Shown: positions 1-64,000 of the stretch, piece by piece
How positions within the stretch are numbered: the first letter of the stretch is position 1
Layout: each line of letters opens with the position of its first letter
Source: an uncultured Chloroflexota bacterium
Lineage (GTDB): Bacteria > Chloroflexota > Anaerolineae > UBA4142 > SHND01
Direction of reading: 5' to 3'
Length of the DNA: 64,000 nt
Assembly: GCA_937870825.1 (NCBI GenBank)
Contig: CALMZO010000214.1
Coordinates: 1 to 64,000, forward strand
Made by a program: the position numbers and the translations under genes
Notes under the pieces: model-generated
What the model was told of the DNA's origin: nothing
The model's input: only the letters and a program-made list of their open reading frames with translations
Database searches by the model: none

Positions 1-2
1 TG

Positions 3-155
3 CGCGAAAAAGAGATGGAACAAATCGCGGAATTTATTTCCCAAGTACTTGTGGAAAAACGCGCGCCCGAAGATGTGGTGGAAGATGTGATTGAATTTCG
101 CAGCGCGTATCAGACGCTGTATTACAATTTTGATGATGGGATGCCGCCAAAATAG
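3..155 (+). CDS. glyA: C-terminal fragment, probably serine hydroxymethyltransferase
   Basis: The window opens inside a rightward gene; only its last 50 codons are visible, ending in TAG at 153-155. The visible part is a charged amphipathic helix (EMEQIAEFISQVL) followed by FRSAYQTLYYNFDDGMPPK. The helix resembles the C-terminal helix of GlyA (E-M-x-x-I-A-x-x-I), the PLP enzyme that converts serine plus tetrahydrofolate to glycine and methylene-tetrahydrofolate. This would fit the nearby purine genes, which consume glycine and formyl-folate. The assignment is an inference from a short tail; another PLP enzyme is possible. A hairpin terminator follows directly. Confidence 0.45.
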   Translation, partial: REKEMEQIAEFISQVLVEKRAPEDVVEDVIEFRSAYQTLYYNFDDGMPPK

Positions 156-190
156 AAAAACTCGGCAGGGATTCAATCCTTCCGAGTTTT
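156..190. terminator. Bidirectional intrinsic terminator
   Basis: AAAAACTCGG at 156-165 pairs with TCCGAGTTTT at 181-190, and an inner AGGG/CCTT pair extends the stem. There is a T run on each strand. It lies between the rightward glyA-like gene and the leftward antitoxin gene and can serve both. Confidence 0.75.
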
Positions 191-192
191 CG

Positions 193-504
193 TTACGAAA
201 TTTTGCGCTGCATCAAAATCAGTTTGCGAATGGCGTGGCTCAGGGATTTATCAAGTTTGCGGAGATAGGCGGCATCGGCTTGGTGCAAGGTAATTGTGTG
301 GCGTTTCAGCTTGACGCGCTTTGTTTCACGCGACGCCAGAGTTGTTTTGCCATTGGCAGCAACACGCTTTTTCACGCGGCGCGTGGCGTTCGCGTTTTGC
401 CCAAAAGGGTTTGGCTTGGATTTACGATAGTCGAAATCGTAATGCGGTTTCAACTCATAGTCGTCGAGTTCAGGAATGTATTCAGTCAGTCTCACGTTCT
501 TCAT
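193..504 (-). CDS. Ribbon-helix-helix antitoxin-like protein (BrnA-type position)
   Basis: A 103-residue basic protein. The start at 504 is chosen because a GGGAG motif lies about 10 bases upstream and the longer reading frame has no better signal. The N-terminal part has the KPHYDFDYRKSKPNPF pattern common in small antitoxins. The C-terminal part (HTITLHQADAAYLRKLDKSLSHAIRKLI) looks like a ribbon-helix-helix segment that binds DNA and neutralises a toxin. Its start overlaps by 23 bases the end of a truncated BrnT-like toxin, the usual BrnT-BrnA order. An antitoxin outliving a broken toxin may protect against related toxins or simply be decaying. Family naming is inference from motifs. Confidence 0.55.
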   Translation of the reverse strand: MKNVRLTEYIPELDDYELKPHYDFDYRKSKPNPFGQNANATRRVKKRVAANGKTTLASRETKRVKLKRHTITLHQADAAYLRKLDKSLSHAIRKLILMQRKIS

Positions 505-634
505 AATTCTTGCGCTCCCCTCTGTCCGCTTTGCGCGCACTGATAATACGGATGGTACGCAGAAAACGCCAGACGAAAGAAACAATCAACAATCGTTTTC
601 GATTCGAGTAGCCAAGTACTTTCCCGTCCGGCAT
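482..634 (-). pseudogene. Truncated BrnT-like toxin remnant
   Basis: The leftward frame ending at 482 encodes GYSNRKRLLIVSFVW, then a stretch with RIISARKADRGERKNYEE. This matches the C-terminal half of BrnT toxins (RNase-fold, about 90 residues), whose hallmark is R-I-I-S-A-R-K-A followed by R-x-E-R-x-x-Y-E. The N-terminal half, including the first beta strand and most of the catalytic core, is absent: upstream the frame runs into the end of the SIR2-like gene without similarity. The ATG at 634 is incidental. The remnant overlaps the antitoxin start by 23 bases, so the original toxin-antitoxin order is preserved. The module probably lost its toxin when the SIR2-like gene was joined to it. 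Confidence 0.6.
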
Positions 635-663
635 AATGTGTAGATACGGAATCGCGAATATGA

Positions 664-1674
664 CTATCGGTATGTGTTGACAAAATTTACAAACCCATCT
701 CCAAATATTTGCCCCCTTTGCAGCGTTGACCAGCCAAGAACTGAAGTCATTATTTCCTCAGCACCACTTTGACTCCTATCAACAACATGAAGTGTAGTTC
801 CTTGGGGGACAACGCTCAACAACTCTTTGATTATTTCATCATTGGCGCGATAGCCAATCATGTAAATCTCATCTGCCTGCCTCAGCCAATCTTTTCCTGA
901 GCTGATTACTGAATTTGCGAAGGTGTCCACCGTATCATACTGTTTAGATGTTAGCGGCATGAATATCAGCGGATAACAATACCCTAAATTATCTATCAAA
1001 TAACTCAAATTGCCCAGTCGCGGGCTGTCTGGAGGGTAGATTTCAACGCGGGCCATTTGGTGTTGCTCATCCTGAAACATATGCTCCTTCGCCAAGAGTA
1101 GCCTTTGAGCATACTCGAAGGAGTTGTTGCGAATGTCAGGATCCGAAATCCTTTTTGGGAGTATCCAGTTAATTGAGCCATGGGGTTTGATCAAACCGAA
1201 TTTTTGGTAACTTGCTAGAGTGGTCAATGAAGTTTCAAAAACCCCCTGGACTGCGCGATCTAGCAAGGTATCATAGTTAAACGAAATCAACGCGAAGTTC
1301 TCATTGGCTTGGAGTAATTTTTTCAACAATGCTTGATATCCATGTGCGGGACGCGTGCCATTGGTAACATGAGTCAGGAGATTCCAAAGAAAAAACGCAA
1401 TCCCTGCGAAGAATGCTTTTTCAGCAGCAACGTTTTTCGGTGACAATTGTGCAATGTTCTCCCATCGCTCTGTCAACCATTCTTCAAATCTACCTGACGC
1501 GGCTCCTTCTTGACACTGCTTAAACTGATCTGCGGTGAGAATCCCATCTGCATATGTTTGATAGCGGTTATCAAACAATTCATTTATCAATGGAGCAATA
1601 CTTTCTGGACGAAGCGGTTCTAACAATTCTTGGGCACCCTTTGACGCACCCGCACCAAAAATGAAAGCCTTCAT
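664..1674 (-). CDS. SIR2-like domain protein, candidate defence NADase
   Basis: A 336-residue protein with a Rossmann-like start, FIFGAGAS (residues 5-11), then SFNYDTLLDRAV with Asn133 and KPHGSINW with His165. These three elements match the SIR2-like family in which Asn and His form the NAD-hydrolysing site; the family is common in antiphage systems. No deacetylase zinc cysteines are seen. It ends with a GYRANDEIIKELL helix typical of the family. The start has AAGGA eleven bases upstream. It is the only large gene of the island downstream of guaB and has no obvious partner except toxin-antitoxin genes. Defence is inferred from family and context; an orphan metabolic SIR2-like protein is the alternative. 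Confidence 0.7.
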   Translation of the reverse strand: MKAFIFGAGASKGAQELLEPLRPESIAPLINELFDNRYQTYADGILTADQFKQCQEGAASGRFEEWLTERWENIAQLSPKNVAAEKAFFAGIAFFLWNLLTHVTNGTRPAHGYQALLKKLLQANENFALISFNYDTLLDRAVQGVFETSLTTLASYQKFGLIKPHGSINWILPKRISDPDIRNNSFEYAQRLLLAKEHMFQDEQHQMARVEIYPPDSPRLGNLSYLIDNLGYCYPLIFMPLTSKQYDTVDTFANSVISSGKDWLRQADEIYMIGYRANDEIIKELLSVVPQGTTLHVVDRSQSGAEEIMTSVLGWSTLQRGQIFGDGFVNFVNTYR

Positions 1675-1847
1675 TAGTTGTTCCTTGTTGGCTGAAGTGA
1701 ATAAAGTACACGCAAAAGCATCCCGGCGCTTTCAAAAGTGCTCGAATCCTAACTCGTGCGATTTGTCAAAGTGAAGGACAAATTATCTCCTTTGACTTTC
1801 TCTAATTCGTGCAAATTGCGCCAAGAGTCACGTTGTCCTGCTCGCGC

Positions 1848-1935
1848 CTAACAATTCAGCACTTCACGCATAATCATCACATCGTGCGGATGCGATTCGA
1901 ACAAGCCCGCGTTTGTGATGCGGCGCAATCCCCTC
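1848..1935 (-). repeat. Decayed copy of the guaB 3' end (copy 3)
   Basis: Read leftwards, this stretch encodes [17 protein letters not shown] and then MIMREVLNC with a stop at 1848. This is recognisably the C-terminus of the GuaB encoded at 3360-4844 ([17 protein letters not shown], then [10 protein letters not shown]), with several substitutions. It begins directly after the stop codon of the unknown gene at 1934-2326. It is the most diverged and most distal of three copies, which suggests the oldest insertion event. Confidence 0.85.
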
Positions 1936-2326
1936 AAAACTTTAGTCCTTGCGCTTCCTCGCGCAAGCGGCGTATCTCATCCTCCGACTCTTGTTTCTGT
2001 TGTGCTTTGAGCGCCAACTCGGTTGCGATTTTTTCCTTTGCCGCGTCGTACTTATGATTCACTTCGGCAACCAATTCTTTTTGCAAGTCCAACTGCTGCT
2101 GCTTGTTATCCTCCGCGCTCATTTCGACAAGAATTGTATCGTCCAAAATGGTAGAGCGACGACGCACACTGCCCGTCGCGGCAGTCTTGACGGTTTGTTC
2201 GTACAACAACTTCCAATCGTACTCGGGCAATTCCGACAGCCGAAAACTGTAGCGGAACAATTTCGTATTGGGAATGGGGTCAACACTATTTCCGTTCATG
2301 CCGACAATTTGAATGTTTGATGCCAT
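1934..2326 (-). CDS. Unknown protein with C-terminal coiled coil
   Basis: A 130-residue protein I do not recognise. Residues 1-75 look like a compact domain (SVDPIPNTKLFRYSFRLSEL, then PEYDWKLLYEQ), with a basic RRRS patch near 55. From about residue 76 a Lys/Glu/Gln-rich helix runs to the end with heptad-like spacing, so a coiled coil is likely. A GGAGG motif lies just upstream of the ATG. It sits alone between two copies of the guaB 3' end and so forms its own insertion module. No signal peptide or membrane segment is seen. A role in defence or stress is suggested only by context. Confidence 0.6.
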   Translation of the reverse strand: MASNIQIVGMNGNSVDPIPNTKLFRYSFRLSELPEYDWKLLYEQTVKTAATGSVRRRSTILDDTILVEMSAEDNKQQQLDLQKELVAEVNHKYDAAKEKIATELALKAQQKQESEDEIRRLREEAQGLKF

Positions 2327-2405
2327 CCTAACCTCCGTAAATCAAGTGACCAAGACGCGAGAACCATTATCGCATGTAATGGACTTGGGCAAAAGATTCG
2401 TTTGA

Positions 2406-2438
2406 TAAAAAAAAACCGTTCATCTCGCTGATGAACGG
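2406..2438 (-). terminator. Intrinsic terminator downstream of guaB 3'-end copy 2
   Basis: CCGTTCATC (2416-2424) and GATGAACGG (2430-2438) form a perfect 9-bp stem with a 5-base loop. On the minus strand it is followed by nine T. It lies about 55 bases after the stop of the second guaB 3'-end copy, so it may be the original guaB terminator, now displaced from guaB by inserted genes. Confidence 0.85.
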
Positions 2439-2492
2439 ACTTGTATTTCATCTACGCCGCGATTCGTCATTCGGCGCGCATTCTATTCAAAA

Positions 2493-2960
<468 letters not shown>

Positions 2961-2964
<4 letters not shown>

Positions 2965-3278
2965 GGATACTGCTCCTCAATCAGCTTGCGTAGAGCATTG
3001 AGTTGGGCGCGTGAAAGGTCATCGCGCTGATTTTTGGGATACATAAACAACAGCAAAAGTTGTTTTTGTTTCACTGCCCAATAATAAATTACCCGAACCC
3101 CGCCGCGCTTGCCCTTGCCTCTAATTCCCCAGCGCACCTTTCGCAAACCACCACTCCCAACAATCACCGAACCGATTTCGGGACGCTCCGCTAAAAGTTC
3201 CTGTAGATCTCGATACTCCTCATCGGAAAGTAACGCAAGAACTTGGCGCGTAAAAAAGGACGTTTCGATGATAACCAT
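2961..3278 (-). CDS. RelE/HigB-type mRNA-interferase toxin
   Basis: A 105-residue protein starting MVIIETSFFTRQVLALLSDE. Its core has GSGGLRKVRW, then KRGGVRVIYYW and the LLLLFMYPKNQRDDLS strand-helix, typical of RelE/ParE-superfamily toxins that cleave mRNA, usually on the ribosome. The start at 3278 is preferred to an in-frame ATG at 3320 because the latter lies inside the palindromic operator and adds residues foreign to the family. It is the first gene of a toxin-first pair, the order usual for HigBA and NadTS types. The operon sits directly behind guaB. Confidence 0.82.
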
Positions 3279-3308
3279 TTTGATTGCGTAGCGCGCGGTT
3301 GTGCAGTC

Positions 3309-3331
3309 ACTATACGCCATTGGCGTATAGT
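3309..3331. promoter_or_regulatory. Perfect 23-bp palindrome, probable antitoxin operator
   Basis: ACTATACGCCA and TGGCGTATAGT are exact reverse complements separated by a single T. The site ends 31 bases before the toxin start, where an autoregulating XRE antitoxin dimer would bind. It occurs once in the window as far as I can see. A second small hairpin (TCGCTC/GAGCGA, about 3339-3354) lies between it and the guaB stop codon. Confidence 0.75.
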
Positions 3332-3359
3332 TGTCAATTCGCTCCTCGAGCGAGTTGTT

Positions 3360-4844
3360 TTACACCGCCCGCGACTGATAGTTCGGCGCTTCGCGCGTAA
3401 TCGTCACATCGTGCGGATGCGATTCGACAAGCCCTGCGTTCGTGATGCGACGCAGTTTTGTTCTCATGCGCAAATCTTTAAGGTGCATAGCGCCCGCATA
3501 ACCCATCCCTGAACGCAAACCGCCGACGAGTTGGTAAATGTAATCGTGCGCGGTGCCGCGATACGGGACCATTCCTTCAATGCCTTCGGGGACAAGTTTC
3601 CCCGAACCATTTTGTCCCGACGCGTAACGGTCTGCGGCGAAACGATTCGACATTGCGCCCATTGAACCCATGCCGCGATACATTTTGAATTGACGCCCTT
3701 CGTACAAAACCAATTCGCCCGGCGATTCTTCCAAACCTGCGAGCAAACTGCCGAGCATCACCGCGTCCGCGCCCGCCACAATCGCTTTCACAATATCGCC
3801 GCTGTATTTGACGCCGCCATCCGCAATAATTGTCGCGCCGCGTTTGTGCGCCGCGCGCGCGCATTCCCAAATCGCAGTCATCTGCGGCATCCCCGCGCCC
3901 GAAATCACGCGCGTCGTGCAAATCGAACCCGCGCCGACGCCCACTTTTAAAACATCCGCGCCCGCGTCAAGCAAAAGATTCACGCCTTCTTCCGTCACCA
4001 CATTTCCCGCAATCACTTGCGCGCCGCGCCAATTTTGTTTGATGCGTTTGATGGCATTCACCACGCCCGCCGAATGCCCGTGCGCGGTGTCCACGACAAG
4101 CACATCAACGCCTTTTTCGAGCAGCAACTCGACGCGCGTTTCCAAATCCGCGCCGACGCCCACCGCCGCGCCCGCGAGCAGCCGTCCGCGCGAATCAACA
4201 GCCGCGTGCGGATAATCGCGTTTCTTTTGAATATCCTTGACCGTGATGAGTCCCTTCAACACCCCCCCCTCATCCACGAGCGGCAATTTTTCGATGCGAT
4301 ATTTTTGTAAAATCGTTTTCGCTTCGTCGAGCGTTGTGCCGACGTGACTCGTCACCAAATTTTCGCGCGTCATGAAATCGCTGACGGGACGCGACAAATC
4401 GGACGGCTCGACAAAACGCGTATCGCGATTTGTGAGAATACCGACGAGTTTATTTCCATTTTCTGTAATCGGCACGCCGCTGATGCGATAACGCGCCATC
4501 AACGCTTCCGCATCGCGCAGCGTCGCGTCAGGCGCAAGCGTAATCGGGTCCACAATCATTCCCGATTCGGAACGCTTCACTTTTTCCACTTCGTCCGCTT
4601 GGGCTTCGGGCGAGAGATTGCGATGCAAAATTCCGAGTCCGCCTTCGCGCGCCAACGCAATCGCCATGCGCGCTTCCGTCACCGTATCCATCGCGGCGGA
4701 CAATAACGGAATGTTCAAACACAATGTATCCGTCAAACGCGTTTGCGTATTTGTTTGGTCGGGCAGCACTTCGGTATAGCCCGGCACAATCAGCAAATCG
4801 TCGAACGTCAACGCGTCGAGTTGTTGAAAAATTTCGTCGTTCAT
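3360..4844 (-). CDS. guaB: Inosine-5'-monophosphate dehydrogenase
   Basis: A 494-residue enzyme that oxidises IMP to XMP with NAD, the committed step to GMP. The catalytic loop GAGSICTTR carries Cys309. [14 protein letters not shown], the VVDTAHGHS phosphate region and the [12 protein letters not shown] loop are present. Two CBS domains (about residues 95-205) are inserted in the barrel. [11 protein letters not shown] and the C-terminal K-site region are intact. It is last in the purine operon after purH, separated by a 72-base repeat hairpin. An unusual run of eight C (plus strand, 4262-4269) encodes EGG in the second CBS domain. The final residues (RAV) differ from the displaced copy (RSA) at 2493, so the present gene end may have arrived with an insertion. 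Confidence 0.97.
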
Positions 4845-4853
4845 GTTGGAGAG

Positions 4854-4920
4854 TAGTTTGTTATTAGTCGTTAGTCGTTAGCGCATGACTAATGACTAAC
4901 GACTAACGACTAACAACTAA
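4854..4920. repeat. Heptanucleotide repeat hairpin between purH and guaB
   Basis: Seven-base units (TTAGTCG and its complement) form two inverted arms of about 25 bases around a GCGCATGACTAATGA centre. The purH stop codon lies in the right arm. It is one of many heptad-phased repeats in this window's spacers. It could fold into a long hairpin in the purH-guaB transcript and affect relative expression, but there is no T run, so it is not a standard terminator. Confidence 0.8.
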
Positions 4921-6563
4921 TGTCGAAAATGCCTCACGCCCGTCACCACCATCGCGATATTGTTTGCGTCCGCGACGGCGAGCGAATCCGCGTCGCGCAC
5001 ACTGCCGCCCGGATGTACGATAGCGGTGATGCCTGCGTCTGCTGCGAGTTGTACCGAATCGGGAAATGGAAAAAACGCGTCGCTTGCGAGCACCGCGCCG
5101 CGCGACTTTTCACCTGCGCGTTCCGCTGCAATGCGAACGCAATCCACGCGATTCGGCTGTCCGCCGCCGATGCCGACAGTGGCGACACCATTTTCAAAAC
5201 TGCGCGCGAAAACAATCGCGTTTGATTTGACGTGTTGACATGCTTTCCATGCGAATTTCAACGCGCGCAATTCCTCGTCACTCGGCGCGCGTTTGGAAAT
5301 CACTTTCCATTCCGTTTCGGACGGGTCGCCAAAATCAACATCTTGTTTCAAAATCCCGCGCGTAATCGTTCGCAATTCATAACACGGCTCGATTTCCAAA
5401 TCGGGCATTTCAACCAGGCGCAAATTTTTTCGCTTCGCCAAAATTTCGCGCGCCTCTGCTGTGAACGCGGGCGCGGCAATACATTCCACAAACAATTCGC
5501 CCAACGCGTTCGCGGTTTCCGCATCAAACGCGCGATTCGCCGCAATCACACCGCCGAACGCCGAAATCGGGTCCGACGCGCGCGCATGTTCAAACGCAGA
5601 CGCAAGTTTCCCTCTCCGCGTAGGAGAAGAATTAGGGGTGAGGTTTGTCGCGCTCGCCATTCCACACGGCGAAAGATGTTTCACAATCACAATGCTCGGT
5701 TCCGCGAAACTGACCACTGCTCGCCACGCCGCGTCGAGGTCAAGCAAATTGTTGTACGACAATTCCTTGCCCTGCAAGACGCGTCCGCCCAATGCGCCGC
5801 CGTTTTGTGTGAATGAATACAACGTCGCGCGCTGGTGCGGGTTTTCGCCGTAACGCAATGTCTGTACGGGATACGCCCTGATTTGTAGGGGCGAGCCCTT
5901 GTGGTCGCCCTGTGCGGCGAGGTCGCCCTGTGCGGCGAGGTCGCCCTGTGCGGCGAGGTCGCCCGCGTAAGGGCGGGGATGAACCTCCGCCCCTACGTTG
6001 GACAAATAATCTAGAATCGCGGTGTCGTATTGACTCGTCAACGCGAAACCTTTCACCGCCAAATGTTTTCGCGTCGTTTCTTTCACCCCCCCCTCGCGCA
6101 GTTCCTGCAAAACATTTTCGTAATCGTTCGGGTCACACACCAGCGTCACGCGTTGAAAATTTTTCGCCGCCGCGCGAATGAGCGTCACGCCGCCAATGTC
6201 AATGTTTTCAATCGCGTCGTCGAGTGTGGCATTTTCGCGCGCAATCGTTTCCTCGAACGGGTACAAATTCACCGCCACCAAATCAATATAATCCCAATTC
6301 AACTGTTGCAATTCTTCAAGGTCATGTTCCGTGCTGCGCGCGAGCAAACCGCCGTGAATCGCGGGATGCAATGTTTTTACGCGTCCGCCGAGAATTTCTG
6401 GTGACTGTGTATATTCCGCGACGTCCGTAACAGGAATCGCGTTCTCGCGCAGTGCGCGCGCCGTGCCGCCGGATGCAATGAGCGTCCAGCCCAATTCGCG
6501 CAATCCGCGCGCAAAGGGAATGAGCTCTGTTTTGTCGTGAACCGATAAAATTGCTTTAGGCAT
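4917..6563 (-). CDS. purH: Bifunctional AICAR transformylase / IMP cyclohydrolase
   Basis: A 548-residue protein catalysing the last two steps of IMP synthesis. The start at 6563 (MPKAILSVHDKTEL) is typical of the family and overlaps purN by 8 bases. The cyclohydrolase domain (about 1-200) has SGGTA, GGRVKTLHP and IDIGG. The transformylase domain has RYGENPHQ, the VKHLSPCG loop, SDPISAFGG and the terminal IVHPGGSVRD. The linker between domains carries an unusual stretch of about 35 residues with three AAQGDL repeats, encoded by an inserted repeat at 5885-5996. A second unusual loop, NLTPNSSPTRRGKL, is encoded by another common spacer repeat near 5603-5645. Both keep the frame open. A run of eight C lies at 6086-6093. 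Confidence 0.96.
   Translation of the reverse strand: MPKAILSVHDKTELIPFARGLRELGWTLIASGGTARALRENAIPVTDVAEYTQSPEILGGRVKTLHPAIHGGLLARSTEHDLEELQQLNWDYIDLVAVNLYPFEETIARENATLDDAIENIDIGGVTLIRAAAKNFQRVTLVCDPNDYENVLQELREGGVKETTRKHLAVKGFALTSQYDTAILDYLSNVGAEVHPRPYAGDLAAQGDLAAQGDLAAQGDHKGSPLQIRAYPVQTLRYGENPHQRATLYSFTQNGGALGGRVLQGKELSYNNLLDLDAAWRAVVSFAEPSIVIVKHLSPCGMASATNLTPNSSPTRRGKLASAFEHARASDPISAFGGVIAANRAFDAETANALGELFVECIAAPAFTAEAREILAKRKNLRLVEMPDLEIEPCYELRTITRGILKQDVDFGDPSETEWKVISKRAPSDEELRALKFAWKACQHVKSNAIVFARSFENGVATVGIGGGQPNRVDCVRIAAERAGEKSRGAVLASDAFFPFPDSVQLAADAGITAIVHPGGSVRDADSLAVADANNIAMVVTGVRHFRH
5885..5996. repeat. Repeat element inserted in the purH coding region
   Basis: A 112-bp stretch is bounded by inverted termini GTAGGGGCG (5885-5893) and CGCCCCTAC (5988-5996). 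It contains an 18-bp unit (CCTGTGCGGCGAGGTCGC) repeated about three times. Related fragments of the GTAGGGGC...TTGTGGT...GCCC type occur in purM (about 7570-7600), between purC and purE (about 12826-12850), near 43630 and near 54115. Here the whole element is translated as part of PurH, in the linker between its two domains. Confidence 0.8.
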
Positions 6564-7149
6564 TGACGTCCACCTCAAAGAATTGTTGTAGTGTGCTGAC
6601 CAACAAACGATGTTCCACTCGATGCACGCGCGCTTCCAAACTTTCGAGCGTGTCATTTTTTTCAATCGGCACAATTTCTTGCGCGAGCACGGGACCATTG
6701 TCCACGCCTTCGTCGGGAACGAGATGCACCATGACGCCCGTGTATGAAATCTCGCCGCGTTGAAAAGATTCATACGCGCGTTCAATCGCATGTGTACCGG
6801 GGAATGTGCCGGACAGCGCCGGATGCAAATTGATGACGCGATTCGGAAATGTATCCAGAAACGCGGATGACAAAATTCGCATCCAACCTGCGAGGATTAC
6901 AAAATCGGGTTCATATTGTGAAACAAGTTCCGCGAGTTCCGCATCATACGCGCGGCGTTCTTGTGAGTGAATTTTTGCTTTCCAAATCGCGTGAACATTC
7001 GCACGTCGCGCCCGCGTCAACCCGAACGCATCCGCTTTGTTGGAAATCACGGCGACGACGCGCGCATTCAGTTCTCCGCGTTCGCACGCGTCGAGAATCG
7101 CTTGCAGGTTTGAACCGTTGCCGGAAATGAGGATGACGAGACGTTTCAT
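6556..7149 (-). CDS. purN: Phosphoribosylglycinamide formyltransferase
   Basis: A 197-residue enzyme that transfers a formyl group from 10-formyl-THF to GAR. It starts with the phosphate loop ISGNGSNLQAIL. The catalytic triad is visible as Asn and His in INLHPALSGTFPG and Asp in LVPDEGVDNGPV. ILAGWMRIL is also typical. Length fits the monofunctional bacterial enzyme. It overlaps purH by 8 bases and follows purM with a 47-base spacer of heptad-like repeats. It acts directly after PurD in the pathway. Confidence 0.96.
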   Translation of the reverse strand: MKRLVILISGNGSNLQAILDACERGELNARVVAVISNKADAFGLTRARRANVHAIWKAKIHSQERRAYDAELAELVSQYEPDFVILAGWMRILSSAFLDTFPNRVINLHPALSGTFPGTHAIERAYESFQRGEISYTGVMVHLVPDEGVDNGPVLAQEIVPIEKNDTLESLEARVHRVEHRLLVSTLQQFFEVDVNA

Positions 7150-7196
7150 TTTAGAGATTGGAGACTGCCCACTGATACCTGATGACTGATAACCGA

Positions 7197-8237
7197 TTAC
7201 TCGCCACTGATGACCAATCTCCGGTCTCCAGTCTCCAATTCCCCCATCACAAATGATTCTTCATTCAGACTATTTTGAAATTCGCGCGCATCCTCTTTCG
7301 CCACAAGCGCAATCATGCCGATGCCCATATTAAACACACGAAACATTTCTTGTGTCGGAATATCACCGCGCTGTTGAATCAAATGAAACAACGGAGGAAT
7401 TTGCCATGTGTTGAGATGAACGTTCGCCGCGATATTCTCGGGCAACACGCGCGGAAGATTTTCGATGATGCCGCCGCCCGTAATGTGCGCGAGCGCTTTG
7501 ATGGGCGATGGCTGCGCGAGACATTTTTCCAACACGCGCAAGTACGAGCGATGCGGCGCGAGCAAGGCATCGCGTAGGGGCAATCCCTTGTGGTTGCCCT
7601 CTTCCGCCAATTCGGGAAAAATTGTTTTCAACGGAACATCTTGAAAAATTTTTCGAATCAACGAATACCCGTTCGTATGCGCGCCCGACGATTTCAAGCC
7701 AATCAATACATCGCCCGCGCGCAAATCATTTTTCGGCAAAACATTTTCGCGCTCGACAATTCCCACAATCGTTCCCGCCACATCAAATTCATTTTCCAAA
7801 TACACGCCGGGCATTTCCGCCGTTTCGCCGCCGAGCAACGCGATGTCTGCCTCACGACACGCGTCCGCCATGCTCGTCACAATCGCCGCGACGTTTTCGG
7901 GAATCAATTTGGAACTCGCGATGTAATCGAGAAAAAATAACGGACGCGCGCCTTGCGCCAAAATATCGTTGATGCAGTGATTTACTAAATCGCGTCCGAT
8001 GTTTTCAAAACGGTTCACTTGCGCGGCGATTTTCACTTTGGTTCCCACGCCGTCGGTTGACGCGACGAGAACGGGCGCGCGCATGTTTTTCAATTCGCCT
8101 GCGTCAAACAATCCGCCAAACGCGCCGATGCCCGCGACGACCTTTTTGTTGTACGTCGCGCGCACGGCATCGCGCATCAATTCCACCGCGCGATTCCCCG
8201 CATCAATGTTCACGCCGCTGTCGGAATATACTGACAT
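7197..8237 (-). CDS. purM: Phosphoribosylformylglycinamidine cyclo-ligase (AIR synthase)
   Basis: A 346-residue ATP-dependent enzyme that closes the imidazole ring, converting FGAM to AIR. Family signatures include STDGVGTK, the NHCINDILAQGA helix, GGETAEMPG, GLKSSGAHTNGYSL and HITGGGIIENLPR. Residues EEGNHKGLPLRD are encoded by a fragment of the GTAGGGGC spacer repeat (about 7570-7600). The last 14 residues (ELETGDRRLVISGE) are read from heptad-like spacer repeats, which apparently supplied a new stop codon. The catalytic core looks intact. It lies between purD and purN. Confidence 0.96.
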   Translation of the reverse strand: MSVYSDSGVNIDAGNRAVELMRDAVRATYNKKVVAGIGAFGGLFDAGELKNMRAPVLVASTDGVGTKVKIAAQVNRFENIGRDLVNHCINDILAQGARPLFFLDYIASSKLIPENVAAIVTSMADACREADIALLGGETAEMPGVYLENEFDVAGTIVGIVERENVLPKNDLRAGDVLIGLKSSGAHTNGYSLIRKIFQDVPLKTIFPELAEEGNHKGLPLRDALLAPHRSYLRVLEKCLAQPSPIKALAHITGGGIIENLPRVLPENIAANVHLNTWQIPPLFHLIQQRGDIPTQEMFRVFNMGIGMIALVAKEDAREFQNSLNEESFVMGELETGDRRLVISGE

Positions 8238-8241
8238 AAAA

Positions 8242-8313
8242 GGAACCTCACCCCAGCCCTCTCCCTATCAAGGTGAGGGCTGGGATGAGGTTCCCCTCCT
8301 TGATAAGGAGGGG
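8242..8313. repeat. Double-hairpin spacer repeat between purD and purM
   Basis: GGAACCTCACCCCAGCCCTC (8242-8261) pairs with 8275-8294 at 19 of 20 positions. A second perfect 9-bp stem, CCCCTCCTT/AAGGAGGGG, follows at 8293-8313. The purD stop codon (8268-8270) lies in the first loop, so the element encodes the last part of PurD. A relative of the same element encodes the NLTPNSSPTRRGKL loop of PurH. Confidence 0.8.
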
Positions 8314-9581
8314 TTAGGGGAGGTCAATGGTCTCGCACCAATATCTCTACGATACTGCATTCCTTCAAAACGAATCGGACGAATCGCCGTGTAGGCGGTG
8401 TCCAGCGCATCGCCTAAATTTTTTCCAACGCCCGTCACGCACAACACGCGTCCGCCGTTCGTCACTGCTTGCCCGTTCTGCAATTTCGTTCCCGCGTGAA
8501 AAATGATTGCGTTGCGATTTTGCATCGCGTCGAGTCCGTGAATCGGAAGCTCTGTCGCGTATTTGTTCGGATAACCGCCCGACGCCAACACAACACACGC
8601 CGCCGCGCCGCGTTTCCATTTCACGTCGCACCGCGCGAGGGTTCCATTCACACACGCTTCGAACACATCGAGCAAATCACTTTCCAGCAGCGGCAGAATC
8701 ACTTGTGCTTCGGGGTCACCGAACCGACAATTGAATTCCAACACCCGCGCGCCGTCGCGCGTCAGCATCAAACCCGCGTACAACACGCCGACAAACATTC
8801 TTCCTTCCGCGCGCAAGCCATCAAGCGTCGGCTGCAAAATCTCGCGCGTGATTTCGTCTAAAAAATGTTCGGGAACATTCACGGGCGCATACGCTCCCAT
8901 CCCGCCGGTATTCGGTCCCAAATCCCCGTCAAGCAATCGTTTGTGGTCTTGCGCCGGCGGCATCGCTTTCACTGTAACTCCGTCACTAAACGCGAGAACG
9001 GAAACCTCTTTACCCTGCAAACGTTCTTCAATCACTACTGTATCACCCGCCGCGCCGAATTCATGTTCGAGCATGATGTGACGCAGCGCGTCACGCGCAG
9101 CATCGAACGTTTCAGGCAGAATGACGCCTTTTCCCGCCGCCAGTCCCGACGCTTTGATTACAATCGGATACGGGACCGTTTCAACATGACGCAGCGCGTC
9201 ATCAAAATTTGTGAACGTCTCATAACGCGCCGTCGGAATGTTGTGCCGCTTCATAAAATCTTTGGCGAACGCTTTCGACGATTCGATTTCCGCCGCGTTT
9301 TGATTCGGACCCAAGACGCGAATGTTTTGCGCGCGCAGTTTGTCCGCAAGTCCATCCGCGAGCGGCGCTTCGGGTCCAATCACCACAAAATCAATGTTTT
9401 CAGCGCGCGCGAATTGTTTCAGCCGCGCGTGGTCATCATTCGCAATCGTAATGTTTTGCGCGAGGCGCGCCGTTCCCGCGTTACCAGAGGCAACAAATAA
9501 TTTTTCCACGCGCGGCGACTGTTTCAATTTCCACGCGATTGCATGTTCACGCGCACCGGAGCCGATGATGAGTACGTTCAT
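8268..9581 (-). CDS. purD: Phosphoribosylamine-glycine ligase (GAR synthetase)
   Basis: A 437-residue ATP-grasp enzyme joining phosphoribosylamine and glycine. The N-terminal domain begins VLIIGSGAREHAIAWKL. The ATP-grasp core has KASGLAAGKGV, PAQDHKRLLDGD, GPNTGGMGAY and ARVLEFNCRFGDPE. Normal family members end shortly after GMQYRRDIGARAL. Here the ending is replaced by about 20 residues (PLTSPNPSLSRRGTSSQPSP) read from the spacer repeat at 8242-8325, evidence that the repeat landed on or before the old stop codon. The tail is Ser/Pro-rich and probably disordered. Confidence 0.96.
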   Translation of the reverse strand: MNVLIIGSGAREHAIAWKLKQSPRVEKLFVASGNAGTARLAQNITIANDDHARLKQFARAENIDFVVIGPEAPLADGLADKLRAQNIRVLGPNQNAAEIESSKAFAKDFMKRHNIPTARYETFTNFDDALRHVETVPYPIVIKASGLAAGKGVILPETFDAARDALRHIMLEHEFGAAGDTVVIEERLQGKEVSVLAFSDGVTVKAMPPAQDHKRLLDGDLGPNTGGMGAYAPVNVPEHFLDEITREILQPTLDGLRAEGRMFVGVLYAGLMLTRDGARVLEFNCRFGDPEAQVILPLLESDLLDVFEACVNGTLARCDVKWKRGAAACVVLASGGYPNKYATELPIHGLDAMQNRNAIIFHAGTKLQNGQAVTNGGRVLCVTGVGKNLGDALDTAYTAIRPIRFEGMQYRRDIGARPLTSPNPSLSRRGTSSQPSP

Positions 9582-9624
9582 TGTTTTTTACTGATTACTG
9601 TTCACCGATAACTGATTACTGCCG

Positions 9625-11034
9625 CTATCCCGCCAACGCCTTTTCAAACCCCGTTTTCACATGCGTCCTGTCAATTTCCAACGGATACACACCCGTAAAA
9701 CACGCGTTGCAATATCCTTCGCGGCGCCCCACTGCGCGCATCATGCCCTCGACGGACAAAAAATGTAACGAGTCCGCGCCGATGTAATCGCAAATTTCTT
9801 GAACGGTGTGTTTGTGCGCGATGAGATTGTCGTACGTTCCCATGTCAACGCCCATGTAACACGGATGCGCGATGGGCGGACAAGTAATGCACACATGCAC
9901 TTCACGCGCGCCCGCGTTGCGTAACAGTTTTACGAGCGGACCCGATGTATTACCGCGCACAATGCTGTCGTCAATCATGATGACGCGTTTGCCGCGCAAA
10001 TTTTCTTCGAGCGCGTTAAATTTCAATGCCACGCCTTGTTTGCGTAATGAATCGGTGGGCTGAATGAACGTGCGCGCGATGTAACGATTTTTTGTGAAAC
10101 CTTCATTGTACGGAATGTTCGACGCGCGCGCGTAACCAATCGCGGCGGGCATGGACGAATCAGGAACGGGGACAACCACATCCGCTTGAATCGGCGCTTC
10201 ACGCGCGAGTTCTTCGCCGAGACGTTGACGCACGTTGTGAACGCGTTGCCCATCCCAAAACGAATCGGGACGCGAAAAATAAATGTGTTCAAAAATACAG
10301 CGCGCAAGTTGCGGCATCGGCGGCAGTCCTTGCCGAAAACGCAAAACGGTGTTGCTCAACGTGACGATTTCGCCGGGTTTCACTTCACGAATTTCATCAC
10401 AGCCCAACGTTTTCAACGCGCCCGTTTCTGACGCCGCCGCGTGTCCGCCGCTCGGCAAACGCCCAACACTCAGCGGACGAAAACCCCATGGGTCACGCAC
10501 CGCGAACACTTGGTCACGTGTGAGAATCACGAGCGAATATGCGCCATGCCATTGTGACATCGTGTTGGCAATGCGTTCTTCCCACGTATCACCTTCCGCG
10601 CCTGCCAGCATCATCGTCATCACTTCGCTGTCCGACGACGACGACAAACCGACGCCGCGCTGCAAAACGTTTTGACGCAACTCGGACGCGTTCACCAAAT
10701 TGCCATTGTGCGCGACGGCGAGCGGACCGTGAAATGTTTCCACCATGAACGGACCCGCGTTGCGGCGATGCGATGAACCTGTTGTGGAATAACGCGTGTG
10801 TCCAATCGCGTAATGTCCTTCAAGATGTGAAAGATTTTCCGAATTGAAAACTTGTGCGACGAGACCGACATCCTTGTGCAAACGCATCGTGTTATCGTCC
10901 GAAACGGCGATGCCTGCTGCTTCTTGCCCGCGATGTTGCAACGCATACAGCCCGAAAAAAATCATGCGCGCAACATCCTCATTCGGGGCAAACACCCCAA
11001 TCACGCCACATTCTTCGTTTGGTTTATCGCGCAT
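9625..11034 (-). CDS. purF: Amidophosphoribosyltransferase
   Basis: A 469-residue enzyme catalysing the committed step, PRPP plus glutamine to phosphoribosylamine. The N-terminal nucleophile Cys9 (EECGVIGV) would be exposed by removal of an 8-residue propeptide. ALQHRGQEAAG and TRYSTTG mark the glutamine amidotransferase domain. VIMIDDSIVRGNT is the PRPP site. Cysteines in LARCIFEHIY, CITCPPIAHPC and YCNACFTG match the positions that hold a [4Fe-4S] cluster in the Bacillus-type enzyme, suggesting an oxygen-sensitive form. It lies between purK and purD with short repeat-bearing spacers. Confidence 0.97.
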   Translation of the reverse strand: MRDKPNEECGVIGVFAPNEDVARMIFFGLYALQHRGQEAAGIAVSDDNTMRLHKDVGLVAQVFNSENLSHLEGHYAIGHTRYSTTGSSHRRNAGPFMVETFHGPLAVAHNGNLVNASELRQNVLQRGVGLSSSSDSEVMTMMLAGAEGDTWEERIANTMSQWHGAYSLVILTRDQVFAVRDPWGFRPLSVGRLPSGGHAAASETGALKTLGCDEIREVKPGEIVTLSNTVLRFRQGLPPMPQLARCIFEHIYFSRPDSFWDGQRVHNVRQRLGEELAREAPIQADVVVPVPDSSMPAAIGYARASNIPYNEGFTKNRYIARTFIQPTDSLRKQGVALKFNALEENLRGKRVIMIDDSIVRGNTSGPLVKLLRNAGAREVHVCITCPPIAHPCYMGVDMGTYDNLIAHKHTVQEICDYIGADSLHFLSVEGMMRAVGRREGYCNACFTGVYPLEIDRTHVKTGFEKALAG

Positions 11035-11085
11035 AATTTAGTAACCGCGAAGCGACGCAAAGGAAAACATTTGTTTCGCGCCGAT

Positions 11086-12186
11086 TCACGCAGATTTGCG
11101 GTGAATCATTTCCAGCACTTGAGCGAGTTTCATCTCGCGCGTTTTCTCATCACTCGCCACAATCGTCACATGCCCCAACTTGCGCCCGGCGCGCGGGGCT
11201 TTGTCGTACAAATGAACGTGCGCGTCGGCAATTTGCAGCAGCGCGTTCCCATCAGGCAATTCCCCAATCAAATTCACCATCGCACTGCACCCGCGCGCGT
11301 GTGCGGAACCGAACGGCAAATTCAGCATTGCGCGCGCGTGATTTTCAAATTGGCTCGTCGCTGCGCCTTCGATTGTCCAATGTCCCGAATTGTGTACGCG
11401 CGGCGCCATTTCATTCGCCAGCAATTCGTCGCCCACTTGGAAAAATTCAATCGCCAACACGCCGACATAGTTCAATGTGTCGAGAACGCGTTGTGCGTAC
11501 GCTTGCGCCAATTCTTGTAGGGCGCGCGTTGTGTTTGGCGCGGGCGCGCGCGACAATCTTAAAATTCCGTCGCGATGAACATTTTCCACGAGCGGATAAA
11601 AAACCTGCGCGCCGTCTTGGCTGCGCGCCGCGAGAATCGAAACCTCGCGCGTGAAATTTACAAACTCTTCCAGAATCAATGCCTCGCGATTCAATTCATG
11701 CCACGCGCGTTTTGCGTCATCCTGCGCCCGAATCAAAAATTGTCCTTTGCCGTCGTAACCCAGTCTGCGCGTTTTCAAAATCGCAGCCCCCCCAATTTCC
11801 CTTATTTCCCTCTCCAATGCCGTTTGTGACTCTACGGGAATGAACCGCGCCGTCGGAATTCCTAACCCTCTAAAAAATTCTTTTTCCACCAAACGGTCTT
11901 GCGAAACGCGCAGCGCATCCGGCGGCGGAAAAATTTTTGTGAATTGCGAAATGAATTGCGCGGACGCGACGGGCACGTTTTCAAATTCGTACGTCACCAC
12001 GTCAGACCCGCGCGCGAGTTGTTCCAACGCGCGTTCGTCGTCGTACGCGCCGCAAATGTGTTTTGCCAAATGTTTCATTGGCGCAGCGGGCGCGGGGTCA
12101 AGAAACGTGACACGCGCGCCGAGTGGATACGCCGCGAGTGCGAGCATTCTGCCAAGTTGTCCGCCGCCAATGATGCCGATTTGCAT
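11086..12186 (-). CDS. purK: 5-(carboxyamino)imidazole ribonucleotide synthase
   Basis: A 366-residue ATP-grasp enzyme that carboxylates AIR with bicarbonate to N5-CAIR, the substrate of PurE. It begins IGIIGGGQLGRMLALAA. VVTYEFENVP, LKTRRLGYDGKGQ and the closing NEMAPRVHNSGHWTIEG are clear family signatures. Presence of purK beside purE indicates the two-step bacterial route rather than direct CO2 carboxylation. The spacer to purE holds five consecutive hairpins (12204-12342). Confidence 0.96.
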   Translation of the reverse strand: MQIGIIGGGQLGRMLALAAYPLGARVTFLDPAPAAPMKHLAKHICGAYDDERALEQLARGSDVVTYEFENVPVASAQFISQFTKIFPPPDALRVSQDRLVEKEFFRGLGIPTARFIPVESQTALEREIREIGGAAILKTRRLGYDGKGQFLIRAQDDAKRAWHELNREALILEEFVNFTREVSILAARSQDGAQVFYPLVENVHRDGILRLSRAPAPNTTRALQELAQAYAQRVLDTLNYVGVLAIEFFQVGDELLANEMAPRVHNSGHWTIEGAATSQFENHARAMLNLPFGSAHARGCSAMVNLIGELPDGNALLQIADAHVHLYDKAPRAGRKLGHVTIVASDEKTREMKLAQVLEMIHRKSA

Positions 12187-12203
12187 TCGTTGTTTGCCGA
12201 CGC

Positions 12204-12342
12204 CGTGAAATAAATTTCACGTCTAAACAGGTGAAAACCCAACGAATTGGGTTTCGACGTATGTAATTCGTTTTAACGAATTTTTACCTCAATGAGCCGT
12301 CGAATTGATTCGATGGCATACTTGCGCGCGAATTAATCGCGC
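12204..12342. repeat. Train of five small hairpins between purE and purK
   Basis: Five perfect or near-perfect inverted repeats follow one another. CGTGAAAT/ATTTCACG is at 12204-12221, AAACCCAA/TTGGGTTT at 12235-12254 and AATTCGTT/AACGAATT at 12265-12282. GCCGTCGAAT/ATTCGATGGC is at 12296-12317 and GCGCGA/TCGCGC at 12326-12342. The last one contains the purE stop codon in its loop. None has a strong T tract, so this is a structured spacer or mobile repeat rather than a simple terminator. Confidence 0.85.
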
Positions 12343-12824
12343 GGGTCAGGATTCTCCAACACACTCTTTGTCTGCGCTTCCCGATACGCGCGCAGCGCTT
12401 CCCGAATCTCTGGAAATTTCACGCCCAACAATTCTGCGGCGAACAATGCCGCGTTCACCGCGCCCGCGCGTCCGATGGCAAACGTCGCGACGGGAACACC
12501 AGCAGGCATTTGTACAATCGAGAGCAGCGAGTCCAATCCGTGCAGCGCTTTTGATTCAATGGGAACGCCGAGTACCGGCAAAATCGTTTTCGCCGCGAGC
12601 ATTCCCGGCAGATGCGCCGCGCCGCCCGCGCCCGCGATGAGGACGTGCAAGCCGCGCGCCTCCGCCGTCGACGCGTATTCAAACAACAAATCGGGCGTGC
12701 GATGCGCGGACACGACGCGCGTTTCGTACGAGATGTTGAGCGCGTCGAGCGTTTGCGCCGCGTGCTGCATCGTTTCCCAATCGGAACGCGAGCCCATGAC
12801 AACACTAACCAGTACGTTAGACAT
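12333..12824 (-). CDS. purE: N5-CAIR mutase, class I
   Basis: A 163-residue enzyme that moves the carboxyl group of N5-CAIR to C4 of the imidazole. The start at 12824 ([19 protein letters not shown]) overlaps purC by 8 bases. The VVSAHRTPD loop carries the catalytic His. [25 protein letters not shown] and [12 protein letters not shown] are diagnostic. Length and PurK partnership indicate class I. It lies between purC and purK. Confidence 0.96.
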
Positions 12825-13824
12825 GACGTGTAGGGATAATGCCTTGTGCTTGCCCAATCAGAGATTGGAGATTAGAGATGAGGCGCGGTTCAATCGGATA
12901 CTCGCCCGCGTCAAAAGTTTTTCCCGTGAGCATTTCGTAAATTGTGATGTAACGCTCGCTTGCTTGAATCCACAACGCGTCGGGCAGCTTTGGCGGTGCG
13001 CCGTCGCCGCGATAATTTTTTTGCGCGTACGCAAGCCGCACAAATTCCTTGTCAAAATTTTCGGGTTCGGCGCCGTTTTCAAAACGCGCGGCGTACGAGT
13101 CCGCTTTCCAAAAACGCGAGGAATCGGGCGTGTGAACTTCGTCAATCAACAAAATTGTTCCATCGCGCGCGCGCCCGAATTCGTATTTTGTGTCCACCAG
13201 AATCAAGCCCGCGCGTTTTGCAATTTCTTGTCCGCGTTGAAATACATCGAGCGCGGCTTCCATCACGCGATGCCACGTCGGCGCATCCAAAAAATTTTCA
13301 CTGACGACTTGGGCGGAGGTCAAGCGTTCATCATGCGCGCCTTGTGCGCCTTTGGTTGTCGGGGTAATAAGCGGCTGCGGCAGCGCCTGATTTTTTTTCA
13401 AACCTTCGGGAAAACGATACCCGTAAATTTCGCGTTCGCCCAACGCATAGCGATACCACAACGCAGTCGTTGTCACGCCGGTGATGTAGCCGCGCACAAC
13501 CACTTCGACGCGAAACGGTTCCGCCGCGCGCGCAATCAAAACATTCGGGTCAGGAACCGATAACGCGTGATTTTGAATAATGTCGCGCGTTTGTTCAAAC
13601 CACCACGCCGCGAGTTGATTCAACACCTGCCCTTTGTACGGCACGCATGCGAGAATTCTATCGAACGCGGACAAGCGGTCTGTGGTGACAAACAAAATTT
13701 TTTCGTCGTCCAACGCATACGCGTCGCGCACTTTGCCCGCGCGTTGATGCGGAAATGGTAAATGTGTTTCGTTCAGCGCGTACGGCAAGGCAGCGCGAAT
13801 TTGTTCTGCAGTCAAGCGCATCAA
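12817..13824 (-). CDS. purC: SAICAR synthetase
   Basis: A 335-residue enzyme joining CAIR and aspartate with [23 protein letters not shown], then RLSAFDRIL, and VVRGYITG and [13 protein letters not shown] are family signatures. It belongs to the longer (about 300-residue) type. The final 20 or so residues (from [11 protein letters not shown] to PTRHV) are read from a heptad repeat plus a GTAGGG-type spacer repeat, another case of a repeat-supplied C-terminus. This extension carries the gene 8 bases into purE. A start one codon later (second Met) is equally possible. Confidence 0.95.
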
Positions 13825-13854
13825 TTCTTTGCGCCTTGGCGCCTTGGCGTGAGG

Positions 13855-14643
13855 TCACAACGCGGCGGCATAGCGCACTCCATTCTCAAATAAACTCAAT
13901 CCCAACTGTCCGCGTTCGCCGCGCGTGTGACGCGGATGTTGAAAATTGAAAACGTGGTCTTCGGGATGCGGCATCAAGCCCAACACATTGCCGCGTTCGT
14001 TGCACACCCCCGCAATGTCGTCGAGAGAACCGTTCGGGTTGAACGGATACGCGCCGTTCGCCGCCTCTCCATTTTCGCAAACGTAACGCAGCGCGATTTG
14101 TTCGTTTACGCGCAAGGTTTCCAAATCGTTTTCGTTTGCCAATTGAAAATTTCCTTCGCCGTGCGCGATGGGACAATACATCAATTCGTTCAGCCCGCGC
14201 GTCCACACGCATTTTTGCGAAACGGGTTGCAACGTCACCCAGCGACATTCGAAATGATTGTTGGCGTTGAAAGTGAGCGTTGCCTCTAATCTTCGATTTT
14301 CGATTTTCGATTTTGCGTTGGGCAGAATCTTGGCTTTGACCAATGCCTGAAACCCGTTGCAAATTCCAATCACAGGTTTTCCCTTGTCAATAAATTCATT
14401 CACCGCGTCCGCGAAATACAAAGTCAAATCGAGCGCGAGAATTTTTCCTGCGCCGAGCGCGTCCGCGTTCGCAAAACCGCCGGGCAAAACAAGCATTTGG
14501 TAATCGCGCCAATGTTTTTCCCCCGCGCGCAATTGTGTGAGCGGCACGATTTCCGGCTGCGCGCCCGCGAGTTCGAGCGCGCGTGCTGCCTCGTCGTCGC
14601 GGTTCGTGCCGGTGGCGTAGAGGAGGAGGGCGCGCGGAGTCAT
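13855..14643 (-). CDS. purQ: FGAM synthase glutaminase subunit
   Basis: A 262-residue class I glutamine amidotransferase that supplies ammonia to PurL. Cys95 in GICNGFQALVK is the nucleophile and His/Glu in LMPHPEDHVF complete the triad. Close to the active-site helix the sequence NAKSKIENRR is encoded by three copies of a CGATTTT heptamer (14294-14314), an apparent in-frame expansion. It overlaps purL by 4 bases (ATGA at 14640-14643), so the subunits are translationally coupled. The length is slightly above typical bacterial PurQ (about 225). Confidence 0.94.
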   Translation of the reverse strand: MTPRALLLYATGTNRDDEAARALELAGAQPEIVPLTQLRAGEKHWRDYQMLVLPGGFANADALGAGKILALDLTLYFADAVNEFIDKGKPVIGICNGFQALVKAKILPNAKSKIENRRLEATLTFNANNHFECRWVTLQPVSQKCVWTRGLNELMYCPIAHGEGNFQLANENDLETLRVNEQIALRYVCENGEAANGAYPFNPNGSLDDIAGVCNERGNVLGLMPHPEDHVFNFQHPRHTRGERGQLGLSLFENGVRYAAAL

Positions 14644-17465
14644 TTTTGATTTTCGATTTCTGATTTTCGATTGAACGCGTCGGTGAGTTCGTCAACCGAG
14701 AGTGAAATCAATTTTTCTTGCGCGAAATAAATTTCCAATTTTGGATTTTCCGTGACGCGCCCGATGCGCGTGAATGAATGTGGAATTTCCTCAAGGTAAT
14801 TTTCAAACGTCGCGCAGTCGTTCGGCGCAACCTCGATTAGCAAACATCCGTTCGTTTCTGCAAACAACATGTCCGCGTTTTCAATTTCGAGTGTCATTCC
14901 CAATCGTCCGCCGATGCACATTTCCGCCGCGCTCACCGCGAGTCCGCCTTCGCTCAAATCGTGACAGGCGCGCACGAGCCCCGCGCGCATGGCTTGATGT
15001 AACGCGCGATAGATGCGCGGTGTTTCTTGAGATAACGGCGGCACAAAAAATTCATTGCGCGAAAAAATTCCGACGCGATACATTACATCACCCGCGTTTT
15101 TCAAATCCATCGTCACTGCAGCATTCACGTCGTCAATGATGCCGATAGCAGAAATCAACAGCGTCGGCGGAATTGCGTGGCGCTGTCCATCCGCGCCGAG
15201 ATATTCGTTGTTGAGCGAATCTTTTCCCGAAATGAACGGTGCGTTAAACAACAACGCGCCGTCGTAACAGCCGCGCGCGGCTTGCACTAACGCGCCGAGT
15301 GTTTCCGGACGTTTCGGGTTGCCCCAACAAAAATTGTCGAGCAGCGCGATGCGTTCGGGGTCCGCGCCGACCGCAACCGCATTGCGAATCGCTTCGTCAA
15401 TCACGCTCAATGCCATGCGATACGCGTCGTGTTTGCCGTATTCGGGATTCAAGCCGCACGAGAGCACAATTCCGCGCCTGCCTTTTGTTCCAAGCGGTTT
15501 CAACACCACCGCGTCGGACGGCGCGTCATTCATCGACCCTGTCAATGGTTTCACCACCGTGCCGCCTTGCACCTCATGGTCATACATGCGAATCACATCC
15601 GCTTTCGACGCGATGTTGGGCTGCGCGAGCAAGTTCAACAGTGTGGCATTGGCATCATCGAAATTCGAAATTCGAAATTCGAAATTCGATAGAGAAATTT
15701 CTGCCGCAAGTTGTCTTGGGGGAATTCCGTTGCGCAGAAAATGATTTTCCAAATCCAACACAACGCGCCCCGCGTATTTCACAACAATATGTCCGCTGTC
15801 ATTGAACGCGCCAATGTCGGTGAGTTCCACCTCGTACGTGTCGCACAATTTTTGTAATGCAGAAATATTTTTTTCGGGAACGGCGAGAACCATGCGCTCT
15901 TGCGCTTCGGACAACCAAATCTCCCAGGGTGATAACCCGGGATATTTCAGATGAACATTTTGCAATTCAACTTGCGCGCCTGTGTCGCTCGCCATTTCAC
16001 CAACCGCCGACGAAAGTCCGCCCGCGCCGCAGTCCGTAATCGCGTGATACAGATTTTCATCGCGTGCGCGCGTAATGACTTGTATCAAACCTTTTTCCGT
16101 AATCGGGTCGCCGATTTGCACCGACGCGCCCGCCACCTCGCCTGTTTGCGCGTCCATCGTCATCGAAGAAAATGTTGCGCCGCGCAATCCATCGCGTCCT
16201 GTGCGTCCTCCCAAAACAATCACGCGGTCATTCGGCTGCGGTTCGCGCGGATGCGTATTTTTTGGCGCGATGCCCACACAACCGCAAAACACAAGCGGAT
16301 TCGCGGTGTATCCTTCATCGTAATAGATCGCGCCGCTCACGGTGGGAATGCCAATTTTGTTGCCATAGTCTTGGACGCCCGCGACGACGCCCGAACGAAT
16401 CACGCGCGGATGCAACACGCCTTCAGGCAAAAATTTCGCGTCAACATCCTGCGGACCAAAACACAACACATCCGTCGCCGCAATCGGTTGCGCGCTCACG
16501 CCAAGTATGTCGCGTATCACTCCGCCGACGCCCGTATTCGCGCCGCCGAACGGTTCAATCGCGGAGGGATGATTGTGCGTTTCCACTTTGAACGAAATTT
16601 CAAACTCGTCGTCGAAATCAAGGATGCCCGCATTGTCCACGAACGCCGAACGCACGAACGGCGCGTTGATTTTTTCTGTCGCCGCGCGCAAATACGTTTT
16701 CAAAAGTCCATCCATTTCCGTCGTTCGTCCTTCGTCGTCCGTCGCCGTGATTTTCGCTTTGAACGTTTTATGCGCGCAGTGTTCGCTCCACGTTTGCGCG
16801 AGCATTTCAAATTCAACATCCGTCGCTTCGCGTCCCCTCGCGCGATAGTAATTTTGAATTGCGCGCATTTCGTTCAAATCCAGCGCGGCGCGGCGTTCAT
16901 TCGAGAGTTGCAACAGTTCGTCGTCCGATAATTCGGTGATGGAAATCGTTTCGACAATTCCCGACGCATGGGCGTCTTGAGGAAATGTCGGTTCGATTGC
17001 GCCGAGCGCGTAATGTTGAATCACCTCGTTTGCGAGGAGACGCCGCGCGAGCAAATGCAGTTCGTTCGCGGTGAGGGGCTGCTCTGTGTTGCCGCGTACG
17101 GTAAAGCTTGTCCCGGTTGCGGCGTGTTCGACATTTTTGATGCCCAACGCGTGCGCGGCGCGAACAATTTCGCGCGCGACGGAATCGGTGACGCCGGGGC
17201 GAAACGCAACTTGAATCACTTGCGCGTCTTGTTTTTCATTCCCATTGCGCCATGAAAATTTTTGCGTCACCGCGTCGGTGAAAAGTTCGTTCGCCAAACG
17301 CTGCAATTCGCTTTCCGTCAGCGCGCCCTTCAAAAAATACAAATCGCTTTTTTCAATGCGCGTGATCGTTTCCAAACCGAGCGCGTGCGCGTCGGCGACG
17401 AGCGCGCGCGCATAAGAGACCGCGCGCGGCGAAACGACGAGGCAGTGAATTGGCGATTCCGTCAT
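14640..17465 (-). CDS. purL: FGAM synthase with fused PurS-like N-terminus
   Basis: A 941-residue protein catalysing FGAR to FGAM. The start at 17465 (MTESPIHCLVVSPR) is preferred because an upstream TTG frame reads through a terminator hairpin. Residues about 5-160 contain two PurS-like segments, each ending in a LANELF or LANEVIQHYAL motif, so a separate purS is unnecessary. The catalytic region follows with TWSEHCAHKTFKA, ETHNHPSAIEPFGGANTGVG, GGRTGRDG and ACHDLSEGG. About residue 600 a loop (SNFEFRISNF) is encoded by a (AAATTCG)4 heptamer at 15661-15688, and the last residues (NRKSEIENQK) also come from heptad repeats. First gene of the purine operon. Confidence 0.95.
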   Translation of the reverse strand: MTESPIHCLVVSPRAVSYARALVADAHALGLETITRIEKSDLYFLKGALTESELQRLANELFTDAVTQKFSWRNGNEKQDAQVIQVAFRPGVTDSVAREIVRAAHALGIKNVEHAATGTSFTVRGNTEQPLTANELHLLARRLLANEVIQHYALGAIEPTFPQDAHASGIVETISITELSDDELLQLSNERRAALDLNEMRAIQNYYRARGREATDVEFEMLAQTWSEHCAHKTFKAKITATDDEGRTTEMDGLLKTYLRAATEKINAPFVRSAFVDNAGILDFDDEFEISFKVETHNHPSAIEPFGGANTGVGGVIRDILGVSAQPIAATDVLCFGPQDVDAKFLPEGVLHPRVIRSGVVAGVQDYGNKIGIPTVSGAIYYDEGYTANPLVFCGCVGIAPKNTHPREPQPNDRVIVLGGRTGRDGLRGATFSSMTMDAQTGEVAGASVQIGDPITEKGLIQVITRARDENLYHAITDCGAGGLSSAVGEMASDTGAQVELQNVHLKYPGLSPWEIWLSEAQERMVLAVPEKNISALQKLCDTYEVELTDIGAFNDSGHIVVKYAGRVVLDLENHFLRNGIPPRQLAAEISLSNFEFRISNFDDANATLLNLLAQPNIASKADVIRMYDHEVQGGTVVKPLTGSMNDAPSDAVVLKPLGTKGRRGIVLSCGLNPEYGKHDAYRMALSVIDEAIRNAVAVGADPERIALLDNFCWGNPKRPETLGALVQAARGCYDGALLFNAPFISGKDSLNNEYLGADGQRHAIPPTLLISAIGIIDDVNAAVTMDLKNAGDVMYRVGIFSRNEFFVPPLSQETPRIYRALHQAMRAGLVRACHDLSEGGLAVSAAEMCIGGRLGMTLEIENADMLFAETNGCLLIEVAPNDCATFENYLEEIPHSFTRIGRVTENPKLEIYFAQEKLISLSVDELTDAFNRKSEIENQK
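15661..15688. repeat. Heptamer tandem repeat inside purL
   Basis: Four exact copies of AAATTCG lie in the coding region and are translated as SNFEFRISNF. Because 28 bases is not a multiple of three, the surrounding sequence must have adjusted to keep the frame. Similar heptads lie in purQ (14294-14314) and in many spacers (for example about 14645, 41459, 49825, 50284). Confidence 0.9.
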
Positions 17466-17468
17466 ACG

Positions 17469-17503
17469 AAAAAAAATAGAGAGCCACAAAGCATGGCTCT
17501 CTA
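17469..17503 (-). terminator. Attenuator-like terminator at the purL start
   Basis: On the minus strand a perfect 10-bp stem (TAGAGAGCCA with TGGCTCTCTA, 17477-17503) is followed by eight T (17469-17476), ending four bases before the purL ATG. No leftward gene lies upstream that would need a terminator. It lies between the likely operon promoter and the first gene, so it could act as a transcription attenuator in the purine leader (inference). No ribosome-binding site is visible before the ATG. Confidence 0.7.
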
Positions 17504-17680
17504 CACAATTACGCGCAATGAAACGGCGAGCGATGAAATCGCAAACGCGCCCACGCGGCTGCGGCAGGGCATTTTGAAAAACGGAAAGAAAAGTTGTTGC
17601 AGCATGTTCGTCCGAGAAAAAATTTTTGATTCGGAACGCAACGTCGTTGTTGCTGCAAAAAGGCAGATGGATGCGTTGTC

Positions 17681-17708
17681 ATTCTATGCGTGAACGAGCC
17701 ATTGTCAA
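17681..17708 (-). promoter_or_regulatory. Probable purine operon promoter
   Basis: On the minus strand a consensus -35 TTGACA (17703-17708), a 16-base spacer and a -10 TAGAAT (17681-17686) are seen. Transcription would start near 17673 and give a leader of roughly 200 bases before purL, ending in the attenuator-like hairpin. I do not recognise a purine riboswitch in the leader. A second TTGACA on the same strand near 17774 lacks a well-placed -10. Confidence 0.65.
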
Positions 17709-18126
17709 ACGCGCGGGGATGGGGAGGTCGCGTTTGTTCGCGCGCGCGGATTCGATTATGATGCGCCGCGCCTGTCAATTTGTGAAATGAAAAGGCAAAG
17801 AAGATGCGGCGTCTTTTGGAAACAGATAGAGGTTCAAGTCCGACGCGTTGGCAGGTCGGAATGCAGTTGCTCGTCGCTCCCGCTATGCGTCGAATCCAAC
17901 ATCACACAACAACTGGGAATTCGCTCGAGCGCGTTTTATACAGGGGTTTGAATCAAACTCTCGCGCACTTCAAGCAATTTGGTGTAATATAGCGCTCGCT
18001 CGAACGGCAACGCGTCACGGGGACGCAAATAGCAAGTGATTAGAAAATGAACAACGAATGGTCTGGCAGACGCGTCTTGGATTCAATAAAATCCGCGCGC
18101 AATCAACCTCAAGCAGTGGTGTCGGA
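17709..18126. other. Intergenic region, no supported gene
   Basis: Only short open frames occur here, without family similarity, ribosome-binding sites or consistent codon bias. A GGTTCAAGTCC string at 17831 recalls a tRNA T-loop but lacks pairing arms. The region separates the leftward purine operon from the rightward membrane-protein operon and should contain the latter's promoter, which I could not place. Confidence 0.5.
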
Positions 18127-18519
18127 ATGAAAATCATTGATACGCTCGCGTTCGTGTTCGGAATTATTTATCTGTTCGTCGGTCTCGTCGGTTTCGCGCT
18201 CGCGCCGAACGGCGGTTTGCTGCTCGGCATTTTTCAAGTGAACGCGTTTCATCATCTGTTCCACATCGGCATCGGCGCGCTCGGAATTTTCGCGGGCTGG
18301 AAAAATAGGGGACGATTCTATTGCCGTCTCGTCGGAGGCGTTTTGATTTTTCTCGGCGTAACCGGTTTCCTTGTGCCAACGCTCATTGGCGCGTTGATTG
18401 CCTCGGCGTCCGCGAATCTTTTGACCGATAATATGCTCCATCTCGTTACGGGTGTGATCCTCGGATACTTTGGATGGACTGCTCCATCCGCGCAATCTTC
18501 CGCCACCGAAAAAATCTAG
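18127..18519 (+). CDS. DUF4383-like four-helix membrane protein
   Basis: A 130-residue protein with four hydrophobic segments. The start at 18127 (MKIIDTLAFVFGIIYLFVGL) is chosen because it opens the first membrane helix. The motifs NAFHHLFHIGIGALGI and LLTDNMLHLVTGVILGYFGW match the HxxxH and DNxLHLVxG pattern of DUF4383 proteins, small membrane proteins of unknown function. It heads a tight rightward set of four membrane-protein genes (18127-20634). No enzymatic residues are evident. Confidence 0.75.
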   Translation: MKIIDTLAFVFGIIYLFVGLVGFALAPNGGLLLGIFQVNAFHHLFHIGIGALGIFAGWKNRGRFYCRLVGGVLIFLGVTGFLVPTLIGALIASASANLLTDNMLHLVTGVILGYFGWTAPSAQSSATEKI

Positions 18520-18527
18520 GAGGAAAA

Positions 18528-19397
18528 ATGTCGCGTGTTACCGCAATACAGCGGCTTTATCTCGCGTCTGTCGGATTCTTGGCAATTACCGTTGGTTTTT
18601 GGTGTTACGTTGACCCGTCGCAATCGGCGAATGGAATTCCGTGGACGCTGCCGGCATTGTGCGCGACCTTTCTCGGTTCGATGTATTTGTCGGGCGCGGT
18701 GTACACGGCGCTTTGCATTTTTTCGAAACGGTGGGGCGAAATCCAAATGTTCATGCCGCAGTGCGCGCTGTGGACGGGCGGGCTTGCGCTTGTGTCATTG
18801 TTTTACATTCCCGCGTTTGATTTTTCGCGTCACCAAACGTGGTTCTGGTGGCTCGCGTACGTTGCCTTTCCCATCACCGCCGCCGTGTTGTTGTGGATTC
18901 ATCGCGCGGAATGGAACGCGCCATTGGAGGAGGACATCAATTTTCCGCGCGCGATAAAAATCTATTTACGCGCGCAGGGCAGTGTGATGATTGCGCTCGG
19001 ACTCGCGTTATTGTTCGCGCCCGAGTTGATGCAGTCGGTGTGGGCGTGGAAAACGGGCGTGATGATGCTGCAATTGTATTCGATGCCGCTGGTCGCGTAC
19101 GGCGTTGGCAGTTGGTTCATGTCGCTTCTCGGCGGTTGGGAAAAAATTCGCAATGCGCTCATGGCGCAAGCGATTTTTTTTAGCGCCGAGTTGTTGGCAT
19201 CGCTGCGCTTTGTCGGATTGCTGGATGGTCCAACCATTTCCGTCGCGATATGGATTGGCGGATTTGCAAGCATGACGGTTGCGCTGTGGGTATTGAGCGG
19301 GTGGGCAATCAAAGCCACAGCAAAACGTTCGCAGAATCTGTCAAGGCAGAATTGGAACGATGCCCAAACGGTCCTCGCGGAAAGGAGCGTTTCGTGA
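18528..19397 (+). CDS. Polytopic membrane protein, unknown (paralogue of 19813-20634)
   Basis: A 289-residue protein with about eight hydrophobic segments, preceded by an ideal AGGAGG site. The start at 18528 begins MSRVTAIQRLYLASVGFLAI. A segment with LGSMYLSGAVYTALCIFSKR followed by WGEIQMFMPQ matches in pattern LGAYYMSSALLFVLPLFARR followed by WEMIRVMILP of the protein at 19813-20634, so the two are likely paralogues from an old duplication. A repeated second half suggests internal duplication as well. No function is known to me. It overlaps the next gene by GTGA. Confidence 0.7.
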   Translation: MSRVTAIQRLYLASVGFLAITVGFWCYVDPSQSANGIPWTLPALCATFLGSMYLSGAVYTALCIFSKRWGEIQMFMPQCALWTGGLALVSLFYIPAFDFSRHQTWFWWLAYVAFPITAAVLLWIHRAEWNAPLEEDINFPRAIKIYLRAQGSVMIALGLALLFAPELMQSVWAWKTGVMMLQLYSMPLVAYGVGSWFMSLLGGWEKIRNALMAQAIFFSAELLASLRFVGLLDGPTISVAIWIGGFASMTVALWVLSGWAIKATAKRSQNLSRQNWNDAQTVLAERSVS

Positions 19398-19816
19398 ACC
19401 TGCAACACATTCGTGAACGCGCGCCCGCCTGGTACGCGGCAGCGGCGGGCGGATTTTTATTCCTGCAAGGCACAAGCACCCTTTTGTTTTTGCTGTTTCC
19501 CGCGCTCGACCGCGCGTTTCCACAATTGTTGCAAGCGACGCGCATGATTCCGATTCATTCGACGATGCACATTGTCACGGGCTTGCTTGCGCTTGCGGCA
19601 TTGCGGTGGGGCGGACGCGCGGCAGTGTGGTGGTTTGCGCTGCTGTTTGGAATGTACTACACCGCGTTGGGGGTAGTCGGTCTCGTCACCGGCTTTCAAT
19701 TTGGCTTGGGCTTGCAGCCGTTCGACCATCCGTTTCATTTGCTCGCGGGAATTCCCGGTTTGATTGCGGCGGCGCTCGGTTACCATCCAACACAAACAAG
19801 AGGACTGACGACATGA
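19394..19816 (+). CDS. Small membrane protein, DUF4383-related pattern
   Basis: A 140-residue protein starting at a GTG (19394) that overlaps the previous stop codon; AAAGGAG lies upstream. It has four hydrophobic segments. IPIHSTMHIVTGLLALAALRW and a later HPFHLLAGIPGLIAAALGY recall the His-bearing helices of DUF4383 proteins such as that at 18127. A start at an earlier in-frame ATG would lie inside the previous gene. Coupled to both neighbours by four-base overlaps, it is probably made together with the two larger membrane proteins and may form a complex with them (inference). Confidence 0.65.
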   Translation: MNLQHIRERAPAWYAAAAGGFLFLQGTSTLLFLLFPALDRAFPQLLQATRMIPIHSTMHIVTGLLALAALRWGGRAAVWWFALLFGMYYTALGVVGLVTGFQFGLGLQPFDHPFHLLAGIPGLIAAALGYHPTQTRGLTT

Positions 19817-20634
19817 AAAATCCCGGTACGGCGATTCCGTTAGGGCTGCGCGTGTGGTTTGTCGCCGAAGTATTTTTTGGACTGGGCGCGGTGTTGAGCG
19901 TCGGACTGTTTCCGCAAAACACGCGCGAAAATTTCGCGTGGGATATTCAACCTGTTGTGATGGCGTCCGTGTTAGGCGCGTACTACATGTCGTCCGCGCT
20001 GTTGTTTGTGTTGCCGTTGTTTGCGCGACGCTGGGAAATGATTCGCGTGATGATTTTGCCAACTGCGATTTTCAGCGCGGCAGAATTTATCACGACGCTT
20101 TTGCATTGGGACAAATTTCTGGTTGGCACGCCGTCGTTTTGGGGTTGGTTCGTGAGTTATCTTTTGCCGCCGCCGATTTTTTTTGGCTTTTATTTTTATT
20201 TGAAGCGAAAGGTGAAAACCTCCGGCGTCCTCGTTCCGAATGAACCGCTGCCGCGTCAAGTTCGCACCGCGCTGATTCATTGGGGCGGCGCGCTCGGCAT
20301 CCTCGCCATCGTACTGTTTCTGTTTCCCGATTTGCTCATTGCCAATGCGCCCTGGCGCATGACGCCGTTGACGACGCGCGCGTTTGTTTCGTGGCTGCTC
20401 GCGCTCGCGGCGCTGATGCTTTCGATGGCGCGCGAAAATGACCGCACGCGCGTTTTGTTCGGTGTGCCGATGTTGATTCTGGTGCTGCCGACAGTGACAA
20501 TCCAAATCGCGCGTTTCGCCGACCAGGTCAATTTTGCAAACGTCGCGCTGTTTATTCTCTATGGCTTTACGCTCGTCGCATTTGTGTTGGGCGTGTTTCT
20601 GGTGCGCGGCGATTGGAAACGCGCCCTGAATTGA
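19813..20634 (+). CDS. Polytopic membrane protein, unknown (paralogue of 18528-19397)
   Basis: A 273-residue protein with about eight hydrophobic segments. The start at 19813 overlaps the preceding stop (ATGA). The shared pattern with 18528-19397 includes a YYMSSALLFVLPLFARRWEM segment and a second-half repeat ending in FVLGVFLVRG. No catalytic motif is seen. The arrangement small-large-small-large across 18127-20634 looks like a duplicated gene pair. A desaturase gene follows after 24 bases, hinting at a membrane or lipid link. Confidence 0.7.
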   Translation: MKNPGTAIPLGLRVWFVAEVFFGLGAVLSVGLFPQNTRENFAWDIQPVVMASVLGAYYMSSALLFVLPLFARRWEMIRVMILPTAIFSAAEFITTLLHWDKFLVGTPSFWGWFVSYLLPPPIFFGFYFYLKRKVKTSGVLVPNEPLPRQVRTALIHWGGALGILAIVLFLFPDLLIANAPWRMTPLTTRAFVSWLLALAALMLSMARENDRTRVLFGVPMLILVLPTVTIQIARFADQVNFANVALFILYGFTLVAFVLGVFLVRGDWKRALN

Positions 20635-20658
20635 AATTAGGTTCCCGAAAGGAAATGC

Positions 20659-21519
20659 ATGTCTCCGAACAACGTTGAAAATATCCCGTACGAAAAACCG
20701 CTTGTCGAAAAGCTGACCATCCTCGCCGTCGTTTTGATTCCGCCCATCGCTACGCTGTACGCGATTGCGCAATTGTGGGAACGATATGTGACTCTGCTCG
20801 ATGTCGCATTGTTGGTGGTGATGTATCTTGTCACAGGGTTTGGTGTGACGATTGGCTTTCATCGTCTGCTCACGCACCGCAGTTTTGAAACGAACCCCAT
20901 CATTCGGGCGCTGTTGTTGATTTTTGGGACGATGGCGCTGCAAGGCAATCCGATTACGTGGGCGTCAACACACATCGAACATCACGCCCATTCGGATACC
21001 GATGATGACCCGCACAGTCCGCTCGCCGGTTTGTGGCACGCGCACATCGGTTGGAGTTTTGGGTATCGTCCGCAATTGGACAAGTACGGAACGTGGCTCT
21101 TGAAAGACCCGCTCGTCGTGTGGGTGGACAAATTGTGGCTCTTGTGGGTTGCGCTCGGTTTTGTGATTCCGTTTGCCGTCGGGGGATGGAGCGGATTGCT
21201 GTGGGGCGGTCTGGTGCGATTGTTTTTTGTGCATCACAGTACATGGAGCGTCAATTCGATTTGTCATACGTTCGGCGCGCGCCCGTTCGCGACGAATGAC
21301 GCGAGCCGCAACAACTGGTGGGTTGGTTTTCTCGCGTTGGGCGAAGGGTGGCACAACAATCATCACGCGTTTCCGCGCGCCGCGTTTCATGGAATGAAAT
21401 GGTGGCAGTTTGATTTTTCCGCGTATCTGATTCGCGCGTTGGAAGCGATGGGTCTGGCGTGGAATGTGCAGCGTGTCTCGTTGGAGCAAGTCCGTAAGCG
21501 GCAAGACGTTTCAGTTTGA
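20659..21519 (+). CDS. Acyl-lipid/acyl-CoA desaturase
   Basis: A 286-residue di-iron membrane enzyme that introduces a double bond in fatty acyl chains. All three His boxes are present: HRLLTH (68-73), HIEHHAH (105-111) and HNNHH near residue 236, with the WASTHIEHHAHSDTDDDPHS context of delta-9 type desaturases. Four membrane helices flank the boxes. AAAGGAAATGC lies just upstream of the ATG. Its electron donor is not encoded nearby. Co-location with the membrane-protein quartet suggests membrane-fluidity control (inference). Confidence 0.9.
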   Translation: MSPNNVENIPYEKPLVEKLTILAVVLIPPIATLYAIAQLWERYVTLLDVALLVVMYLVTGFGVTIGFHRLLTHRSFETNPIIRALLLIFGTMALQGNPITWASTHIEHHAHSDTDDDPHSPLAGLWHAHIGWSFGYRPQLDKYGTWLLKDPLVVWVDKLWLLWVALGFVIPFAVGGWSGLLWGGLVRLFFVHHSTWSVNSICHTFGARPFATNDASRNNWWVGFLALGEGWHNNHHAFPRAAFHGMKWWQFDFSAYLIRALEAMGLAWNVQRVSLEQVRKRQDVSV

Positions 21520-21584
21520 CACGATGAACAGGATTTCCAGATTTTGTCCTGTTCATCCTGTTCATCCTGTCTTGTTCAAATCGA

Positions 21585-22205
21585 GTGCAGAAAAATACGC
21601 CACGCGGCTTGTCTCTCCACAAATATCTCCTCTACGGCTGGCTCGAAAACCTCGACACCGTGCGGCATATTCCGCTTGGGAAATTTTGGGGCATCCCCGT
21701 TTCCATCACGCCGCTTCTGTGGCTCAGCCCATTCGTATTCCTCACGCTTGGCATTTTGCAGAATTGGCGCGCGTCTGAAAATGCCTCGCACGTTTTTTAT
21801 CTCGCGTGCGTGTATCTCATCGGCGTAGAAATCACGACGCTGTTTCATCAGTTCGGACATATTCTCGGCGGAAAGCTTGTCGGCAGTCCGATGAATGAAT
21901 TGCTATTGACTGCGACGCGCGGTGTCAACCTTTATCACGGCGACCAAACAAGCGTTCCCAGTTATGCGCATCTCGGACGCGCGCTCGGCGGACCCGTTTT
22001 CAATTTGCTCGTCGCAGGCGTGATATACTTGACGTTATCATTTCATGAACGCGGATTCGTTTTCGACCTGTTGACGAGTCTCGCGGCGACAAATTTATTT
22101 TTCGGCGCGGGCAGTTTTTTGCCTCTGCCTTCGGTTGACGGCTGGATAATTTGGCGCGAGGTTCTGCGTAACGTGCGCGCAACATTCGTGCAGCGAACGA
22201 CATGA
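21585..22205 (+). CDS. Site-2-protease-like membrane protein without catalytic Glu
   Basis: A 206-residue membrane protein with the M50/S2P layout: an IPLGKFWGIPVSITPLLWLS opening, a zinc-motif helix, a GGPVFNLLVAG helix and a LPLPSVDGW helix. In active proteases the first motif is HExxH; here it is HQFGH (residues 88-92), so the catalytic Glu is replaced by Gln. The protein may be an inactive pseudo-protease that still binds zinc or a partner. The GTG start at 21585 is uncertain; an internal TTG is possible. It is coupled to the next gene by ATGA. Confidence 0.72.
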   Translation: MQKNTPRGLSLHKYLLYGWLENLDTVRHIPLGKFWGIPVSITPLLWLSPFVFLTLGILQNWRASENASHVFYLACVYLIGVEITTLFHQFGHILGGKLVGSPMNELLLTATRGVNLYHGDQTSVPSYAHLGRALGGPVFNLLVAGVIYLTLSFHERGFVFDLLTSLAATNLFFGAGSFLPLPSVDGWIIWREVLRNVRATFVQRTT

Positions 22206-22639
22206 GACAAAACTTTATCGGCGCCTGGAATCTCATCGCCGCAAACTTTTATAAACCGGATGAGACGCTCGTAAAATTATACGGCGATGACCCGCGCGGG
22301 CTTTTTGTGTACGCCGCGAACGGCACAATGTGCGTGCAAATTATGAAGCAAGAGCGTCCGCCGATTCCAAAAGGTCAGCACGCGGCACACGCGCTCGAAA
22401 ATTATCATGACATTCTGGTCGGATATATTGCGTATTTCGGAACGTACACTGTGGACGAAAACGCGCGCACGGTCACGCATCATGTGCAAGGCAGCTTGAT
22501 TCCCAATTGGGTCAATACGGATCTTGTGCGCGAATATGAATTTTCCGGAAATCGGATGACGCTGCGTACCTTGCCCGCCTCATTGCGCGGCGAACTCATG
22601 CGCGGCGAATTGATTTGGGAACGCATCAGCCATGAGTGA
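22202..22639 (+). CDS. Lipocalin-like domain protein
   Basis: A 145-residue soluble protein. GAWNLIAANFYKPDE at the start, GLFVYAANGTMCVQIM, then YHDILVGYIAYFGTYTVDE and a C-terminal MTLRTL strand match the Lipocalin_5-type fold (GTWxLVS...GxxxYxxxGxMxVQI). Such proteins probably bind small hydrophobic ligands; no function is established. It starts four bases inside the S2P-like gene, so the two are co-translated. Repeats of the GAGTGATGAGC type follow the stop codon. Confidence 0.75.
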   Translation: MRQNFIGAWNLIAANFYKPDETLVKLYGDDPRGLFVYAANGTMCVQIMKQERPPIPKGQHAAHALENYHDILVGYIAYFGTYTVDENARTVTHHVQGSLIPNWVNTDLVREYEFSGNRMTLRTLPASLRGELMRGELIWERISHE

Positions 22640-22696
22640 TGAGCATTGAGTGAGAAATTTTCTCATCGCTCATTGCGCATGGCTCATTCCTTTACC

Positions 22697-24367
22697 ATGA
22701 CCGATTATTTCGACAAACATCACGAACGCTTGCAACAAGCCGTCGAGGCAACACAAACACGCGCGGCGTGGAGTCCCTTCAACGATTCGCCGTCGCGCAA
22801 AATTCACGGCGACGCGGTGGACGCGGGACTCGCCGCGTTTCAAGCGCGTTTGAACAAGCCGTTTGAAATTGACCAGCCCGGTACCATTGGACAAACGGGC
22901 ATGGAAGTTTCGCCGTACACGCAGGAACCGCTCGGCGTCACCTATCCGAAAGTGGATGTGGACGTGCTGTATCAAGCCGCGCGCAAAGCAATTCCCGCGT
23001 GGGGCGAGGCGGGCGCGCGAACGCGCGTTGGCGTGTGTATGGAGATGGTGGAACGGTTGAACAAAAACAGCTTTGAAAGCGCGAACGCCATCATGCACAC
23101 GACGGGGCAAAGTTTTCCGATGGCATTCGCGGGCGGCGGTCCGAACGCGCAAGAACGCGGACTCGAAGCTATCGTGTACGCGCATCTGGCAATGTCGCGC
23201 GTTGCCGAAGGCGCGCTGTGGGAACGCGCGTTTGGTTCAACGAAAGTCAAATTACAAAAACAATATCGCCTCATGCCGCGCGGCATCGCGCTCGTGATTA
23301 CGTGCGCGACGTTTCCGACATGGAACGCGTATCCTGCCATCTTTGCCAATTTGGCGACGGGCAACGCGGTGGTAATCAAACCGCATCCGCTCACGATTTT
23401 GCCGATGGCGCTTGCGGTGGACATTTTACGCGGCACGTTGCGCGACGCGGGCTTGGACCCGAATCTCGTCACGCTCATTGTGGATACACCCGCCGAACCA
23501 ATCGCAAAAGAATTGGTGACGCGCGACGATACCGCGTTGATAGATTTCACGGGCAGCGCGCATTTCGGCAAATGGATTGAAGACAACGCGCGTGGCAGAC
23601 CCGTCTTTACCGAAACGTCCGGCGTCAATTCCGTCGTTCTCGATTCGACAAATGACCTTAAAGGATTGGCGCAAACGCTTGGCATGGGCTTGTGTTTGTA
23701 TTCCAAACAAATGTGTACGAGTCCGCAAAATGTGTACATTCCGCGAAACGGTTTCGGCGTTGGTGATTCACGTTTGACGTTTGACGAAACTGCGCAGACG
23801 CTTGTCGAAAGTATCAATGGACTCTTATCCGACAATGCGCGCGCGGGCGGCGTTCTCGGCGCAATTCACAACGAAACCATTTTGAATCTCATCGAACGCG
23901 CGGAGGAACTCGCGCCGTCGCGCGCAAAACTGCTCCGCGAATCGAAACCCTACGCGCATCCCGATTTTCCCAACGCGCGCACGCGCACGCCGGTCATTCT
24001 CGGGCTCGATATTTCGGACAATGATATTTATTCAAGAGAATGGTTCGGACCCGTCATTCATTTCATCGCCGCCGATTCGTCCGAACAGGCGTTGCAGCAA
24101 GCCGCAAGTGACGCGAAACAATTCGGCGCAATCAACTCGTACGCGTATTCCACTGACGCGCAATTCATTGAACGCGCGCAAAACGCGTTCGGCGACGCGG
24201 GCGCGAATGTATCCATCAACATGATTGGTCCGATGCCGCTCACGTATGCCGCCGCGTTCAGCGATTATCATGTCAGCGGTTTGAATCCTGCGGGAAACGC
24301 GACGTTGACGGACGAAGCGTTTGTCAGTGGACGGTTTCGGATTGTGCAGAGTAGAATGGCGGTGTAA
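22697..24367 (+). CDS. paaN: PaaN-type aldehyde dehydrogenase
   Basis: A 556-residue member of the aldehyde dehydrogenase superfamily. The start at 22697 (MTDYFDKHHERLQQAVEAT) matches the family opening; the frame further upstream is repeat sequence. WSPFNDSPSRKIHG, MHTTGQSFPMAFAGGGPNAQ, CATFPTWNAYPAIFA, DFTGSAHFG and the catalytic SKQMCTSPQNVY (Cys340) are characteristic of PaaN, linked to aerobic phenylacetate degradation. No other paa gene is present in the window, so the substrate is uncertain; a generic aldehyde is possible. A strong terminator follows. Confidence 0.85.
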   Translation: MTDYFDKHHERLQQAVEATQTRAAWSPFNDSPSRKIHGDAVDAGLAAFQARLNKPFEIDQPGTIGQTGMEVSPYTQEPLGVTYPKVDVDVLYQAARKAIPAWGEAGARTRVGVCMEMVERLNKNSFESANAIMHTTGQSFPMAFAGGGPNAQERGLEAIVYAHLAMSRVAEGALWERAFGSTKVKLQKQYRLMPRGIALVITCATFPTWNAYPAIFANLATGNAVVIKPHPLTILPMALAVDILRGTLRDAGLDPNLVTLIVDTPAEPIAKELVTRDDTALIDFTGSAHFGKWIEDNARGRPVFTETSGVNSVVLDSTNDLKGLAQTLGMGLCLYSKQMCTSPQNVYIPRNGFGVGDSRLTFDETAQTLVESINGLLSDNARAGGVLGAIHNETILNLIERAEELAPSRAKLLRESKPYAHPDFPNARTRTPVILGLDISDNDIYSREWFGPVIHFIAADSSEQALQQAASDAKQFGAINSYAYSTDAQFIERAQNAFGDAGANVSINMIGPMPLTYAAAFSDYHVSGLNPAGNATLTDEAFVSGRFRIVQSRMAV

Positions 24368-24375
24368 TGCAGCGA

Positions 24376-24406
24376 GAAACCCATCCAGACAGGATGGGTT
24401 TCTTAT
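24376..24406 (+). terminator. Intrinsic terminator after paaN
   Basis: GAAACCCATCC (24376-24386) pairs perfectly with GGATGGGTTTC (24392-24402) around a 5-base loop, followed by TTATT. It lies 8 bases after the paaN stop. Confidence 0.85.
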
Positions 24407-24443
24407 TGCATCAAGATTCTTTTCAGCTTGCGCGGCGCATCCC

Positions 24444-24655
24444 TCATCCACAAATAAAATGAAAACCGCGCGCGCGCATTTCGCGGATTTCGTTCCAGCG
24501 CAGCACTTCGCGTTCGTGCAGAGTGGGCAGAGCGCGCCTGTCGTTTGAGGAGCAACATTCTCTTGCAGCGCGAGAAAAATTGTCGCGGTCATTCCCAATT
24601 CTTGCAAAAGGGCAAGGCGTGTTGATAGACCTGGGAAGGTTAGAGGACGCGCCAT
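24444..24655 (-). pseudogene. Polysaccharide deacetylase (NodB-type) relic
   Basis: Leftwards, one frame encodes TRLALLQELGMTATIFLALQ, the typical strand-helix after the first motif of NodB deacetylases. A different frame further on encodes REVLRWNEIREMRARGFHF, the usual segment before the GSH motif. The two pieces are separated by a frameshift, and the catalytic DDG and GSH-type motifs are missing. It overlaps the 3' end of the HAD gene by 16 bases. It is best read as the decayed remains of a deacetylase gene once upstream of paaN's current position. Confidence 0.5.
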
Positions 24656-25296
24656 CCTCGCGCCGCCGCGATTTTTTGCAACGCCGCATCGGGCGCGACG
24701 GCAACGGGCTCTTGACTCATTTCCAACATCGGCACATCGGGCGCGGTGTCACCATACGCGGCGACGAGTGTGCCGTCGCCAATCGCTTGGCGCACGCGTT
24801 GCGCTTTTAACGTGTCCACGCCGAGCGCGCCCGCGAATTTTCCAGTTGCGCGCCCGTTTGTCATTTCGAGCGGCGTGGCGAGAACGCGAATGTTTTGCAA
24901 ATTCATTTTTTGCGCGAACGCGTTGGCGATTGGTTCATACGCGCCTGTCGCGATGAGAATCGCGCAGCCCGCATCGTGGTGTTGTTTCAATTCGGCAATC
25001 ACCTGCGCGCGCTGTTTCGCCCACAATTCATTTTCGACGACCCAAGCCGCGAGCGTTTGCAATTCCTCTGCTGTCGAACCTTTCAATAATTTTGCTTGGT
25101 CAATGAGCCATTGATTGCGAAACGTTTGTTTGTCCAAAATGCCCGCGCGCGCCAACAGCGCGGGAACGAAATGCGCGGCGAAAAAGAATTGATGTTCGCG
25201 TTTGCGTCCGTGCGCGGTGAGATACGCGGCGATGCCGCGCCACGCTTCGCCCGCGCTGAGCGTGCCTTCCAAATCTGTTGCGACAAAACGATTCAT
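24640..25296 (-). CDS. HAD-superfamily phosphatase (SerB-like)
   Basis: A 218-residue haloacid-dehalogenase hydrolase. The start at 25296 begins MNRFVATDLEGTLS, motif I with nucleophile Asp8 (DLEGT instead of the usual DxDGT). LIATGAYEPIANAFAQ provides the motif II region and YGDTAPDVPMLEMSQEPVAV supplies motif IV aspartates. A helical cap lies between (about residues 20-110). The overall shape resembles PSP/SerB-like phosphatases acting on small phosphomonoesters; the substrate is unknown. The Glu in motif I is a conservative but unusual change, since the second Asp acts as general acid. Confidence 0.82.
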   Translation of the reverse strand: MNRFVATDLEGTLSAGEAWRGIAAYLTAHGRKREHQFFFAAHFVPALLARAGILDKQTFRNQWLIDQAKLLKGSTAEELQTLAAWVVENELWAKQRAQVIAELKQHHDAGCAILIATGAYEPIANAFAQKMNLQNIRVLATPLEMTNGRATGKFAGALGVDTLKAQRVRQAIGDGTLVAAYGDTAPDVPMLEMSQEPVAVAPDAALQKIAAARGWRVL

Positions 25297-25336
25297 GGGG
25301 TTGCTCCAATGGGATGGTGAATGCCCACATTGTACA

Positions 25337-25375
25337 CAAAAAGCCCTGATGCTCATTGGCATCAGGGTTCTTTTT
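25337..25375. terminator. Bidirectional intrinsic terminator
   Basis: CCCTGATGC (25344-25352) pairs with GCATCAGGG (25359-25367). There is TTCTTTTT on the plus side and CTTTTTGTG on the minus side. It stops leftward transcription from the small gene at 25389. Confidence 0.8.
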
Positions 25376-25388
25376 CGGGCGGAAAATG

Positions 25389-25598
25389 TTAATTTCGTAA
25401 ATCGAGCGCGTCGCACGCGGCGCGATAATGAGCAAGGGCGTTTTCGTATTGCTGGGTGAACCACGCGAGATTGTCGTCATCTTCTTCGCGACAGGCGTTT
25501 TGGCGCAAGACGAAAAATTGGTCTTTGCGCGTGCGCCATTCGTCGCGTTCGCGCAAGAGCGAAAGAGTTTGCGAACTGGATTGAATCGAAAAAGGCAT
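25389..25598 (-). CDS. Small unknown protein (69 residues)
   Basis: The start at 25598 (MPFSIQSSSQTLSLLRERDE) has a GGAG site five bases upstream, better than any earlier in-frame start. The sequence is hydrophilic, rich in Arg, Glu, Asp and aromatic residues (REEDDDNLAWFTQQYENALA), and predicted helical, with no membrane segment or known motif. It is followed by a good terminator, consistent with a real short transcription unit. No function is recognised. Confidence 0.5.
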   Translation of the reverse strand: MPFSIQSSSQTLSLLRERDEWRTRKDQFFVLRQNACREEDDDNLAWFTQQYENALAHYRAACDALDLRN

Positions 25599-26054
25599 AA
25601 TGGCTCCGTTCTGGATTTCGCATAGAGCATCGCGCCCCCGCGTTAAAATCAGTTGAATGGCACATGACGCGCACGTAAAGATTTGTTCAAGAATTCTTAA
25701 CGCGCGTTGTTGCATTGCGCGGGGTGCGGCGTAAATCTGCAAATTTGTTTGTAACAAAATCGCGCGCGCGAACGTCTTGTATCAAATTCTCTCAACAACG
25801 AGTCCGCTATGCCTCACACAAAATTCTCATTTCTGTTTTTCTGATTCTTGCAATTGCCGCCCGTCGAAAGTGCGCCGATTGCGCCGAACGAATATGTGGC
25901 AACATTCCGCGTGACAACCGCGCCCGCGACGCCGACACCGGCTGCGAATGTGACGACGGGCGCGTTCGACCTACCGTTGACGGACCAAGACATTACGGAA
26001 ACGGCGGCGCAAGAATCCACCCGCGCGGCGATGGGGCAGGTGTGGCTCGAGCTA
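25599..26054. other. Spacer with a possible decayed lipoprotein gene
   Basis: Between the small gene and dhaR, the plus strand shows an N-terminus MPHTKFSFLFF at 25809 broken by a stop. A hydrophobic LILAIA piece follows in another frame, then a Thr/Pro/Ala-rich stretch (TTAPATPTPAANVTTG) in a third frame. In order these resemble a signal peptide, lipobox region and secreted linker of a small lipoprotein, with two frameshifts. It may be a relic. Nothing else is recognised. Confidence 0.35.
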
Positions 26055-26083
26055 TTCCCATCACGTCCGAATCAGACTATAAT
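26055..26083 (+). promoter_or_regulatory. Probable dhaR promoter
   Basis: A perfect -10 TATAAT (26078-26083) stands 17 bases after TTCCCA (26055-26060), a weak -35. Transcription would start about 20 bases before the dhaR ATG at 26111. Confidence 0.5.
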
Positions 26084-26110
26084 TGATGCGAGCTGGACTG
26101 AATTCGACCT

Positions 26111-28144
26111 ATGCAACCCGCCAGTCAACAACCCAACCTTGACCATATCCAGAACGCGTGGCAAGAATTTGTCACGCACAATCAATTTGCGCCCGACCTC
26201 GACCCGTTGGTGGTGCGTTCATGGCAGCGTTCCGCGCCGCGTTTGAATCCCTACGGCGCGCCGCAGTGGACCTATCTGAGCGATGAGGTCTTTCCGCGCT
26301 CGCGCCAAAAACACGCGGCGCTACTCGCGCTGGCGCGTCCGTTGATGGAAGATGTATATCAGTTCATCGAAGGGGCGGGCGCGCTCATTTTGTTGACGGA
26401 CAGTACGCATTGCGTTTTGGATGAATTGGGTGACGAACACGTTCGCCGCCAAGTGCAGGGGTGGGGGATACGCCCCGGCGCGTTTCTGGATGAATCGCGC
26501 GTGGGGACAAATGCGTTCGCGATTGCATTGACCGAAAGCTCGCCCGTACAAATTGTCGGCGCGGAACATTTTCTCATCCCGTTTCATTCGTACAGCACTG
26601 TCGCCGCGCCGATTTTTGATTTGGACGGTTCGCCGCTCGGCGTGATTGGGTTTATTCAACATGTGGAAAAACACACCGCGCACGCACTGGGCGTCGTCGT
26701 CGCCGCCGCGAAAGCGATTGAAAGTCAATTGTCCGCCGATTTACTGATGCGCGAAGCCAATGCGCGCGCGAGTGAATTGAATGCCGCGCTCGATGCCATT
26801 TCCGACGGCGTTCTCGCGTGGGACACGCGCGGGGTTGTGATGCACCTCAATGACCACGCGGGGCAATTGCTCGGGCTGGAACCGAAACTCGTCGTCGGAC
26901 GCGCCTTGAATGAATATCTCACCCTCTCCGAAACGCTGGCGCGCGCGGTTGCATCCGGTGAAGATGCGCGCGAAGTGGAGACGAGTTTTGTGGTGAACAA
27001 TTCACCGCGCGAATTTTTTGTGACGCTGCGCGTGCTGAAAAAAGAAGATGGCACGCCGATTCAATACATTGCCACCCTGCGGCGCACAGAACAGGTGCGC
27101 CAACTGGTCACGCGGCTCGTCGGCGCACAAGCGCGTTTGACCCTTGACGATATCGTGGGCAACAGTCCCGCGACGCGCCGCATTCGCAAACAAGCGTTGG
27201 CTGCCGCGAACGCAAAGGGGAATGTGTTGTTGATTGGCGAAGAAGGCACGAGCAAAAACGCGCTGGCGCGCGCAATTCACAATTCGAGCAAGCGCGCGGC
27301 AGGTCCGTTCCTCGCCATCAACTGTCGCGCCATTCCGCGCGATTTGGTGTTGGGCGAATTTTTGGGCTATGAGCAGGGCGCATTCAATGCGAATACGCCG
27401 AGCGGACAGCCAAGCAAATTTGAATTGGCGAACGGCGGCACGCTGTTTCTTGACCAGGTGGATGCGCTGCCGATGGAGATGCAGACGGTTCTGGGGCGCG
27501 TGATTGAATTTGGCGAAGTGATTCGTTTGGGCGGAACGCGCGTGATTCCTGTGGATGTGCGCGTGATGGCTTCGACGGAATTCGATTTGGAACGCCGCCT
27601 GAACGAATTGGCTTTTCGGCGCGATTTGTATTACCGGCTGTCACCGCTGATGATAAACATTCCGCCGCTGCGCGAACGGACGGGCGACATTCCCGTACTC
27701 ATTGACCGCTTGCTGGAAAAATTGTCGCGGCAGTTCGGAAGAACCTTCAAGTTGTCGCCGCGTGCGCGCGAGCGTTTGTTGAAATATCGCTATCCCGGAA
27801 ACATTACGGAATTGGAAGGCGTGATTGAGCGTTCGGCGTTGCAGTGCGAGGGGGAATATGCCGTGTCCCCGGGCGCGCGCGGTCCCAGTGACAACGTGCT
27901 GGTCATCAAGCCGGAACATTTGCCCCCACAAGTGCGGGAACGTCGGACCATTGTGTCGCGTTCGGGTGAGCCGGTGCGGACGATGACGGAAAGCGAACAT
28001 ATGGCAATACTGGCAGCGGGGCGGGCGGCGAACGGAAATTTGAGTGCGGCAGCACGCACACTGGGCATTGGGCGGAGCACGCTGTGGCGCAAGATGAAGG
28101 AATTGGAAATTTCGTCCCACGATTTTGGTGATGTTTCAAATTGA
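26111..28144 (+). CDS. dhaR: DhaR/AcoR-type transcriptional regulator with degenerate AAA+ domain
   Basis: A 677-residue regulator heading the glycerol/dihydroxyacetone locus. In order: a GAF-like sensor (about 60-210, WGIRPGAFLDESRVGTNA), a PAS domain (about 220-330, ALDAISDGVLAWDTRG), an NtrC-type AAA+ domain (about 345-565) and a Fis-type helix-turn-helix (about 640-667, NLSAAARTLGIGRSTLWRKM). Walker A reads GEEGTSKN instead of GESGTGKE. The sigma-54 contact motif GAFTGA is replaced by GAFNAN, and Walker B has DQ instead of DE. It therefore probably cannot drive sigma-54 promoters and works like E. coli DhaR, which activates sigma-70 promoters with DhaK and DhaL as co-regulators (family knowledge). 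Confidence 0.82.
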   Translation: MQPASQQPNLDHIQNAWQEFVTHNQFAPDLDPLVVRSWQRSAPRLNPYGAPQWTYLSDEVFPRSRQKHAALLALARPLMEDVYQFIEGAGALILLTDSTHCVLDELGDEHVRRQVQGWGIRPGAFLDESRVGTNAFAIALTESSPVQIVGAEHFLIPFHSYSTVAAPIFDLDGSPLGVIGFIQHVEKHTAHALGVVVAAAKAIESQLSADLLMREANARASELNAALDAISDGVLAWDTRGVVMHLNDHAGQLLGLEPKLVVGRALNEYLTLSETLARAVASGEDAREVETSFVVNNSPREFFVTLRVLKKEDGTPIQYIATLRRTEQVRQLVTRLVGAQARLTLDDIVGNSPATRRIRKQALAAANAKGNVLLIGEEGTSKNALARAIHNSSKRAAGPFLAINCRAIPRDLVLGEFLGYEQGAFNANTPSGQPSKFELANGGTLFLDQVDALPMEMQTVLGRVIEFGEVIRLGGTRVIPVDVRVMASTEFDLERRLNELAFRRDLYYRLSPLMINIPPLRERTGDIPVLIDRLLEKLSRQFGRTFKLSPRARERLLKYRYPGNITELEGVIERSALQCEGEYAVSPGARGPSDNVLVIKPEHLPPQVRERRTIVSRSGEPVRTMTESEHMAILAAGRAANGNLSAAARTLGIGRSTLWRKMKELEISSHDFGDVSN

Positions 28145-28154
28145 AACGCAACAG

Positions 28155-28198
28155 AATAGCCGAGTTGTTTCATTATGAAACAACTCGGCTATTTTTAT
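28155..28198 (+). terminator. Strong intrinsic terminator after dhaR
   Basis: A perfect 18-bp stem (28155-28172 with 28176-28193) around a TTA loop is followed by TTTTTATT. It isolates dhaR from the glpF operon. Confidence 0.9.
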
Positions 28199-28262
28199 TG
28201 ACGCGCGGCGACTATCCGTGATATTCTGGTGCCAGTTTTCCGCCTCGTAACGCTGTTTTCGT

Positions 28263-28277
28263 CAACTTGGCAAGTTG
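28263..28277. promoter_or_regulatory. Palindrome upstream of glpF, candidate operator
   Basis: CAACTTG (28263-28269) and CAAGTTG (28271-28277) are perfect inverted halves around one G. The site lies in the dhaR-glpF spacer, where a regulator of the glycerol operon would bind. Binding by the DhaR-like protein is an inference from position only. Confidence 0.45.
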
Positions 28278-28345
28278 CGATGAACAGTTTCTCCACAATG
28301 CTTCGGACACGGTCGTCCTATTCTCTGCCATATCCATCTTATTGT

Positions 28346-28380
28346 CCGTTCCGCGCGTCTGCGCGTGAACGGCTTTTTTA
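28346..28380 (+). terminator. Terminator hairpin in the glpF leader
   Basis: CCGTTC-CGCGC (28346 on) pairs with GCGCG-TGAACGG (to 28372) with one bulge, followed by seven T. It lies downstream of the palindrome at 28263 and about 125 bases before glpF. If the operon promoter lies upstream, this is a candidate attenuator. Another 8-bp hairpin (GCGCGGTA/TACCGCGC) precedes the glpF ribosome-binding site. Confidence 0.6.
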
Positions 28381-28503
28381 ATTCTGCTCGTACCAAGCAA
28401 GGAGGTGCACTGCCAACGAATCTTGCTCCGCATTCGTGTCACCACTTTACATTCAATTCTGCGCGGTAAGACTACCGCGCCATGCTACAAGGAGGTAGGT
28501 GCA

Positions 28504-29247
28504 ATGAACATACTATTGGGTGAAATCGTCGGGACGATGCTGCTTATTCTTCTCGGCGATGGCGTCGTTGCGGCAGTGCTGCTCGCGAAATCCAAAGCCC
28601 AAAACTCGGGCTGGATTGTGATTGTTACCGGGTGGGCAATGGCGGTGTTTGTCGGCGCGTATGCAGTTGCTTCGGTCAGCGGCGCGCACTTGAACCCGGC
28701 TGTTACCATTGGCTTGGCGGTGGCAGGGAATACCCCTGCAGCTGATGTGCCAATGTATATCATTGGTCAATTCATCGGCGCATTCATTGGCGCGGTGTTG
28801 GTGTTCTTGATGTACTTTCCTCACTGGGCGCCGACCACCGATGCCAATCTCAAGTTGGCGGTCTTTTCTACAGGACCTGCGATTCCAAGTCTGGTGTGGA
28901 ATCTCGTATCGGAAATCATCGGAACGTTCGTCCTGATGTTTGGAATTTTCCTCATCAAGGGCGCTTCGATGCAAGGCTCGACCGGCGCGGCAGTACCCAT
29001 TCAACTCGGTGCCCTCGGCATTGTTCCTGTCGCGTTCTTGGTGTGGGCAATCGGTCTGTCGCTTGGTGGTCCGACGGGCTATGCCATCAACCCTGCGCGT
29101 GACCTTGGTCCTCGCATCGCGCACTTTCTGCTGCCCATTCCGGGAAAACGCGACAGCGATTGGGGTTATGCATGGATTCCGGTAGTCGGTCCAATCATCG
29201 GCGCCGTCATTGCCGCGTTGTTGTGGACAGGACTCGGACGCTGGTAA
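28504..29247 (+). CDS. glpF: Glycerol facilitator (aquaglyceroporin)
   Basis: A 247-residue membrane channel of the MIP family. The two half-helix signatures are SGAHLNPAVT and GYAINPARD. The Asp after the second NPAR favours glycerol over water, as in GlpF (family knowledge). Six membrane helices are visible. AAGGAGG precedes the ATG at 28504; a longer in-frame start at 28405 would add a non-membrane leader and is disfavoured. It opens the glycerol operon glpF-dhaK-dhaL-glpK and admits glycerol, and probably dihydroxyacetone, into the cell. Confidence 0.93.
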   Translation: MNILLGEIVGTMLLILLGDGVVAAVLLAKSKAQNSGWIVIVTGWAMAVFVGAYAVASVSGAHLNPAVTIGLAVAGNTPAADVPMYIIGQFIGAFIGAVLVFLMYFPHWAPTTDANLKLAVFSTGPAIPSLVWNLVSEIIGTFVLMFGIFLIKGASMQGSTGAAVPIQLGALGIVPVAFLVWAIGLSLGGPTGYAINPARDLGPRIAHFLLPIPGKRDSDWGYAWIPVVGPIIGAVIAALLWTGLGRW

Positions 29248-29401
29248 GTCAGAGACAGGAACAAAATCATTTGCGGGTGAGGCGGACCCTTGACGCTCCT
29301 TGTGCATCAGCAAACGATGCACCGCATGGGTTAGTCGTTTGGTGCTGCATGCACTCGCCCGAAATCACTGGAGCAGATGCGGTCTGCTGGAGGACGCAAA
29401 G

Positions 29402-30403
29402 ATGAAGAAACTAATCAACAATCCCGAAAATGTCGTTGTCGAAGAATTGCAAGGCATTGCCGCGGCGCATCCCGATTTGGTCAAGGTTCACTTTGACCCG
29501 AACTATATCGTGCGCGCGGACGCGCCCGTCAAGGGCAAAGTGGCGTTGGTTTCCGGTGGCGGTTCCGGACATGAACCGATGCACGGCGGCTTTGTCGGCA
29601 TGGGCATGTTGGATGCGGCGGCGCCGGGTGCAGTGTTCACTTCACCCACACCCGACCAAATGCTGGAGGCGACCAAAGCGGTAAACGGCGGCGCGGGCGT
29701 TCTGCACATTGTCAAAAATTACACCGGCGATGTGATGAATTTTGAAATGGCTGCCGACCTCGCGCGCGGCGAAGACATCCAAGTTGAATCCGTTGTGACC
29801 AACGACGATGTGGCGGTCAAAGATTCGCTCTACACCGCCGGACGACGCGGCGTGGGCGTCACTGTGCTGTTGGAAAAAATGGCAGGCGCAGCAGCCGAAC
29901 GCGGACATTCGCTCGCCGAAGTGAAAGCCGTCGCAGAAAAAGTGAACGCGAACGGACGCTCGATGGGTATGGCACTCACGAGCTGCACCGTGCCGCACGC
30001 AGGCAAACCGACGTTTGAATTGCCCGAAGACGAAATGGAAATCGGCATCGGCATTCACGGCGAACCCGGACGCACACGCATGAAAATTGCGTCCGCGCAT
30101 GAAATCGTCGAAATGATGGCAACCGCGATTGTCGACGACTTGCCGTATCAATCGGGCGACCAAGTACTGGCGTTTGTCAACGGCATGGGCGGCACGCCAC
30201 TCATCGAGCTGTATGTAATCTACAACGAGCTGAATAATTTCCTCAAAGGGCGCGGCATCACCATCACGCGCAATTTGATTGGCTCGTACATCACCTCACT
30301 CGAAATGGCGGGTTGTTCCATTACGCTCGTCAAACTGGATGACCAACTCACGCAATTGTGGGACGCGCCCGTGAAAACGCCGGGGCTGCGCTGGGGCGTC
30401 TAG
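29402..30403 (+). CDS. dhaK: Dihydroxyacetone kinase subunit K
   Basis: A 333-residue protein that binds dihydroxyacetone covalently through a His ([12 protein letters not shown]) and presents it for phosphorylation by Dha[31 protein letters not shown] and [12 protein letters not shown] are family hallmarks; the Asp of TNDDV is also catalytic. Length matches PTS-dependent DhaK rather than the ATP-dependent fused kinases. It is followed by dhaL after an 88-base repeat spacer. DhaK also antagonises DhaR in E. coli, which may hold here. Confidence 0.95.
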
Positions 30404-30485
30404 GGCAAGCGTGCGATAGTGCGATAGTGCGATAGTTGTCCGAACAGCACTATGCTATTGCACTACTAGACTATCGCACTATCGA
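30404..30485. repeat. Octamer inverted-repeat spacer between dhaK and dhaL
   Basis: Three tandem GTGCGATA units are followed, after about 30 bases, by inverted copies (TATCGCAC type), giving a long imperfect hairpin. It belongs to the same class of short phased spacer repeats as 4854-4920. Confidence 0.8.
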
Positions 30486-30491
30486 ACGAAC

Positions 30492-31130
30492 ATGACTATT
30501 TCACGCGATGCGGTTCTCGATTGGCTCAAAGCATTCGCTTCTACCATCCACGAAAACAGCGGGTATCTCACACAGCTCGACTCGGACATTGGCGACGGCG
30601 ACCATGGCGCGAACATGAATCGCGGGATGCAAGCCGTGTTGGCTGTACTGCCGAGCGTTGCCGACAAAGACATCGGTTCCATTTTCAAAACCGTCGGAAT
30701 GAAGCTGGTATCCACCGTCGGCGGCGCAAGTGGTCCGCTGTACGGCACAATGTTTATGCAGATGGGCAGTGCCGCCACAGGCAAAATGGAATTGACGCTG
30801 GACGATTGGATCGCGGCGATGCAGGCGGGCTATGATGGTGTGGTGATGCGCGGCAAGGCACAAGGCGGAGACAAAACAATGGTGGATGCACTCGAACCGG
30901 CATTAAACATGCTCAAAGCCAAACGCGACGCGGGCGCGTCCATCGCCGAAGCACTGGATGCTGCCGCCGATGCGACGAAACAAGGCATGGAAGCAACCAT
31001 TCCGCTCGTCGCACGCAAAGGACGCGCGAGTTATCTCGGCGAACGCAGCGCCGGACATCAAGACCCCGGCGCAACCTCGTCATGGTATCTCATGCGAACG
31101 GCGGCGCAAACATGGAAACAAGCAAGCTAA
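30492..31130 (+). CDS. dhaL: Dihydroxyacetone kinase subunit L
   Basis: A 212-residue ADP-binding subunit that transfers phosphate from DhaM to DhaK-bound dihydroxyacetone. The DSDIGDGDHGANMNRG motif binds the two metal ions; GGASGPLYGTMF and GDKTMVDAL form the nucleotide pocket. ATAPLVARKGRASYLGERS is replaced here by the close variant TIPLVARKGRASYLGERS, and GHQDPGATSSW is the usual closing motif. Length is typical for the PTS-dependent subunit. It lies directly before glpK, so the two glycerol routes are expressed together. Confidence 0.95.
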   Translation: MTISRDAVLDWLKAFASTIHENSGYLTQLDSDIGDGDHGANMNRGMQAVLAVLPSVADKDIGSIFKTVGMKLVSTVGGASGPLYGTMFMQMGSAATGKMELTLDDWIAAMQAGYDGVVMRGKAQGGDKTMVDALEPALNMLKAKRDAGASIAEALDAAADATKQGMEATIPLVARKGRASYLGERSAGHQDPGATSSWYLMRTAAQTWKQAS

Positions 31131-31194
31131 ACGATAAAAGTGAAAAGCCAAGTTCCGTCTTTAACTTTTACTTTCATTTGCAAGGAGGCAAAAC

Positions 31195-32688
31195 ATGGCA
31201 ATGTATGCCGCTGCTGTGGACCAAGGTACGACCAGTTCGCGCTTTATGATTTTTGACCACAGCGGCAAAGTCGTTACGTACGACCAAAAGGAACACGAAC
31301 AAATTTACCCCAAGCCCGGTTGGGTGGAACATGACCCGATGGAAATTTGGGGCGCGGTGCAATCGGTGATCGCGGGCGCGCTCGCCAAAGGCGCGATTGA
31401 CCCGAAAGACATTGCTGCGGTCGGCGTGACGAACCAGCGCGAAACGACAGTCGTGTGGAATCGCAAAACGGGCAAGCCCGTGTACAACGCGATTGTTTGG
31501 CAAGACACCCGCACCGACCAAATTTGCAATGAACTCGCCAAAGATGGCGGACAAGACCGTTTGCGCGGCAAAGTCGGGCTGCCGCTCGCGACCTACTTTT
31601 CGGGTCCGAAAGTGAAATGGATTCTCGACAATGTGGACGGCGCGCGCGCGGCAGCGGACGCGGGCGACCTCGCCTTCGGCAACATTGATACGTGGTTGAT
31701 TTGGAACATGACGGGCGGCGTCAACGGCGGCGTTCACGTCACGGATGTTTCCAACGCGTCCCGCACAATGTTGATGAATCTGAACACGCTCGATTGGGAC
31801 CAAGAGATTCTCAATCTCATGGGCATTCCGCGTTCCATGCTCCCGACCATTCGCGCGTCGTCGGATGTGTACGGCAACGCGACCGGTTCCCTCGCGGGGA
31901 TTCCCATCGCGGGCGACCTCGGCGACCAACAAGCTGCGTTGTTCGGTCAAACCTGTTTTTCGCCTGGTGAAGCGAAAAATACGTACGGCACCGGTTGTTT
32001 CATGCTTCTCAACACGGGCACGAAAATTGTGCCGAGCAAAAGCGGTCTCCTCACCACGCTCGGTTACAAAATCGGCAAAGAACCAGCGGTGTACGCACTC
32101 GAAGGTTCGATTGCGATTACGGGCGCGCTTGTGCAGTGGCTCCGCGACAATCTCCGCATGTTCGATTATTCCAAACACGTCGAAGATTACGCGGCAGCCG
32201 TTCCTGATGCGGGCGGCATGTACATTGTTCCCGCGTTCTCGGGTTTGTTCGCGCCGTACTGGCGCAGTGACGCGCGCGGCGTGTTCGTTGGGCTGACGCG
32301 TTTCATCAATCGCAATCACATTGCGCGCGCCGCGCTCGAAGCGACCGCGTATCAAACGCGCGAAGTGTTGGATGCGATGAACAATGATTCGGGCGTGCCG
32401 CTCACCGCGCTCAAAGTGGACGGCGGCATGGTGTACAACAATCTGCTCATGCAATTCCAAGCGGACATTCTCGGCGTTCCCGTGATTCGCCCGACGGTTG
32501 CGGAAACCACGTCACTCGGCGCGGCATACGCGGCGGGTCTCGCGGTTGGTTTCTGGGACAGTGTCGAAGGTCTGCGCCAAAACTGGGGCAAGGACAAAGA
32601 ATGGCAGCCGAGCATGGACCCGGGCAAACGCGATGATTTGTACGCGGGCTGGAAGAAAGCGGTCACGCGGACGTTTGATTGGGTCTAG
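31195..32688 (+). CDS. glpK: Glycerol kinase
   Basis: A 497-residue FGGY-family kinase forming glycerol-3-phosphate with [11 protein letters not shown] opens the first ATP loop; [32 protein letters not shown] and [10 protein letters not shown] mark the glycerol site; [15 protein letters not shown] and [19 protein letters not shown] mark the second lobe. GGAGG precedes the ATG at 31195; the second Met (31201) is an alternative. A terminator follows at 32791, closing the glpF-dhaK-dhaL-glpK unit. Confidence 0.97.
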
Positions 32689-32790
32689 TCAGCGATGAGC
32701 AATGAGGGATGAGCGATGAGTGACCTGACAGGTTTCGACGCAAATTCAAGCGAAACTTGTCAGGTCATTCAGCAACGTATTACAAGTAGA

Positions 32791-32823
32791 AGCCTGGGAG
32801 CCGAAGGGCTTCCGGGCTTTTTG
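32791..32823 (+). terminator. Intrinsic terminator after glpK
   Basis: AGCCTGGGAGCC (32791-32802) pairs with GGCTTCCGGGCT (32807-32818) over 12 bp with two wobbles, followed by TTTTT. Just before it, 32719-32768 holds another inverted repeat (GACCTGACAGGTTTCG with CGAAACTTGTCAGGTC) of a kind often seen in spacers. Confidence 0.8.
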
Positions 32824-32841
32824 GCAATTCATTTCAAGAGA

Positions 32842-33000
32842 ATGGACATTCAAACTGGTTCCGTTGATGAGGAAAATGTTTCGCTAGAACTCTCTGGCGC
32901 ACAAGCTATCGTTTTGTTCGAGTTTCTTTGGCGTTTTAAAAGCGAAGAAAAACTGAATGCGAAATTGCAGGCAGCTGGGAAACCAATACTAAAGAATTGA
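32842..33000 (+). CDS. Small unknown protein (52 residues)
   Basis: The ATG at 32842 begins MDIQTGSVDEENVSLELSGA, then QAIVLFEFLWRF and a Lys-rich end. The pattern LxLSGAQAxVLFEFLxRF recurs in small uncharacterised bacterial proteins, as far as I recall. The longer frame from 32716 would read through the spacer hairpin and the glpK terminator and is not favoured. AAGAGA is a weak ribosome-binding site. It sits with another unknown gene between the glpK terminator and glpA. Confidence 0.45.
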   Translation: MDIQTGSVDEENVSLELSGAQAIVLFEFLWRFKSEEKLNAKLQAAGKPILKN

Positions 33001-33059
33001 CATTTGCACTGTCCTGCGAGATTTACACTATAACCAAATTTGAAATCGTCGCGCCGTCC

Positions 33060-33353
33060 ATGATTGAAATAAAAATGGAAAAGACCAAGAAGGCAAGTAG
33101 GTTGGAACAAAATTCTCAACTGGAAGATCCAAGTTTTGAGCAAGTGCTTTACTTGGCACGTCGGCTAGGACCGAGTGCAAAAATCAAACTGATTCGCACA
33201 TTGGCGCAAGACTTGGAAAACCTTGCTGACCGTATTGCACCACTCGAGCCGTTCAAAACATATCACATTTATACCCCCTTCTTTCCGCCGGGAACAGCGA
33301 AAGCACTCATGGATGCAGTAGAAGAAAAGAAAAGGAGCAAGCGCAAGAAATAG
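33060..33353 (+). CDS. Unknown small protein (97 residues)
   Basis: A Lys/Glu/Arg-rich protein without recognised domain. A central helix (FEQVLYLARRLGPSAKIKLI) and a later LAQDLENLADRIAPLEPFKT suggest helices; the C-terminus is strongly basic (EEKKRSKRKK). Starts at 33060 or 33075 are equally plausible; neither has a clear ribosome-binding site. The composition is more AT-rich than the flanking glycerol genes, which may point to a later insertion. It ends one base before glpA and may be co-transcribed with it. Confidence 0.45.
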   Translation: MIEIKMEKTKKASRLEQNSQLEDPSFEQVLYLARRLGPSAKIKLIRTLAQDLENLADRIAPLEPFKTYHIYTPFFPPGTAKALMDAVEEKKRSKRKK

Positions 33354-33354
33354 A

Positions 33355-34524
33355 ATGAGCGTTTCATCAGCACCTCACGTCCTCATCATCGGCGCGGGTT
33401 CCACCGGTTCCGCGACCGCGCATGACCTCGCGCTGCGCGGGTTGCGCGTAACCGTCGTCGAGCGCGGCGAGATTGCGTCGGGGACGACGGGGCGCAATCA
33501 TTGTTTGCTGCATTCCGGCGGACGGTACTGCGTGAATGACAAAGAGGGCGCGATTGAATGCATTGAAGAAAATTTGATATTGCGCCGCATCATGCCGCAC
33601 GCGCTCGAAATGAATGATGGATTGTTTGTCGCGCTTGATGATGAAGACTACGCGTTCAAGGAAAAATTTCTCGCGGGCTGCGAAGAGTGTCATATCCCCG
33701 CGCGCGAAATTTCGGTACGCGACGCGCTGTCCATTGAACCCTTCTTGAATCCGAATATCAAAGCCGCCGTCCAAGTACCCGATGGCGTGTTCGAGCCGTG
33801 GCGTTTTTGTACATCCTTTCTCGCGACGGCAAAAAAGAATGGCGCGACGATTCGGAATTTCACCGAAGTGCGCGATTTGGTATTTCAGGGCAGCGCGGTG
33901 GCAGGCGTACAGGTGTTTGACCATCGCACACACAAAACAGAAACGCTCGGCGCGGATATCGTTATCAATGCCACAGGCGCGTGGGCGGGCAAACTCGCGG
34001 CGATGGCGCATGTGGATGTTCCTGTTGCGCCGACGGCGGGCGTGATGGTAACGATTGGCAAACGTTTCAACAACATGGTCATCAATCGCATGCACAAGCC
34101 GCATGATGGCGACATTGTCGTTCCCATTCGCAACACGTCCATTATCGGCACAACGTCATGGCGCGTCACATCCGCCGACGCGATTGAAATTCCGCAAGAC
34201 CAAATTGACAAGATGATGCGCGCGGGCGAATTGTTGATGCCAATTTTGAAAGAGGGGAGACAGCGCGGTGTGATGGCGGTTGCGCGTCCGCTCATCGCCA
34301 GCGCGAACATGGATGCGCGCGATTTTTCGCGCACGTTCGAAGCATTCAACCATCGCAAACAAGGCAGTACCGGCGGCATCATTACCATTTCGGGCGGCAA
34401 AACGACGACGGCGCGCGGTATGGCAGAAAAAGTTTCCGATGAAGTATGCGCGGAACTCGGCATCCAAGCCGAATGCAAGACGAAAACAACGCCGCTGGTT
34501 TCGTATCGAGAGTTTTACAATTAG
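33355..34524 (+). CDS. glpA: GlpA-like FAD-dependent glycerol-3-phosphate dehydrogenase
   Basis: A 389-residue flavoprotein oxidising glycerol-3-phosphate to dihydroxyacetone phosphate. HVLIIGAGSTGSATAHDLAL is the FAD Rossmann motif; SGTTGRNHCLLHSGGRYCVND and GGIITISGGKTTTARGMAEK match the GlpA/GlpD family. It stops after the catalytic part and lacks the C-terminal [2Fe-2S] BFD-like region of E. coli GlpA. No glpB or glpC follows. Instead, SdhB-, SdhC- and SdhD-like genes follow, suggesting a composite quinone-linked complex. A 42-base repeat-like spacer separates it from the iron-sulfur gene. Confidence 0.87.
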   Translation: MSVSSAPHVLIIGAGSTGSATAHDLALRGLRVTVVERGEIASGTTGRNHCLLHSGGRYCVNDKEGAIECIEENLILRRIMPHALEMNDGLFVALDDEDYAFKEKFLAGCEECHIPAREISVRDALSIEPFLNPNIKAAVQVPDGVFEPWRFCTSFLATAKKNGATIRNFTEVRDLVFQGSAVAGVQVFDHRTHKTETLGADIVINATGAWAGKLAAMAHVDVPVAPTAGVMVTIGKRFNNMVINRMHKPHDGDIVVPIRNTSIIGTTSWRVTSADAIEIPQDQIDKMMRAGELLMPILKEGRQRGVMAVARPLIASANMDARDFSRTFEAFNHRKQGSTGGIITISGGKTTTARGMAEKVSDEVCAELGIQAECKTKTTPLVSYREFYN

Positions 34525-34566
34525 GCGTTGGTTATTTGTTATTCGTCGTGCGTCATTCGTCGTGAT

Positions 34567-35313
34567 ATGTCTCTCAACGTTACGCTCAAGATTTTCCGCT
34601 CGCGTCCGCATCAGGAACAACGCTATGACACCTTCAACGTCACTGTTCCCGACGCGGCGAATGTGTTGGATGCGATTGAGCAAGCGTGGGCGCACCACGA
34701 CCGCGAGTTGATGTTTCGGCACGCGTGTCATCATGCGTCGTGCGGGACTTGTGCGGTACGCATCAACGGGCGCGAGAAATTGCCGTGCATTGCGCCCGTC
34801 CGCGAATATGCGGGAAGCGAAATCAAAATCGAGCCGCTGCGAAATTTTCCCATACTGGGCGATTTGGTGGTGGACGTTGCGGGCTTTTTTCAGAAACAAC
34901 AAGCGAGCGGTTTTATCATCACGCGCCCCACGGAAAACGAACTGGACGGCAAACCCATCACGTACACCGATGGTCTCGACCCCGAAAGTGTGCCAAGTGT
35001 TCCGTTCAATCGGTTTGAAAATTGCGTCGAGTGCGGCATCTGTTTGAGCGCGTGTCCGACGATGGCGGCGGATTACAAATTTTTTGGACCGGCGGGACTT
35101 GCCGCCATTCACGACCAGTACCGCAAAACAAGCGACACCACCGAACGAAAAAAATTATTGGAGCTCGCGGATGATGAGCAAGGCGTCTGGCGCTGTCACA
35201 GCGCGTGGGAATGCACCGAAGCGTGTCCGCAAAATGTTCAGCCCGCCGAAAAAATCATGGCGCTCCGCAAAGAAATCACGACACAACGTTTCAAAACATT
35301 TTTTCGGCGCTGA
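34567..35313 (+). CDS. SdhB/FrdB-like iron-sulfur subunit
   Basis: A 248-residue protein of the succinate dehydrogenase/fumarate reductase iron-sulfur family. The start at 34567 (MSLNVTLKIFRSRPHQEQRY) is preferred over one in repeat sequence. The N-terminal ferredoxin domain has Cys in HACHHASCGTCAV and LPCIAP for [2Fe-2S]. The C-terminal domain has CVECGICLSACP and WECTEACPQNVQP for the [4Fe-4S] and [3Fe-4S]/[4Fe-4S] centres. No SdhA is encoded; the neighbour is the GlpA-like flavoprotein. I infer that electrons from glycerol-3-phosphate pass through this chain to quinone. A stray SDH operon lacking sdhA is the alternative. Confidence 0.88.
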   Translation: MSLNVTLKIFRSRPHQEQRYDTFNVTVPDAANVLDAIEQAWAHHDRELMFRHACHHASCGTCAVRINGREKLPCIAPVREYAGSEIKIEPLRNFPILGDLVVDVAGFFQKQQASGFIITRPTENELDGKPITYTDGLDPESVPSVPFNRFENCVECGICLSACPTMAADYKFFGPAGLAAIHDQYRKTSDTTERKKLLELADDEQGVWRCHSAWECTEACPQNVQPAEKIMALRKEITTQRFKTFFRR

Positions 35314-35380
35314 GCCAATCAAGTTCGAAATTGGAAATTCAAAACATGGTCTGCGCATTTTTGATGTTGAATTTTGAATT

Positions 35381-35773
35381 ATGAATTTATACCGTCCCGA
35401 ACTCTCTCGCTTGCGTTTCCTCCGCTGGTTCGATTTTCGCAGCTGGCGCTTGGGAATGCTGGCGTACATTCTGAATCGCGTGACCGCGCTCGGACTGGTT
35501 TTGTATTTGTACATCCATCTTGTCGTGCTGACGACGCTCGTTGGCGGACCCGCGTCGTGGGACCCATTTGTCGCGATTGTACGCTCGCCGTTTTTTCTCG
35601 CGCTTGACGTCATTTTGCTCGCGGGTTTGCTCATTCACGGCTTGAATGGTCTGCGCGTCGCGCTAACGGGATTCGGGTACGGAGTGCGCGCCCAAAAACC
35701 GTTGTTTGTGGCGTTGATGATTTTCGCGGCGATTGTGTTGGTGTTGGGCGCCGTCAAGATTTTCACGGGTTAA
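35381..35773 (+). CDS. SdhC-like cytochrome b membrane anchor
   Basis: A 130-residue membrane protein with three helices. RPELSRLRFLRWFDFRSWRL leads into an ILNRVTALGLVLYLYIHLVV helix, and a later GLLIHGLNGLRVAL helix carries a second His. These match the SdhC cytochrome b556 pattern (S-x-x-x-R-x-T-G-x-x-L, heme His in the second helix). It would anchor the iron-sulfur subunit and help reduce quinone. It is followed after 3 bases by the second anchor gene. Confidence 0.82.
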   Translation: MNLYRPELSRLRFLRWFDFRSWRLGMLAYILNRVTALGLVLYLYIHLVVLTTLVGGPASWDPFVAIVRSPFFLALDVILLAGLLIHGLNGLRVALTGFGYGVRAQKPLFVALMIFAAIVLVLGAVKIFTG

Positions 35774-35776
35774 ACG

Positions 35777-36154
35777 ATGCCAAACAAAAAATCGAGCTGG
35801 AGTTGGTTCTGGCAATCGGTCACGGGCATCTTGCTCATTCTGCTCGTCGGCTTGCACATGTACGCGCATCACTTTGTCGTCGAAGGCGGACTGCGCAACT
35901 ATCGGCAAGTCGTCGAGTACTTGTCGAATCCCATCATCATCGTCGCCGAACTTGCGTTTCTCATCAGCGTCACCGTTCACGCCATGTTGGGAATGCGCGC
36001 GATTTTGTTGGACTTGGGTCCGAGTCCGCGAATGGAAAGATTGGTCACGCAAGCGTGCATCGTCGTCGGCGTGTTGACTGTGTTGTACGGTTTTTGGTTG
36101 ACGTACACGATTCTCGCGCAAGGCAGCGCGCCGACAGCGTTCTTGTTCCGATGA
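35777..36154 (+). CDS. SdhD-like membrane anchor
   Basis: A 125-residue protein with three membrane helices. LLILLVGLHMYAHHFVVEGG has a candidate heme ligand His, and a later ISVTVHAMLGMRAILLD helix has another, in the positions of SdhD/SdhC-type anchors (Hxx...HxxxGxR). It overlaps the downstream methyltransferase start by ATGA. Together with 34567 and 35381 it forms a complete SdhBCD-like electron-transfer module next to GlpA. Confidence 0.78.
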   Translation: MPNKKSSWSWFWQSVTGILLILLVGLHMYAHHFVVEGGLRNYRQVVEYLSNPIIIVAELAFLISVTVHAMLGMRAILLDLGPSPRMERLVTQACIVVGVLTVLYGFWLTYTILAQGSAPTAFLFR

Positions 36155-36693
36155 ATCACGTTCCTCGCACCGATGCAGAGTGGGAAGCCGCGTTCGCGTC
36201 GTACGACGAACCAACGTATCGTGACGCGCTCGCGTTCTTGAATCCAAAGGACATTGTGCTCGACATCGGCGCGGGCAATTTGCGTTTTGCCAAACGCGCG
36301 GCGAAACGCGTAAAACAAGTTTTTGCGATTGAACAACGCGCGGAATTGATACCCGAAAAATTGCCGCACAACGTTCAGGTGTTCTGCGGTGATGCGCGCA
36401 CAGTCGAATATCCAAACAACCTCACCGCCGCGATTTTGTTGATGCGGCACTGTCAACATTTTTCACTCTATCGCGAAAAATTGGAACGCGTCGGCTGCAA
36501 AACATTGATTACGAACGCGCGGTGGCGGATGGATGTTGAGCGAATTGATTTACACGCAACGCGGATTGCATTTTCAAATTTTCTTGGAGGTTGGTACGCG
36601 TGCGCGTGTGGGGCAGTCGGATTCAAAGAAAATGCTGTTATCAGTGATGCCGTTATCGAGTTGTCAGAGTGTCCGCGCTGTTTGAAAAACTGA
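36151..36693 (+). CDS. SAM-dependent methyltransferase-like protein
   Basis: A 180-residue protein. FLNPKDIVLDIGAGNLRFAK is a class I methyltransferase SAM-binding motif, followed by VFAIEQRAELI and a GDART acidic loop. The C-terminal part has CACG and ECPRC pairs that could bind a metal. Substrate unknown; the IVLDIGAGNLRFA pattern slightly recalls rRNA adenine methyltransferases. It overlaps the SdhD-like gene and precedes dhaM, so it belongs to the glycerol operon by position, though its role there is unclear. Confidence 0.65.
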   Translation: MNHVPRTDAEWEAAFASYDEPTYRDALAFLNPKDIVLDIGAGNLRFAKRAAKRVKQVFAIEQRAELIPEKLPHNVQVFCGDARTVEYPNNLTAAILLMRHCQHFSLYREKLERVGCKTLITNARWRMDVERIDLHATRIAFSNFLGGWYACACGAVGFKENAVISDAVIELSECPRCLKN

Positions 36694-36733
36694 ATTTTTC
36701 TGAAATTCATTTTTCCAAACACCATATTCCCTC

Positions 36734-39184
36734 ATGGTTGGTCTGGTCATCGTTTCACACAGCGCGAAATTAGCGCAAGGGGTTGTCGAACTCATGCGCG
36801 GCATGGCGGGCGCAGACGTTCACATCGCGCCTGCGGGCGGCATAGATTTGCCTGACCAACCGATGGGAACGGACGCGCAACTCATTTATCGCGCGATTGA
36901 GCAGGTGTATTCTCCGGATGGCGTTGCCGTTCTTGTAGATTTGGGCAGCGCGATTTTGTCCACCGAAATTGCGCTCGAAATGTTTCCGCCCGAAAAACGC
37001 GCGCACATCAAAATTGCGCCCGCGCCGTTGGTCGAAGGCGGCATTGCCGCCGCCGTTCAAGCGCGTCTCGGCAGCTCGCTCGATGCCGTATTAAACGAAG
37101 CGCGGACGGCGTTCGGTGCCAAACTCGCACAGCTTGAACATATCGCGCCGCCGATGCTCGTTCCGGAAAAAGCCCCTCACCTCGATAGCGCATCCGCACA
37201 CGAATTGATTCTGCCCGTCACCAATCGTCTGGGCTTGCACGCGCGCCCTGCCGCCAAATTTGTGCAAACGGCGGCGCGTTTCCACGCCGATGTGCGCGTA
37301 CAGGACTTGAGCAACGGACGCGGACCCGTGAACGCCAAGAGCATCAACGCGGTCACAACCCTCGGCGTACTCTACGGCCACGACATAAAAATTCTCGCGC
37401 GCGGCGCCGATGCGGGCGACGCGCTCCAGGCTTTGCAGGAACTGGCGCGCGAAAATTTTGGCGATGCGGATGAAACCGCAACGCTAGCCGAACCCGCAGC
37501 TGCAACCAAGTCAACCGAGACTTTGGAGAATGATTTTATCGGGCTGCCGGCATCGCCCGGCTACGCGATGGGTCCGGCGCGTCTGTATCGCCCGGTGGCG
37601 CCGACGATTCCCCGGCACAGCACAGACGACGCGCCGCACGAATGGACGCGCTTGCACAACGCGATTCAAAAAGCACAGGCGCAGTTGCAGCAAGCGCGCC
37701 AGGCATTGACCGGACGCGGCAAAGATGCCGAAGCAGAAATTTTTGCCGCGCAAGTGTTGATGCTCCAGGACGAAGCCCTGCAAGAACCTGCGCGGCGCGC
37801 AATCTTTGAACACAAGACGAACGCTGCACTCGCGTTCCACAATGCCGCAGAAAACATCGCCGCGCAATATGACGCGCTCCCCGACGATTATCTGCGCGCG
37901 CGCGCCTCTGACGTACGCGCCGTTTCCCGGATGGTGCTGCTCAATCTTTTGGGTGTTGCGTCTCATGTCACGTGGCGCGAGGGCATCCTCGTCGCCTCCG
38001 ACCTCACGCCTGCCGAAACCGCGCAGCTCGACCCAAACCTTGTGCGCGCCATTTGCACCGCCTACGGAGGTCCGACCGGACACAGCGCCATTCTCGCAAA
38101 AAGTCTCGGCATCCCCGCGATTGTCGGTTTGGGCGAAACCATTCTCGACATCAAAGAGGGCGACACGCTCATTGTGGACGGCGAGCGTGGACATGTCTGG
38201 GTGAATCCCGACCCCGAAGTGTTGGTCGAGTACAAAGCGTACATGGAACGCGCCGAGCGTGAAGCCGCGCTTGCGCGCGCGACGCGCAGCCAACCTGCCA
38301 TCACGCGCGACGGACATCGCGTCGAAATCGCCGCGAACATCGGCTCGGTGCAAGACGCGCGCCAAGCCGTCGAAATGGGTGCAGAAGCGGTTGGACTTTT
38401 CCGCACCGAATTCTTGTTTCTCGACCGCCGCGATGCGCCGGGCGAAGACGAACAGTACGAAACCTATCGCGCCGTCGCACAGGCGCTGCAGAATCGCCCG
38501 CTCTTGATTCGCACGCTCGACAGCGGCGGCGACAAACCTCTGCCGTATGCGAACATGCCGCACGAAGCGAATCCGTTTTTGGGCCTCCGCGGGCTGCGTC
38601 TCTCGCTCGCGCAGCCCGAATTGTTCAAAACGCAGCTGCGCGCCATTCTCCGCGTCGCGGCTGACTTTGCCGTGCGCGTCATGTTTCCAATGGTCTCGAC
38701 CTTGAAGGAATTGCGCGCCGCGCAAAACTTGATGGAACAAGCCCGCGCGGAATTGCTCGCACAAAACGTTCGCGTCCCGGAGCGCATCGAAACCGGCATC
38801 ATGGTCGAGGTCCCCAGCGCGGCGCTGCACGCGCACGCGTTCGCGCGCGAGCTCGATTTCTTTTCCATCGGCACGAATGATTTAACCCAATACACCCTCG
38901 CCGCCGAACGCGGCAATCCACACGTCGCGTTGCTTGCCGATGCCATGCATCCCGCCGTCTTGCATCTCATTTCGCTTGTCGTCACCGCCGCACATGCCCA
39001 AAACAAATGGGTCGGCATCTGCGGCGAAATGGGCGGCGACCCCAACGCAATTCCAACCCTCGTCGGGCTGGGCGTGGACGAACTCTCGATGTCCGCCCCC
39101 CTCATTCCCCAAGCCAAAAAAATCATCCGCGAACTGAATTTCGCGGATGTTCAAGCCAGCGCGCCGCGCGCATTGGAATCATAA
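36734..39184 (+). CDS. dhaM: DhaM-HPr-Enzyme I fusion phosphotransferase
   Basis: An 816-residue multidomain PTS protein feeding phosphate from PEP to DhaL. Residues 1-125 are the DhaM EIIA-like domain (GLVIVSHSAKLA, His9). Residues about 155-245 are HPr (NRLGLHARPAAKF, His169). Residues about 268-816 are a full-length Enzyme I with phospho-His450 (GGPTGHSAILAKSLGIPA), the GLFRTEFLFLDR PEP site and Cys763 in GICGEMGGDP. E. coli DhaM carries only a truncated EI; here the EI looks complete, so the protein could autophosphorylate from PEP without a general PTS. It ends the operon; a structured inverted repeat follows. Confidence 0.93.
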   Translation: MVGLVIVSHSAKLAQGVVELMRGMAGADVHIAPAGGIDLPDQPMGTDAQLIYRAIEQVYSPDGVAVLVDLGSAILSTEIALEMFPPEKRAHIKIAPAPLVEGGIAAAVQARLGSSLDAVLNEARTAFGAKLAQLEHIAPPMLVPEKAPHLDSASAHELILPVTNRLGLHARPAAKFVQTAARFHADVRVQDLSNGRGPVNAKSINAVTTLGVLYGHDIKILARGADAGDALQALQELARENFGDADETATLAEPAAATKSTETLENDFIGLPASPGYAMGPARLYRPVAPTIPRHSTDDAPHEWTRLHNAIQKAQAQLQQARQALTGRGKDAEAEIFAAQVLMLQDEALQEPARRAIFEHKTNAALAFHNAAENIAAQYDALPDDYLRARASDVRAVSRMVLLNLLGVASHVTWREGILVASDLTPAETAQLDPNLVRAICTAYGGPTGHSAILAKSLGIPAIVGLGETILDIKEGDTLIVDGERGHVWVNPDPEVLVEYKAYMERAEREAALARATRSQPAITRDGHRVEIAANIGSVQDARQAVEMGAEAVGLFRTEFLFLDRRDAPGEDEQYETYRAVAQALQNRPLLIRTLDSGGDKPLPYANMPHEANPFLGLRGLRLSLAQPELFKTQLRAILRVAADFAVRVMFPMVSTLKELRAAQNLMEQARAELLAQNVRVPERIETGIMVEVPSAALHAHAFARELDFFSIGTNDLTQYTLAAERGNPHVALLADAMHPAVLHLISLVVTAAHAQNKWVGICGEMGGDPNAIPTLVGLGVDELSMSAPLIPQAKKIIRELNFADVQASAPRALES

Positions 39185-39210
39185 ACCCACTACGTAACGG
39201 TGGGTTCAAC

Positions 39211-39300
39211 GCATTTCAAAAATAAATCAAGGGAACGCGTACTCTCGACAAGGACGGAAACTTTCCGTCAGGTGTTACTGTACGACCATTTTTGAAATGC
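39211..39300. repeat. Nested inverted-repeat element between convergent genes
   Basis: GCATTTCAAAAAT (39211-39223) and ATTTTTGAAATGC (39288-39300) are perfect 13-bp inverted ends. At the centre lies a perfect 8-1-8 palindrome, GACGGAAA-C-TTTCCGTC (39253-39269). A small stem AACCCAC/GTGGGTT precedes it at 39184-39206. It may be a bidirectional transcription barrier between dhaM and the PP2C gene, or a small non-autonomous mobile element. Confidence 0.75.
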
Positions 39301-39304
39301 CTTG

Positions 39305-41458
39305 TCACATCAATTCGACAATCAACAACGTCATATCGTCAAAGCGTTCCGCGTCCCCTTGATGCTGCGCAACCGCGTCGAACAACGCGTCGCCCATCTG
39401 TGCAAGCGGCAGTGAAAAATTTTCCAATGCCGCGTGTTCCAATTCTTCGCGTCCGAAAGGTTCTTCGCGCACATTGACCGCATCCGTCATGCCGTCGGTA
39501 TACAACACGAGGCGGTCCCCGCGCTGCAATGGCATTCGTTCCTCACTGAGAAACACTTCGCGTTCGTCCAGAAAACCCAACATCGTACCGACACCGCGCA
39601 AAATAATCACCTGCTTTTCGCGCACCAGCAATGGATAATCATGTCCCGCGCGCACAAAATTCAAATAACGCTGCGGCAGATCCAGCACGCCGTAAAACAA
39701 CGTGACGAATTGCGTCGGCTCTGCCAAATCGAGCAAGAGCCGATGCACGCGCCGCAATACCTTTTCCGGTGACAATTCGCGCTGCGCCTCCGCACGCACC
39801 AAACTCCGCGTCAATGCCATAAACAACGCGGCGGGCATGCCCTTGTCCGAAACGTCTGCAATCACGACGCCGATGCGAGTTTCGTCCAACAAAAACACAT
39901 CATAAAAGTCGCCGCCCACTTGGCGCGCCGGCTCGTTGCGCGCATAAAACTGCGCCCCCGCGACGAGCGGAAATTGATGCGGCAGCATGTTTTGCTGTAC
40001 GGTGCGCGCCAATTCCAATTCGCGTTCGAGCCGTTCCTTTTTTGCAATTTCTATCTGCGCGGCTTCCAACGCGGAAATTTTTTCGCGCAAATTGGCAATC
40101 AAGTCCGCGCGCTGAAGTGCCGCCGCGCCCGCGTTCGCCAACGCGTGCAGTAACGCGGCTTCGCGCGCCTCGAACGTTTTGCGCACCGTGCTGTGAAAAA
40201 TCATCGCGCCCACGACTTGGCGCTGCGCCACGAGCGGCACGCGTAGCCCCGCGCGCACATGCGCGCCTTCCGCGTCCGCCGTGCGTTTTGGAATCCCCGG
40301 CGGATACCCGCTCAAGGGCAAATGTCCTTCGCTCACTCCGTTCTCGCCGAACAAATCTTGAAACGGCACGCGCGTATGCAAATAGCGCGTATCCCAGCCG
40401 TTCAGTGCGACAATTTCTGCCGATTGGTCATGATGCAAAAGATACAACACGGCGCGGTCCGCGCCGCACAAATCGTGCGCGCGGCGGCAAATGTACGCCG
40501 CGAGTTCCTCCATCGAATCCAATTCGAGCAGCTTGTAGCCGACTTGCTGCAAGGCAAAGGACGCGAGATATTGCTGCTCGTGCGTCCGCGCGGCAAGCTG
40601 CAATTCCGTCACCTGGTTTTTCAGCGACTGCGTCGCGCGCAGGGTATGGCGTTCGCTGGCGGTGAGCAGATGAAAGAGCCGATGGATTTGTGCCGCGTCC
40701 AAATTTTCTACGTCGTCGCGCGTCAAAAAACCCTGCCGCGCCAATTCCCGCGCGTACGTTTGAAACGAGAGAACGCTTGGTGATTCGAGAGGGTTTTGTT
40801 TTGTGTCGGCGCGCCACACATCGAAAATTGCAATTTCACCGCGCCGCCCCGTGCTGCCGCATTGGTCACAACCCGTCGCGCGGAAAAAATCACCGTCGCG
40901 TTTTTTGCAATCATCGCACAACGTCTGCAAACGCTGCACCGCAATCACCGCGCGCAGTGCCTTTAACAACGCGTCATCGTCAATCGCTTGGCGCAATTCT
41001 CGAACCACCCACGCACCACACAGCGGCGTATCCATTTGCGTCACGATGCGGCGCCCGCGCTGCGCGGCTTGCAGCGCGGGTTCAAAACAGTCGCGCGGCA
41101 ATGTCTCGGAAAAGACCAACGGATACCCGCGCTCCATCGCGCGTCCCAACGTCATTGCAAAATCTTGGTCGCCAAGCGGATACAAAATTTTGGCGCGTTC
41201 GCGCGAGCGCGTGGTCAAGCGCAACTGCGCGTCTTTGTGTTCGCTCACAATCGCCGCGCGGGTGTGCGGATGCGCGGCGAAAATGTTCCGCGCCAAAATT
41301 CCAAACACGGCGCTGCGTCCGCTCGCCTGCGCGTCATCTTCCAAATGCGGACGCGCGTCGAGACCCGCGACGATGACGAGTCCCGCGTCCTCGCGCGCAA
41401 TGTCGTCAAACAACGCATCGAGTTGGGGCAGATGATGAAAGGCGTTGAGGTCGAGCAT
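39305..41458 (-). CDS. GspE/PilB-like domain fused to GAF and SpoIIE-type PP2C phosphatase
   Basis: A 717-residue signalling protein starting at 41458 (MLDLNAFHHLPQLDALFDDI); an earlier start would translate heptad repeats. The first 250 residues resemble a degenerate type II secretion/pilus ATPase C-terminal lobe: a helix-strand pattern (ERGYPLVFSETLPRDCFEPA), then a four-Cys zinc site LCDDC...GCDQCGSTGRRGEIAIFDVW, but no Walker A. A GAF domain follows (about 320-470), then a coiled coil and a PP2C/SpoIIE domain with QVGGDFYDVF, IADVSDKGMPAALF and DDMTLLIV. Such phosphatases usually act on anti-anti-sigma proteins. The N-terminal fusion is unusual; its role is unknown. Confidence 0.8.
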   Translation of the reverse strand: MLDLNAFHHLPQLDALFDDIAREDAGLVIVAGLDARPHLEDDAQASGRSAVFGILARNIFAAHPHTRAAIVSEHKDAQLRLTTRSRERAKILYPLGDQDFAMTLGRAMERGYPLVFSETLPRDCFEPALQAAQRGRRIVTQMDTPLCGAWVVRELRQAIDDDALLKALRAVIAVQRLQTLCDDCKKRDGDFFRATGCDQCGSTGRRGEIAIFDVWRADTKQNPLESPSVLSFQTYARELARQGFLTRDDVENLDAAQIHRLFHLLTASERHTLRATQSLKNQVTELQLAARTHEQQYLASFALQQVGYKLLELDSMEELAAYICRRAHDLCGADRAVLYLLHHDQSAEIVALNGWDTRYLHTRVPFQDLFGENGVSEGHLPLSGYPPGIPKRTADAEGAHVRAGLRVPLVAQRQVVGAMIFHSTVRKTFEAREAALLHALANAGAAALQRADLIANLREKISALEAAQIEIAKKERLERELELARTVQQNMLPHQFPLVAGAQFYARNEPARQVGGDFYDVFLLDETRIGVVIADVSDKGMPAALFMALTRSLVRAEAQRELSPEKVLRRVHRLLLDLAEPTQFVTLFYGVLDLPQRYLNFVRAGHDYPLLVREKQVIILRGVGTMLGFLDEREVFLSEERMPLQRGDRLVLYTDGMTDAVNVREEPFGREELEHAALENFSLPLAQMGDALFDAVAQHQGDAERFDDMTLLIVELM

Positions 41459-41510
41459 GGAAATTGGAAATTGGAAATTGGAAATTGGATGTTGGATGTT
41501 GGAGTCCAAT
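41459..41510. repeat. Heptanucleotide repeat spacer
   Basis: Four GGAAATT units and two GGATGTT units lie upstream of the PP2C gene and just downstream of the E1 gene. Same class as the heptads in purL and purQ. Confidence 0.85.
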
Positions 41511-41519
41511 TTCTAGCTT

Positions 41520-43595
41520 TTAATATCCAAGCAGTCGCTCCATGACCGCGCGAATTTTTTCTACGGACGGAAGCACCGCGTTCAATAACTCGACGTTGAA
41601 TGGAATCGGCGCGTCGGCGGTGGCAACGCGTTCAATCGGCGCGTCCAAATCGAGAAAGGCATCGCGCGCAATGGTCGCGATGATTTCACCTGCAAAGCCC
41701 GCCGTGTACAAATCTTCATGGACGACCATTGCCTTGCCGGTTTTTTTGACGGATGCCAAAACAGCTTCCTTGTCCCACGGCACAATCGTTCGCAAATCCA
41801 GAATTTCGACGCGCCCTTCAAATTTTCGCGCGGCGTCGAGACAACGATAGACGCATTCACCCCATGTGACCACCGTGAGCTCGTCACCGGCAGTGACCTG
41901 CGCGGCAGTACCGAACGGCAAACAAAATTCGTCGCCGGGGTACGGACGCCGCGCAGGGTTTGTATCCAAGAGCGCGCGATGTTCGAGAAAAATCGTCGGG
42001 TCATCGCCGCGCAATGCAGTCCGCAAGAGTCCGACGGCATCCGCGGTGTTGCTCGGAAACGCGACGCGCCAGCCGGGCATGTGCGCGTACATCACTTCAG
42101 CAGTCGGGCTGTGCCACGGGTCGCCGAGCGCGCCGAATTGTTTGAACGTGAAACCGAGCGGCATGCGCACCACGAGCGGATTCGCAAATTTGTTGGCGCT
42201 GCGCCAGCGTGTCGTGCCAATGTCGTCCAACTGATTTTGCGCGGGGTCGGCGTACTTGCGAAATTGAATTTCGGGAACAGGCAACAGTCCCGCCCACGCG
42301 AGTCCGAGCGCGCGTCCCATAATGCCTTCTTCGTTCAGCGATGTATCAAACACCCGCGCTTCGCCGAATTCTTTTTGCAAACCCACCGTCGCGCGATGCA
42401 CGCCGCCGCGCGGTCCGACATCTTCGCCAAAGAGTAACATGCGGGGATTCGCGCGCAATTCGTGTTCGAGTGTTTTGCGAATGGCGTCGAGCATGTTCAT
42501 TCTTGTACCGTCGCGTTGTGCCGCGCCATGCGTAATCGCTAAATGCGCGTGTTCAGTACGCAGACCGCCTTGTGCGTTCACTGTTCCGTCAAAATAAACA
42601 AAGCGCGTCGCTTGTGACGCGTCGGGGTCGGGCATCGCTTCGGCTTCGCTCAACGCGTCGCGCAATTCCGCGCGCACACTGCTCACAAGCGAATCCCATT
42701 CCTCTGCGCGCATTCCATTTTGCAAGACAAATTCGCGGAGGCGCAGTACGGGGTCGGATTCAAATTCGCGCGCGATTTGTCCTTCGCTCTTGTAGGCGCG
42801 TTGGTCTTCGCCGTACGTGTGTCCTTGCAAACGCGGGACGCGCAACCGCGCGAGCGCGGTGCCGTGTGCGCGTACATGACGCACTGCGTCATCAATCGTT
42901 TGTGCCGCCTCGCGGGGATTCGTGCCGTCGCATTCAAAAATTTTCAAGTTGCCGTAGGCGGCGAGGTTCGCGGCGATGTTGCCGTTCGGATTCTGCAGCT
43001 GCGCGGGAACGGAAATGCCGTACCCGTTGTCCTCAATCCAAAAGAGCAGGGGTAGATTTTGCGTCGTCGCGATATTGAGCGCCGCCCAAAATCCATTTGC
43101 CGCGACACTCGCGTCGCCGCCCATCGCGACGGCAATCGCACCTTCCCACTCGCGCTCCTGCAACACGCGCGCGCGATAACGAATCGCGTGCGCCCAGCCC
43201 GCCGACGGTGAAAATTGGGAACCGACATCGCCCGCACTGGGCAGCGCGGTGGCGCGTCCGCGCGACGGCATGTTGAACACGACGCCGACATCACGCCCTT
43301 CGCTCGGCGAACCTGCGCGCGCCATTCCCGCCGCTAGCGCTTCACGCGCGGTCAGACCAATCGTCAACATGAACGGACGCGAACGATAGTACACACCCGC
43401 CGCGTCGTGCGGATGGTCGAGCGCGCACGCGAGCAGCACTTGGACAAGTTCGTGACCGCCCGCGCTGAATTGATATTTCACCATTTTGCGCGGGTCATTC
43501 ATCTTGCCCGCGACAAGTTCGCGTTCTTCGAGTTGGTCCAGTTCTCGCGCAAGGAGAACATGCCGCGCCACACTGCGCCAGTCGAGATTGTGCAT
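41520..43595 (-). CDS. Fused alpha/beta E1 of a branched-chain 2-oxoacid dehydrogenase
   Basis: A 691-residue thiamine-diphosphate enzyme decarboxylating 2-oxoacids and passing the acyl group to a lipoyl E2. The start at 43595 (MHNLDWRSVARHVLLARELD) fits the alpha subunit. The alpha half (about 1-340) has YYRSRPFMLTIGLTA and the ThDP/Mg motif GGDASVAANGFWAALN ... EDNGYGIS. The beta half (about 365-691) has LFGEDVGPRGGVHRAT, TSLNEEGIMGRALGLAWAG and WHSPTAEVMYAHMPGW. Alpha and beta are separate genes in many bacteria; the fused form is known. E2 and E3 are not in the window. Confidence 0.9.
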   Translation of the reverse strand: MHNLDWRSVARHVLLARELDQLEERELVAGKMNDPRKMVKYQFSAGGHELVQVLLACALDHPHDAAGVYYRSRPFMLTIGLTAREALAAGMARAGSPSEGRDVGVVFNMPSRGRATALPSAGDVGSQFSPSAGWAHAIRYRARVLQEREWEGAIAVAMGGDASVAANGFWAALNIATTQNLPLLFWIEDNGYGISVPAQLQNPNGNIAANLAAYGNLKIFECDGTNPREAAQTIDDAVRHVRAHGTALARLRVPRLQGHTYGEDQRAYKSEGQIAREFESDPVLRLREFVLQNGMRAEEWDSLVSSVRAELRDALSEAEAMPDPDASQATRFVYFDGTVNAQGGLRTEHAHLAITHGAAQRDGTRMNMLDAIRKTLEHELRANPRMLLFGEDVGPRGGVHRATVGLQKEFGEARVFDTSLNEEGIMGRALGLAWAGLLPVPEIQFRKYADPAQNQLDDIGTTRWRSANKFANPLVVRMPLGFTFKQFGALGDPWHSPTAEVMYAHMPGWRVAFPSNTADAVGLLRTALRGDDPTIFLEHRALLDTNPARRPYPGDEFCLPFGTAAQVTAGDELTVVTWGECVYRCLDAARKFEGRVEILDLRTIVPWDKEAVLASVKKTGKAMVVHEDLYTAGFAGEIIATIARDAFLDLDAPIERVATADAPIPFNVELLNAVLPSVEKIRAVMERLLGY

Positions 43596-43922
43596 GGCTT
43601 TATTCTGTTGAAATTCGAGGCGTTGGCAAGTAGGGGCGAAGCCCTCACCCACGCGTTTTTCAAATCTCAACGATTGTTAATATGGATGCTTTGCTCCTAC
43701 CGTCGCGTCTTAAACTCCCCATAAGCTAACGCATAACCTGCGATAAAGCCCGCGCGGAATTTTTACGCTATGCTGCACACGTAGAACTCGACGGCATTGC
43801 GCTGAACTCTCGCTCGCGCAATCTGTCGAGTTCACAGTCATTTTTCTGCATCGGTGATTGAAAATTCTGCGCGGGTTGTTTTTTCGGGCAGGTAAAGAAT
43901 CCCGTCGGGCCGGGCGCGATTC
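43596..43922. other. Spacer without a supported gene
   Basis: The region contains a partial GTAGGGGCGAAGCCC spacer repeat (about 43630) and AT-rich stretches that may hold the E1 promoter on the minus strand. No open frame has recognisable similarity. It borders relic genes to the right. Confidence 0.5.
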
Positions 43923-44456
43923 TTGGCTTGTCCGAAAAAGCAACTTTTTTTGTTAGACCATGCAAACCAAACGCTGCCGGCGCGCGTGGACGAGAATTTT
44001 GCCGCACCAAATTCGACTGCGCGCTCAAATTTTGCCTGCGCGCTGTCGAGGATGGATAGCCCCCGCGCGTTCTCGGATGGACGTGCATCGCGAGAACGCG
44101 CGTTGGATGAATTGAAAATGATGGGAGCGGCACGGTTGGATGAAACCGACGTGAAATTGTACTGCGTGCGCGTTTCGGAGACGCTGCGCGAATATCTCAC
44201 GCACGGTTGTGATATTCCTGCGCGTGATTTGGCGACGAGCGAACTCGCGCAGGTGTTGAAACAAAAACAAGTTCCGCAAAACATTGCGCGGCACATCCTC
44301 AACGTTTTGCGCGTGTGCGACAAAGTGAAACTTGCGAATGATGTTTCGGACCCATTCGCCATCAAAGCTCTCGCCAGTATCGCACAACAAATTGTTCTCC
44401 TCTACCCCTCTGTTTTCGAACGCACGAAAAAGACATTTCTCATCTCCGGTCTCTAA
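43923..44456 (+). CDS. DUF4381-like protein, probably truncated
   Basis: The C-terminal 120 residues (RALDELKMMGAARLDETDVK, a CVRVSETLREYL helix, PARDLATSELAQVLKQKQVP, then RVCDKVKLANDVSD) follow the pattern of DUF4381 cytoplasmic domains, found in BatA/MoxR-type operons. The expected N-terminal membrane helix is not visible; the first 40 residues are low-complexity and may not be translated. Starts at 43923 or 44052 are possible. No MoxR or BatA partner lies nearby, and the next feature is a two-component relic, so this is likely a remnant. Confidence 0.45.
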   Translation: MACPKKQLFLLDHANQTLPARVDENFAAPNSTARSNFACALSRMDSPRAFSDGRASRERALDELKMMGAARLDETDVKLYCVRVSETLREYLTHGCDIPARDLATSELAQVLKQKQVPQNIARHILNVLRVCDKVKLANDVSDPFAIKALASIAQQIVLLYPSVFERTKKTFLISGL

Positions 44457-44485
44457 TTTCCAATCTCTACTATAATACACGCGTC

Positions 44486-44725
44486 ATGCCCAAACACATC
44501 CTCCGCATTGACGACGACGCGTTGTTGGTGCAATCGCTGGCGTACACGCCAAGACAAAGGTCTATGTGCACGTTCGTTGGCTGCGCGAAAAAATTCAAGG
44601 TAACCCGTCGAAAAGGCACGGGCTTGTCCATTGCGTGCGATATTGTGAACCCGCACGGCGGACGAATTGAGGCTGAGAGTGAAGTGGGAAAGGGGAGTCA
44701 ATTCACTGTTGTTCTGCCATCATAA
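44486..44725 (+). pseudogene. Collapsed two-component system relic
   Basis: An apparent 79-residue frame joins pieces of two genes. It starts MPKHILRIDDDALLVQSLAY, the beginning of a response-regulator receiver. It ends GTGLSIACDIVNPHGGRIEA followed by ESEVGKGSQFTVVLPS, the G-box end of a histidine kinase ATPase domain. Between them, another frame reads KVYVHVRWLREKIQGNPSK, the recognition region of an OmpR-type effector domain. Thus a regulator-kinase operon has been reduced by internal deletions to about 240 bases while keeping the order. A TATAAT lies at 44471-44476 just before the ATG. A functional product is unlikely. Confidence 0.7.
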
Positions 44726-44757
44726 AAACGCGAGTCCCAAAGGACTCGCGTTTTTGT
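44724..44757. terminator. Bidirectional intrinsic terminator
   Basis: AAAAACGCGAGTCC (44724-44737) pairs perfectly with GGACTCGCGTTTTT (44742-44755) around CAAA. It ends the relic operon and could also serve the leftward gene at 44834. Confidence 0.9.
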
Positions 44758-44833
44758 TTATGCTCGGTGATTGTCAATTAACGCAAACGTCTTGCCATGA
44801 ATCAACCCGTCCTTTTTTTGCGAATGACAAGAA

Positions 44834-45040
44834 TTATTGCCAGTTCTTCGGGTCTATGTTAAGGTCAGTTCTCAGAGCTCCCCTTTCACCTTCTCCTTGA
44901 AGGATTTCAAGAACGCTCCCAGTCTTTGTTATGCTTTTATATTCGTTCCCATAGGTGAGTGTGACCAAGAGTTTGTGCGCTTCGTCAAACCGGCTCTTGG
45001 CAAGCGTATGCGCTTCGGCTGCTGTTTCCAAAGCAATCAA
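44834..45040 (-). CDS. Unknown helical protein or frameshifted continuation of 45090-45767
   Basis: A 68-residue frame starting at a TTG without ribosome-binding site. The open frame actually extends upstream into the end of the 225-residue gene at 45090-45767, reading ALETAAEAHTLAKSRFDEAH and similar helical sequence. Its style (Ala/Lys/Glu helices) matches that gene. It could be the true C-terminus of one longer protein separated by a frameshift, or a small separate gene. It ends GALRTDLNIDPKNWQ. No family recognised. Confidence 0.35.
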   Translation of the reverse strand: MIALETAAEAHTLAKSRFDEAHKLLVTLTYGNEYKSITKTGSVLEILQGEGERGALRTDLNIDPKNWQ

Positions 45041-45089
45041 AAGATTTGGCTTGTCGTTGGGGCGGGCAGTATTATATCTCTGCCGCGCG

Positions 45090-45767
45090 TTACTTAGCGG
45101 TTAGGGCAGTGTCCATGTTCTTTTGTAAGGTATCGCAAATCTTTTGAAGCTCGGCGAAAGCGGAGATGCTGATGAGTCCCCCTTGCGCCAGTATCCTGTC
45201 AGCTTTTGCCGCGGATACCGAGGAGTTTTCGGCTATGGTGAGAGCGACGTTGTAAGACTGGTCAACACTGGCGTACCTCAGGAGGGCGATGTTCATACTC
45301 TCCAGAGCCGGTTGGAGTTCTTTCTTTGTGGCTTGGTAAAGGTCATAGCTCCACGGTATCGTTACGTCTTCGAGCTGCTTCACCTTTGCGTTTTGCTTGA
45401 TTTCATCACGGCGAGTCGTCACCTCTTTGACGGCTGCCTCGGCGAGTTTTTGCTTCTCCGTGGCGCTAGTCAGAACCGTCGTCCAATTGGCGACGGCTGC
45501 CTGATTACAATTCACTGCTTGCAGCGCGTCAGCGGGATACGCTTTTCCCTGAGCGCTATTGTAATTGGTGAGGGCGGCGGCATTTTTTGTCTTGGCGTTT
45601 GCCAAATTCGTGGTAGCGCTCTGGACATCCGCATCTGCGTCTTTTTTAGCCGCATTGGCTCTGTTCAAATAATCCTCTGCATCATCGAGAGGGCTCACAC
45701 CAAAGGGTGGGCAAACGCCGCTGAAAATAACAGAACCATCTGCGCAAACTATTCCTGGGCCTGCCAT
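45090..45767 (-). CDS. Unknown coiled-coil protein
   Basis: A 225-residue protein with a clear AAAGGAG site before the ATG and a TAGAAT -10 at 45815-45820 (minus strand). It begins MAGPGIVCADGSVIFSGVCP, which has two Cys but no signal peptide. From residue 30 to the end it is Ala/Lys/Asn/Thr-rich helix (YLNRANAAKKDADADVQSAT, YNSAQGKAYPADALQAV), with coiled-coil character and few hydrophobic core residues. The base composition is more AT-rich than its neighbours, hinting at recent acquisition. Function unknown. It may continue by frameshift into 44834-45040. Confidence 0.6.
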   Translation of the reverse strand: MAGPGIVCADGSVIFSGVCPPFGVSPLDDAEDYLNRANAAKKDADADVQSATTNLANAKTKNAAALTNYNSAQGKAYPADALQAVNCNQAAVANWTTVLTSATEKQKLAEAAVKEVTTRRDEIKQNAKVKQLEDVTIPWSYDLYQATKKELQPALESMNIALLRYASVDQSYNVALTIAENSSVSAAKADRILAQGGLISISAFAELQKICDTLQKNMDTALTAK

Positions 45768-45866
45768 GTTGACTCCTTTCGGGAACTAGATTGGAACGGA
45801 TAGAAATTGTCCGTATTCTATCATCCTTTAACCCGATTTTGACGTAATCTTTCGATTTCTCGGATT

Positions 45867-47045
45867 TTATTCTACGTTCTCAAAAATCCCCGCCGCGCCC
45901 ATGCCCCCACCAATGCACATCGTCACCATGCCGTATTGCAAATTGCGGCGTTTCATTTCGTGAATGAGCTGCACGGTGAGTTTCGCGCCCGTTGCGCCGA
46001 GCGGGTGCCCGAGCGCAATCGCGCCGCCGTTCACGTTCACTTTTTCTTCGTCCATTTCGAGTTGGCGAATGACCGCGACGGCTTGTGCGGCAAATGCTTC
46101 GTTGAGTTCAATCACGTCAATGTCTTTGAGTTCCAGCCCCGCGAGTTTCAACGCTTTCGGAATCGCCTGCACGGGACCGATGCCCATGATTTCCGGCGCG
46201 ACGCCGCCGACCGCGAACGACAACATTTTTACGAGGGGTTTCATGCCCAACGCGCGCGCTTTTTCGTCCGACATGACAACCACTGCACCCGCGCCGTCGC
46301 TCGTCTGTGACGAATTGCCTGCGGTGACGCTGCCGCCGTTGCGAAACACAGGTTTGAGATTCGCCAATGCTTCGAGCGTGGTGTCGCGGCGCGGACCTTC
46401 GTCAATGTTGAAAACGTATTTTTGTTCGCGTGTTCCGCCGCTTTCCATCTCAAATAAATTTACATCGAGTGGAACAATTTCATTTTGAAATTTTCCGGTT
46501 TCAATCGCGGCAAGCGCGTTGCGATGCGAACGATACGCGAATTCGTCTTGCGCCTGGCGCGACACGTCGTACTGCTCCGCGACGTTTTCCGCCGTGAGTC
46601 CCATGCCGAGATAAACGGACGGATATTCCATCGCGAGATACGGATTCGGCGCGAAATGAAAACCAATCATCGGCACCATGCTCATACTCTCCGCGCCGCC
46701 CGCGACGATGCAGTCGCCCCAGCCCGCGCGAATTTGCTGCGCGGCGAGCGCGATGGTTTGGACACCCGACGCGCAAAAACGATTCACCGTCATGCCGGTC
46801 ACCGCGTTGGGCAAGCCCGCGCGCAGCGCGGCGATGCGTCCCATGTTGAGCCCTTGTTCGCCTTCGGGCATCGCGCAGCCGATGATGACATCATCCACAT
46901 CTTCGGGTTTCAAGCCGCCCGCGCGTTGAAACGCCTCGCGCACGACGGTTGCTGCCATGTCGTCGGGACGCGTCGTGCGTAATTTGCCGCGCGGCGCTTT
47001 GCCGACGGCGGTGCGTACTCCGGAAACGATTACTGCTTCACGCAT
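45867..47045 (-). CDS. fadA: Acetyl-CoA acyltransferase (thiolase)
   Basis: A 392-residue thiolase. [19 protein letters not shown] carries the acyl-accepting Cys91; [43 protein letters not shown] and [15 protein letters not shown] give the remaining active-site loops (NEAF, GHP, CxG). The length and sequence style favour the beta-oxidation thiolase (FadA type) over biosynthetic acetoacetyl-CoA thiolase, but the two are hard to separate by eye. It probably cooperates with the FadN-type enzyme at 50309. Confidence 0.92.
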
Positions 47046-47160
47046 AGAAACTCCTTGTTAGAGTGACGGTGACGAGTGACGGTAAATTGTTTTGCGTTAA
47101 ACGTCAAGCGTCAAACGTAAATCTTTGCCGACCATCCGGTGCGCGGAAAATTCATACCAA

Positions 47161-48078
47161 CTACGCCGCATGCCAGTCCCGATATTGTTCGGGATGTTGA
47201 CGGATGCGTTGTTCCAACAACCTTGCGAACTGTTTCATGCCAATCTCTGCGGCACGCGCATTGTTTGGAAATTCCAACGGCGGTTCGATTTCGAGATGCA
47301 ATTCATCGCGTTCGTCCAGCCAACAAAAAATCGGCAAAAGGGGCGCGCCCGTCAGCTGCGCCAAATGAATCGCGCCCGTCGCAAAACGGCGCGGCTTGCC
47401 AAGAAATTCCAGTTCAACGTGTTTGTGACCGATTTGTCCTTCGCCCGAAAGGTACACCGGTTCATTCTGCTGCAACAAATTCATCAAATGGCGCGTGACC
47501 GCGAACGATTCGCCCTGCGCGAGATACAAAATAGACGCCACATATTTTTGCTCGCGCGTTTCAAAAAAAGGACGAATCACGCGCGCGCGAATTTCGGTTT
47601 CGCCTTGTGCGAAAAAGCCGCCGAGATGTTCTGGCGAATGCGTTTGATGAACGTTAAAGCCGCGCGTAAACAAAATTCGTTTGACCGCGTTGCGCTGTCC
47701 GAAAAAACTGTTTTCAAAAAGAATCGCGCCGTGTCCGCGCGCCAACGCGTCCGTGATGTGTTCCAGCCCGCGTATGCGCGCGCGCTCCAATTCGCTTTTG
47801 CGTTCGACATTCAACAACATGACCGCGTCGCGCCAAAACGATTCAAACGTTCCGTACACGCGGCGATTGATTTCGCGCGCGGTGGAGTGTGCGCCGAGAA
47901 ATTCCCGCAAGCGTTCTCGAATAGCGCGGCGTTTTGCGCGTAAAGAATGATACGCCACGCGCGCAATACATTTGGCAAACGCGTCGCCTACGCGCGCAGA
48001 ACGTGTCGTTTCAAGCGATTGAAAAAGCGCAAGCACCGACAGCAAGTACAAATCGGTAGCGTCAAAACGCTGTGTCAA
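47161..48078 (-). CDS. Lysophospholipid/LpxL-like acyltransferase lacking HX4D
   Basis: A 305-residue protein with the fold pattern of LpxL/HtrB-type acyltransferases: an N-terminal helix region, ALARGHGAILFENSFFGQRN, then YLSGEGQIGHKHVELEFLGK and FATGAIHLAQLTGAPLLPIF. In active members the first motif contains H-x4-D/E; here it reads ENSFFGQ, so the catalytic His is absent. It may have an altered mechanism or be a binding protein. It overlaps the acyl-CoA ligase by 4 bases and belongs to an ACP-ligase-acyltransferase set. Confidence 0.68.
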   Translation of the reverse strand: MTQRFDATDLYLLSVLALFQSLETTRSARVGDAFAKCIARVAYHSLRAKRRAIRERLREFLGAHSTAREINRRVYGTFESFWRDAVMLLNVERKSELERARIRGLEHITDALARGHGAILFENSFFGQRNAVKRILFTRGFNVHQTHSPEHLGGFFAQGETEIRARVIRPFFETREQKYVASILYLAQGESFAVTRHLMNLLQQNEPVYLSGEGQIGHKHVELEFLGKPRRFATGAIHLAQLTGAPLLPIFCWLDERDELHLEIEPPLEFPNNARAAEIGMKQFARLLEQRIRQHPEQYRDWHAA

Positions 48079-49541
48079 TTCGTCAACATGCCGCGCCGCA
48101 GCTTGCCCGTCGGCGATTTCGGCATTTCCTCGCGAAATTCAAAGATACTGGGAATTTTGAAATCGGCGATTTTGCCGCGACAAAATTCTGCGAGTTCCAC
48201 TTCAGTACACGCGAGACGGCGCACCACCACCGCCTTTACTTGGTCGTCACCATACACGGTAGGAACGCCGATGACGGCAACTTCCGCGATGCCCGGATGC
48301 GTCTCCAGCACCTCTTCCACTTCGCGCGGGTCAATTTTGAAGCCGCCTTTGTTAATCAAAAATTTGAGACGCCCCTGCAAATACAAATGCCCCCGCGCGT
48401 CGAGTCTACCCAAATCGCCGGTGTAAAAAAAGCCGTCGCGAAACACTTGCGCGTCGAGCTCGGGCAAATCATCGTACCCGCGAATCGCGCACGGACTCGA
48501 CACGAGCACCTCTCCAACGTTTCCGGTTTCGACGCGCTTGTTTTCCTCGTCCACAATCGCGAACGCAATCCCATCGAGCGGCGCGCCGACGGAATCGAGC
48601 GTGTTTTCGATGTCCGCACTCAAGTTCACGCTCAGCGTTCCCGTTTCCGTCGAGCCGTAGAGTTGCCGCACATACATTCCAAATTTTGAATGAAACTCGC
48701 GATTGTATTTTGTCGGAAACGGCGCGCTCGCGGAAATGCAGAGACGCAGTGACGAAAAATTTGGCGCGCGTTCAAAACGCGTTTGCGCGAGCGTGATAAA
48801 CATGAACGGCACGGCGATAAAAACGGTGAGCCGTTCGCGTTCCGTTAGTTCCGCGACGCGGTGCCGCTCGAACGGCGCGGGATACAACGTCGCGCCCGCG
48901 CGAAAACTGGCCAGCATCGTTCGCATCAAGCCGTTGACGTGTGAGAACGGCGCGACGCCGAGAAAGCGGTCACTCGCATTCAACGCGAGCGTGTTTTTCA
49001 ACGCGTCGAGTTCCCACAAAATTTGCGTGTGGTTGCGCGAAATGCGTTTCGGTTTGCCCGTCGTCCCCGATGAAAATTGAAACATCACCGGCGCGTTCGG
49101 GTCAACCCGCGGCGGCTGCCAACTTGCATCGAACGTGAACCTGTCCCATTCCTCGCACCGTAACAATTCACATTGCGCTTGCGCTCGCGGCAGGACGCTT
49201 TCACACAACGCGCGAAAAGTTTCATCGGTGAGAATCAATTTCAATTCGCACGCGTCAATGAAATACAAAATTTCATTCTGTTGGTAATGGTCATTCAACG
49301 GGACCGCAATCGCGCCCGCGTTCAATATCGCCCAATACGCGATGACAAATTCGGAACTGTTGCGCAACAAAAGACCAACACGGTCGTTGACGCGGATGCC
49401 GCGTTTTTGCAACTCGGCGGCGAGCGCATAGACCCGCGTCCGTAAAGCGTCGAACGTCAAACGTTGCTCGCCGTACACAAGCGCGTTGTGCGACGCGAAC
49501 GTTTGGGTGATGTGGGCAAAAAGTTCGGGGAGCGTTCTCAT
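48075..49541 (-). CDS. AMP-forming acyl-CoA/acyl-ACP ligase
   Basis: A 488-residue adenylate-forming enzyme. FQFSSGTTGKPKRISRNHTQ is the ATP loop; YGSTETGTLSV, FYTGDLGRLDARGHLYLQGR and the final SPTGKLRR Lys are present. The sequence is of the size of acyl-CoA synthetases that activate carboxylic acids. The adjacent acyl carrier protein gene (4-base overlap) suggests that the activated acyl group may be loaded on ACP and then used by the acyltransferase at 47161. Substrate unknown. Confidence 0.87.
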   Translation of the reverse strand: MRTLPELFAHITQTFASHNALVYGEQRLTFDALRTRVYALAAELQKRGIRVNDRVGLLLRNSSEFVIAYWAILNAGAIAVPLNDHYQQNEILYFIDACELKLILTDETFRALCESVLPRAQAQCELLRCEEWDRFTFDASWQPPRVDPNAPVMFQFSSGTTGKPKRISRNHTQILWELDALKNTLALNASDRFLGVAPFSHVNGLMRTMLASFRAGATLYPAPFERHRVAELTERERLTVFIAVPFMFITLAQTRFERAPNFSSLRLCISASAPFPTKYNREFHSKFGMYVRQLYGSTETGTLSVNLSADIENTLDSVGAPLDGIAFAIVDEENKRVETGNVGEVLVSSPCAIRGYDDLPELDAQVFRDGFFYTGDLGRLDARGHLYLQGRLKFLINKGGFKIDPREVEEVLETHPGIAEVAVIGVPTVYGDDQVKAVVVRRLACTEVELAEFCRGKIADFKIPSIFEFREEMPKSPTGKLRRGMLTN

Positions 49542-49819
49542 TTCACCAGTTCTGTACGCGTCGAAACTTTCCGCGCCACGTACTGTGCCAACGCGCCGAG
49601 CGACGAAAACAATTCCACATTCAAATCGGCGTCGGGGATGGAAATGTCGAACGCGTTTTCCAAGCCGAGCGCGAGGCGCAATGCTTCCACCGAATCGAGT
49701 CCGATGCCGCGTCCGAGTAACGGCGTTTGCGCGTCCGCGTTTTCGATGATTGCCGAATCTGCTTGCAACGTGTCAATGAGAAGACGCTTGATGGCAACAA
49801 GAATTTGAGTGGGGGTCAT
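49538..49819 (-). CDS. Acyl carrier protein
   Basis: A 93-residue carrier. The start at 49819 (MTPTQILVAIKRLLIDTLQA) avoids translating heptad repeat sequence. GLDSVEALRLALGLE contains the phosphopantetheine Ser43 in the D-S-V form. It is not next to fatty-acid synthesis genes and so looks like a dedicated carrier for the ligase downstream, with which it shares a 4-base overlap. Confidence 0.87.
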   Translation of the reverse strand: MTPTQILVAIKRLLIDTLQADSAIIENADAQTPLLGRGIGLDSVEALRLALGLENAFDISIPDADLNVELFSSLGALAQYVARKVSTRTELVK

Positions 49820-49842
49820 AATTCGTAATTCAAAATTCAAAA

Positions 49843-50271
49843 TTATTTCTTTTTCTTGATTTGACGTTGTTGTGGAATGGTAGTCACAAGCAGCGCGATG
49901 ATTTCGGATGCGAGTGACATGCGATGTTCCACTACTGCCAATGGGATTTTGTGTCGCCCGCGCCAGTACCAGCCGCGTGTTTCGCGTGCCGAACCGAGCG
50001 CAATAGATAAAAAGCGTGCATAATCCGCTCCGAATCCTTTGCCATAACCTTCTTCCATATTCGCGCTGATTGAACTTGATGCGTCAATCAGTTGCGCGGC
50101 GAGCTTGCGTCCGCGCGTGTCCTCCATTAGATATTCGCAATCATACCAAGACAAGTCATAGAGGAACAATGCCTTTTGATAGGCGATATTGTGCCAAAGT
50201 GGGTCTCGCTGCAACATTGGTGAAACCGTATCTACCCATTCCTCAAATGATTTGGGTTTGATGGACGGCAT
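49843..50271 (-). CDS. Four-helix-bundle protein (23S rRNA intervening-sequence type)
   Basis: A 142-residue helical protein. KALFLYDLSWYDCEYLMEDT, then LAAQLIDASSSISANMEEGY and GKGFGADYARFLSIALGSAR match the S-xx-AN-xxEGxG pattern of the four-helix-bundle family first described in rRNA intervening sequences. Free-standing copies are frequent in many bacterial genomes and their function is unknown. It is flanked by heptad repeats on both sides (about 49820 and 50284), which may indicate insertion between the ACP gene and the FadN-type gene. Confidence 0.85.
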   Translation of the reverse strand: MPSIKPKSFEEWVDTVSPMLQRDPLWHNIAYQKALFLYDLSWYDCEYLMEDTRGRKLAAQLIDASSSISANMEEGYGKGFGADYARFLSIALGSARETRGWYWRGRHKIPLAVVEHRMSLASEIIALLVTTIPQQRQIKKKK

Positions 50272-50308
50272 GGCGCGCTCCGAATTTTGAATTTTGAACT
50301 TGGAATTT

Positions 50309-52693
50309 CTAATTCTGCAGCGGTTTCCCCGTATTCAAAAAGTGCGAAATGCGTTCGCGCGTTTTTTCTTCGCCGCACAGCGAAATGAATGCTTCGCGTT
50401 CGAGATCGAGAATGTATTGCTCCTCCACCCACGCGGGCGCGGTCAATTTTCCGCCGCACAAAACCTGCGCGAGTTTTTCGCCGATTTTCGCGTCGTATTC
50501 GGAAATATATTTTCCTGACACCATCGAAAAAATGGCGATGCGAATTGCCGACAGCGCGCGTTCGCCCGCCGCGTAGATTTTCGCGCGCGGCGGCGCTTGA
50601 TAATTTTCCGCGACCATGTCGAGAACCGTCTTTTTCGCTTCGGCGATGAGCTGGTCACGATTCATCACGACGCGCGTGGTGTTGTCGAAAAAGCCGAGTT
50701 GTTTTGCTTCTTCCGCGCTCGTCGCCACTTTTGCGGTGCCAATCGTTTCAAACACGCGCTGGAGAAATGGCAACACATCCGCGTTGGGCGTCTGCATCGC
50801 GGGCGCGACGACGCGGCGCAGCATTTCTTTGCAGCCGCCGCCTGCGGGAATGACGCCGATGCCAACTTCGACGAGACCGACATAACTTTCCGCGTGCGCG
50901 ACAATGCGCGAACCCGCCATCGTCACCTCGCAGCCGCCGCCCAAAGTGTAGCCGAACGGCGCGGTCACAATCGGTTTGCGCGAATACCGCAGCTGCATCG
51001 TGAAATCTTGTAACGCTTTTGCGACCTCGTCAATTTTTTCCCATTCGCCATTTTCTGCCAAGAGCCAAATGCCGACGACGTTCGCGCCTGCGCTGAAATG
51101 TTCGCCTTGATTGCCAATCACCATCCCGACAAAATTTTTCTCGACCTCATCCAACGCGGTGCGCGCGACCTCAATGATATTGTCGTCGAGCGCGTTCATC
51201 TTGGTATGAAATTCCAACAGCGCGACGCCATCGCCCACATCGCGCAAGGACGCACTTTCGTTTTCGGAAATTACTTTGGTGTTCTTGAGTACGATGACGT
51301 TTGACGCTTCACGTTTGGCGACGTACTGTTTGGTTGAGGGGTCATAGTACGAACCGTTGTGATAAAACGACGCGTGTCCCGCCGCCAACATTTCCTTGAC
51401 CCACGACGCGACGGCAATCTCTTGCGCGTCCATTTTTTCAACCGTTTCCGCGACGCCGAGCATATCCCACGTTTCAAACGGACCCGCTTCGTGCGCGAAT
51501 CCCCACTTCATCGCATTGTCAATCGAAACAATGCCGTCGGCGATTTCGGGAACGCGATGCGACGCGTACGCGAGGTAATGCGCCGTAGTGTCCCAAATAA
51601 ATTTCGCGGCGCGGTCATCTTGCGTCATGATGTAGCGCAATCGTTCCGCGAGCGTGTCGTACATTTCGGCATTGGTAATCGAGTCAAAGAAAAATTTTTC
51701 GGGGCGTTCGTATTCGAGCGTGTGGAGATTCAGCGCGTAAAATTTTTTCTTGCCGCTTTCTTCGCGCACTTGTTTGTAAAACCCGTGTCCTGCTTTGTTT
51801 CCCAACATGCCGCGCTCCACCATCGTTTTCAAAAATTCGGGCGGTTTCAAATCGGCGCGCGCTTCATCTTCGGGAACCGCGTTGTACAAGTTGTCTGCGA
51901 CGTGATACATGATGTCCACGCCGACCAAATCGCCCAACCGATACGTCGCGGATTTCGGATGTCCAATCGCCGCGCCCGTAAATTCGTCCACTTCGTCCAC
52001 GCGATAATTGTTTTCGAGCGTGTAGCGCATCGCATACGTGCCGAGAAACGAACCGAGCCGATTCGCAATAAAGTTCGGACGGTCTTTGCAAATGACAACG
52101 CCTTTGCCCAAAACGCTCTCGCCAAATTGTTTCATGTACGCGACGACATCGGGCAGGGTGTCGGGTGAGGGAATCACTTCGAGGAGTTTCAAGTAACGCG
52201 GCGGATTGAAAAAATGCGTGCCGAGAAAATGTTGACGAAACGATTCGCTGCGTCCTTCCGCGATGGCGTGAATCGGAATGCCGGAGGTGTTGGTGGTGAC
52301 GATGCTGTGCGGTTTGCGCGCGGCGTCAAGGCGTTCCATCAACGCGCGTTTCACATTCAGATTTTCGACAATAACTTCGAGAATCCAATCGGCATCGGCG
52401 ACGAAATCAAAATTGTCTTCCAGATTGCCGACGCGAATTTGTTCGGCGACTTGCGGCGCGAACAACGCGGCGGGTTTCGCTTTGACGACTGCCTGCATCC
52501 CCGCGTTGACGATGCGATTCCGTACGGCGGGATGTTCGAGCGCTAATTTTTTCTTTTCTTCGTCGGCTGTCAGTTGAGTGGGAACAATATCGAGGAGGGT
52601 GACTTGGAGACCCGCGTTGGCGGAATGGGCGGCAAGCGCGCCGCCCATCGTTCCCGAACCGATGACGGCGACGCGGCGAATATCGTACGACAT
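50309..52693 (-). CDS. fadN: 3-hydroxyacyl-CoA dehydrogenase / enoyl-CoA hydratase (FadN type)
   Basis: A 794-residue bifunctional beta-oxidation enzyme. The start at 52693 (MSYDIRRVAVIGSGTMGGAL) opens the NAD-binding dehydrogenase domain; HFFNPPRYLKLLEVIPSPDT, GKGVVICKDRPNFIANRLGS are typical. A crotonase domain is C-terminal (FHTKMNALDDNIIEV, GNQGEHFSAGANVVG, PAGGGCKEMLRR). The order dehydrogenase-then-hydratase marks the FadN rather than FadB/FadJ arrangement. A near-consensus promoter with an overlapping TetR-like operator lies upstream. Confidence 0.93.
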   Translation of the reverse strand: MSYDIRRVAVIGSGTMGGALAAHSANAGLQVTLLDIVPTQLTADEEKKKLALEHPAVRNRIVNAGMQAVVKAKPAALFAPQVAEQIRVGNLEDNFDFVADADWILEVIVENLNVKRALMERLDAARKPHSIVTTNTSGIPIHAIAEGRSESFRQHFLGTHFFNPPRYLKLLEVIPSPDTLPDVVAYMKQFGESVLGKGVVICKDRPNFIANRLGSFLGTYAMRYTLENNYRVDEVDEFTGAAIGHPKSATYRLGDLVGVDIMYHVADNLYNAVPEDEARADLKPPEFLKTMVERGMLGNKAGHGFYKQVREESGKKKFYALNLHTLEYERPEKFFFDSITNAEMYDTLAERLRYIMTQDDRAAKFIWDTTAHYLAYASHRVPEIADGIVSIDNAMKWGFAHEAGPFETWDMLGVAETVEKMDAQEIAVASWVKEMLAAGHASFYHNGSYYDPSTKQYVAKREASNVIVLKNTKVISENESASLRDVGDGVALLEFHTKMNALDDNIIEVARTALDEVEKNFVGMVIGNQGEHFSAGANVVGIWLLAENGEWEKIDEVAKALQDFTMQLRYSRKPIVTAPFGYTLGGGCEVTMAGSRIVAHAESYVGLVEVGIGVIPAGGGCKEMLRRVVAPAMQTPNADVLPFLQRVFETIGTAKVATSAEEAKQLGFFDNTTRVVMNRDQLIAEAKKTVLDMVAENYQAPPRAKIYAAGERALSAIRIAIFSMVSGKYISEYDAKIGEKLAQVLCGGKLTAPAWVEEQYILDLEREAFISLCGEEKTRERISHFLNTGKPLQN

Positions 52694-52748
52694 TGTAAAT
52701 ACTCCTTCGTGGAGGCGAGTGAGAGCTGGGAGACCCGAGTGCGTAGTT

Positions 52749-52765
52749 ATGACGCAGTGCGTCAT
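52749..52765. promoter_or_regulatory. Palindrome in the fadN leader
   Basis: ATGACGCA and TGCGTCAT form a perfect 8-1-8 palindrome around a G, near the predicted fadN transcription start. It may be an operator or an mRNA hairpin. Confidence 0.4.
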
Positions 52766-52776
52766 AAATTGTTTTC

Positions 52777-52816
52777 ATTGTAGCATAAAGGCGTGGGCGT
52801 GTCTACCGAACGGTAG
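52777..52816 (-). promoter_or_regulatory. fadN promoter with TetR-like operator
   Basis: On the minus strand, -35 TAGACA (52800-52805), 17 bases, and -10 TACAAT (52777-52782). The inverted repeat CTACCG-AA-CGGTAG (52803-52816) overlaps the -35. Short A-C-C-G/C-G-G-T inverted repeats are typical operators of TetR-family regulators of fatty-acid degradation; no TetR gene lies in the window. Confidence 0.55.
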
Positions 52817-52843
52817 GTAAAACGCCCTAGAACATCCGAGCGA

Positions 52844-52871
52844 TTGACAACGTTTTCGATTGTGATATAAT
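52844..52871 (+). promoter_or_regulatory. Consensus promoter for the membrane-protein pair
   Basis: TTGACA (52844-52849), 16 bases and TATAAT (52866-52871) match the housekeeping consensus exactly. The start point would be about 52878, only six bases before the ATG at 52884, so the transcript would be nearly leaderless. Confidence 0.7.
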
Positions 52872-52883
52872 TCACAAACGGAA

Positions 52884-53345
52884 ATGTTGGACGCTCATGC
52901 ATTGAGTTTTGTAATTCGTTGGGTGCATGTTGTCGCGATGACGCTGATGTTGGGCGGCGCGGGCTTGACGGCGTTGTTTGCCGCACGTGTCGGGTGGGGA
53001 GAACAGGAACGCGCGGGATTGAAATTTGCGCTCGAGTACGAAAAATGGTTTTGGTTGGCGTTGGGGTTGCAAGTGATTTCCGGCGTTGGGAATTTGGGTG
53101 CATTCGGCGCGAATCTGCCGACGAGTGACACCGAATGGAGCAGGAGTTTTTTGTGGAAATCGGGCATCGTGTTGATTTTTGTTTTGGTCTCGATGGTTCG
53201 CACGATGTTCATTGTGCTTCTCGACAATGCGGATGGAGTTGCTCTGCGCGCGGGCTTGGCGCGCGTTTTGTCTGTAACGTATGCAAGCACTGTGCTCATT
53301 TTACTCGGAGCGCTGTGGCTTGCCGTCGCGTTGGCACATGGTTAA
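52884..53345 (+). CDS. CopD-like membrane protein
   Basis: A 153-residue protein with four hydrophobic segments. VIRWVHVVAMTLMLGGAGLT, with His and a GG turn, and a later VVSMVRTMFIVLL-like helix give the pattern seen in CopD/DUF2269-type membrane proteins (R-W-x-H-V-x-A-x-x-x-x-x-G-G). Some relatives bind copper or heme; this is not shown here. It overlaps the next gene by 8 bases. Confidence 0.6.
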   Translation: MLDAHALSFVIRWVHVVAMTLMLGGAGLTALFAARVGWGEQERAGLKFALEYEKWFWLALGLQVISGVGNLGAFGANLPTSDTEWSRSFLWKSGIVLIFVLVSMVRTMFIVLLDNADGVALRAGLARVLSVTYASTVLILLGALWLAVALAHG

Positions 53346-53895
53346 TTCGCTGCGTTCGACGCGTTTGCTCGAATGGTGTTTTGGCACGTTTCACCCCGCG
53401 TTCTTGGTGTTGGCTGCGTTCCTTTTGTTGTACGCGACGGGAAACGCGGGCGCTGTGTTGGGTGCGTTGAACACGTTGCTCGGGGTGGGCGTATTCGCGT
53501 TGTTGTGGGCGACAACGTGGTGGAGTACGCAGCGCGCGGTGCGGGGCTTGTACGAAAACGGGCAGTTTTTTATTCCCGCGTTCGGCGACATGTTGTCGGT
53601 GGGCGTGAAATGGGGCGCAGTGAATGGCGCGCTCTTTTTTCTTTTTTTGTTTGGTGGGATTGGATTGTTTGGACTTGCATTCAGCGCGCAGACATCGCAG
53701 TTTGGCGCGGCAGCAGTATTTTTCTTGTTTGCAGGCTGCATTGGCGCAATTTTTGCGCTCATGTTGGGCGCCGTGTTTGGTATTGTGTTTACACTGGTTG
53801 ACGCGGCGCTCGTGGGCTTGGCATTTTTTTTTTATTGGTTATGTGTGCCGCGTGAAACTGTGCCCGCGGACATCGCACAGGAGGTGACGCGATGA
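53338..53895 (+). CDS. Membrane protein, unknown
   Basis: A 185-residue protein with about five hydrophobic segments. The start at 53338 (MVNSLRSTRLLEWCFGTFHP) overlaps the preceding gene by 8 bases. TTWWSTQRAVRGLYENGQFF separates the helices, and the last third is Gly/Phe-rich. No family recognised. It is co-transcribed with the CopD-like gene and ends four bases into a small frameshifted gene. Confidence 0.6.
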   Translation: MVNSLRSTRLLEWCFGTFHPAFLVLAAFLLLYATGNAGAVLGALNTLLGVGVFALLWATTWWSTQRAVRGLYENGQFFIPAFGDMLSVGVKWGAVNGALFFLFLFGGIGLFGLAFSAQTSQFGAAAVFFLFAGCIGAIFALMLGAVFGIVFTLVDAALVGLAFFFYWLCVPRETVPADIAQEVTR

Positions 53896-54120
53896 ACGCG
53901 ATGGCGGTAAGAGAAACCCAATGGTTCGCAATACCAAAAAGATGGGACGCTGCAAAGAGGACCCGCGTCGCGTGGACTGGACCGTTTCGTCATTCGCTTT
54001 GCTGACGCGGAGGGAAAAATCGTTGCGGAAACGAACGCGCGCGGCGACCCCCTTGCGATTCCGGATGCGAATGCGATGTTGGTGGTGGATACGAGCCAAG
54101 TGATTTTGGGGAAACCGTAG
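53892..54120 (+). pseudogene. Small frameshifted gene
   Basis: An ATG at 53892 overlaps the previous stop (ATGA), as expected for a coupled gene, but its frame closes early. From about 53911 another frame stays open to a TAG at 54118-54120. It reads like real protein: LDRFVIRFADAEGKIVAETN, then ARGDPLAIPDANAMLVVDTS. The two frames differ by one base, so a single indel near 53910 would join them into about 75 residues. The family is not recognised. A sequencing error is possible. Confidence 0.4.
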
Positions 54121-54141
54121 GGCGGGCACAAGCCACAGCTC

Positions 54142-54504
54142 CTACGAGTTGCCTAACGCGTGCTGCTCCACAATTGCGCGCGGAATTGGCACCACGAGCA
54201 GTTTTGGAAATTTGTCGCGTGCGACGACATCGCGCGTCGAGTACACCACATTGCCTTGTGCGTCGAACACGTTGACGTACAAATCGGGCAGGGACTCAAT
54301 GCGCCAATCGGGCGCGTCCTCGTCGTCTTTATATTTCTTTTCGTCAAATTCAAAATAGATTTCGCCTTTCGCATCGGTGACTGCCGTGCCGAGCAAATCG
54401 TCCGCGCTTTTCCAATCGCGGTCGTACAAGGAAACTTGTACATTTGGCAAAACGTGTTTGCGATTTTCATCCAACACGAGTTGGACACGCATCATCAATT
54501 TCAT
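54142..54504 (-). CDS. Transthyretin-like/carboxypeptidase-regulatory-like protein
   Basis: A 120-residue beta-rich protein. VQVSLYDRDWKSADDLLGTA, VTDAKGEIYFEFDEKKY and LYVNVFDAQGNVVYSTRDVV follow the pattern of transthyretin-like domains (x-V-x-L-x-D-x-D ... T-D-x-x-G-x-x-x-F). Such domains bind ligands or other proteins; no signal peptide is seen. It follows mutM by 18 bases and is probably co-transcribed with it, with no obvious functional link. Confidence 0.6.
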   Translation of the reverse strand: MKLMMRVQLVLDENRKHVLPNVQVSLYDRDWKSADDLLGTAVTDAKGEIYFEFDEKKYKDDEDAPDWRIESLPDLYVNVFDAQGNVVYSTRDVVARDKFPKLLVVPIPRAIVEQHALGNS

Positions 54505-54522
54505 CGGATTCCGCCTCCATCT

Positions 54523-55350
54523 TTACATCCCTCGAATGAGTCCCCCCGCCTGACAGGTTCGACAAAAATTTGTAATGCGCTGCTGCGCGGTAATTTCCGA
54601 AATCGTTGAACCGCAGCGCGGACACGCCTTGCCTGCGCGCATGTGGACTTGGAAAAAGTCGCGCGGTTTCAGGTGAATGTTTTCGCCCATCGCGGCGCGC
54701 ACCAATTCAATGGACTCGCGCAGCGTGGTTTGAATCGCATCGTATAACCGCTCGATTTCTTCCGCCGTCAATTGTGTGCGTTTGCGGTACGGATGCACCT
54801 GCGCGCGCCACAAAATTTCATCCGCGTACGCGTTGCCGATGCCCGCGAGAAATTCGCCGCGTGTGAGGACGCCTTTGATTTCACCGCGAAACGGTTTCAG
54901 GCGTTCTCGAAATTGTTCGCGCGAAATATCGAACGGTTCGGGACCCATCTCGGCGAAATCGGGAACGCGCTTTATGTCGTCGGTGAGATAGACTTGGCCC
55001 ATCGCCTTGTCGTCAAAGTAACGCAGTTCCGTTTCGTCGGCGAATGTAAAAACGAACGCGGTTTTCTTGTAACGCTTGTCTTGCGTCGTGGCGAGTTGCA
55101 GGCGTCCGGTGAGTTTTGGGTTGATAACGAGTTTCGCGGCATGGTCGAAATCAAAAAGCAAAAATTTTCCGCGCCGCGCAACGTTTTCGATTTTCGCGGC
55201 AGTGAGAGTTTCGACGAAACCGCGCCCCGTCACATCGCGCACGACAATTGCCGCCGTCGGTTGGAGCAATTCGACACGCGTGATTTTTTTGCCGACGACG
55301 CGCGTGTTCAAAACATCGCGCACCACTTCAAGTTCGGGCAGTTCAGGCAC
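54523..55350 (-). CDS. mutM: Formamidopyrimidine-DNA glycosylase
   Basis: A 275-residue base-excision enzyme removing 8-oxoguanine and formamidopyrimidines. The N-terminal catalytic MPELPELEVV (Pro1 after Met removal, Glu2) is intact. The RRGKFLLFDF Lys, GIGNAYADEILWRA, and a C-terminal zinc finger with Cys pairs CPRC and CRTC around QQRITNF are present. GRLQ and the LKPFRGEIKGVLTR region are usual. Length and domains match the family. Confidence 0.96.
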   Translation of the reverse strand: MPELPELEVVRDVLNTRVVGKKITRVELLQPTAAIVVRDVTGRGFVETLTAAKIENVARRGKFLLFDFDHAAKLVINPKLTGRLQLATTQDKRYKKTAFVFTFADETELRYFDDKAMGQVYLTDDIKRVPDFAEMGPEPFDISREQFRERLKPFRGEIKGVLTRGEFLAGIGNAYADEILWRAQVHPYRKRTQLTAEEIERLYDAIQTTLRESIELVRAAMGENIHLKPRDFFQVHMRAGKACPRCGSTISEITAQQRITNFCRTCQAGGLIRGM

Positions 55351-55511
55351 GGCTGTATTTTCAATACAACGCAGAAATGGTCAAGCCGTCGCGCGCGGGA
55401 ATACGCTTTTTTGAAAGGCGTTGGTATGATAGGGGCAACACGAGACCTGCCAAGTTGTTGGTGAGACCGTTCGGTGCGGAAACTTCACAGGTCTTGTCCA
55501 ATAGGAGCTGT

Positions 55512-56666
55512 ATGACACGCGACTTGGATATCGCGCGTTTGTATTTTTTTGTGTGGATTGGCGGACTTGGGTTTTCGTTTCCGTTCGCCAATCTCTTTTT
55601 TCGCCAGCAGGGTTTGAGTGGCACAGAAATCGGTTTGCTGTTGACGTTCGGTTCGATGGCGGGTCTGATTGCTTCGCCGTTGTGGGGACGTTGGAGCGAC
55701 AGCGGCGCGCCGTTGACGCGATTGCTGCAACTCGCATTTCTGGTGACTGCCGCCGGAGTTTTCGCGCAAAGCCAACAAACGCTTTTTATTTGGTTTGCAT
55801 TGACGAACGTGTGGCGCGCGCTCGCGGGCGCGGGGATTGCGCCCTTGTCGGATGCGTTGGCATTGCGAATCAGCGAAGCGCGCCGCGCGGGGTACGGCAG
55901 CATTCGCGTGTGGGGTTCGGCGGGCTGGGCAGTGAGCGTCTTGTTAAGCGGCTGGGTGATTGAACGCACCGCGTTGATTACATCGTTTTACGGCATGGCG
56001 GCGGGCTATGTGTTGGCGGCGCTGCTGTTGTTTTTGATTCCCAAGACGCTTCATGCGTTGCCAAAAGAACGCGTACAAGAAAAAAGCGGACTCGCACACG
56101 CCGCGCGCGAATTGGTAAAAAATCGCGCGCTCTTGGGACTCGCGTTCGCGCTCATTCTGCGCGGCATGTTGAGCGACGGGCATTTGCAATTTGGCAATAT
56201 CTACCTCGAACAACTTGGCGCGAGTACGGCGGTGATTGGGATTGCGAGCATGTTGGCGGCGGCAGTCGAACTGCCGGGATTTTTTGTCGCGGACCGCGTG
56301 GTGAAAAAAATCGGCGCGGAACGCACACTGCTCATTTCTTTTTTGATTACGGGGCTCAAATTTATTTTGGTGCTGGCGTTTCCCGCCGTGTGGTCGGTGT
56401 TGGTGACGCGCGCGGTGGAAGGCGTCGCGTTCAGTTTGTTCACCATCGGTCTGTTGAAATATGTGTTGGAACGCGCGCCGCAATCGCAAACGGCGACGAT
56501 GCTCGCGTTTTTTACGGTCACACTCACCGCGTTGATTCAAATTCTCGGCGCGCCGATTGGGGGAATTGTGTTTGATGTCGTCGGCGCGTATTGGCTGTAC
56601 GCGTTGACGCTCGTGGGAAATGTCGCGGCGGGCGCGATTTTATTTGGATTTCGCGCGCGCCATTGA
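55512..56666 (+). CDS. MFS transporter (LacY-like/PPP subfamily)
   Basis: A 384-residue protein with twelve membrane helices. The start at 55512 has AGGAG upstream; the frame before it is spacer repeat. GLLLTFGSMAGLIASPLWGR followed by WSD is the loop 2-3 motif of the major facilitator superfamily, and a related GFFVADRVVKKIGAERTL occurs in the second half. RAGYGSIRVWGSAGWAVSVL matches the 3-phenylpropionate/nucleoside-permease group. Substrate unknown. Confidence 0.85.
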   Translation: MTRDLDIARLYFFVWIGGLGFSFPFANLFFRQQGLSGTEIGLLLTFGSMAGLIASPLWGRWSDSGAPLTRLLQLAFLVTAAGVFAQSQQTLFIWFALTNVWRALAGAGIAPLSDALALRISEARRAGYGSIRVWGSAGWAVSVLLSGWVIERTALITSFYGMAAGYVLAALLLFLIPKTLHALPKERVQEKSGLAHAARELVKNRALLGLAFALILRGMLSDGHLQFGNIYLEQLGASTAVIGIASMLAAAVELPGFFVADRVVKKIGAERTLLISFLITGLKFILVLAFPAVWSVLVTRAVEGVAFSLFTIGLLKYVLERAPQSQTATMLAFFTVTLTALIQILGAPIGGIVFDVVGAYWLYALTLVGNVAAGAILFGFRARH

Positions 56667-56702
56667 CGCTCAATTTGTTCTCGTGCTTGTTTCGCAAATA
56701 TC

Positions 56703-56733
56703 AAAAAAAGAGACCGCTCTCCGGAGCGGTCTC
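56703..56733 (-). terminator. Intrinsic terminator for the DUF4058 gene
   Basis: GAGACCGCTC (56710-56719) pairs with GAGCGGTCTC (56724-56733). On the minus strand it is followed by seven T (56703-56709), just after the stop at 56739. Confidence 0.85.
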
Positions 56734-56738
56734 GATAT

Positions 56739-57521
56739 TTATCGCGCGAATTTTTCTTGTAATAATTGTTCCGCCCACGCGGCATCAGAGATATCCAATT
56801 CGGGATTTGGGGGTTTGGCATAATCAACGCTCAAATCATAACGCGCATCCGTGTAAATTGTAGTGAAAACGGTTTGGAGGTCTAATGAGACATCTGAATC
56901 GGGTTCGCGAAGTGGCACAGTGACGATGGGCAACGACGCGCGCACTGATATGGGACAAACTGCTACGCGTGTTCGTTGTTGGGCGCGCGTGAGCAACACA
57001 TAATACGCAGCGCTGGGAGCATTGGTCAGAGCAATGGGACGTCGCCCGCGACGAAGTAAATCTATTTCCAAAAGATGGGCGCGCGCTTGCAACACCTGAA
57101 TTCGTTTGGATTGATATTCATTCCTACCTTCACCGCGTTTGTTTGTCGGCGAAAGAATCTCGATGCTTGTAATGAGCGTGCCACCCGCAACGTCACGAAT
57201 TTCAATCGAGGGAATTTCAGATTCAAAGAGCAACGGTTGTGAAAGAAGCAATGGCGCGCTCGCGGTTAGCCCCGTTGTCTGCGGAGGAGATAGCAGCGGC
57301 GCGTTGGTACTCTCGTACAATTGCACATCGGGCATTATCACACCGACCGACTCGCCTGTTTCGAGTTCATCAATGACAGTACGCGTAACAACGCGTGCAA
57401 CGTAATCGGGAACGATAATTCGATTCAACGTACGGCTAATTTCCGCTGCAAGGTGAAGATGGACATCGGGCCACAGATGTCCTTCGAGAGACGGGTCCAT
57501 TCCGGGAAAAGGCGATGGCAT
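56739..57521 (-). CDS. DUF4058 family protein
   Basis: A 260-residue protein starting MPSPFPGMDPSLEGHLWPDV, the invariant opening of DUF4058 proteins. VHLHLAAEISRTLNRIIVPD, SIEIRDVAGGTLITSIEILS followed by PTNKRGEGRNEY, and LLRRGRRPIAL are conserved in the family. The central acidic/basic residues resemble PD-(D/E)XK-like or Uma2-like folds, but this is speculation. The function is unknown; the family is abundant in cyanobacteria, Chloroflexota and planctomycetes. It has its own terminator. Confidence 0.87.
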   Translation of the reverse strand: MPSPFPGMDPSLEGHLWPDVHLHLAAEISRTLNRIIVPDYVARVVTRTVIDELETGESVGVIMPDVQLYESTNAPLLSPPQTTGLTASAPLLLSQPLLFESEIPSIEIRDVAGGTLITSIEILSPTNKRGEGRNEYQSKRIQVLQARAHLLEIDLLRRGRRPIALTNAPSAAYYVLLTRAQQRTRVAVCPISVRASLPIVTVPLREPDSDVSLDLQTVFTTIYTDARYDLSVDYAKPPNPELDISDAAWAEQLLQEKFAR

Positions 57522-57551
57522 TCGTCCTCCTTTGTGCGAGCGCGCTTTATC

Positions 57552-58508
57552 TTACACCGATTCCGCCATCGCACGCGCAGCAACACCGGGTTCGCGCGCG
57601 GTCTCTGGTTCCGGCGCCAGCACGGACGCCGCGTACAACACCAACACAATCCACAACACATCCGCCAACAACAAGTGGACAATTTGCATCCATGTCGGCG
57701 CGAGCAATATGACGTTGATGCCGCCCGCAAGAATTTGGGCGACGACGAGAAGACGAAGCGTCAGCGCAAACTTGCGCGTCGCGCTGCCTGCTTCACCATT
57801 GAGCATCACCGTCAAATAAAGCAAATACATTCCAACAAAAACCGCGATGAGCGGATGCACCACGCGCAGCTGCACGAGAAAATGCGCGGCGGGATTCACA
57901 TCTTGCGCGATGCCTTCCGCAAGCGACGACGCGGGAAACAATGTATCGCCCAACGCGGTCAACGCGCCCGCCGCGCCCGTTACAATCAATCCCAACAATC
58001 CGAGCGACATCGCGAACGTTTGCATCGGACGCGCGCGCAAATTTATCGCTTTCCCGCCGGATGCCCACCACGCGGTCAGCGTCAACGCGGCGAGAAGCAA
58101 AAAGGTATTGACGAGATGCGCCGCAATCGTGTACACACGCGCCACCGATTTATCCATGCCCACCCAGCCAAACAACACAAGCGCCGCGCCAATCAACGCT
58201 TCGATAATGATAAAAATTGCTGAAGCGAGCGCGCCGTACCGCACATTTCCCCACGGATACGCGCGGAACGCCCAAAGCAACATGCCGAGTACGAGCAACA
58301 ACGCAACGCCCGACATGCCGCGATGTGTAAATTCAATCGCGCGTTCGAGAGAGGGATTGAGCGGAAGGACTTGCCCGTCGCACAGGGGCCAATGGCTGCC
58401 GCAGCCCGCGCCCGAACCGCTCGCGCGCACGAACGCGCCCCACAGAATAACGAGAATGTTGTATCCCACCACGAACCACGCGAATTTTGCAAAACGATTC
58501 AGTGTCAT
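57552..58508 (-). CDS. ctaA: Heme A synthase (CtaA/Cox15)
   Basis: A 318-residue eight-helix membrane enzyme oxidising heme O to heme A for cytochrome oxidase. The start at 58508 (MTLNRFAKFAWFVVGYNILV) has GAGGT upstream. Four conserved His are seen in EFTHRGMSG, TIAAHLVNTFLLL, LRVVHPLIAVFVG and MQIVHLLLADVLW, two in each half. GCGSHWPLCDGQVLP carries the loop Cys pair of Bacillus-type enzymes. It implies an aerobic heme-A oxidase elsewhere in the genome. Confidence 0.93.
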   Translation of the reverse strand: MTLNRFAKFAWFVVGYNILVILWGAFVRASGSGAGCGSHWPLCDGQVLPLNPSLERAIEFTHRGMSGVALLLVLGMLLWAFRAYPWGNVRYGALASAIFIIIEALIGAALVLFGWVGMDKSVARVYTIAAHLVNTFLLLAALTLTAWWASGGKAINLRARPMQTFAMSLGLLGLIVTGAAGALTALGDTLFPASSLAEGIAQDVNPAAHFLVQLRVVHPLIAVFVGMYLLYLTVMLNGEAGSATRKFALTLRLLVVAQILAGGINVILLAPTWMQIVHLLLADVLWIVLVLYAASVLAPEPETAREPGVAARAMAESV

Positions 58509-58553
58509 GCTTACCTCTACATGTTGGTACGATGTCTCTGCCCGCATTGCGCG

Positions 58554-58562
58554 ATTATAACA
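58554..58562 (-). promoter_or_regulatory. Extended -10 promoter of ctaA
   Basis: On the minus strand TGT-TATAAT forms an extended -10 element about 46 bases before the ctaA start. No clear -35 is needed for this type. The divergent cyclase gene lies about 200 bases to the right; a perfect 11-bp hairpin (ATTTTGCGTTC/GAACGCAAAAT, 58641-58667) lies in its leader. Confidence 0.55.
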
Positions 58563-58754
58563 CGCTAACATGCGCCATGCAGGGCATTTGACAAATTTCG
58601 GCGCGCGTGAAAAAATAGGCGCCATTACATTTTGATTACCATTTTGCGTTCGTGCTGAACGCAAAATACCTCGCCTCGATTCGCTTCGCCGCCCTCGAAT
58701 GCAACGCCCATCCGGTGCGTTGCGCCCGGCACCAATTCGGCATTTCGGAGTTCT

Positions 58755-60314
58755 ATGGATTCAGTAAACGGTGTTCCACCCAGCGGGATCGTCACATTTC
58801 TCTTTACCGATATTGAAGGCAGCACCGCGCTGTGGGAAAAAATGCCCGAAGCCATGAAGCGCGCACTCGCCCAGCACGACCAAATTTTGCATCTCGCGAT
58901 TGCCAAGCATAACGGTTACGCGTTCAAACAAATCGGCGATGCCTTTCAAGCCGCGTTCGTCGCACCGTCCGACGCGTTAAATACCGCGATTGATGCCCAA
59001 CGCGCCTTGCGCGACGCGACCTGGGGCGAAACGGGCGCGCTGCGCGTCCGCATGGGCATTCACACCGGACCCGAAGAGTGGCTCGGCACCGATTACGCGG
59101 TGAGTCACACGCTGAACCGCGTGGCGCGCATCATGTCGGCGGGACACGGCGGCGAAATTTTGGTGTCAAGCGAGACGGTTGAAAATGTGAACGGCACGAT
59201 GCCGCAGGACGCGAATTTGCGCGACTTGGGCAAACATCGGCTCAAAGGGCTGAAAATTCCCGAACATATTTTTCAACTCGTCGTTCCTGATTTGCCAGCC
59301 GAATTTCCGCCGCTGAATGTCTTGGATTCGTACAACGCGCATTTTGAAACCGTCGCGCGCAACCTTGCTGAAAATCGCGTCGTGCCGTTTTTAGGCGGCA
59401 CTGTGAATTTGGTCGGACGCCCAACCGACAGACCGTGGCGCTTTGGCGAATCGGATTTTTTGCCCGTCGGTGTGGAACTTGCCGAACATCTCGCGCGCCT
59501 CTTTGATTATCCTGCGAATGAACCGCGTGACCTCGTGCGCGTTTCGCAATTCGCTGCCGTGAAAGCGGGCATCGGTCCCCTGTACGACGAACTGCGCAAA
59601 GTGTTCAAAGCCGAATATCCGCCGACGCCGCTGCACATGTTTTTTGCAATGCTGCCGCGTCTTTTGCGCGAGCGCGGTTTTCCGCCCGAACTGATGGTTG
59701 TAACCACGAATTACGATGACGCCTTGGAACGCGCGTTTCGCGCAATGAACGAACCGTTTGATTTGGTCACGTACATTGCCGAAGGCGATGCGCGCGGAAA
59801 ATTTATGCACACGTCCCCTGACGGCAAAGCGCGCCCGATTGACAAACCAAACAAGTATCTTGGACTGAATCCCGAAGAACGCACGACCATTCTAAAAATT
59901 CACGGCGTCGTGGACCGCAACAATCGCGCGCGCGACAGTTACGTCATCACCGAAGACCATTACATTGATTATCTCGCGCACAAAGACATTGCCCAACAAT
60001 TGCCCGCGCAACTTTTGGAGCGCATGAGCTGGAGTCACTTTTTATTTCTGGGCTACAGCTTGCGCGACTGGAATTTGCGCGTGATTTTGCATCGCATCTG
60101 GGGCGAACAAAAATTTAAATACAAAGCGTGGGCGGTGTCCGATACGAATGTGTTGGGCGAAAAGCCGCAGCCGCTCGAACAAGAATTTTGGCGACTGCGC
60201 GATGTGGACATTATCAAAATGCCGCTCGACGATTACGTCGAATCCTTGCAAGAACGTGTCGAGCATTTAACGCAGGGCATTGCCGTGAGCTCACCTGAAC
60301 GGGGGGGGGAATAG
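58755..60314 (+). CDS. Class III nucleotide cyclase fused to SIR2-like domain
   Basis: A 519-residue two-domain protein. Residues 10-175 are a class III cyclase: TFLFTDIEGSTALW with metal Asp19, FKQIGDAFQAAF with Asp62, and LNRVARIMSAGHGGEILVSS with transition-state Asn121 and Arg125. It should make cAMP or cGMP; specificity is not clear. Residues about 205-480 are SIR2-like: VVPFLGG, VVTTNYDDALERAF (Asn319), ILKIHGVVD (His383), FLFLGYSLRDWNLRVIL. The catalytic Asn and His of NAD-hydrolysing SIR2-like proteins are retained. The last codons lie in a run of nine G; the stop is one base before the STAND gene. The cyclase-SIR2 fusion is unusual and suggests NAD- or infection-linked signalling. 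Confidence 0.87.
   Translation: MDSVNGVPPSGIVTFLFTDIEGSTALWEKMPEAMKRALAQHDQILHLAIAKHNGYAFKQIGDAFQAAFVAPSDALNTAIDAQRALRDATWGETGALRVRMGIHTGPEEWLGTDYAVSHTLNRVARIMSAGHGGEILVSSETVENVNGTMPQDANLRDLGKHRLKGLKIPEHIFQLVVPDLPAEFPPLNVLDSYNAHFETVARNLAENRVVPFLGGTVNLVGRPTDRPWRFGESDFLPVGVELAEHLARLFDYPANEPRDLVRVSQFAAVKAGIGPLYDELRKVFKAEYPPTPLHMFFAMLPRLLRERGFPPELMVVTTNYDDALERAFRAMNEPFDLVTYIAEGDARGKFMHTSPDGKARPIDKPNKYLGLNPEERTTILKIHGVVDRNNRARDSYVITEDHYIDYLAHKDIAQQLPAQLLERMSWSHFLFLGYSLRDWNLRVILHRIWGEQKFKYKAWAVSDTNVLGEKPQPLEQEFWRLRDVDIIKMPLDDYVESLQERVEHLTQGIAVSSPERGGE
60301..60309 (+). repeat. G9 tract at the cyclase-STAND junction
   Basis: Nine consecutive G encode Arg-Gly-Gly-Glu just before the TAG at 60312. 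The next gene begins at 60316 in the adjacent frame. With eight G, the reading frame passes the stop and runs into the ATG of the STAND gene in frame, giving a single polypeptide of about 1,280 residues. Confidence 0.85.
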
Positions 60315-60315
60315 A

Positions 60316-62607
60316 ATGAGTTCTCCTCCCAACGGCGCAGGAAACATGGACACGCGCAAAATTCCGCCCGCGCCGTACAAAGGTCTCGTCCCGTACACCG
60401 ACGACGATGCCGCGCTCTTTTTTGGACGCGATGCGGAACGCTCCATCATCGTCGCGAATCTGCGCTCATCGCGTTTTACGTTGTTGTACGGACCAAGCGG
60501 CGTCGGCAAAAGTTCCGTCGTCGGCGCGGGGGTCGTGCATTTTCTTCGCCAACGCGCAAAACAAAACATCGCCAAACGCGGCACGCCGGAATTCGCGGTG
60601 ATTTATTTCAATCAGTGGCGCGATGACCCGGTGGTTGGACTCGTACGCACGGTGCGCGAAGAAGTTGAAAAACTTGTAGGCAAGACGTTTGACGACCCGC
60701 AGACAACGCGTTTCAAAACCCTCGACGAACAACTAAAAATGTGGGCAGAGCGCGTCGGCGGCGACTTGCTCATCCTCCTCGACCAATTCGAAGATTATTT
60801 TTTGTATCATGCGAACGAAGACGGACCCGGCACATTCGTCGAAGAATTTCCGCGCGTCGTAACGGACAAGGATGCGCGCGTCAATTTTGTCGTTTCCATT
60901 CGCGAAGACGCGGTTGCCAAGCTCGACCGCTTTGAAGGGCGCATTCCCACACTCTTTGACAATTACATTCGCGTGGACCATCTCGACCGCAGTGCCGCGT
61001 GCGACGCGATTATCAAACCCATCGAACAGTACAACAAAGCGATAGGCGACCCCGCGCTGAAAGTGAGCATCGAACCCGCGTTGGTGGATGCGGTCCTCGA
61101 CCAGGTCAAAACCGGACGCGTCTCGCTGACCGAAACGGGACTCGGCGCGATCAAAAACGAACACAGTGAGAATGGACACGAATCGAATGTCGAACGCATC
61201 GAAACGCCGTTTTTGCAATTGGTGATGACGCGGTTGTGGGATGAAGAATTACGCGGTGGTTCGCATGTGTTGCGTTCGGAAACGCTGAATCGGTTGGGCG
61301 GCGCGGAACGCATTGTGCGTACCCATTTGGACAAAACGCTCGGCGGTTTGCCTGCCGTGGAACGGCAAGCCGCCGCAGGAATGTTTCACTATCTCGTCAC
61401 GCCGTCGGGCACAAAAATCGCGCACACCGCGCGCGACCTCGCAGAATATACGCGCACGAATGAAAAGCAGCTCGTCCCCGTTTTGGAAAAAATGTCCGCG
61501 TCCGGCATTCGCATTTTGCGTCCCGTCGCCCCCCCCCCCGACCAACTGGACGCGCCGACGCGGTACGAAATTTTCCATGATGTGCTTGCGCCCGCGATGC
61601 TCGATTGGCGGCGCCGCTATTTGCAGCAGCGGCGCACGCGGTTAATTGGGTTTGGAGTGGGCGCGGCGGCGTTCGCGGTCTTGTTGATTATCGGCGCGTT
61701 ATGGTTCAACTTGCAGCGCAGTCAACAGCAATTGACGCAAAAAGCGCAAGAGGCAGAAAATTTATCGCAAGCCATTTTGTCCGCGCCCCAGCCGACAGGT
61801 TCCGTAACGCTGCCGCCAACGCTCGTCGCGATTCGTGAAACGGCGGCGGCAGTAGGAACCAGTGCGGCGGCGGTCACTTGTCAGGGCGCGCCGGACATTG
61901 CCTTCAGCGTTTCCAAAAATAATATCGCGCCGCGTGACCCGGTCATTTTGCAGTGGGGCAGAACGCAGCGCGTAACGGGCGTGACGATTGAACCCGGTTT
62001 GGGCAAGGTGAATGTGGAAGGTTCGCATGCTGTTCAGCCGTTGCAGACGACGACGTACACCTTGACGGCAGAGGGATGTGGCGGCAAGATTACGCGTCAA
62101 GTGACCATTAACGTCATTCCGGCAACGGGAACTTTGACTGCGATTCCAGCGACGGCGACGAACGTGCCTCCTACTGCGACATTGCCGCCTCCCACCGCGA
62201 CGCGTGTGCCGTTCACACCAACGACGGCGGCATCTCCGACGTTGAACGTGCCGCCGGGAGTGTATGTGACACGACTGCGCGTCGAACCTGCTGCTCCGCG
62301 TTCAGGTGACGAAATCACGTTCTCTGCGACAATTCTGAATACGATTGGTTCAACGCAAGAGTATGATTATTGTGTCGAGCTCTTCAAGCCGGAGAATGTG
62401 GGACGTTCCGTCGGCATCACAACGTGCCGCCAGCAAAAAATCGAACCGGGCGAAAGTGTAATCACGGCGACGGGGTGGAATGTGCGCGAGGGCGCATGTA
62501 CGCAGTATCTCGCGCGTCCGATTTGGCAAGACGGCGCAAAAGCGCGCACGGCGTTTTTGTCAACGGATGGGAATATCCCATGGCTGCCGTTTGATGTGTG
62601 TCCGTAA
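60316..62607 (+). CDS. Membrane-anchored nSTAND-type NTPase with extracellular domains
   Basis: A 763-residue protein. PYKGLVPYTDDDAALFFGRD opens the nSTAND1-type NTPase; Walker A is GPSGVGKSS (Lys65) and Walker B LLILLDQFED (Asp156). A helical winged region follows (to about 435; YEIFHDVLAPAMLDWRRRYL is the usual closing motif). One membrane helix spans about 443-466. Outside lie an Ig-like domain (about 500-605), a Thr/Pro linker and a CARDB-like domain (about 650-763). Eleven C (61529-61539) encode APPP before the membrane helix, a slippage-prone tract. It lies one base behind the cyclase-SIR2 gene and probably controls it (inference). Confidence 0.87.
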   Translation: MSSPPNGAGNMDTRKIPPAPYKGLVPYTDDDAALFFGRDAERSIIVANLRSSRFTLLYGPSGVGKSSVVGAGVVHFLRQRAKQNIAKRGTPEFAVIYFNQWRDDPVVGLVRTVREEVEKLVGKTFDDPQTTRFKTLDEQLKMWAERVGGDLLILLDQFEDYFLYHANEDGPGTFVEEFPRVVTDKDARVNFVVSIREDAVAKLDRFEGRIPTLFDNYIRVDHLDRSAACDAIIKPIEQYNKAIGDPALKVSIEPALVDAVLDQVKTGRVSLTETGLGAIKNEHSENGHESNVERIETPFLQLVMTRLWDEELRGGSHVLRSETLNRLGGAERIVRTHLDKTLGGLPAVERQAAAGMFHYLVTPSGTKIAHTARDLAEYTRTNEKQLVPVLEKMSASGIRILRPVAPPPDQLDAPTRYEIFHDVLAPAMLDWRRRYLQQRRTRLIGFGVGAAAFAVLLIIGALWFNLQRSQQQLTQKAQEAENLSQAILSAPQPTGSVTLPPTLVAIRETAAAVGTSAAAVTCQGAPDIAFSVSKNNIAPRDPVILQWGRTQRVTGVTIEPGLGKVNVEGSHAVQPLQTTTYTLTAEGCGGKITRQVTINVIPATGTLTAIPATATNVPPTATLPPPTATRVPFTPTTAASPTLNVPPGVYVTRLRVEPAAPRSGDEITFSATILNTIGSTQEYDYCVELFKPENVGRSVGITTCRQQKIEPGESVITATGWNVREGACTQYLARPIWQDGAKARTAFLSTDGNIPWLPFDVCP

Positions 62608-62645
62608 AAAAAGTAGAGACGTTACAGCGTAACGTCTCTACTCTT
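62606..62645. terminator. Bidirectional intrinsic terminator between convergent signalling genes
   Basis: GTAGAGACGTTAC (62613-62625) pairs perfectly with GTAACGTCTCTAC (62629-62641). Seven A precede and TCTTTT follows, so it works on both strands. Confidence 0.9.
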
Positions 62646-63908
62646 TTATGCCGCATGGACCGCCACCACCGTTATATCATCATGCACCGGCGCATCGCCG
62701 CGAAAGGCGTTGATGGAATTTAGAAAATCGTCGCACAACGTTTGCGCGTCCACTTTGACATCTTGTTGTAACAACTGCTGAATGCGTTCGATGCCGAATT
62801 GTTCGCGTTCGGCGTTTAACGCTTCCGTCACGCCGTCGGTAATCAATAACATGGTCGCGCGATGCGGCAGCGTAAGCGTTCCCTCATCCAACAACACAAA
62901 ATCAAAAATGCCGAGCGGCGCGCCCTGTCCTTGGGGGGGGGTGAAAATTTCGCCGTGCGGTTCGCGCACCAACGGCAGTTCATGTCCCGCGCGCGCGTAT
63001 TGAAATTCGCGCGTGGTGCGATTCAAGATGCCGTACAACACGGTGACGAACAAGCCCGACGCGTTCATTTCCAAAAGATATTGGTTGACGCGTTCGAGCG
63101 TTTCGCGCGGCGACCGATTTTGGCGCGCTTCCGAACGAATGAGCGCGTGCGTTTGCGCCATAAAAATCGCGGCAGGCACACCTTTGTCGCTCACATCGCC
63201 AATCACAATCGCGAGCGCGTCTTCGCCGAGCGGAATAAAATCGTACAAATCGCCGCCGACCGCGCGCGCGGGCACAATTTTTGCGCCGAATGAAAATCCT
63301 TTGAGATGCGGCAGGGTGCGCGGCAAAAGACTCATTTGAATTTCCGCCGCGAGCTGCAATTCGCGTTCCAGTTTTTCTTTTTCGATAATCTGCGCTTGCG
63401 CCGCTTTGAGTTCCGCGTATGCTTCCGCAAGTTCCGCGTTGGCGATTTCCAACGCGCGATTTTTTTCAATCAAACTTGCCATCGCGTTGTTGTGCGCGTC
63501 GGTGAGCCGATTCGACAGGACACGCACCATTTCGTACGCGAGGTCGGGCTGGCGCGTGAGCAGCGCGTCAAAATCCGCGCGCGTCATTTCCCACAGCGTC
63601 GCTTCGCCGCGCGCACGCACGCTCGCGGTGCGTTTGCCGTCGCGATTAAACAAACTCATCTCGCCGACGAAATCGCCCGAATGGCGTTCGTTGACGATGC
63701 GTTCGTCAGGTGTGCCGATGCCTTTGACGACTTCAATTTCGCCTTGGCGCAAAATATAAAAATGTTGTCCCGCGTCGCCTTCGTAAAACAACACGGTGTC
63801 GGGCGGAACTTGACGGGTGGTCAACGTTTCCGCGAGGTGACGAATTTCACTTTCGGGCAGCGTGGAAAACAATGGCACGCGCGAGAGCAGCAATTCCGTT
63901 TCGGTCAC
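62646..63908 (-). CDS. Cyclic-nucleotide-binding domain fused to SpoIIE-type PP2C phosphatase
   Basis: A 420-residue protein with GTG start (AGAGGA eight bases upstream). Residues about 10-130 are a cNMP-binding domain: LFSTLPESEIRHLAETL, LFYEGDAGQHFYILRQGEIE, and the phosphate cassette region SGDFVGEMSLFNRDGKRTAS. A coiled coil (about 140-190) leads to a PP2C/SpoIIE phosphatase with AVGGDLYDFIPLG, IGDVSDKGVPAAIF and HDDITVVAVH. Binding of cAMP or cGMP should control the phosphatase, usually aimed at anti-anti-sigma proteins. Its position next to a nucleotide cyclase suggests it reads that signal. A run of nine G/C (62933-62941) encodes TPPQ. Confidence 0.9.
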   Translation of the reverse strand: MTETELLLSRVPLFSTLPESEIRHLAETLTTRQVPPDTVLFYEGDAGQHFYILRQGEIEVVKGIGTPDERIVNERHSGDFVGEMSLFNRDGKRTASVRARGEATLWEMTRADFDALLTRQPDLAYEMVRVLSNRLTDAHNNAMASLIEKNRALEIANAELAEAYAELKAAQAQIIEKEKLERELQLAAEIQMSLLPRTLPHLKGFSFGAKIVPARAVGGDLYDFIPLGEDALAIVIGDVSDKGVPAAIFMAQTHALIRSEARQNRSPRETLERVNQYLLEMNASGLFVTVLYGILNRTTREFQYARAGHELPLVREPHGEIFTPPQGQGAPLGIFDFVLLDEGTLTLPHRATMLLITDGVTEALNAEREQFGIERIQQLLQQDVKVDAQTLCDDFLNSINAFRGDAPVHDDITVVAVHAA

Positions 63909-63921
63909 GTTTTGTTTCCTC

Positions 63922-63951
63922 TTGACAGTCTATACACAACGATAATAGAAT
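63922..63951 (+). promoter_or_regulatory. Possible promoter for a gene beyond the window
   Basis: TTGACA (63922-63927), 18 bases and TAGAAT (63946-63951) point to the right. No gene is visible before the window ends at 64000. The divergent PP2C gene starts at 63908. Confidence 0.4.
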
Positions 63952-64000
63952 CAGCGCACCGTTTGGGAATCCCCGCCAAAATCCGTTTTCGCAGGGCTTC

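Follow-up and report, generated by a model that had tools for sequence, protein, structure and literature searches.

The window analyzed here is a 64,000-nucleotide stretch of DNA from an uncultured Chloroflexota bacterium of the class Anaerolineae. Its first base is also the first base of the contig, and the gene of interest, which encodes a SIR2-like protein, lies near this contig edge, flanked by two native regions: the 3' end of a serine hydroxymethyltransferase-type (SHMT) gene and, on its other side, guaB. The features of the region are as follows (G004 and G005 are two of five congeneric genomes).

1 to 155, plus strand: 3' end of the SHMT gene, native to the genus, at the contig edge (80% DNA identity to G004)
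193 to 660, minus strand: BrnA-like open reading frame and a truncated, frameshifted BrnT-like remnant, both recognized by eye
664 to 1674, minus strand: stand-alone SIR2_2-type protein gene, 336 aa, intact, with predicted catalytic residues N133 and H165
1840 to 1929, minus strand: degraded guaB 3'-end copy carrying a frameshift and a premature stop (84% over 86 nt, E 2.4e-18)
1934 to 2326, minus strand: 130-aa open reading frame with a coiled-coil look by eye, also conserved in G005, next to a guaB copy
2503 to 2581, minus strand: another guaB 3'-end copy (95% over 79 nt, E 1.5e-29)
2593 to 2964, minus strand: HTH/Xre antitoxin-like gene (HTH_3, 40.8 bits)
2961 to 3320, minus strand: RelE-type toxin gene (PF06296, 29.6 bits, cut-off 27)
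3360 to 4844, minus strand: guaB, encoding IMP dehydrogenase, a native host gene (TIGR01302, 597 bits)

Searches against Pfam returned no match for the BrnT/BrnA-like pair at 193 to 660 and no family for the 130-aa open reading frame at 1934 to 2326 (best E 0.17). The sequence-only reading had placed the SIR2-like gene among toxin-antitoxin genes in a guaB-linked island. The linkage to guaB is borne out, as guaB ends 1.69 kb from the SIR2 gene; of the toxin-antitoxin setting, the RelE-type/HTH pair at 2593 to 3320 stands, and the BrnT/BrnA-like side (approximately 193 to 660) is reduced to a remnant seen by eye only. The estimated contamination of the genome is 5.1%. An assembly artefact as the source of the SIR2 placement was rejected on account of the native sequence on either side: identity is 80% to G004 for the SHMT 3' end and 78% to G005 for the 130-aa open reading frame with its guaB copy.

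The open reading frame at 664 to 1674 begins with ATG on the minus strand and continues for 336 aa without frameshift or interruption. The sole Pfam family that matched its product was SIR2_2 (PF13289), with a score of 19.1 bits (E 0.0015) that is below the curated cut-off of 24.5; a relative that is 37% identical to the window protein (L003) scored 27.2 bits, above this cut-off, and all five members of alignment A5 matched SIR2_2 at E <= 0.01. The SIR2 models of PADLOC matched the window protein with a best E of 7e-7, and the Aga_SIR2 model (PDLC02414) matched four of the seven members of the family defined below (best 3.7e-8). A search of the host's own genome with the SIR2_2 model alone yielded five matches, the window gene not being among them. 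Against the PDB, the window protein as a single sequence found zero sirtuins and a three-sequence profile reached a sirtuin at E 1.9 only; a five-sequence profile matched the SIR2 subunit of the SIR2-HerA complex (8w9l) at E 1.8e-5, with both motifs described below within the matched residues. The second match of the five-sequence profile, a ribosomal protein at E 0.0064, was taken for chance. A comparison of four of the proteins with PHROGs gave a best E of only 0.015.

An alignment of the seven family members contains two invariant motifs, consisting of N133-Y134-D135-T136 (NYDT) and of K163, H165-G166-S167, and W170 (K.HGS..W) in the numbering of the window protein. N133 (codon 1278 to 1276) and H165 (codon 1182 to 1180) align with N163 and H212 of the sirtuin of SIR2-HerA in the five-sequence profile alignment. 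The Asn and His of NAD-hydrolyzing members, which had been read from the single sequence, are upheld as residues conserved in 7/7 proteins. In the SIR2-HerA system of Vibrio, either N168A or H227A abolishes phage immunity (PMC11559045).

The predicted structure is in keeping with this assignment. An AlphaFold2 model built from an alignment of six sequences had a mean pLDDT of 69.5 and a pTM of 0.70, which we regard as moderate quality, and its poorly scored residues 166 to 239 as unreliable; an earlier model from two sequences (pLDDT 43.8, pTM 0.38) was discarded. The structure alignment, A9, took in two proteins from outside the seven-member family, L040 and L041. The best Foldseek match of the model, and the lone match below E 0.001, was the Escherichia coli SIR2 dodecamer (8sxx; E 7.6e-4, TM 0.47/0.42, rmsd 8.6). 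The VIA-align list was headed by PsSIR2 (8w9l; Z 13.2, rmsd 4.7, 258 residues aligned), tied with other sirtuins at Z 12 to 13 and including the SIR2/HerA complex 8wld at Z 13.0, and the sirtuin alignments covered residues 1 to 336 of the window protein. Among viral predicted structures none fell below E 0.001; the best was an unnamed protein at 4.6e-3, and ranks 2 to 4 were named sirtuins or deacylases. On the predicted model and the alignment, the protein appears to combine a sirtuin fold with the catalytic Asn and His, and we consider both the fold and the catalytic residues well supported. The prediction of a SIR2-like protein made from the letters alone thus agrees with the intact minus-strand open reading frame and with sirtuin matches by both profile and predicted fold.

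The window protein contains two cysteines and no CxxC motif, and it therefore appears to lack the four-cysteine zinc module of canonical deacylase sirtuins; CxxC was likewise sought and found in 0/7 family members. SIR2_2 proteins are described as having no zinc module, which is required for deacetylation (PMC12700824). Because the window protein has no CxxC, NADase activity is likelier than deacetylase activity.

The family has few members. Full-length relatives were found in G030 (L002, 38% identity), the one other genome of the class to carry one, and on the Parcubacteria contig VMFP01000012.1 (L003, 36 to 37%). With the host's own genome counted, the window protein was found in 2/149 related genomes and in 2/396 genomes of the class, and the genus's five remaining genomes, of which one is only 79% complete, gave no match. 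A three-sequence profile found members in 3/400 genomes of the phylum, including the host, with distant members in G516 and G447, and a five-sequence profile searched over the class of G516 found one genome in 29, namely G516 itself. Viral contigs contributed L035, found with the five-sequence profile, and L039, found with a six-sequence profile; the remaining viral-contig scans yielded no further relatives. The six-sequence profile also recovered L040, a SIR2-HerA pair, and L041, a prophage SIR2 protein of 354 aa with no HerA seen beside it, and both were left out as too distant, so that the family comprises the window gene, L002, L003, L016, L017, L035, and L039. The DNA pattern FNYDTLL(D/E) occurred in 11 stretches of the viral contigs, none of which was a SIR2 gene as judged by open reading frame length and motif. 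Plasmid and phage protein searches with the window protein gave no match; in plasmid searches with L016, L003, and L039 and phage searches with L035 and L039, the only match was a weak one, between L039 and a Halorubrum plasmid (44% coverage, E 1e-5). The SIR2 family of the window gene is rare and patchy.

The base composition of the gene also sets it apart. Its G+C content of 0.437 is the lowest of the 37 open reading frames of at least 200 aa in the window, and its GC3 is 0.43, versus 0.58 to 0.63 in guaB and four pur genes. At the six other family loci, the SIR2 gene ranked lowest in G+C at four and second lowest at one; the open reading frames of at least 150 aa with a lower G+C numbered 0/14 at L015 (the locus that holds L002), 0/15 at L003, 0/6 at L016, 1/8 at L017, 0/10 at L035, and 2/6 at L039, where the comparison set was chosen by a greedy longest-open-reading-frame rule and may include some nongenes. 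From its composition, the SIR2 gene was probably acquired horizontally, and the sporadic distribution together with the low G+C suggests that it moves as a single gene.

Other SIR2 proteins are present in the window and in the genus. At 58755 to 62607, the window encodes a second SIR2 protein, a fusion of a nucleotide cyclase domain of class III (PF00211, 57.6 bits) with SIR2_2 (78.9 bits), and a single base separates its gene from the nSTAND1 NTPase gene (143.3 bits) that comes next. This layout, as judged from the N-terminal sequence, was found at L024, L026, L027, and L032, and at L030 with an extra open reading frame between the two genes, in four congeners altogether; it resembles a conflict system that the genus has conserved. 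Four further loci (L025, L028, L029, and L033) encode SIR2_2 proteins of approximately 680 aa with an N terminus that is CHAT-like by eye, and three of the four have a STAND-like NTPase gene (by eye) downstream. Each of six genomes of the genus contains at least two SIR2_2 matches.

The surroundings of the family differ from locus to locus. Three of the seven loci have a housekeeping-gene setting: L002 lies between a ThiF-family gene (same strand, 71 nt upstream) and a methyltransferase gene, L003 adjoins a YchF GTPase gene with RecA and SSB genes (by eye) farther away, and L016 adjoins a 6-phosphogluconolactonase-type gene. Three others have a mobile or viral setting, a raw count in which two of the loci come from the viral collection that was searched. 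At L017, an HSDR_N/RAMA gene follows 383 nt downstream on the same strand, with tyrosine and serine recombinases within 5 kb; L035 lies on a phage-like contig with DnaB- and ParB-type genes; and L039 comes directly after a phage integrase (296 nt upstream, same strand). In the window, where toxin-antitoxin genes lie beside the SIR2 gene, the 130-aa open reading frame is 259 nt upstream of it on the same strand. As raw counts, these settings do not demonstrate that the homologues are enriched in defense islands, the criterion that the sequence-only reading had set. The same-strand neighbors at L002 and L017 could be cotranscribed with SIR2.

A search for conserved neighbors had been named beforehand as a check. 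It compared 250 open reading frames of at least 50 aa, in all frames and within 5 kb of the SIR2 gene (itself excluded) at the seven loci, and no partner gene recurred; at E <= 1e-3, only one pair of loci shared a neighbor, the tyrosine integrase of L017 and L039. The earlier description of the protein as standing alone without its usual partner is consistent with this result. The settings also bear on the reaction that the enzyme performs. Three relatives among housekeeping genes might point to another NAD-dependent reaction, such as ADP-ribosyl transfer, synthesis of a signal molecule, or deacylation, serving housekeeping or regulation; a sporadic distribution and a foreign base composition fit such a role poorly, the zinc-site CxxC cysteines of canonical deacylation are missing, and we consider this alternative very unlikely.

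Among the closest known systems is SIR2-HerA (Nezha, GAO_19). Its SIR2 subunit is similar in length (381 aa, compared with 336 aa), has the same Asn and His, is the sole sirtuin that the profile reached, and tops the structural list, although tied. The identity across the structural alignment is 16%, and, unlike SIR2-HerA, in which the HerA ATPase is encoded adjacently, inspection of the window and the six other family loci revealed an adjacent HerA gene at 0/7. In Vibrio, HerA is also needed for phage immunity (PMC11559045). Because the SIR2 subunit of SIR2-HerA needs HerA, a partnerless relative may be inactive or may use an unlinked partner, and the window protein could supply the NADase of a split SIR2-HerA-like system, with the ATPase partner encoded at another site in the same genome. 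The profile and structural matches named above agree with a split system, as do the unlinked DUF87/HerA-type proteins present in 4/4 family genomes tested (16 such matches in the host genome, the best being G000:C195) and a HerA_C-like gene (23.1 bits, cut-off 22) located approximately 1.5 kb from the SIR2 gene of L035 on the opposite strand. However, DUF87 matches occurred in 14/14 control genomes as well, so their presence is uninformative and neither supports nor excludes a HerA partner acting in trans; the genuine pair at L040 is directly adjacent, with SIR2 ending at 7071 and HerA (DUF87, 110.7 bits) starting at 7073; and an integrase is the lone neighbor that recurs in the family. A split system is accordingly judged improbable.

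Other immune systems share the SIR2_2 domain and differ from the window gene in architecture. DSR1 and DSR2 are single-gene systems, and DSR2 carries a large sensor part; the Dsr2 model of PADLOC is 1222 positions long. Their SIR2_2 NADase domain (PMC12700824; reviewed in PMC10952713) is common ground, but the window protein, at 336 aa, is a sirtuin domain only and has no long C-terminal sensor fused to SIR2. The Thoeris effector ThsA is likewise a SIR2_2 NADase (PMC12700824), with a SIR2-SLOG architecture and activation by a signal from ThsB (PMC11204291). The 336 aa of the window protein are filled by the sirtuin match, leaving no C-terminal SLOG domain, and no ThsB neighbor was seen; there was no TIR match among the window neighbors that were scanned, the remaining neighbors being judged by eye. 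The SIR2 protein of SPARSA is similar in that the Aga_SIR2 model matches the family, but neither a short Argonaute nor an APAZ gene was found beside SIR2 at the inspected loci, where neighbors were scanned or, for the others, judged by eye.

Two eukaryotic proteins, FAM118A and FAM118B, offer a different comparison. They form a vertebrate-specific SIR2_2 clade of small proteins that have no zinc module and carry a His in the active site (PMC12700824). The window protein resembles them in being a small SIR2_2 protein with no zinc module, and differs in lying outside a clade that is restricted to vertebrates. FAM118A and FAM118B deplete NAD when coexpressed in human cells, which requires the catalytic Asn and head-to-tail assembly (PMC12700824); a small SIR2_2 protein can thus remove NAD with no sensor fused to it. 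Among titles in the matches listed for stand-alone prokaryotic SIR2 proteins, there were only the papers cited here and one on sirtuins of acetic acid bacteria (PMC11820453).

The toxin-antitoxin genes near the SIR2 gene belong to a repetitive array at the 3' end of guaB. The repeated unit is the last ~26 codons of guaB, which recur in the window at 2503 to 2581 and, as the matching part of the other copy, at 1840 to 1925, on the strand of guaB. Three guaB ends are thus present in the window (1840 to 3452), with the RelE/HTH pair and the 130-aa open reading frame between them. The copy at 1840 to 1929 is the most degraded and also the farthest from guaB. The array occurs in two of the five congeners. 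G005 (L020, 12919 to 13963) has two guaB ends and the same 130-aa open reading frame beside a guaB copy, with 78% DNA identity over the region, and between its guaB and the copy are a PIN-domain toxin gene and a putative antitoxin gene with no Pfam match. G001 (L061, 5972 to 10789) has four guaB 3' ends on one contig, and their cargo consists of an apparently truncated relative of the G005 PIN gene (by eye), a DUF6941 gene, and another small gene that is toxin-antitoxin-like by eye and matched no toxin-antitoxin family; no guaB was found in the G001 assembly at E <= 1e-100, perhaps because that assembly lacks the gene. A single guaB end is present in each of G003 and G004, that of G004 with a PIN-domain gene beside it, and G002 has none.

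The 5' breakpoints of the copies vary. Homology begins at base 1391 or 1397 of the window's guaB for the window copies, at 1391 for the G005 copy (1369 or 1383 when measured against two other guaB genes), and at 1285, 1318, 1328, and 1374 for the four G001 copies. No integrase was recognized by eye between the guaB copies of the window, G005, or G001. Site-specific integration at guaB is therefore disfavored, and homology-anchored illegitimate recombination is the favored explanation of these sequences because the breakpoints differ and no integrase was recognized; donor DNA would enter repeatedly through guaB homology, with its far end joined illegitimately. What had been called an island is then a series of guaB 3'-end copies in decay that carry toxin-antitoxin cargo, with no integrase seen. 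Literature searches for guaB with attB or integrase, or with islands or toxin-antitoxin, brought up no such array by title among the matches listed. An earlier insertion may have brought in the 130-aa open reading frame as its cargo.

Seen from guaB, the SIR2 gene comes after the most degraded copy and is therefore either the original downstream neighbor or a separate arrival. The toxin-antitoxin genes appear to have accumulated separately, as cassettes at the guaB 3' end, and say little about SIR2, because the same accumulation is present in congeners that have no SIR2 gene of this family. This weighs on an alternative in which the SIR2 protein has no antiphage role and acts as a lone toxin or stress effector, or is a passenger that addiction-like selection maintains along with toxin-antitoxin genes. 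Its position beside such genes, next to a guaB 3'-end run that collects toxin-antitoxin modules in the genus, speaks for this alternative, but no antitoxin-like neighbor recurs in the family, G005 and G001 carry toxin-antitoxin cargo without SIR2, and no toxin-antitoxin gene was recognized by eye at the L002, L003, and L016 loci; we regard the alternative as unlikely. The gene lies among remnants, with a truncated BrnT-like gene on one side and a guaB copy carrying a frameshift on the other, which could also suggest that SIR2 is a decaying relic without function. The neighbors are frameshifted, but the SIR2 reading frame is intact over 336 codons and keeps all of the residues that are invariant in 7/7 members, which makes a relic extremely improbable.

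Judged from sequence comparison, the product of 664 to 1674 is a partnerless SIR2_2-type enzyme of an immunity-associated class, and it is probably a NADase with a presumed role in defense. The reading that we prefer, with a probability of roughly 0.55, is that of a minimal single-domain SIR2_2 NADase, acquired horizontally as a single gene, that is activated by phage and defends the cell by depleting NAD+. The enzyme would cleave NAD+ by means of N133 and H165, and it would probably stay silent, in the form of a monomer or small oligomer, until it was triggered by assembly itself or by a signal from the phage. Depletion of NAD+ would then halt phage replication with or without cell death (abortive infection). 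The gene would have arrived alone and settled between the SHMT gene and the run of cassettes at the guaB 3' end. We infer that NAD+ is hydrolyzed, that assembly or a phage signal activates the enzyme, and that its role is defense; a NADase turned on when it assembles or when infection is signaled is the likeliest reading because both Vibrio SIR2-HerA and human FAM118 provide precedents. Speaking against it, the window protein scores under the Pfam cut-off and was missed by the genome search with the SIR2_2 model, and the structure model is only moderate. Further points against it are the housekeeping rather than defense genes around the chromosomal relatives L002, L003, and L016, the dependence of SIR2-HerA on HerA, the HerA_C-like gene near L035, and the close same-strand neighbors at L002 and L017.

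A bolder extension of this reading, which is speculative and rather doubtful, is that the bare sirtuin domain acts as sensor, self-assembly switch, and NAD-destroying effector in one. The gene would then be a self-contained cassette that moves alone between phyla and on phages, found here at an integrase-free accretion site at the guaB 3' end. Cassettes, for the most part toxin-antitoxin pairs, would enter this site through guaB-anchored recombination, each supplying a fresh guaB end and turning the old one into a fossil. A bare domain that can sense infection as well as deplete NAD would rank with the smallest SIR2 defense genes. It would also be a simple prokaryotic counterpart of FAM118 and would allow one to ask how a partnerless sirtuin stays silent. 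The array at the guaB 3' end, if confirmed, would provide a readable record of how small cassettes for defense and toxin-antitoxin functions build up next to an essential gene with no integrase involved.

Follow-up and report, generated by a model that had tools for sequence, protein, structure and literature searches.

Which electron acceptor serves a GlpA-type glycerol-3-phosphate (G3P) dehydrogenase when the genes that follow it resemble those for succinate dehydrogenase (SDH) subunits, not glpB and glpC? The question is raised by a four-gene locus within a 64,000-nucleotide stretch of contig CALMZO010000214.1 (GenBank assembly GCA_937870825.1; hereafter the window), from a 7.2-Mb Chloroflexota metagenome-assembled genome (MAG) that is 95% complete with 5.1% contamination. 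We propose that the four genes very probably encode a single membrane-bound G3P:quinone (probably menaquinone) oxidoreductase, in which GlpA would take the place of SdhA, and SdhBCD that of GlpBC.

A GlpA-SdhBCD gene set in a glycerol/dihydroxyacetone operon

The locus is set in a glycerol/dihydroxyacetone operon (Table 1). The highest NCBIfam match of the flavoprotein is TIGR03377 (GlpA; 439 bits, E 1.7e-131), covering profile positions 1-379 of 530; the score lies below the cut-off of 552.8 bits because the C-terminal part is absent. Pfam searching of this short GlpA (hereafter GlpA') yields DAO alone, with Fer2_BFD absent, which bears out the sequence-only reading that the protein lacks the BFD-like C-terminus. 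That reading had also placed an SdhB-family protein and two heme-type anchors downstream, and correctly so: the second gene product scores 168 bits against TIGR00384 (SDH/fumarate reductase iron-sulfur protein), above the cut-off, with Pfam domains Fer2_3 and Fer4_8, and both anchors match Sdh_cyt. The intergenic gaps from glpA' through sdhB and sdhC to sdhD are 42, 67, and 3 bases, and the following gene overlaps sdhD by 4 bases.

Table 1. Features of the glycerol/dihydroxyacetone operon in the window.
Feature	Position	Strand	Description
DhaR-like sigma-54 regulator	26111..28144	+	540.6 bits vs cut-off 551
MIP-family channel, GlpF-like	28405..29247	+	PF00230
DhaK	29393..30403	+	NCBIfam
DhaL	30492..31130	+	NCBIfam
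GlpK glycerol kinase (G3P supplier)	31195..32688	+	TIGR01311, 742 bits, above cut-off
Two small ORFs	32716-33353	+	
Short GlpA (GlpA')	33355..34524	+	Putative FAD-dependent G3P dehydrogenase of 389 aa; DAO fold alone, without the four-cysteine BFD-like C-terminal domain
GlpA'-partner SdhB (gSdhB)	34567..35313	+	248 aa; cysteine sets for [2Fe-2S], [4Fe-4S], [3Fe-4S]
SdhC-like anchor	35381..35773	+	Sdh_cyt (Pfam), 3 hydrophobic segments
SdhD-like anchor	35777..36154	+	Sdh_cyt (Pfam), 3 hydrophobic segments
Methyltransferase-like protein	36151..36693	+	Pfam; overlaps sdhD end; recurs in these operons
DhaM-HPr-PtsI fusion, phosphoryl donor for DhaKL	36734..39184	+	NCBIfam

No SdhA is encoded in the window, as the earlier reading had stated; the sole Succ_DH_flav_C match of the genome lies on another contig, C109, where this single SdhA has an SdhB of its own and a protein in which SdhC and SdhD are fused. 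The search for a complete SDH elsewhere in the genome thus succeeded, and this separate enzyme rules out the window SdhBCD as subunits awaiting a lone SdhA. Exactly two SdhBs were detected in the genome at the E 1e-10 threshold, that of C109 and that of the window. The genome holds neither a second GlpA of this type nor a canonical GlpA, the next matches being at most 30% identical. No protein in the genome reaches the cut-off for GlpC, and the genes next to glpA' are sdhBCD; therefore, GlpA' appears to have no GlpBC.

Several features of these regions were recorded in passing. The C109 fusion protein is 332 aa long, and two similar ORFs, resembling a duplicated gene, separate sdhB from sdhA (L023 7710-12632, minus strand). 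Within the operon, the methyltransferase-like gene downstream of sdhD encodes a Rossmann-type protein of approximately 180 aa with RrnaAD/Methyltransf matches and a C-terminal CxC...CPxC motif; it recurs in many such glycerol operons (for example, L073, L074, L082, L088, L206, L213, L216, L217, and L221) and has no evident part in glycerol metabolism. DhaM, HPr, and PTS enzyme I, joined here in one protein, are often encoded by separate genes elsewhere in the phylum. The small ORFs between glpK and glpA', the first without an NCBIfam match and the second without a Pfam match, are mostly missing from more distant loci.

Distribution of the short GlpA and its partner SdhB

In a first sample of 400 Chloroflexota genomes, GlpA matches form two groups: short proteins with at least 48% identity to the window protein, and proteins mostly of at least 510 aa with at most 46% identity. 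The short proteins constitute one clade (SH-aLRT 100) apart from canonical GlpA; they extend at most 4 residues past the DAO domain and have no cysteine there, in place of the canonical tails of 132-180 aa with 4-5 cysteines. One outlier outside the clade, a divergent 404-aa GlpA-like protein without a cysteine tail (L068 8429-9643, minus strand), is encoded beside a glycosyltransferase gene and has no SdhB neighbor. An ORF in genome G507 listed as a "35% GlpA" was rejected, as by eye it appears to be a ketopantoate-reductase-like Rossmann protein.

Among the loci fetched, those with a short GlpA outside one family (f3, see below) encode SdhB directly downstream. SdhC and SdhD are then present in nearly all, the exceptions being two contig-cut loci and L091, which has no recognizable anchors and in which a 535-aa ORF past SdhB has no Pfam match. 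Long-GlpA loci mostly encode a protein of approximately 410-520 aa and then a weakly SdhB-like protein of approximately 410-475 aa, fitting GlpB and GlpC, respectively, in position, length, and weak Fe-S match; a fused example (L054) contains CCG and Fer4 domains, as in GlpC. This last cluster (genome G399, 5576-13000) combines a canonical GlpA, the fused GlpBC-like protein of 814 aa, and a GlpA'-SdhBCD set. Both GlpA types occupy the same place in the operon, after dhaK-dhaL-glpK, and the exchange therefore looks like a replacement within one operon. Outside Chloroflexota, relatives in a plasmid collection comprised only canonical GlpA and low-identity SDH-type SdhB among the matches listed.

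The SdhBs adjoining short GlpA likewise form one clade (100/100), apart from the SDH SdhBs of the same genomes. Short GlpA occurs in 22 of the 400 genomes, and the partner SdhB in all 22 and in 0 of the 378 others (Fisher p ~1e-36, a value overstated because the relatedness of the genomes is ignored). A 23rd genome, G002, was left uncounted; it is 73% complete, and its short GlpA is a fragment lying at the end of a contig. In a second, class-centered sample, from which same-genus and already-counted genomes were excluded, 40 further genomes encode the partner SdhB; 39 of them encode short GlpA, and in the fortieth the SdhB runs to the edge of its contig, on the side expected to carry GlpA. The two genes are adjacent by coordinates in 33 of these 39, and the pair is present in all five other genomes examined from the genus of the source organism.

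Over the Chloroflexota samples, we counted 56 genomes in which GlpA' adjoins SdhB; this recurrence indicates that the order is not due to chance, and the conservation of glpA-sdhBCD, which the sequence-only reading had left to be checked, proves widespread across Chloroflexota genomes. Chance adjacency of glpA' and sdhBCD is ruled out by the conserved order together with co-occurrence where the genes are unlinked. Contig breaks in MAGs affect a few loci, and the genomes counted do not represent independent events, since the module may have arisen once. Congruence of the GlpA' and SdhB trees was not used as evidence of interaction, since shared vertical inheritance would yield it too. On a contig that also carries the GlpA'-SdhBCD module of genome G289, we observed an 869-aa fusion of SdhA-like and SdhB-like parts (L075 12310-14919, minus strand).

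Unlinked genes are found in family f3, which comprises eight genomes of three genera (G262, G037, G349, G648, G655, G662, G668, and G691). Here, short GlpA stands alone and SdhB is encoded elsewhere, yet both are kept (loci L125, L126, L127, L207-L210, and L223); in G655, SdhB is still located within a dhaK-glpK-sdhB-dhaL-dhaM cluster, between glpK and dhaL. The SdhBs of G262, G037, and G349 nest within the GlpA-linked SdhB clade and are therefore derived from the module. These three genomes encode two Sdh_cyt proteins, versus four in the genomes compared, and the remaining two are the SDH-type pair; the dedicated SdhC and SdhD are thus gone, and the anchors cannot be indispensable everywhere. 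That both genes persist although no longer linked is the strongest evidence in this analysis that GlpA' and SdhB are functionally connected. With the lineage-wide co-occurrence, it supports the composite oxidoreductase suggested by the earlier reading, in which GlpA would replace SdhA. Speculatively, and with considerable doubt on our part, the f3 GlpA'-SdhB pair could use the respiratory SDH's SdhCD as its docking site and, more generally, SdhB could act as an adaptor with a new interface to an unrelated flavoprotein near the 'HACHHASCGTC' [2Fe-2S] loop. If the f3 docking is true, two dehydrogenases with unrelated flavoproteins would share one quinone-reducing membrane module. The loss of dedicated anchors with retention of SdhB makes f3 a natural experiment on the role of the iron-sulfur subunit.

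Conserved residues, the proposed electron path, and alternatives

Turning to the individual subunits, R57, Y58, R311, and K349 of GlpA' are invariant among 26 sequences and align with the 'GGLRY', 'VRPL', and 'GGK' motifs of E. coli GlpD, whose equivalent residues contact the substrate. The predicted fold of GlpA' (pLDDT 90) has GlpD and GlpO as its nearest solved folds. In the partner SdhB, every cluster cysteine for [2Fe-2S], [4Fe-4S], and [3Fe-4S] is kept across divergent members, including a fourth [2Fe-2S] cysteine where most SDHs of the same genomes have aspartate. H52, E70, R149, and E155 are specific to the clade, and P116, E130, Q133, and D187, near-invariant in SDH SdhB, are missing. 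The single-chain AlphaFold model of SdhB has a pLDDT of 71 and is weak around the clusters and linker.

In the anchors, His46 and His86 of SdhC and His27, His32, and His68 of SdhD are invariant. The haem ligands of M. smegmatis Sdh2, a two-haem complex II (type A SQR), are His C47, C87, D65, and D107 (PMC7447783). This enzyme has a three-cluster SdhB and two anchor proteins, as does the present module, and its four haem-ligand histidine positions are matched here, with the 40-residue spacing of C47/C87 reproduced by His46/His86 of SdhC. From these ligand positions and the matching spacing, a two-haem anchor is likely. The flavoprotein is where the module differs from complex II: GlpA has the DAO fold, unlike SdhA with its other fold, other substrate, and covalent FAD.

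For the complex that we infer, with its substrate, electron path, and quinone species, the following route is proposed. G3P made by GlpK would be oxidized to DHAP on the FAD of GlpA', as the conserved residues and the operon suggest. GlpA', no longer equipped with the BFD-like Fe-S domain from which GlpB receives electrons, would dock on its dedicated SdhB. Electrons would then pass from FAD through the [2Fe-2S], [4Fe-4S], and [3Fe-4S] clusters of SdhB to haem bP, haem bD, and finally quinone in the SdhC/SdhD anchor. Chloroflexota usually contain menaquinone, and the quinone is presumed to be menaquinone on this account.

Three other explanations were weighed. In the first, GlpA' would pass electrons to quinone or a different acceptor without help, and SdhBCD would be only a membrane anchor comparable to CoxG. 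GlpA' is a complete DAO-fold enzyme with GlpD and GlpO as its closest structural relatives, and there is an archaeal precedent: the Sulfolobus acidocaldarius G3P dehydrogenase reduces quinone in vitro without any Fe-S partner (PMC11962113), and GlpA' might therefore catalyze its reaction without SdhB. Anchoring alone, however, would not require the cluster cysteines and haem histidines, all of which are kept, and in f3 it is the anchors that were lost and SdhB that was kept, whereas a purely anchoring role would predict the opposite; we consider this explanation improbable.

About as poorly placed, and if anything slightly more so, is the notion that SdhBCD constitutes a second SDH or fumarate reductase set sharing the single SdhA, with glpA a neighbor by chance or for regulation. 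The partner SdhB does belong to the SDH/fumarate reductase iron-sulfur family, with E. coli FrdB as its nearest solved relative, and at least one SdhA is present in each of the 22 short-GlpA genomes. However, in the genomes examined SdhA has its own adjoining SdhB and usually SdhCD too, and the GlpA-linked SdhBs form a clade of their own, which accompanies short GlpA only, including where the genes are unlinked, and which has lost the four near-invariant SDH residues. Least credible is a substrate other than G3P, such as another 2-hydroxy or amino compound: DAO-fold enzymes are diverse in substrate, but glpK, glpF, dhaKL, and dhaM surround most loci, the highest NCBIfam match is GlpA, and the equivalents of the GlpD substrate site are invariant.

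Relation to known systems

The proposed GlpA'-SdhBCD enzyme has a proposed archaeal counterpart. Genes resembling sdhB, sdhC, and sdhD come after glpA in Thermofilum-related archaea, and from this gene order a GlpA-SdhBCD complex has been proposed for Thermofilum pendens (PMC11962113, 2025). As there, glpA is followed directly here by sdhB, sdhC, and sdhD, and the kind of architecture itself is therefore not new. The T. pendens case is archaeal and uncharacterized; the present one is bacterial, lies in a dha-glpK operon, and is spread across Chloroflexota. The same authors state that bacterial glpA always occurs with glpBC; this statement needs correction in view of GlpA'-SdhBCD in Chloroflexota. 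What appears to be new is the occurrence in bacteria, together with its breadth, the structure of the clades, and the unlinked genes of f3, and no earlier report of a bacterial GlpA-SdhBCD was found in the literature searched, of which coverage was partial.

Relative to GlpABC of E. coli, haloarchaea, and most glpA-bearing Chloroflexota, the module has a homologous GlpA catalytic domain in the same position after glpK, but it is without the four-cysteine C-terminus, GlpB, and GlpC, and has SdhBCD instead. The S. acidocaldarius GlpA-CoxG enzyme shares the absence of an Fe-S C-terminus from GlpA; unlike the present module, it relies on CoxG as its anchor and has neither an Fe-S nor a haem partner (PMC11962113).

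If the proposed complex is true, the SdhBCD half of complex II would be a reusable quinone-reduction module that accepts an unrelated flavoenzyme in both bacteria and archaea. We also suspect that this sdhB is annotated as succinate dehydrogenase in many Chloroflexota genomes, which would mislead metabolic models.

Follow-up and report, generated by a model that had tools for sequence, protein, structure and literature searches.

The window is the whole stretch of DNA that was analysed (64,000 nucleotides), and three adjoining genes lie near its end. Gene A (58755..60314, + strand) encodes a 519 aa fusion of a class III nucleotidyl cyclase and a SIR2_2 domain. Gene B (60316..62607, + strand) encodes a 763 aa protein with an nSTAND1 NTPase domain, a transmembrane (TM) helix, and an extracellular sensor. 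Gene C (62646..63908, - strand) encodes a 420 aa fusion of a cNMP-binding domain (CNBD) and a SpoIIE/RsbU-type PP2C phosphatase. All three genes were assigned from open reading frame (ORF) calls and Pfam matches, and genes A and C also from their orthologues, which for gene C are found in 6/6 members of the genus. Genes A and B are separated by one base, and the start of gene B overlaps the stop of gene A in the orthologues. Genes B and C are convergent, and a consensus scan placed a 14-bp stem-loop terminator between them (62612..62642).

The cyclase domain of gene A (aa 9-178; 58779..59288, + strand) and its SIR2_2 domain (aa 197-503; 59343..60263, + strand) were delimited from Pfam (Guanylate_cyc, 1.7e-15; SIR2_2, 5.2e-22), the residue table, and the AF2 models. 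The orthologues of gene A in five other species of the genus are 80-88% identical to it. The cyclase retains D19, K58, D62, D113, N121, and R125, and these residues are invariant across the six orthologues. It thus possesses the two metal-binding Asp, the Lys/Asp base pair, and the Asn/Arg transition-state residues of a class III adenylyl cyclase, where K58 and D113 are adenine-type residues. The AF2 model of this domain resembles the Ma1120 adenylyl cyclase in the fold search (Z 20.0). The SIR2 domain retains N319 and H383, also invariant across the six orthologues, which are the catalytic Asn and His of a SIR2-type NADase in a SIR2 fold. The best structural match of its AF2 model is the SIR2 domain of DSR2 (Z 17.8), and its sequence relatives include KomC and the SIR2 domain of ThsA.

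The nSTAND1 NTPase domain of gene B (aa 20-425; 60373..61590, + strand) was identified by Pfam (2.1e-41) and the genome search, and its P-loop carries the Walker Lys65. A single TM helix is predicted at about aa 443-462 (61642..61701, + strand) from hydropathy, which is 2.4-2.7 in six of six orthologues, and its cytoplasmic flank is basic. The extracellular part (61849..62604, + strand) is predicted by AF2 (pLDDT 78) and the fold search to form two Ig-like beta-sandwiches with a Thr/Pro-rich linker. This part matched no Pfam family. A specific identity for its domains was rejected, as the fold search gave generic beta-sandwich matches only (best Z 10.7).

The CNBD of gene C (63552..63815, - strand) was identified from Pfam (cNMP_binding, 3.6e-21) and alignments, and its phosphate-binding cassette is intact (GEMSL...KRTA). 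Judged by eye, a His occupies the base-contacting position that is equivalent to Ser128 of CRP, which leaves cAMP uncertain as the ligand. The SpoIIE domain (62655..63224, - strand; Pfam 1.3e-46) carries the GGDLYD, GDVSDKG, and DDITVV motifs. The sequence-only reading had described a cyclase and a SIR2-like domain with intact catalytic residues in one protein, a STAND NTPase with one membrane helix and extracellular domains one base later, and a convergent fusion of a cNMP-binding domain and a PP2C phosphatase. The ORF calls, Pfam matches, residue table, and AF2 models agree with this description, and the phosphatase can now be placed in the SpoIIE/RsbU branch of PP2C.

That reading overlooked the neighbourhood of gene C, as the window ends at position 64000. 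A divergent promoter region (63909..64000) precedes a partner-switching cassette of the RsbW/RsbV type that lies outside the window (64112-68590 of the same contig) and stands head-to-head with gene C. The cassette consists of genes for a STAS protein encoded at 64112-64504, a HATPase_c_2-STAS protein, a second STAS protein, an unknown protein of 318 aa, a HATPase_c_2 protein, and a patatin phospholipase. The 318 aa protein (contig C214 66195-67151; L055 8195-9151) has no Pfam match and is present in G000, the genome that carries the locus, and in G004. No sigma factor gene was noticed beside the cassette among the genes read up to contig position 78000. Gene C faces the STAS/HATPase cassette and is therefore most likely a partner-switching phosphatase with a cyclic-nucleotide input. 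Two other genes of the contig were observed. One encodes a 790 aa Bmp/PnrA-like substrate-binding protein (contig C214 73459-75831; L055 15459-17831) with apparently two near-identical tandem domain copies, which either duplicated recently or reflect an artefact of the assembly. The other (window 39305-41509) encodes another SpoIIE-type phosphatase of 734 aa, with the domain at 500-731.

Genes A-B-C are kept in the same order in all six genus genomes examined, so the adjacency, whose rarity the sequence-only reading had named as evidence against its proposal, is in fact the rule in the genus. The SpoIIE phosphatase is accompanied by the STAS and HATPase_c_2 partners of an RsbU-type system in 5/6 of these genomes, and the exception is G005, where the cassette is absent from the A-B-C locus. 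The genes upstream of gene A vary between several genus genomes while A-B-C persists, which indicates that the block is retained beyond its immediate background. In G001, the ORFs upstream of the gene A orthologue (contig C70; L060 14689-18961) have starts that resemble phage-tail sheath and tube proteins by eye, and possibly belong to an extracellular contractile injection system. The mean omega is 0.12 for gene A and 0.15 for gene C; within gene B it is 0.14 for the NTPase part and 0.25 for the extracellular part. The three genes are thus under strong purifying selection, and the sensor part of gene B evolves faster.

These data bear on the reading of A-B-C as an anti-phage or abortive-infection system, where the STAND protein would sense infection, the SIR2 domain would deplete NAD, and the cyclase signal would recruit effectors such as the patatin phospholipase, as in Avs5, Thoeris or Pycsar. 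The resemblance of the SIR2 fold to DSR2 and its relatedness to KomC and ThsA agree with this reading, as does a weak match of the cassette patatin to phospholipase effectors in PADLOC. Both nSTAND1 and cyclases are also found in predicted conflict systems, according to two reports (PMC8195603, PMC7159879). However, PADLOC gave no full-length match and no complete system, either in the three genes or in their flanks. Neither a defence island nor a mobile context is evident, as the flanking DNA carries no further defence gene. The locus is carried by every genus member examined under the low omega given above, and the predicted sensor sits outside the membrane. In the search of phage and plasmid records, no record covered 80% of the protein, and no phage match spans it. 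A defence role, which the sequence-only reading had entertained together with a defence-island context, is therefore possible but unsupported, and we consider it unlikely.

The genes A and B belong to a wider arrangement, the SIR2_2-nSTAND1 two-gene module, that is defined here by a SIR2_2 gene and an nSTAND1 NTPase gene lying next to it or close by. About 25 further loci of this module were identified, and the pair occurs in five phyla (Chloroflexota, Myxococcota, Pseudomonadota, Actinomycetota, and Verrucomicrobiota). The sensors of these loci vary and include WD40, FGE-type (L064), and TM plus Ig. The N-terminal slot of the SIR2 protein is also variable. It is occupied by nothing, a CHAT protease, EAD7, SARP-BTAD, or a cyclase. 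The catalytic Asn/His of SIR2 has been lost in 4/10 proteins with a filled slot versus 0/18 with an empty slot (Fisher p 0.010). This loss suggests that SIR2 may partly be a module for coupling to STAND that can become dispensable as an enzyme. Nor is the SIR2 domain simply the NAD-depleting effector, as its catalytic residues are often missing from relatives that carry an additional output domain. At one locus (L117 658-2280, G1066), the protein encoded next to nSTAND1 joins a SARP-type transcription factor (Trans_reg_C-BTAD) to a SIR2_2 domain that is catalytically degenerate, and this protein is possibly a STAND-controlled transcription factor.

The full cyclase-SIR2 fusion was identified at three kinds of locus. 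Besides the genus locus, there is a second one in G000 and G005, and the third lies in G298, a genome from another family of the same phylum. The second-locus protein shares 53-54% identity with gene A, and the G298 protein shares 47%. Outside the genus, the full-length fusion turned up in G298 alone, with none among the 396 genomes sampled from the phylum of L053 and the 284 from the phylum of L045. The cyclase domains of the three loci form three separate clades. A common origin of the fusions was ruled out by AU tests, where every union of these clades was rejected (p-AU about 4e-4 or lower). Judged from these phylogenies, the cyclase entered the N-terminal slot of SIR2 independently at least three times. 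G000 also encodes a cyclase fused directly to nSTAND1, and such a fusion is a plausible source of the captured cyclase.

Each of the three loci has a cNMP-binding gene nearby. In G298, the cyclase-SIR2 gene is followed by an overlapping nSTAND1 gene with TM segments, and a gene for a stand-alone cNMP-binding protein lies convergent directly after it; the flanks are unrelated and there is no STAS cassette. Beside the second locus lie genes for an MFS-cNMP fusion and for another cNMP-binding protein, which is of the CRP type in G000, together with STAS and GAF genes. A 23S_rRNA_IVP four-helix protein with weak similarity to bAvd is encoded there between cyclase-SIR2 and nSTAND1-WD40 (L063 8885-9274). 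A cNMP-binding gene was thus present at 3/3 cyclase-SIR2 loci versus 0/~25 cyclase-less SIR2-nSTAND1 loci within the DNA examined (p≈3e-4), in a test that was framed post hoc and with control flanks of varying length, some of them short. PF00027 genes are few in G000 (19 domains in about 15 genes, in a genome of 7.23 Mb), and none of them lies on a contig that carries one of its other class III cyclase matches. A simple Poisson estimate, also post hoc, puts the chance of a cNMP-binding gene near both cyclase-SIR2 loci of G000 at about 8e-4.

Two further readings can be weighed against these loci. The first is that two separate systems stand side by side, where A-B is a SIR2-nSTAND1 system and gene C is the phosphatase of the cassette that responds to the global cAMP pool. 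The head-to-head position of gene C and the cassette agrees with it, as does the convergence of A-B and C across a terminator, and their separate transcripts count against a joint circuit. The cNMP-SpoIIE homologues outside the genus also occur alone, without cyclase-SIR2, so the STAS cassette could be the only system to which gene C belongs. However, G298 has its cNMP-binding gene in the equivalent convergent position although no STAS cassette is present there, G005 retains A-B-C without the cassette, and the cNMP neighbours track the cyclase fusion across loci. We regard this reading as rather improbable. The second is that the gene A cyclase is a nucleotide-binding regulatory domain and not an enzyme, with SIR2 as the sole effector. 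The cyclase of the second locus lacks K58, D113, and N121 and may be dead despite the nearby cNMP readers, while the SIR2 domain there is intact, and inactive cyclases have been reported in conflict systems (PMC7159879). In gene A, by contrast, none of the six canonical residues varies among the six orthologues, and G298 exhibits the opposite pattern, where SIR2 is dead and the cyclase carries K58R and is otherwise mostly intact. We regard a purely regulatory cyclase as highly improbable.

The combination differs from the known systems that it resembles. The conflict systems of multicellular bacteria comprise nSTAND1/EAD systems with exchangeable sensors and effectors, including cNMP cyclases, CHAT/caspase-type peptidases, and EADs (Kaur et al., 2020, PMC7159879; Kaur et al., 2021, PMC8195603; Dore et al., 2024, PMC10907252). 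The loci in this work share the STAND NTPase with exchangeable parts, and the FGE-type sensor also occurs at L064. However, the available parts of these three papers describe neither a SIR2_2-nSTAND1 pair in which SIR2 bears an output slot at its N-terminus nor a cyclase-SIR2 protein accompanied by a reader of the cNMP-binding or PP2C kind. Pycsar likewise places a class III cyclase (PycC) beside a cNMP-binding effector, but the reader here bears a PP2C phosphatase and not a TIR or TM effector, and the cyclase is fused to SIR2, adjoins a STAND receptor, and has adenine-type K58/D113, whereas PycC is a pyrimidine cyclase. Membership in Pycsar was rejected, as the PycC matches are weak and partial (E 0.05-0.07) and the PADLOC match to PycTIR is limited to the CNBD stretch. 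Avs5 (SIR2-STAND) and DSR2 also couple a SIR2 NADase-type domain to a STAND or sensor part, but here there are two genes, an nSTAND1 domain, a membrane-spanning extracellular sensor, and an extra cyclase output. Membership in Avs5 was rejected, as SIR2 and STAND are in two ORFs and no Avs model matched in PADLOC. The RsbU/RsbW/RsbV systems likewise combine a PP2C phosphatase of the SpoIIE type with HATPase kinases and STAS proteins, but the phosphatase here has a cNMP-binding domain as its input and lies opposite a STAND-cyclase unit. No description of the A-B-C combination was found in a literature search that left most subscription papers outside.

We lean slightly towards a circuit where a surface-sensing NLR-like switch makes a cyclic nucleotide that is read by the neighbouring regulator, gating cAMP-type signalling to partner-switching. 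The nSTAND1 protein would be a membrane-anchored NLR-like receptor with an extracellular Ig-type sensor, and a putative ligand bound outside would induce its ATP-dependent clustering. The SIR2 domain of gene A would couple to STAND, presumably by physical contact, and the N-terminal class III cyclase would be the main output. Clustering would bring the cyclase domains together and raise a cyclic mononucleotide, most likely cAMP. This nucleotide would bind the CNBD of the gene C phosphatase, which would then act on the adjoining RsbV/RsbW-type cassette by dephosphorylating its STAS proteins, and so alter the partner-switching output. The intact SIR2 domain of gene A may add an NAD-cleaving branch. 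The sequence-only reading had proposed that the STAND protein controls cyclase-SIR2 and that the neighbour reads the cNMP, and this is partly supported by the conservation in the genus, the recurrence in G298, and the co-occurrence of cyclases with cNMP-binding neighbours. Related gene sets were assembled at least three separate times with a reader alongside, which suggests a real, undescribed signalling circuit.

A broader proposal is more tentative, and we put it at somewhat below an even chance. SIR2_2-nSTAND1 may be a general NLR-like receptor platform, where SIR2 is mainly a coupler and its N-terminus is an output slot for a protease, an adaptor, a transcription factor, or a cyclase. A cyclase plugged into this slot would recruit an adjacent cNMP reader and so yield receptor-gated cAMP signalling to a partner-switching pathway.

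The circuit, if true, would join NLR-like STAND receptors, SIR2 NADase-type domains, and cAMP-to-RsbU partner switching, which are usually separate fields. The prediction is directly testable, as the same circuit appears to have been assembled repeatedly and independently. If the circuit holds, a SIR2 domain that pairs with nSTAND1 should be able to act as an adaptor and not solely as a killer, and the STAND receptors of Chloroflexota should be able to drive ordinary second-messenger signalling.
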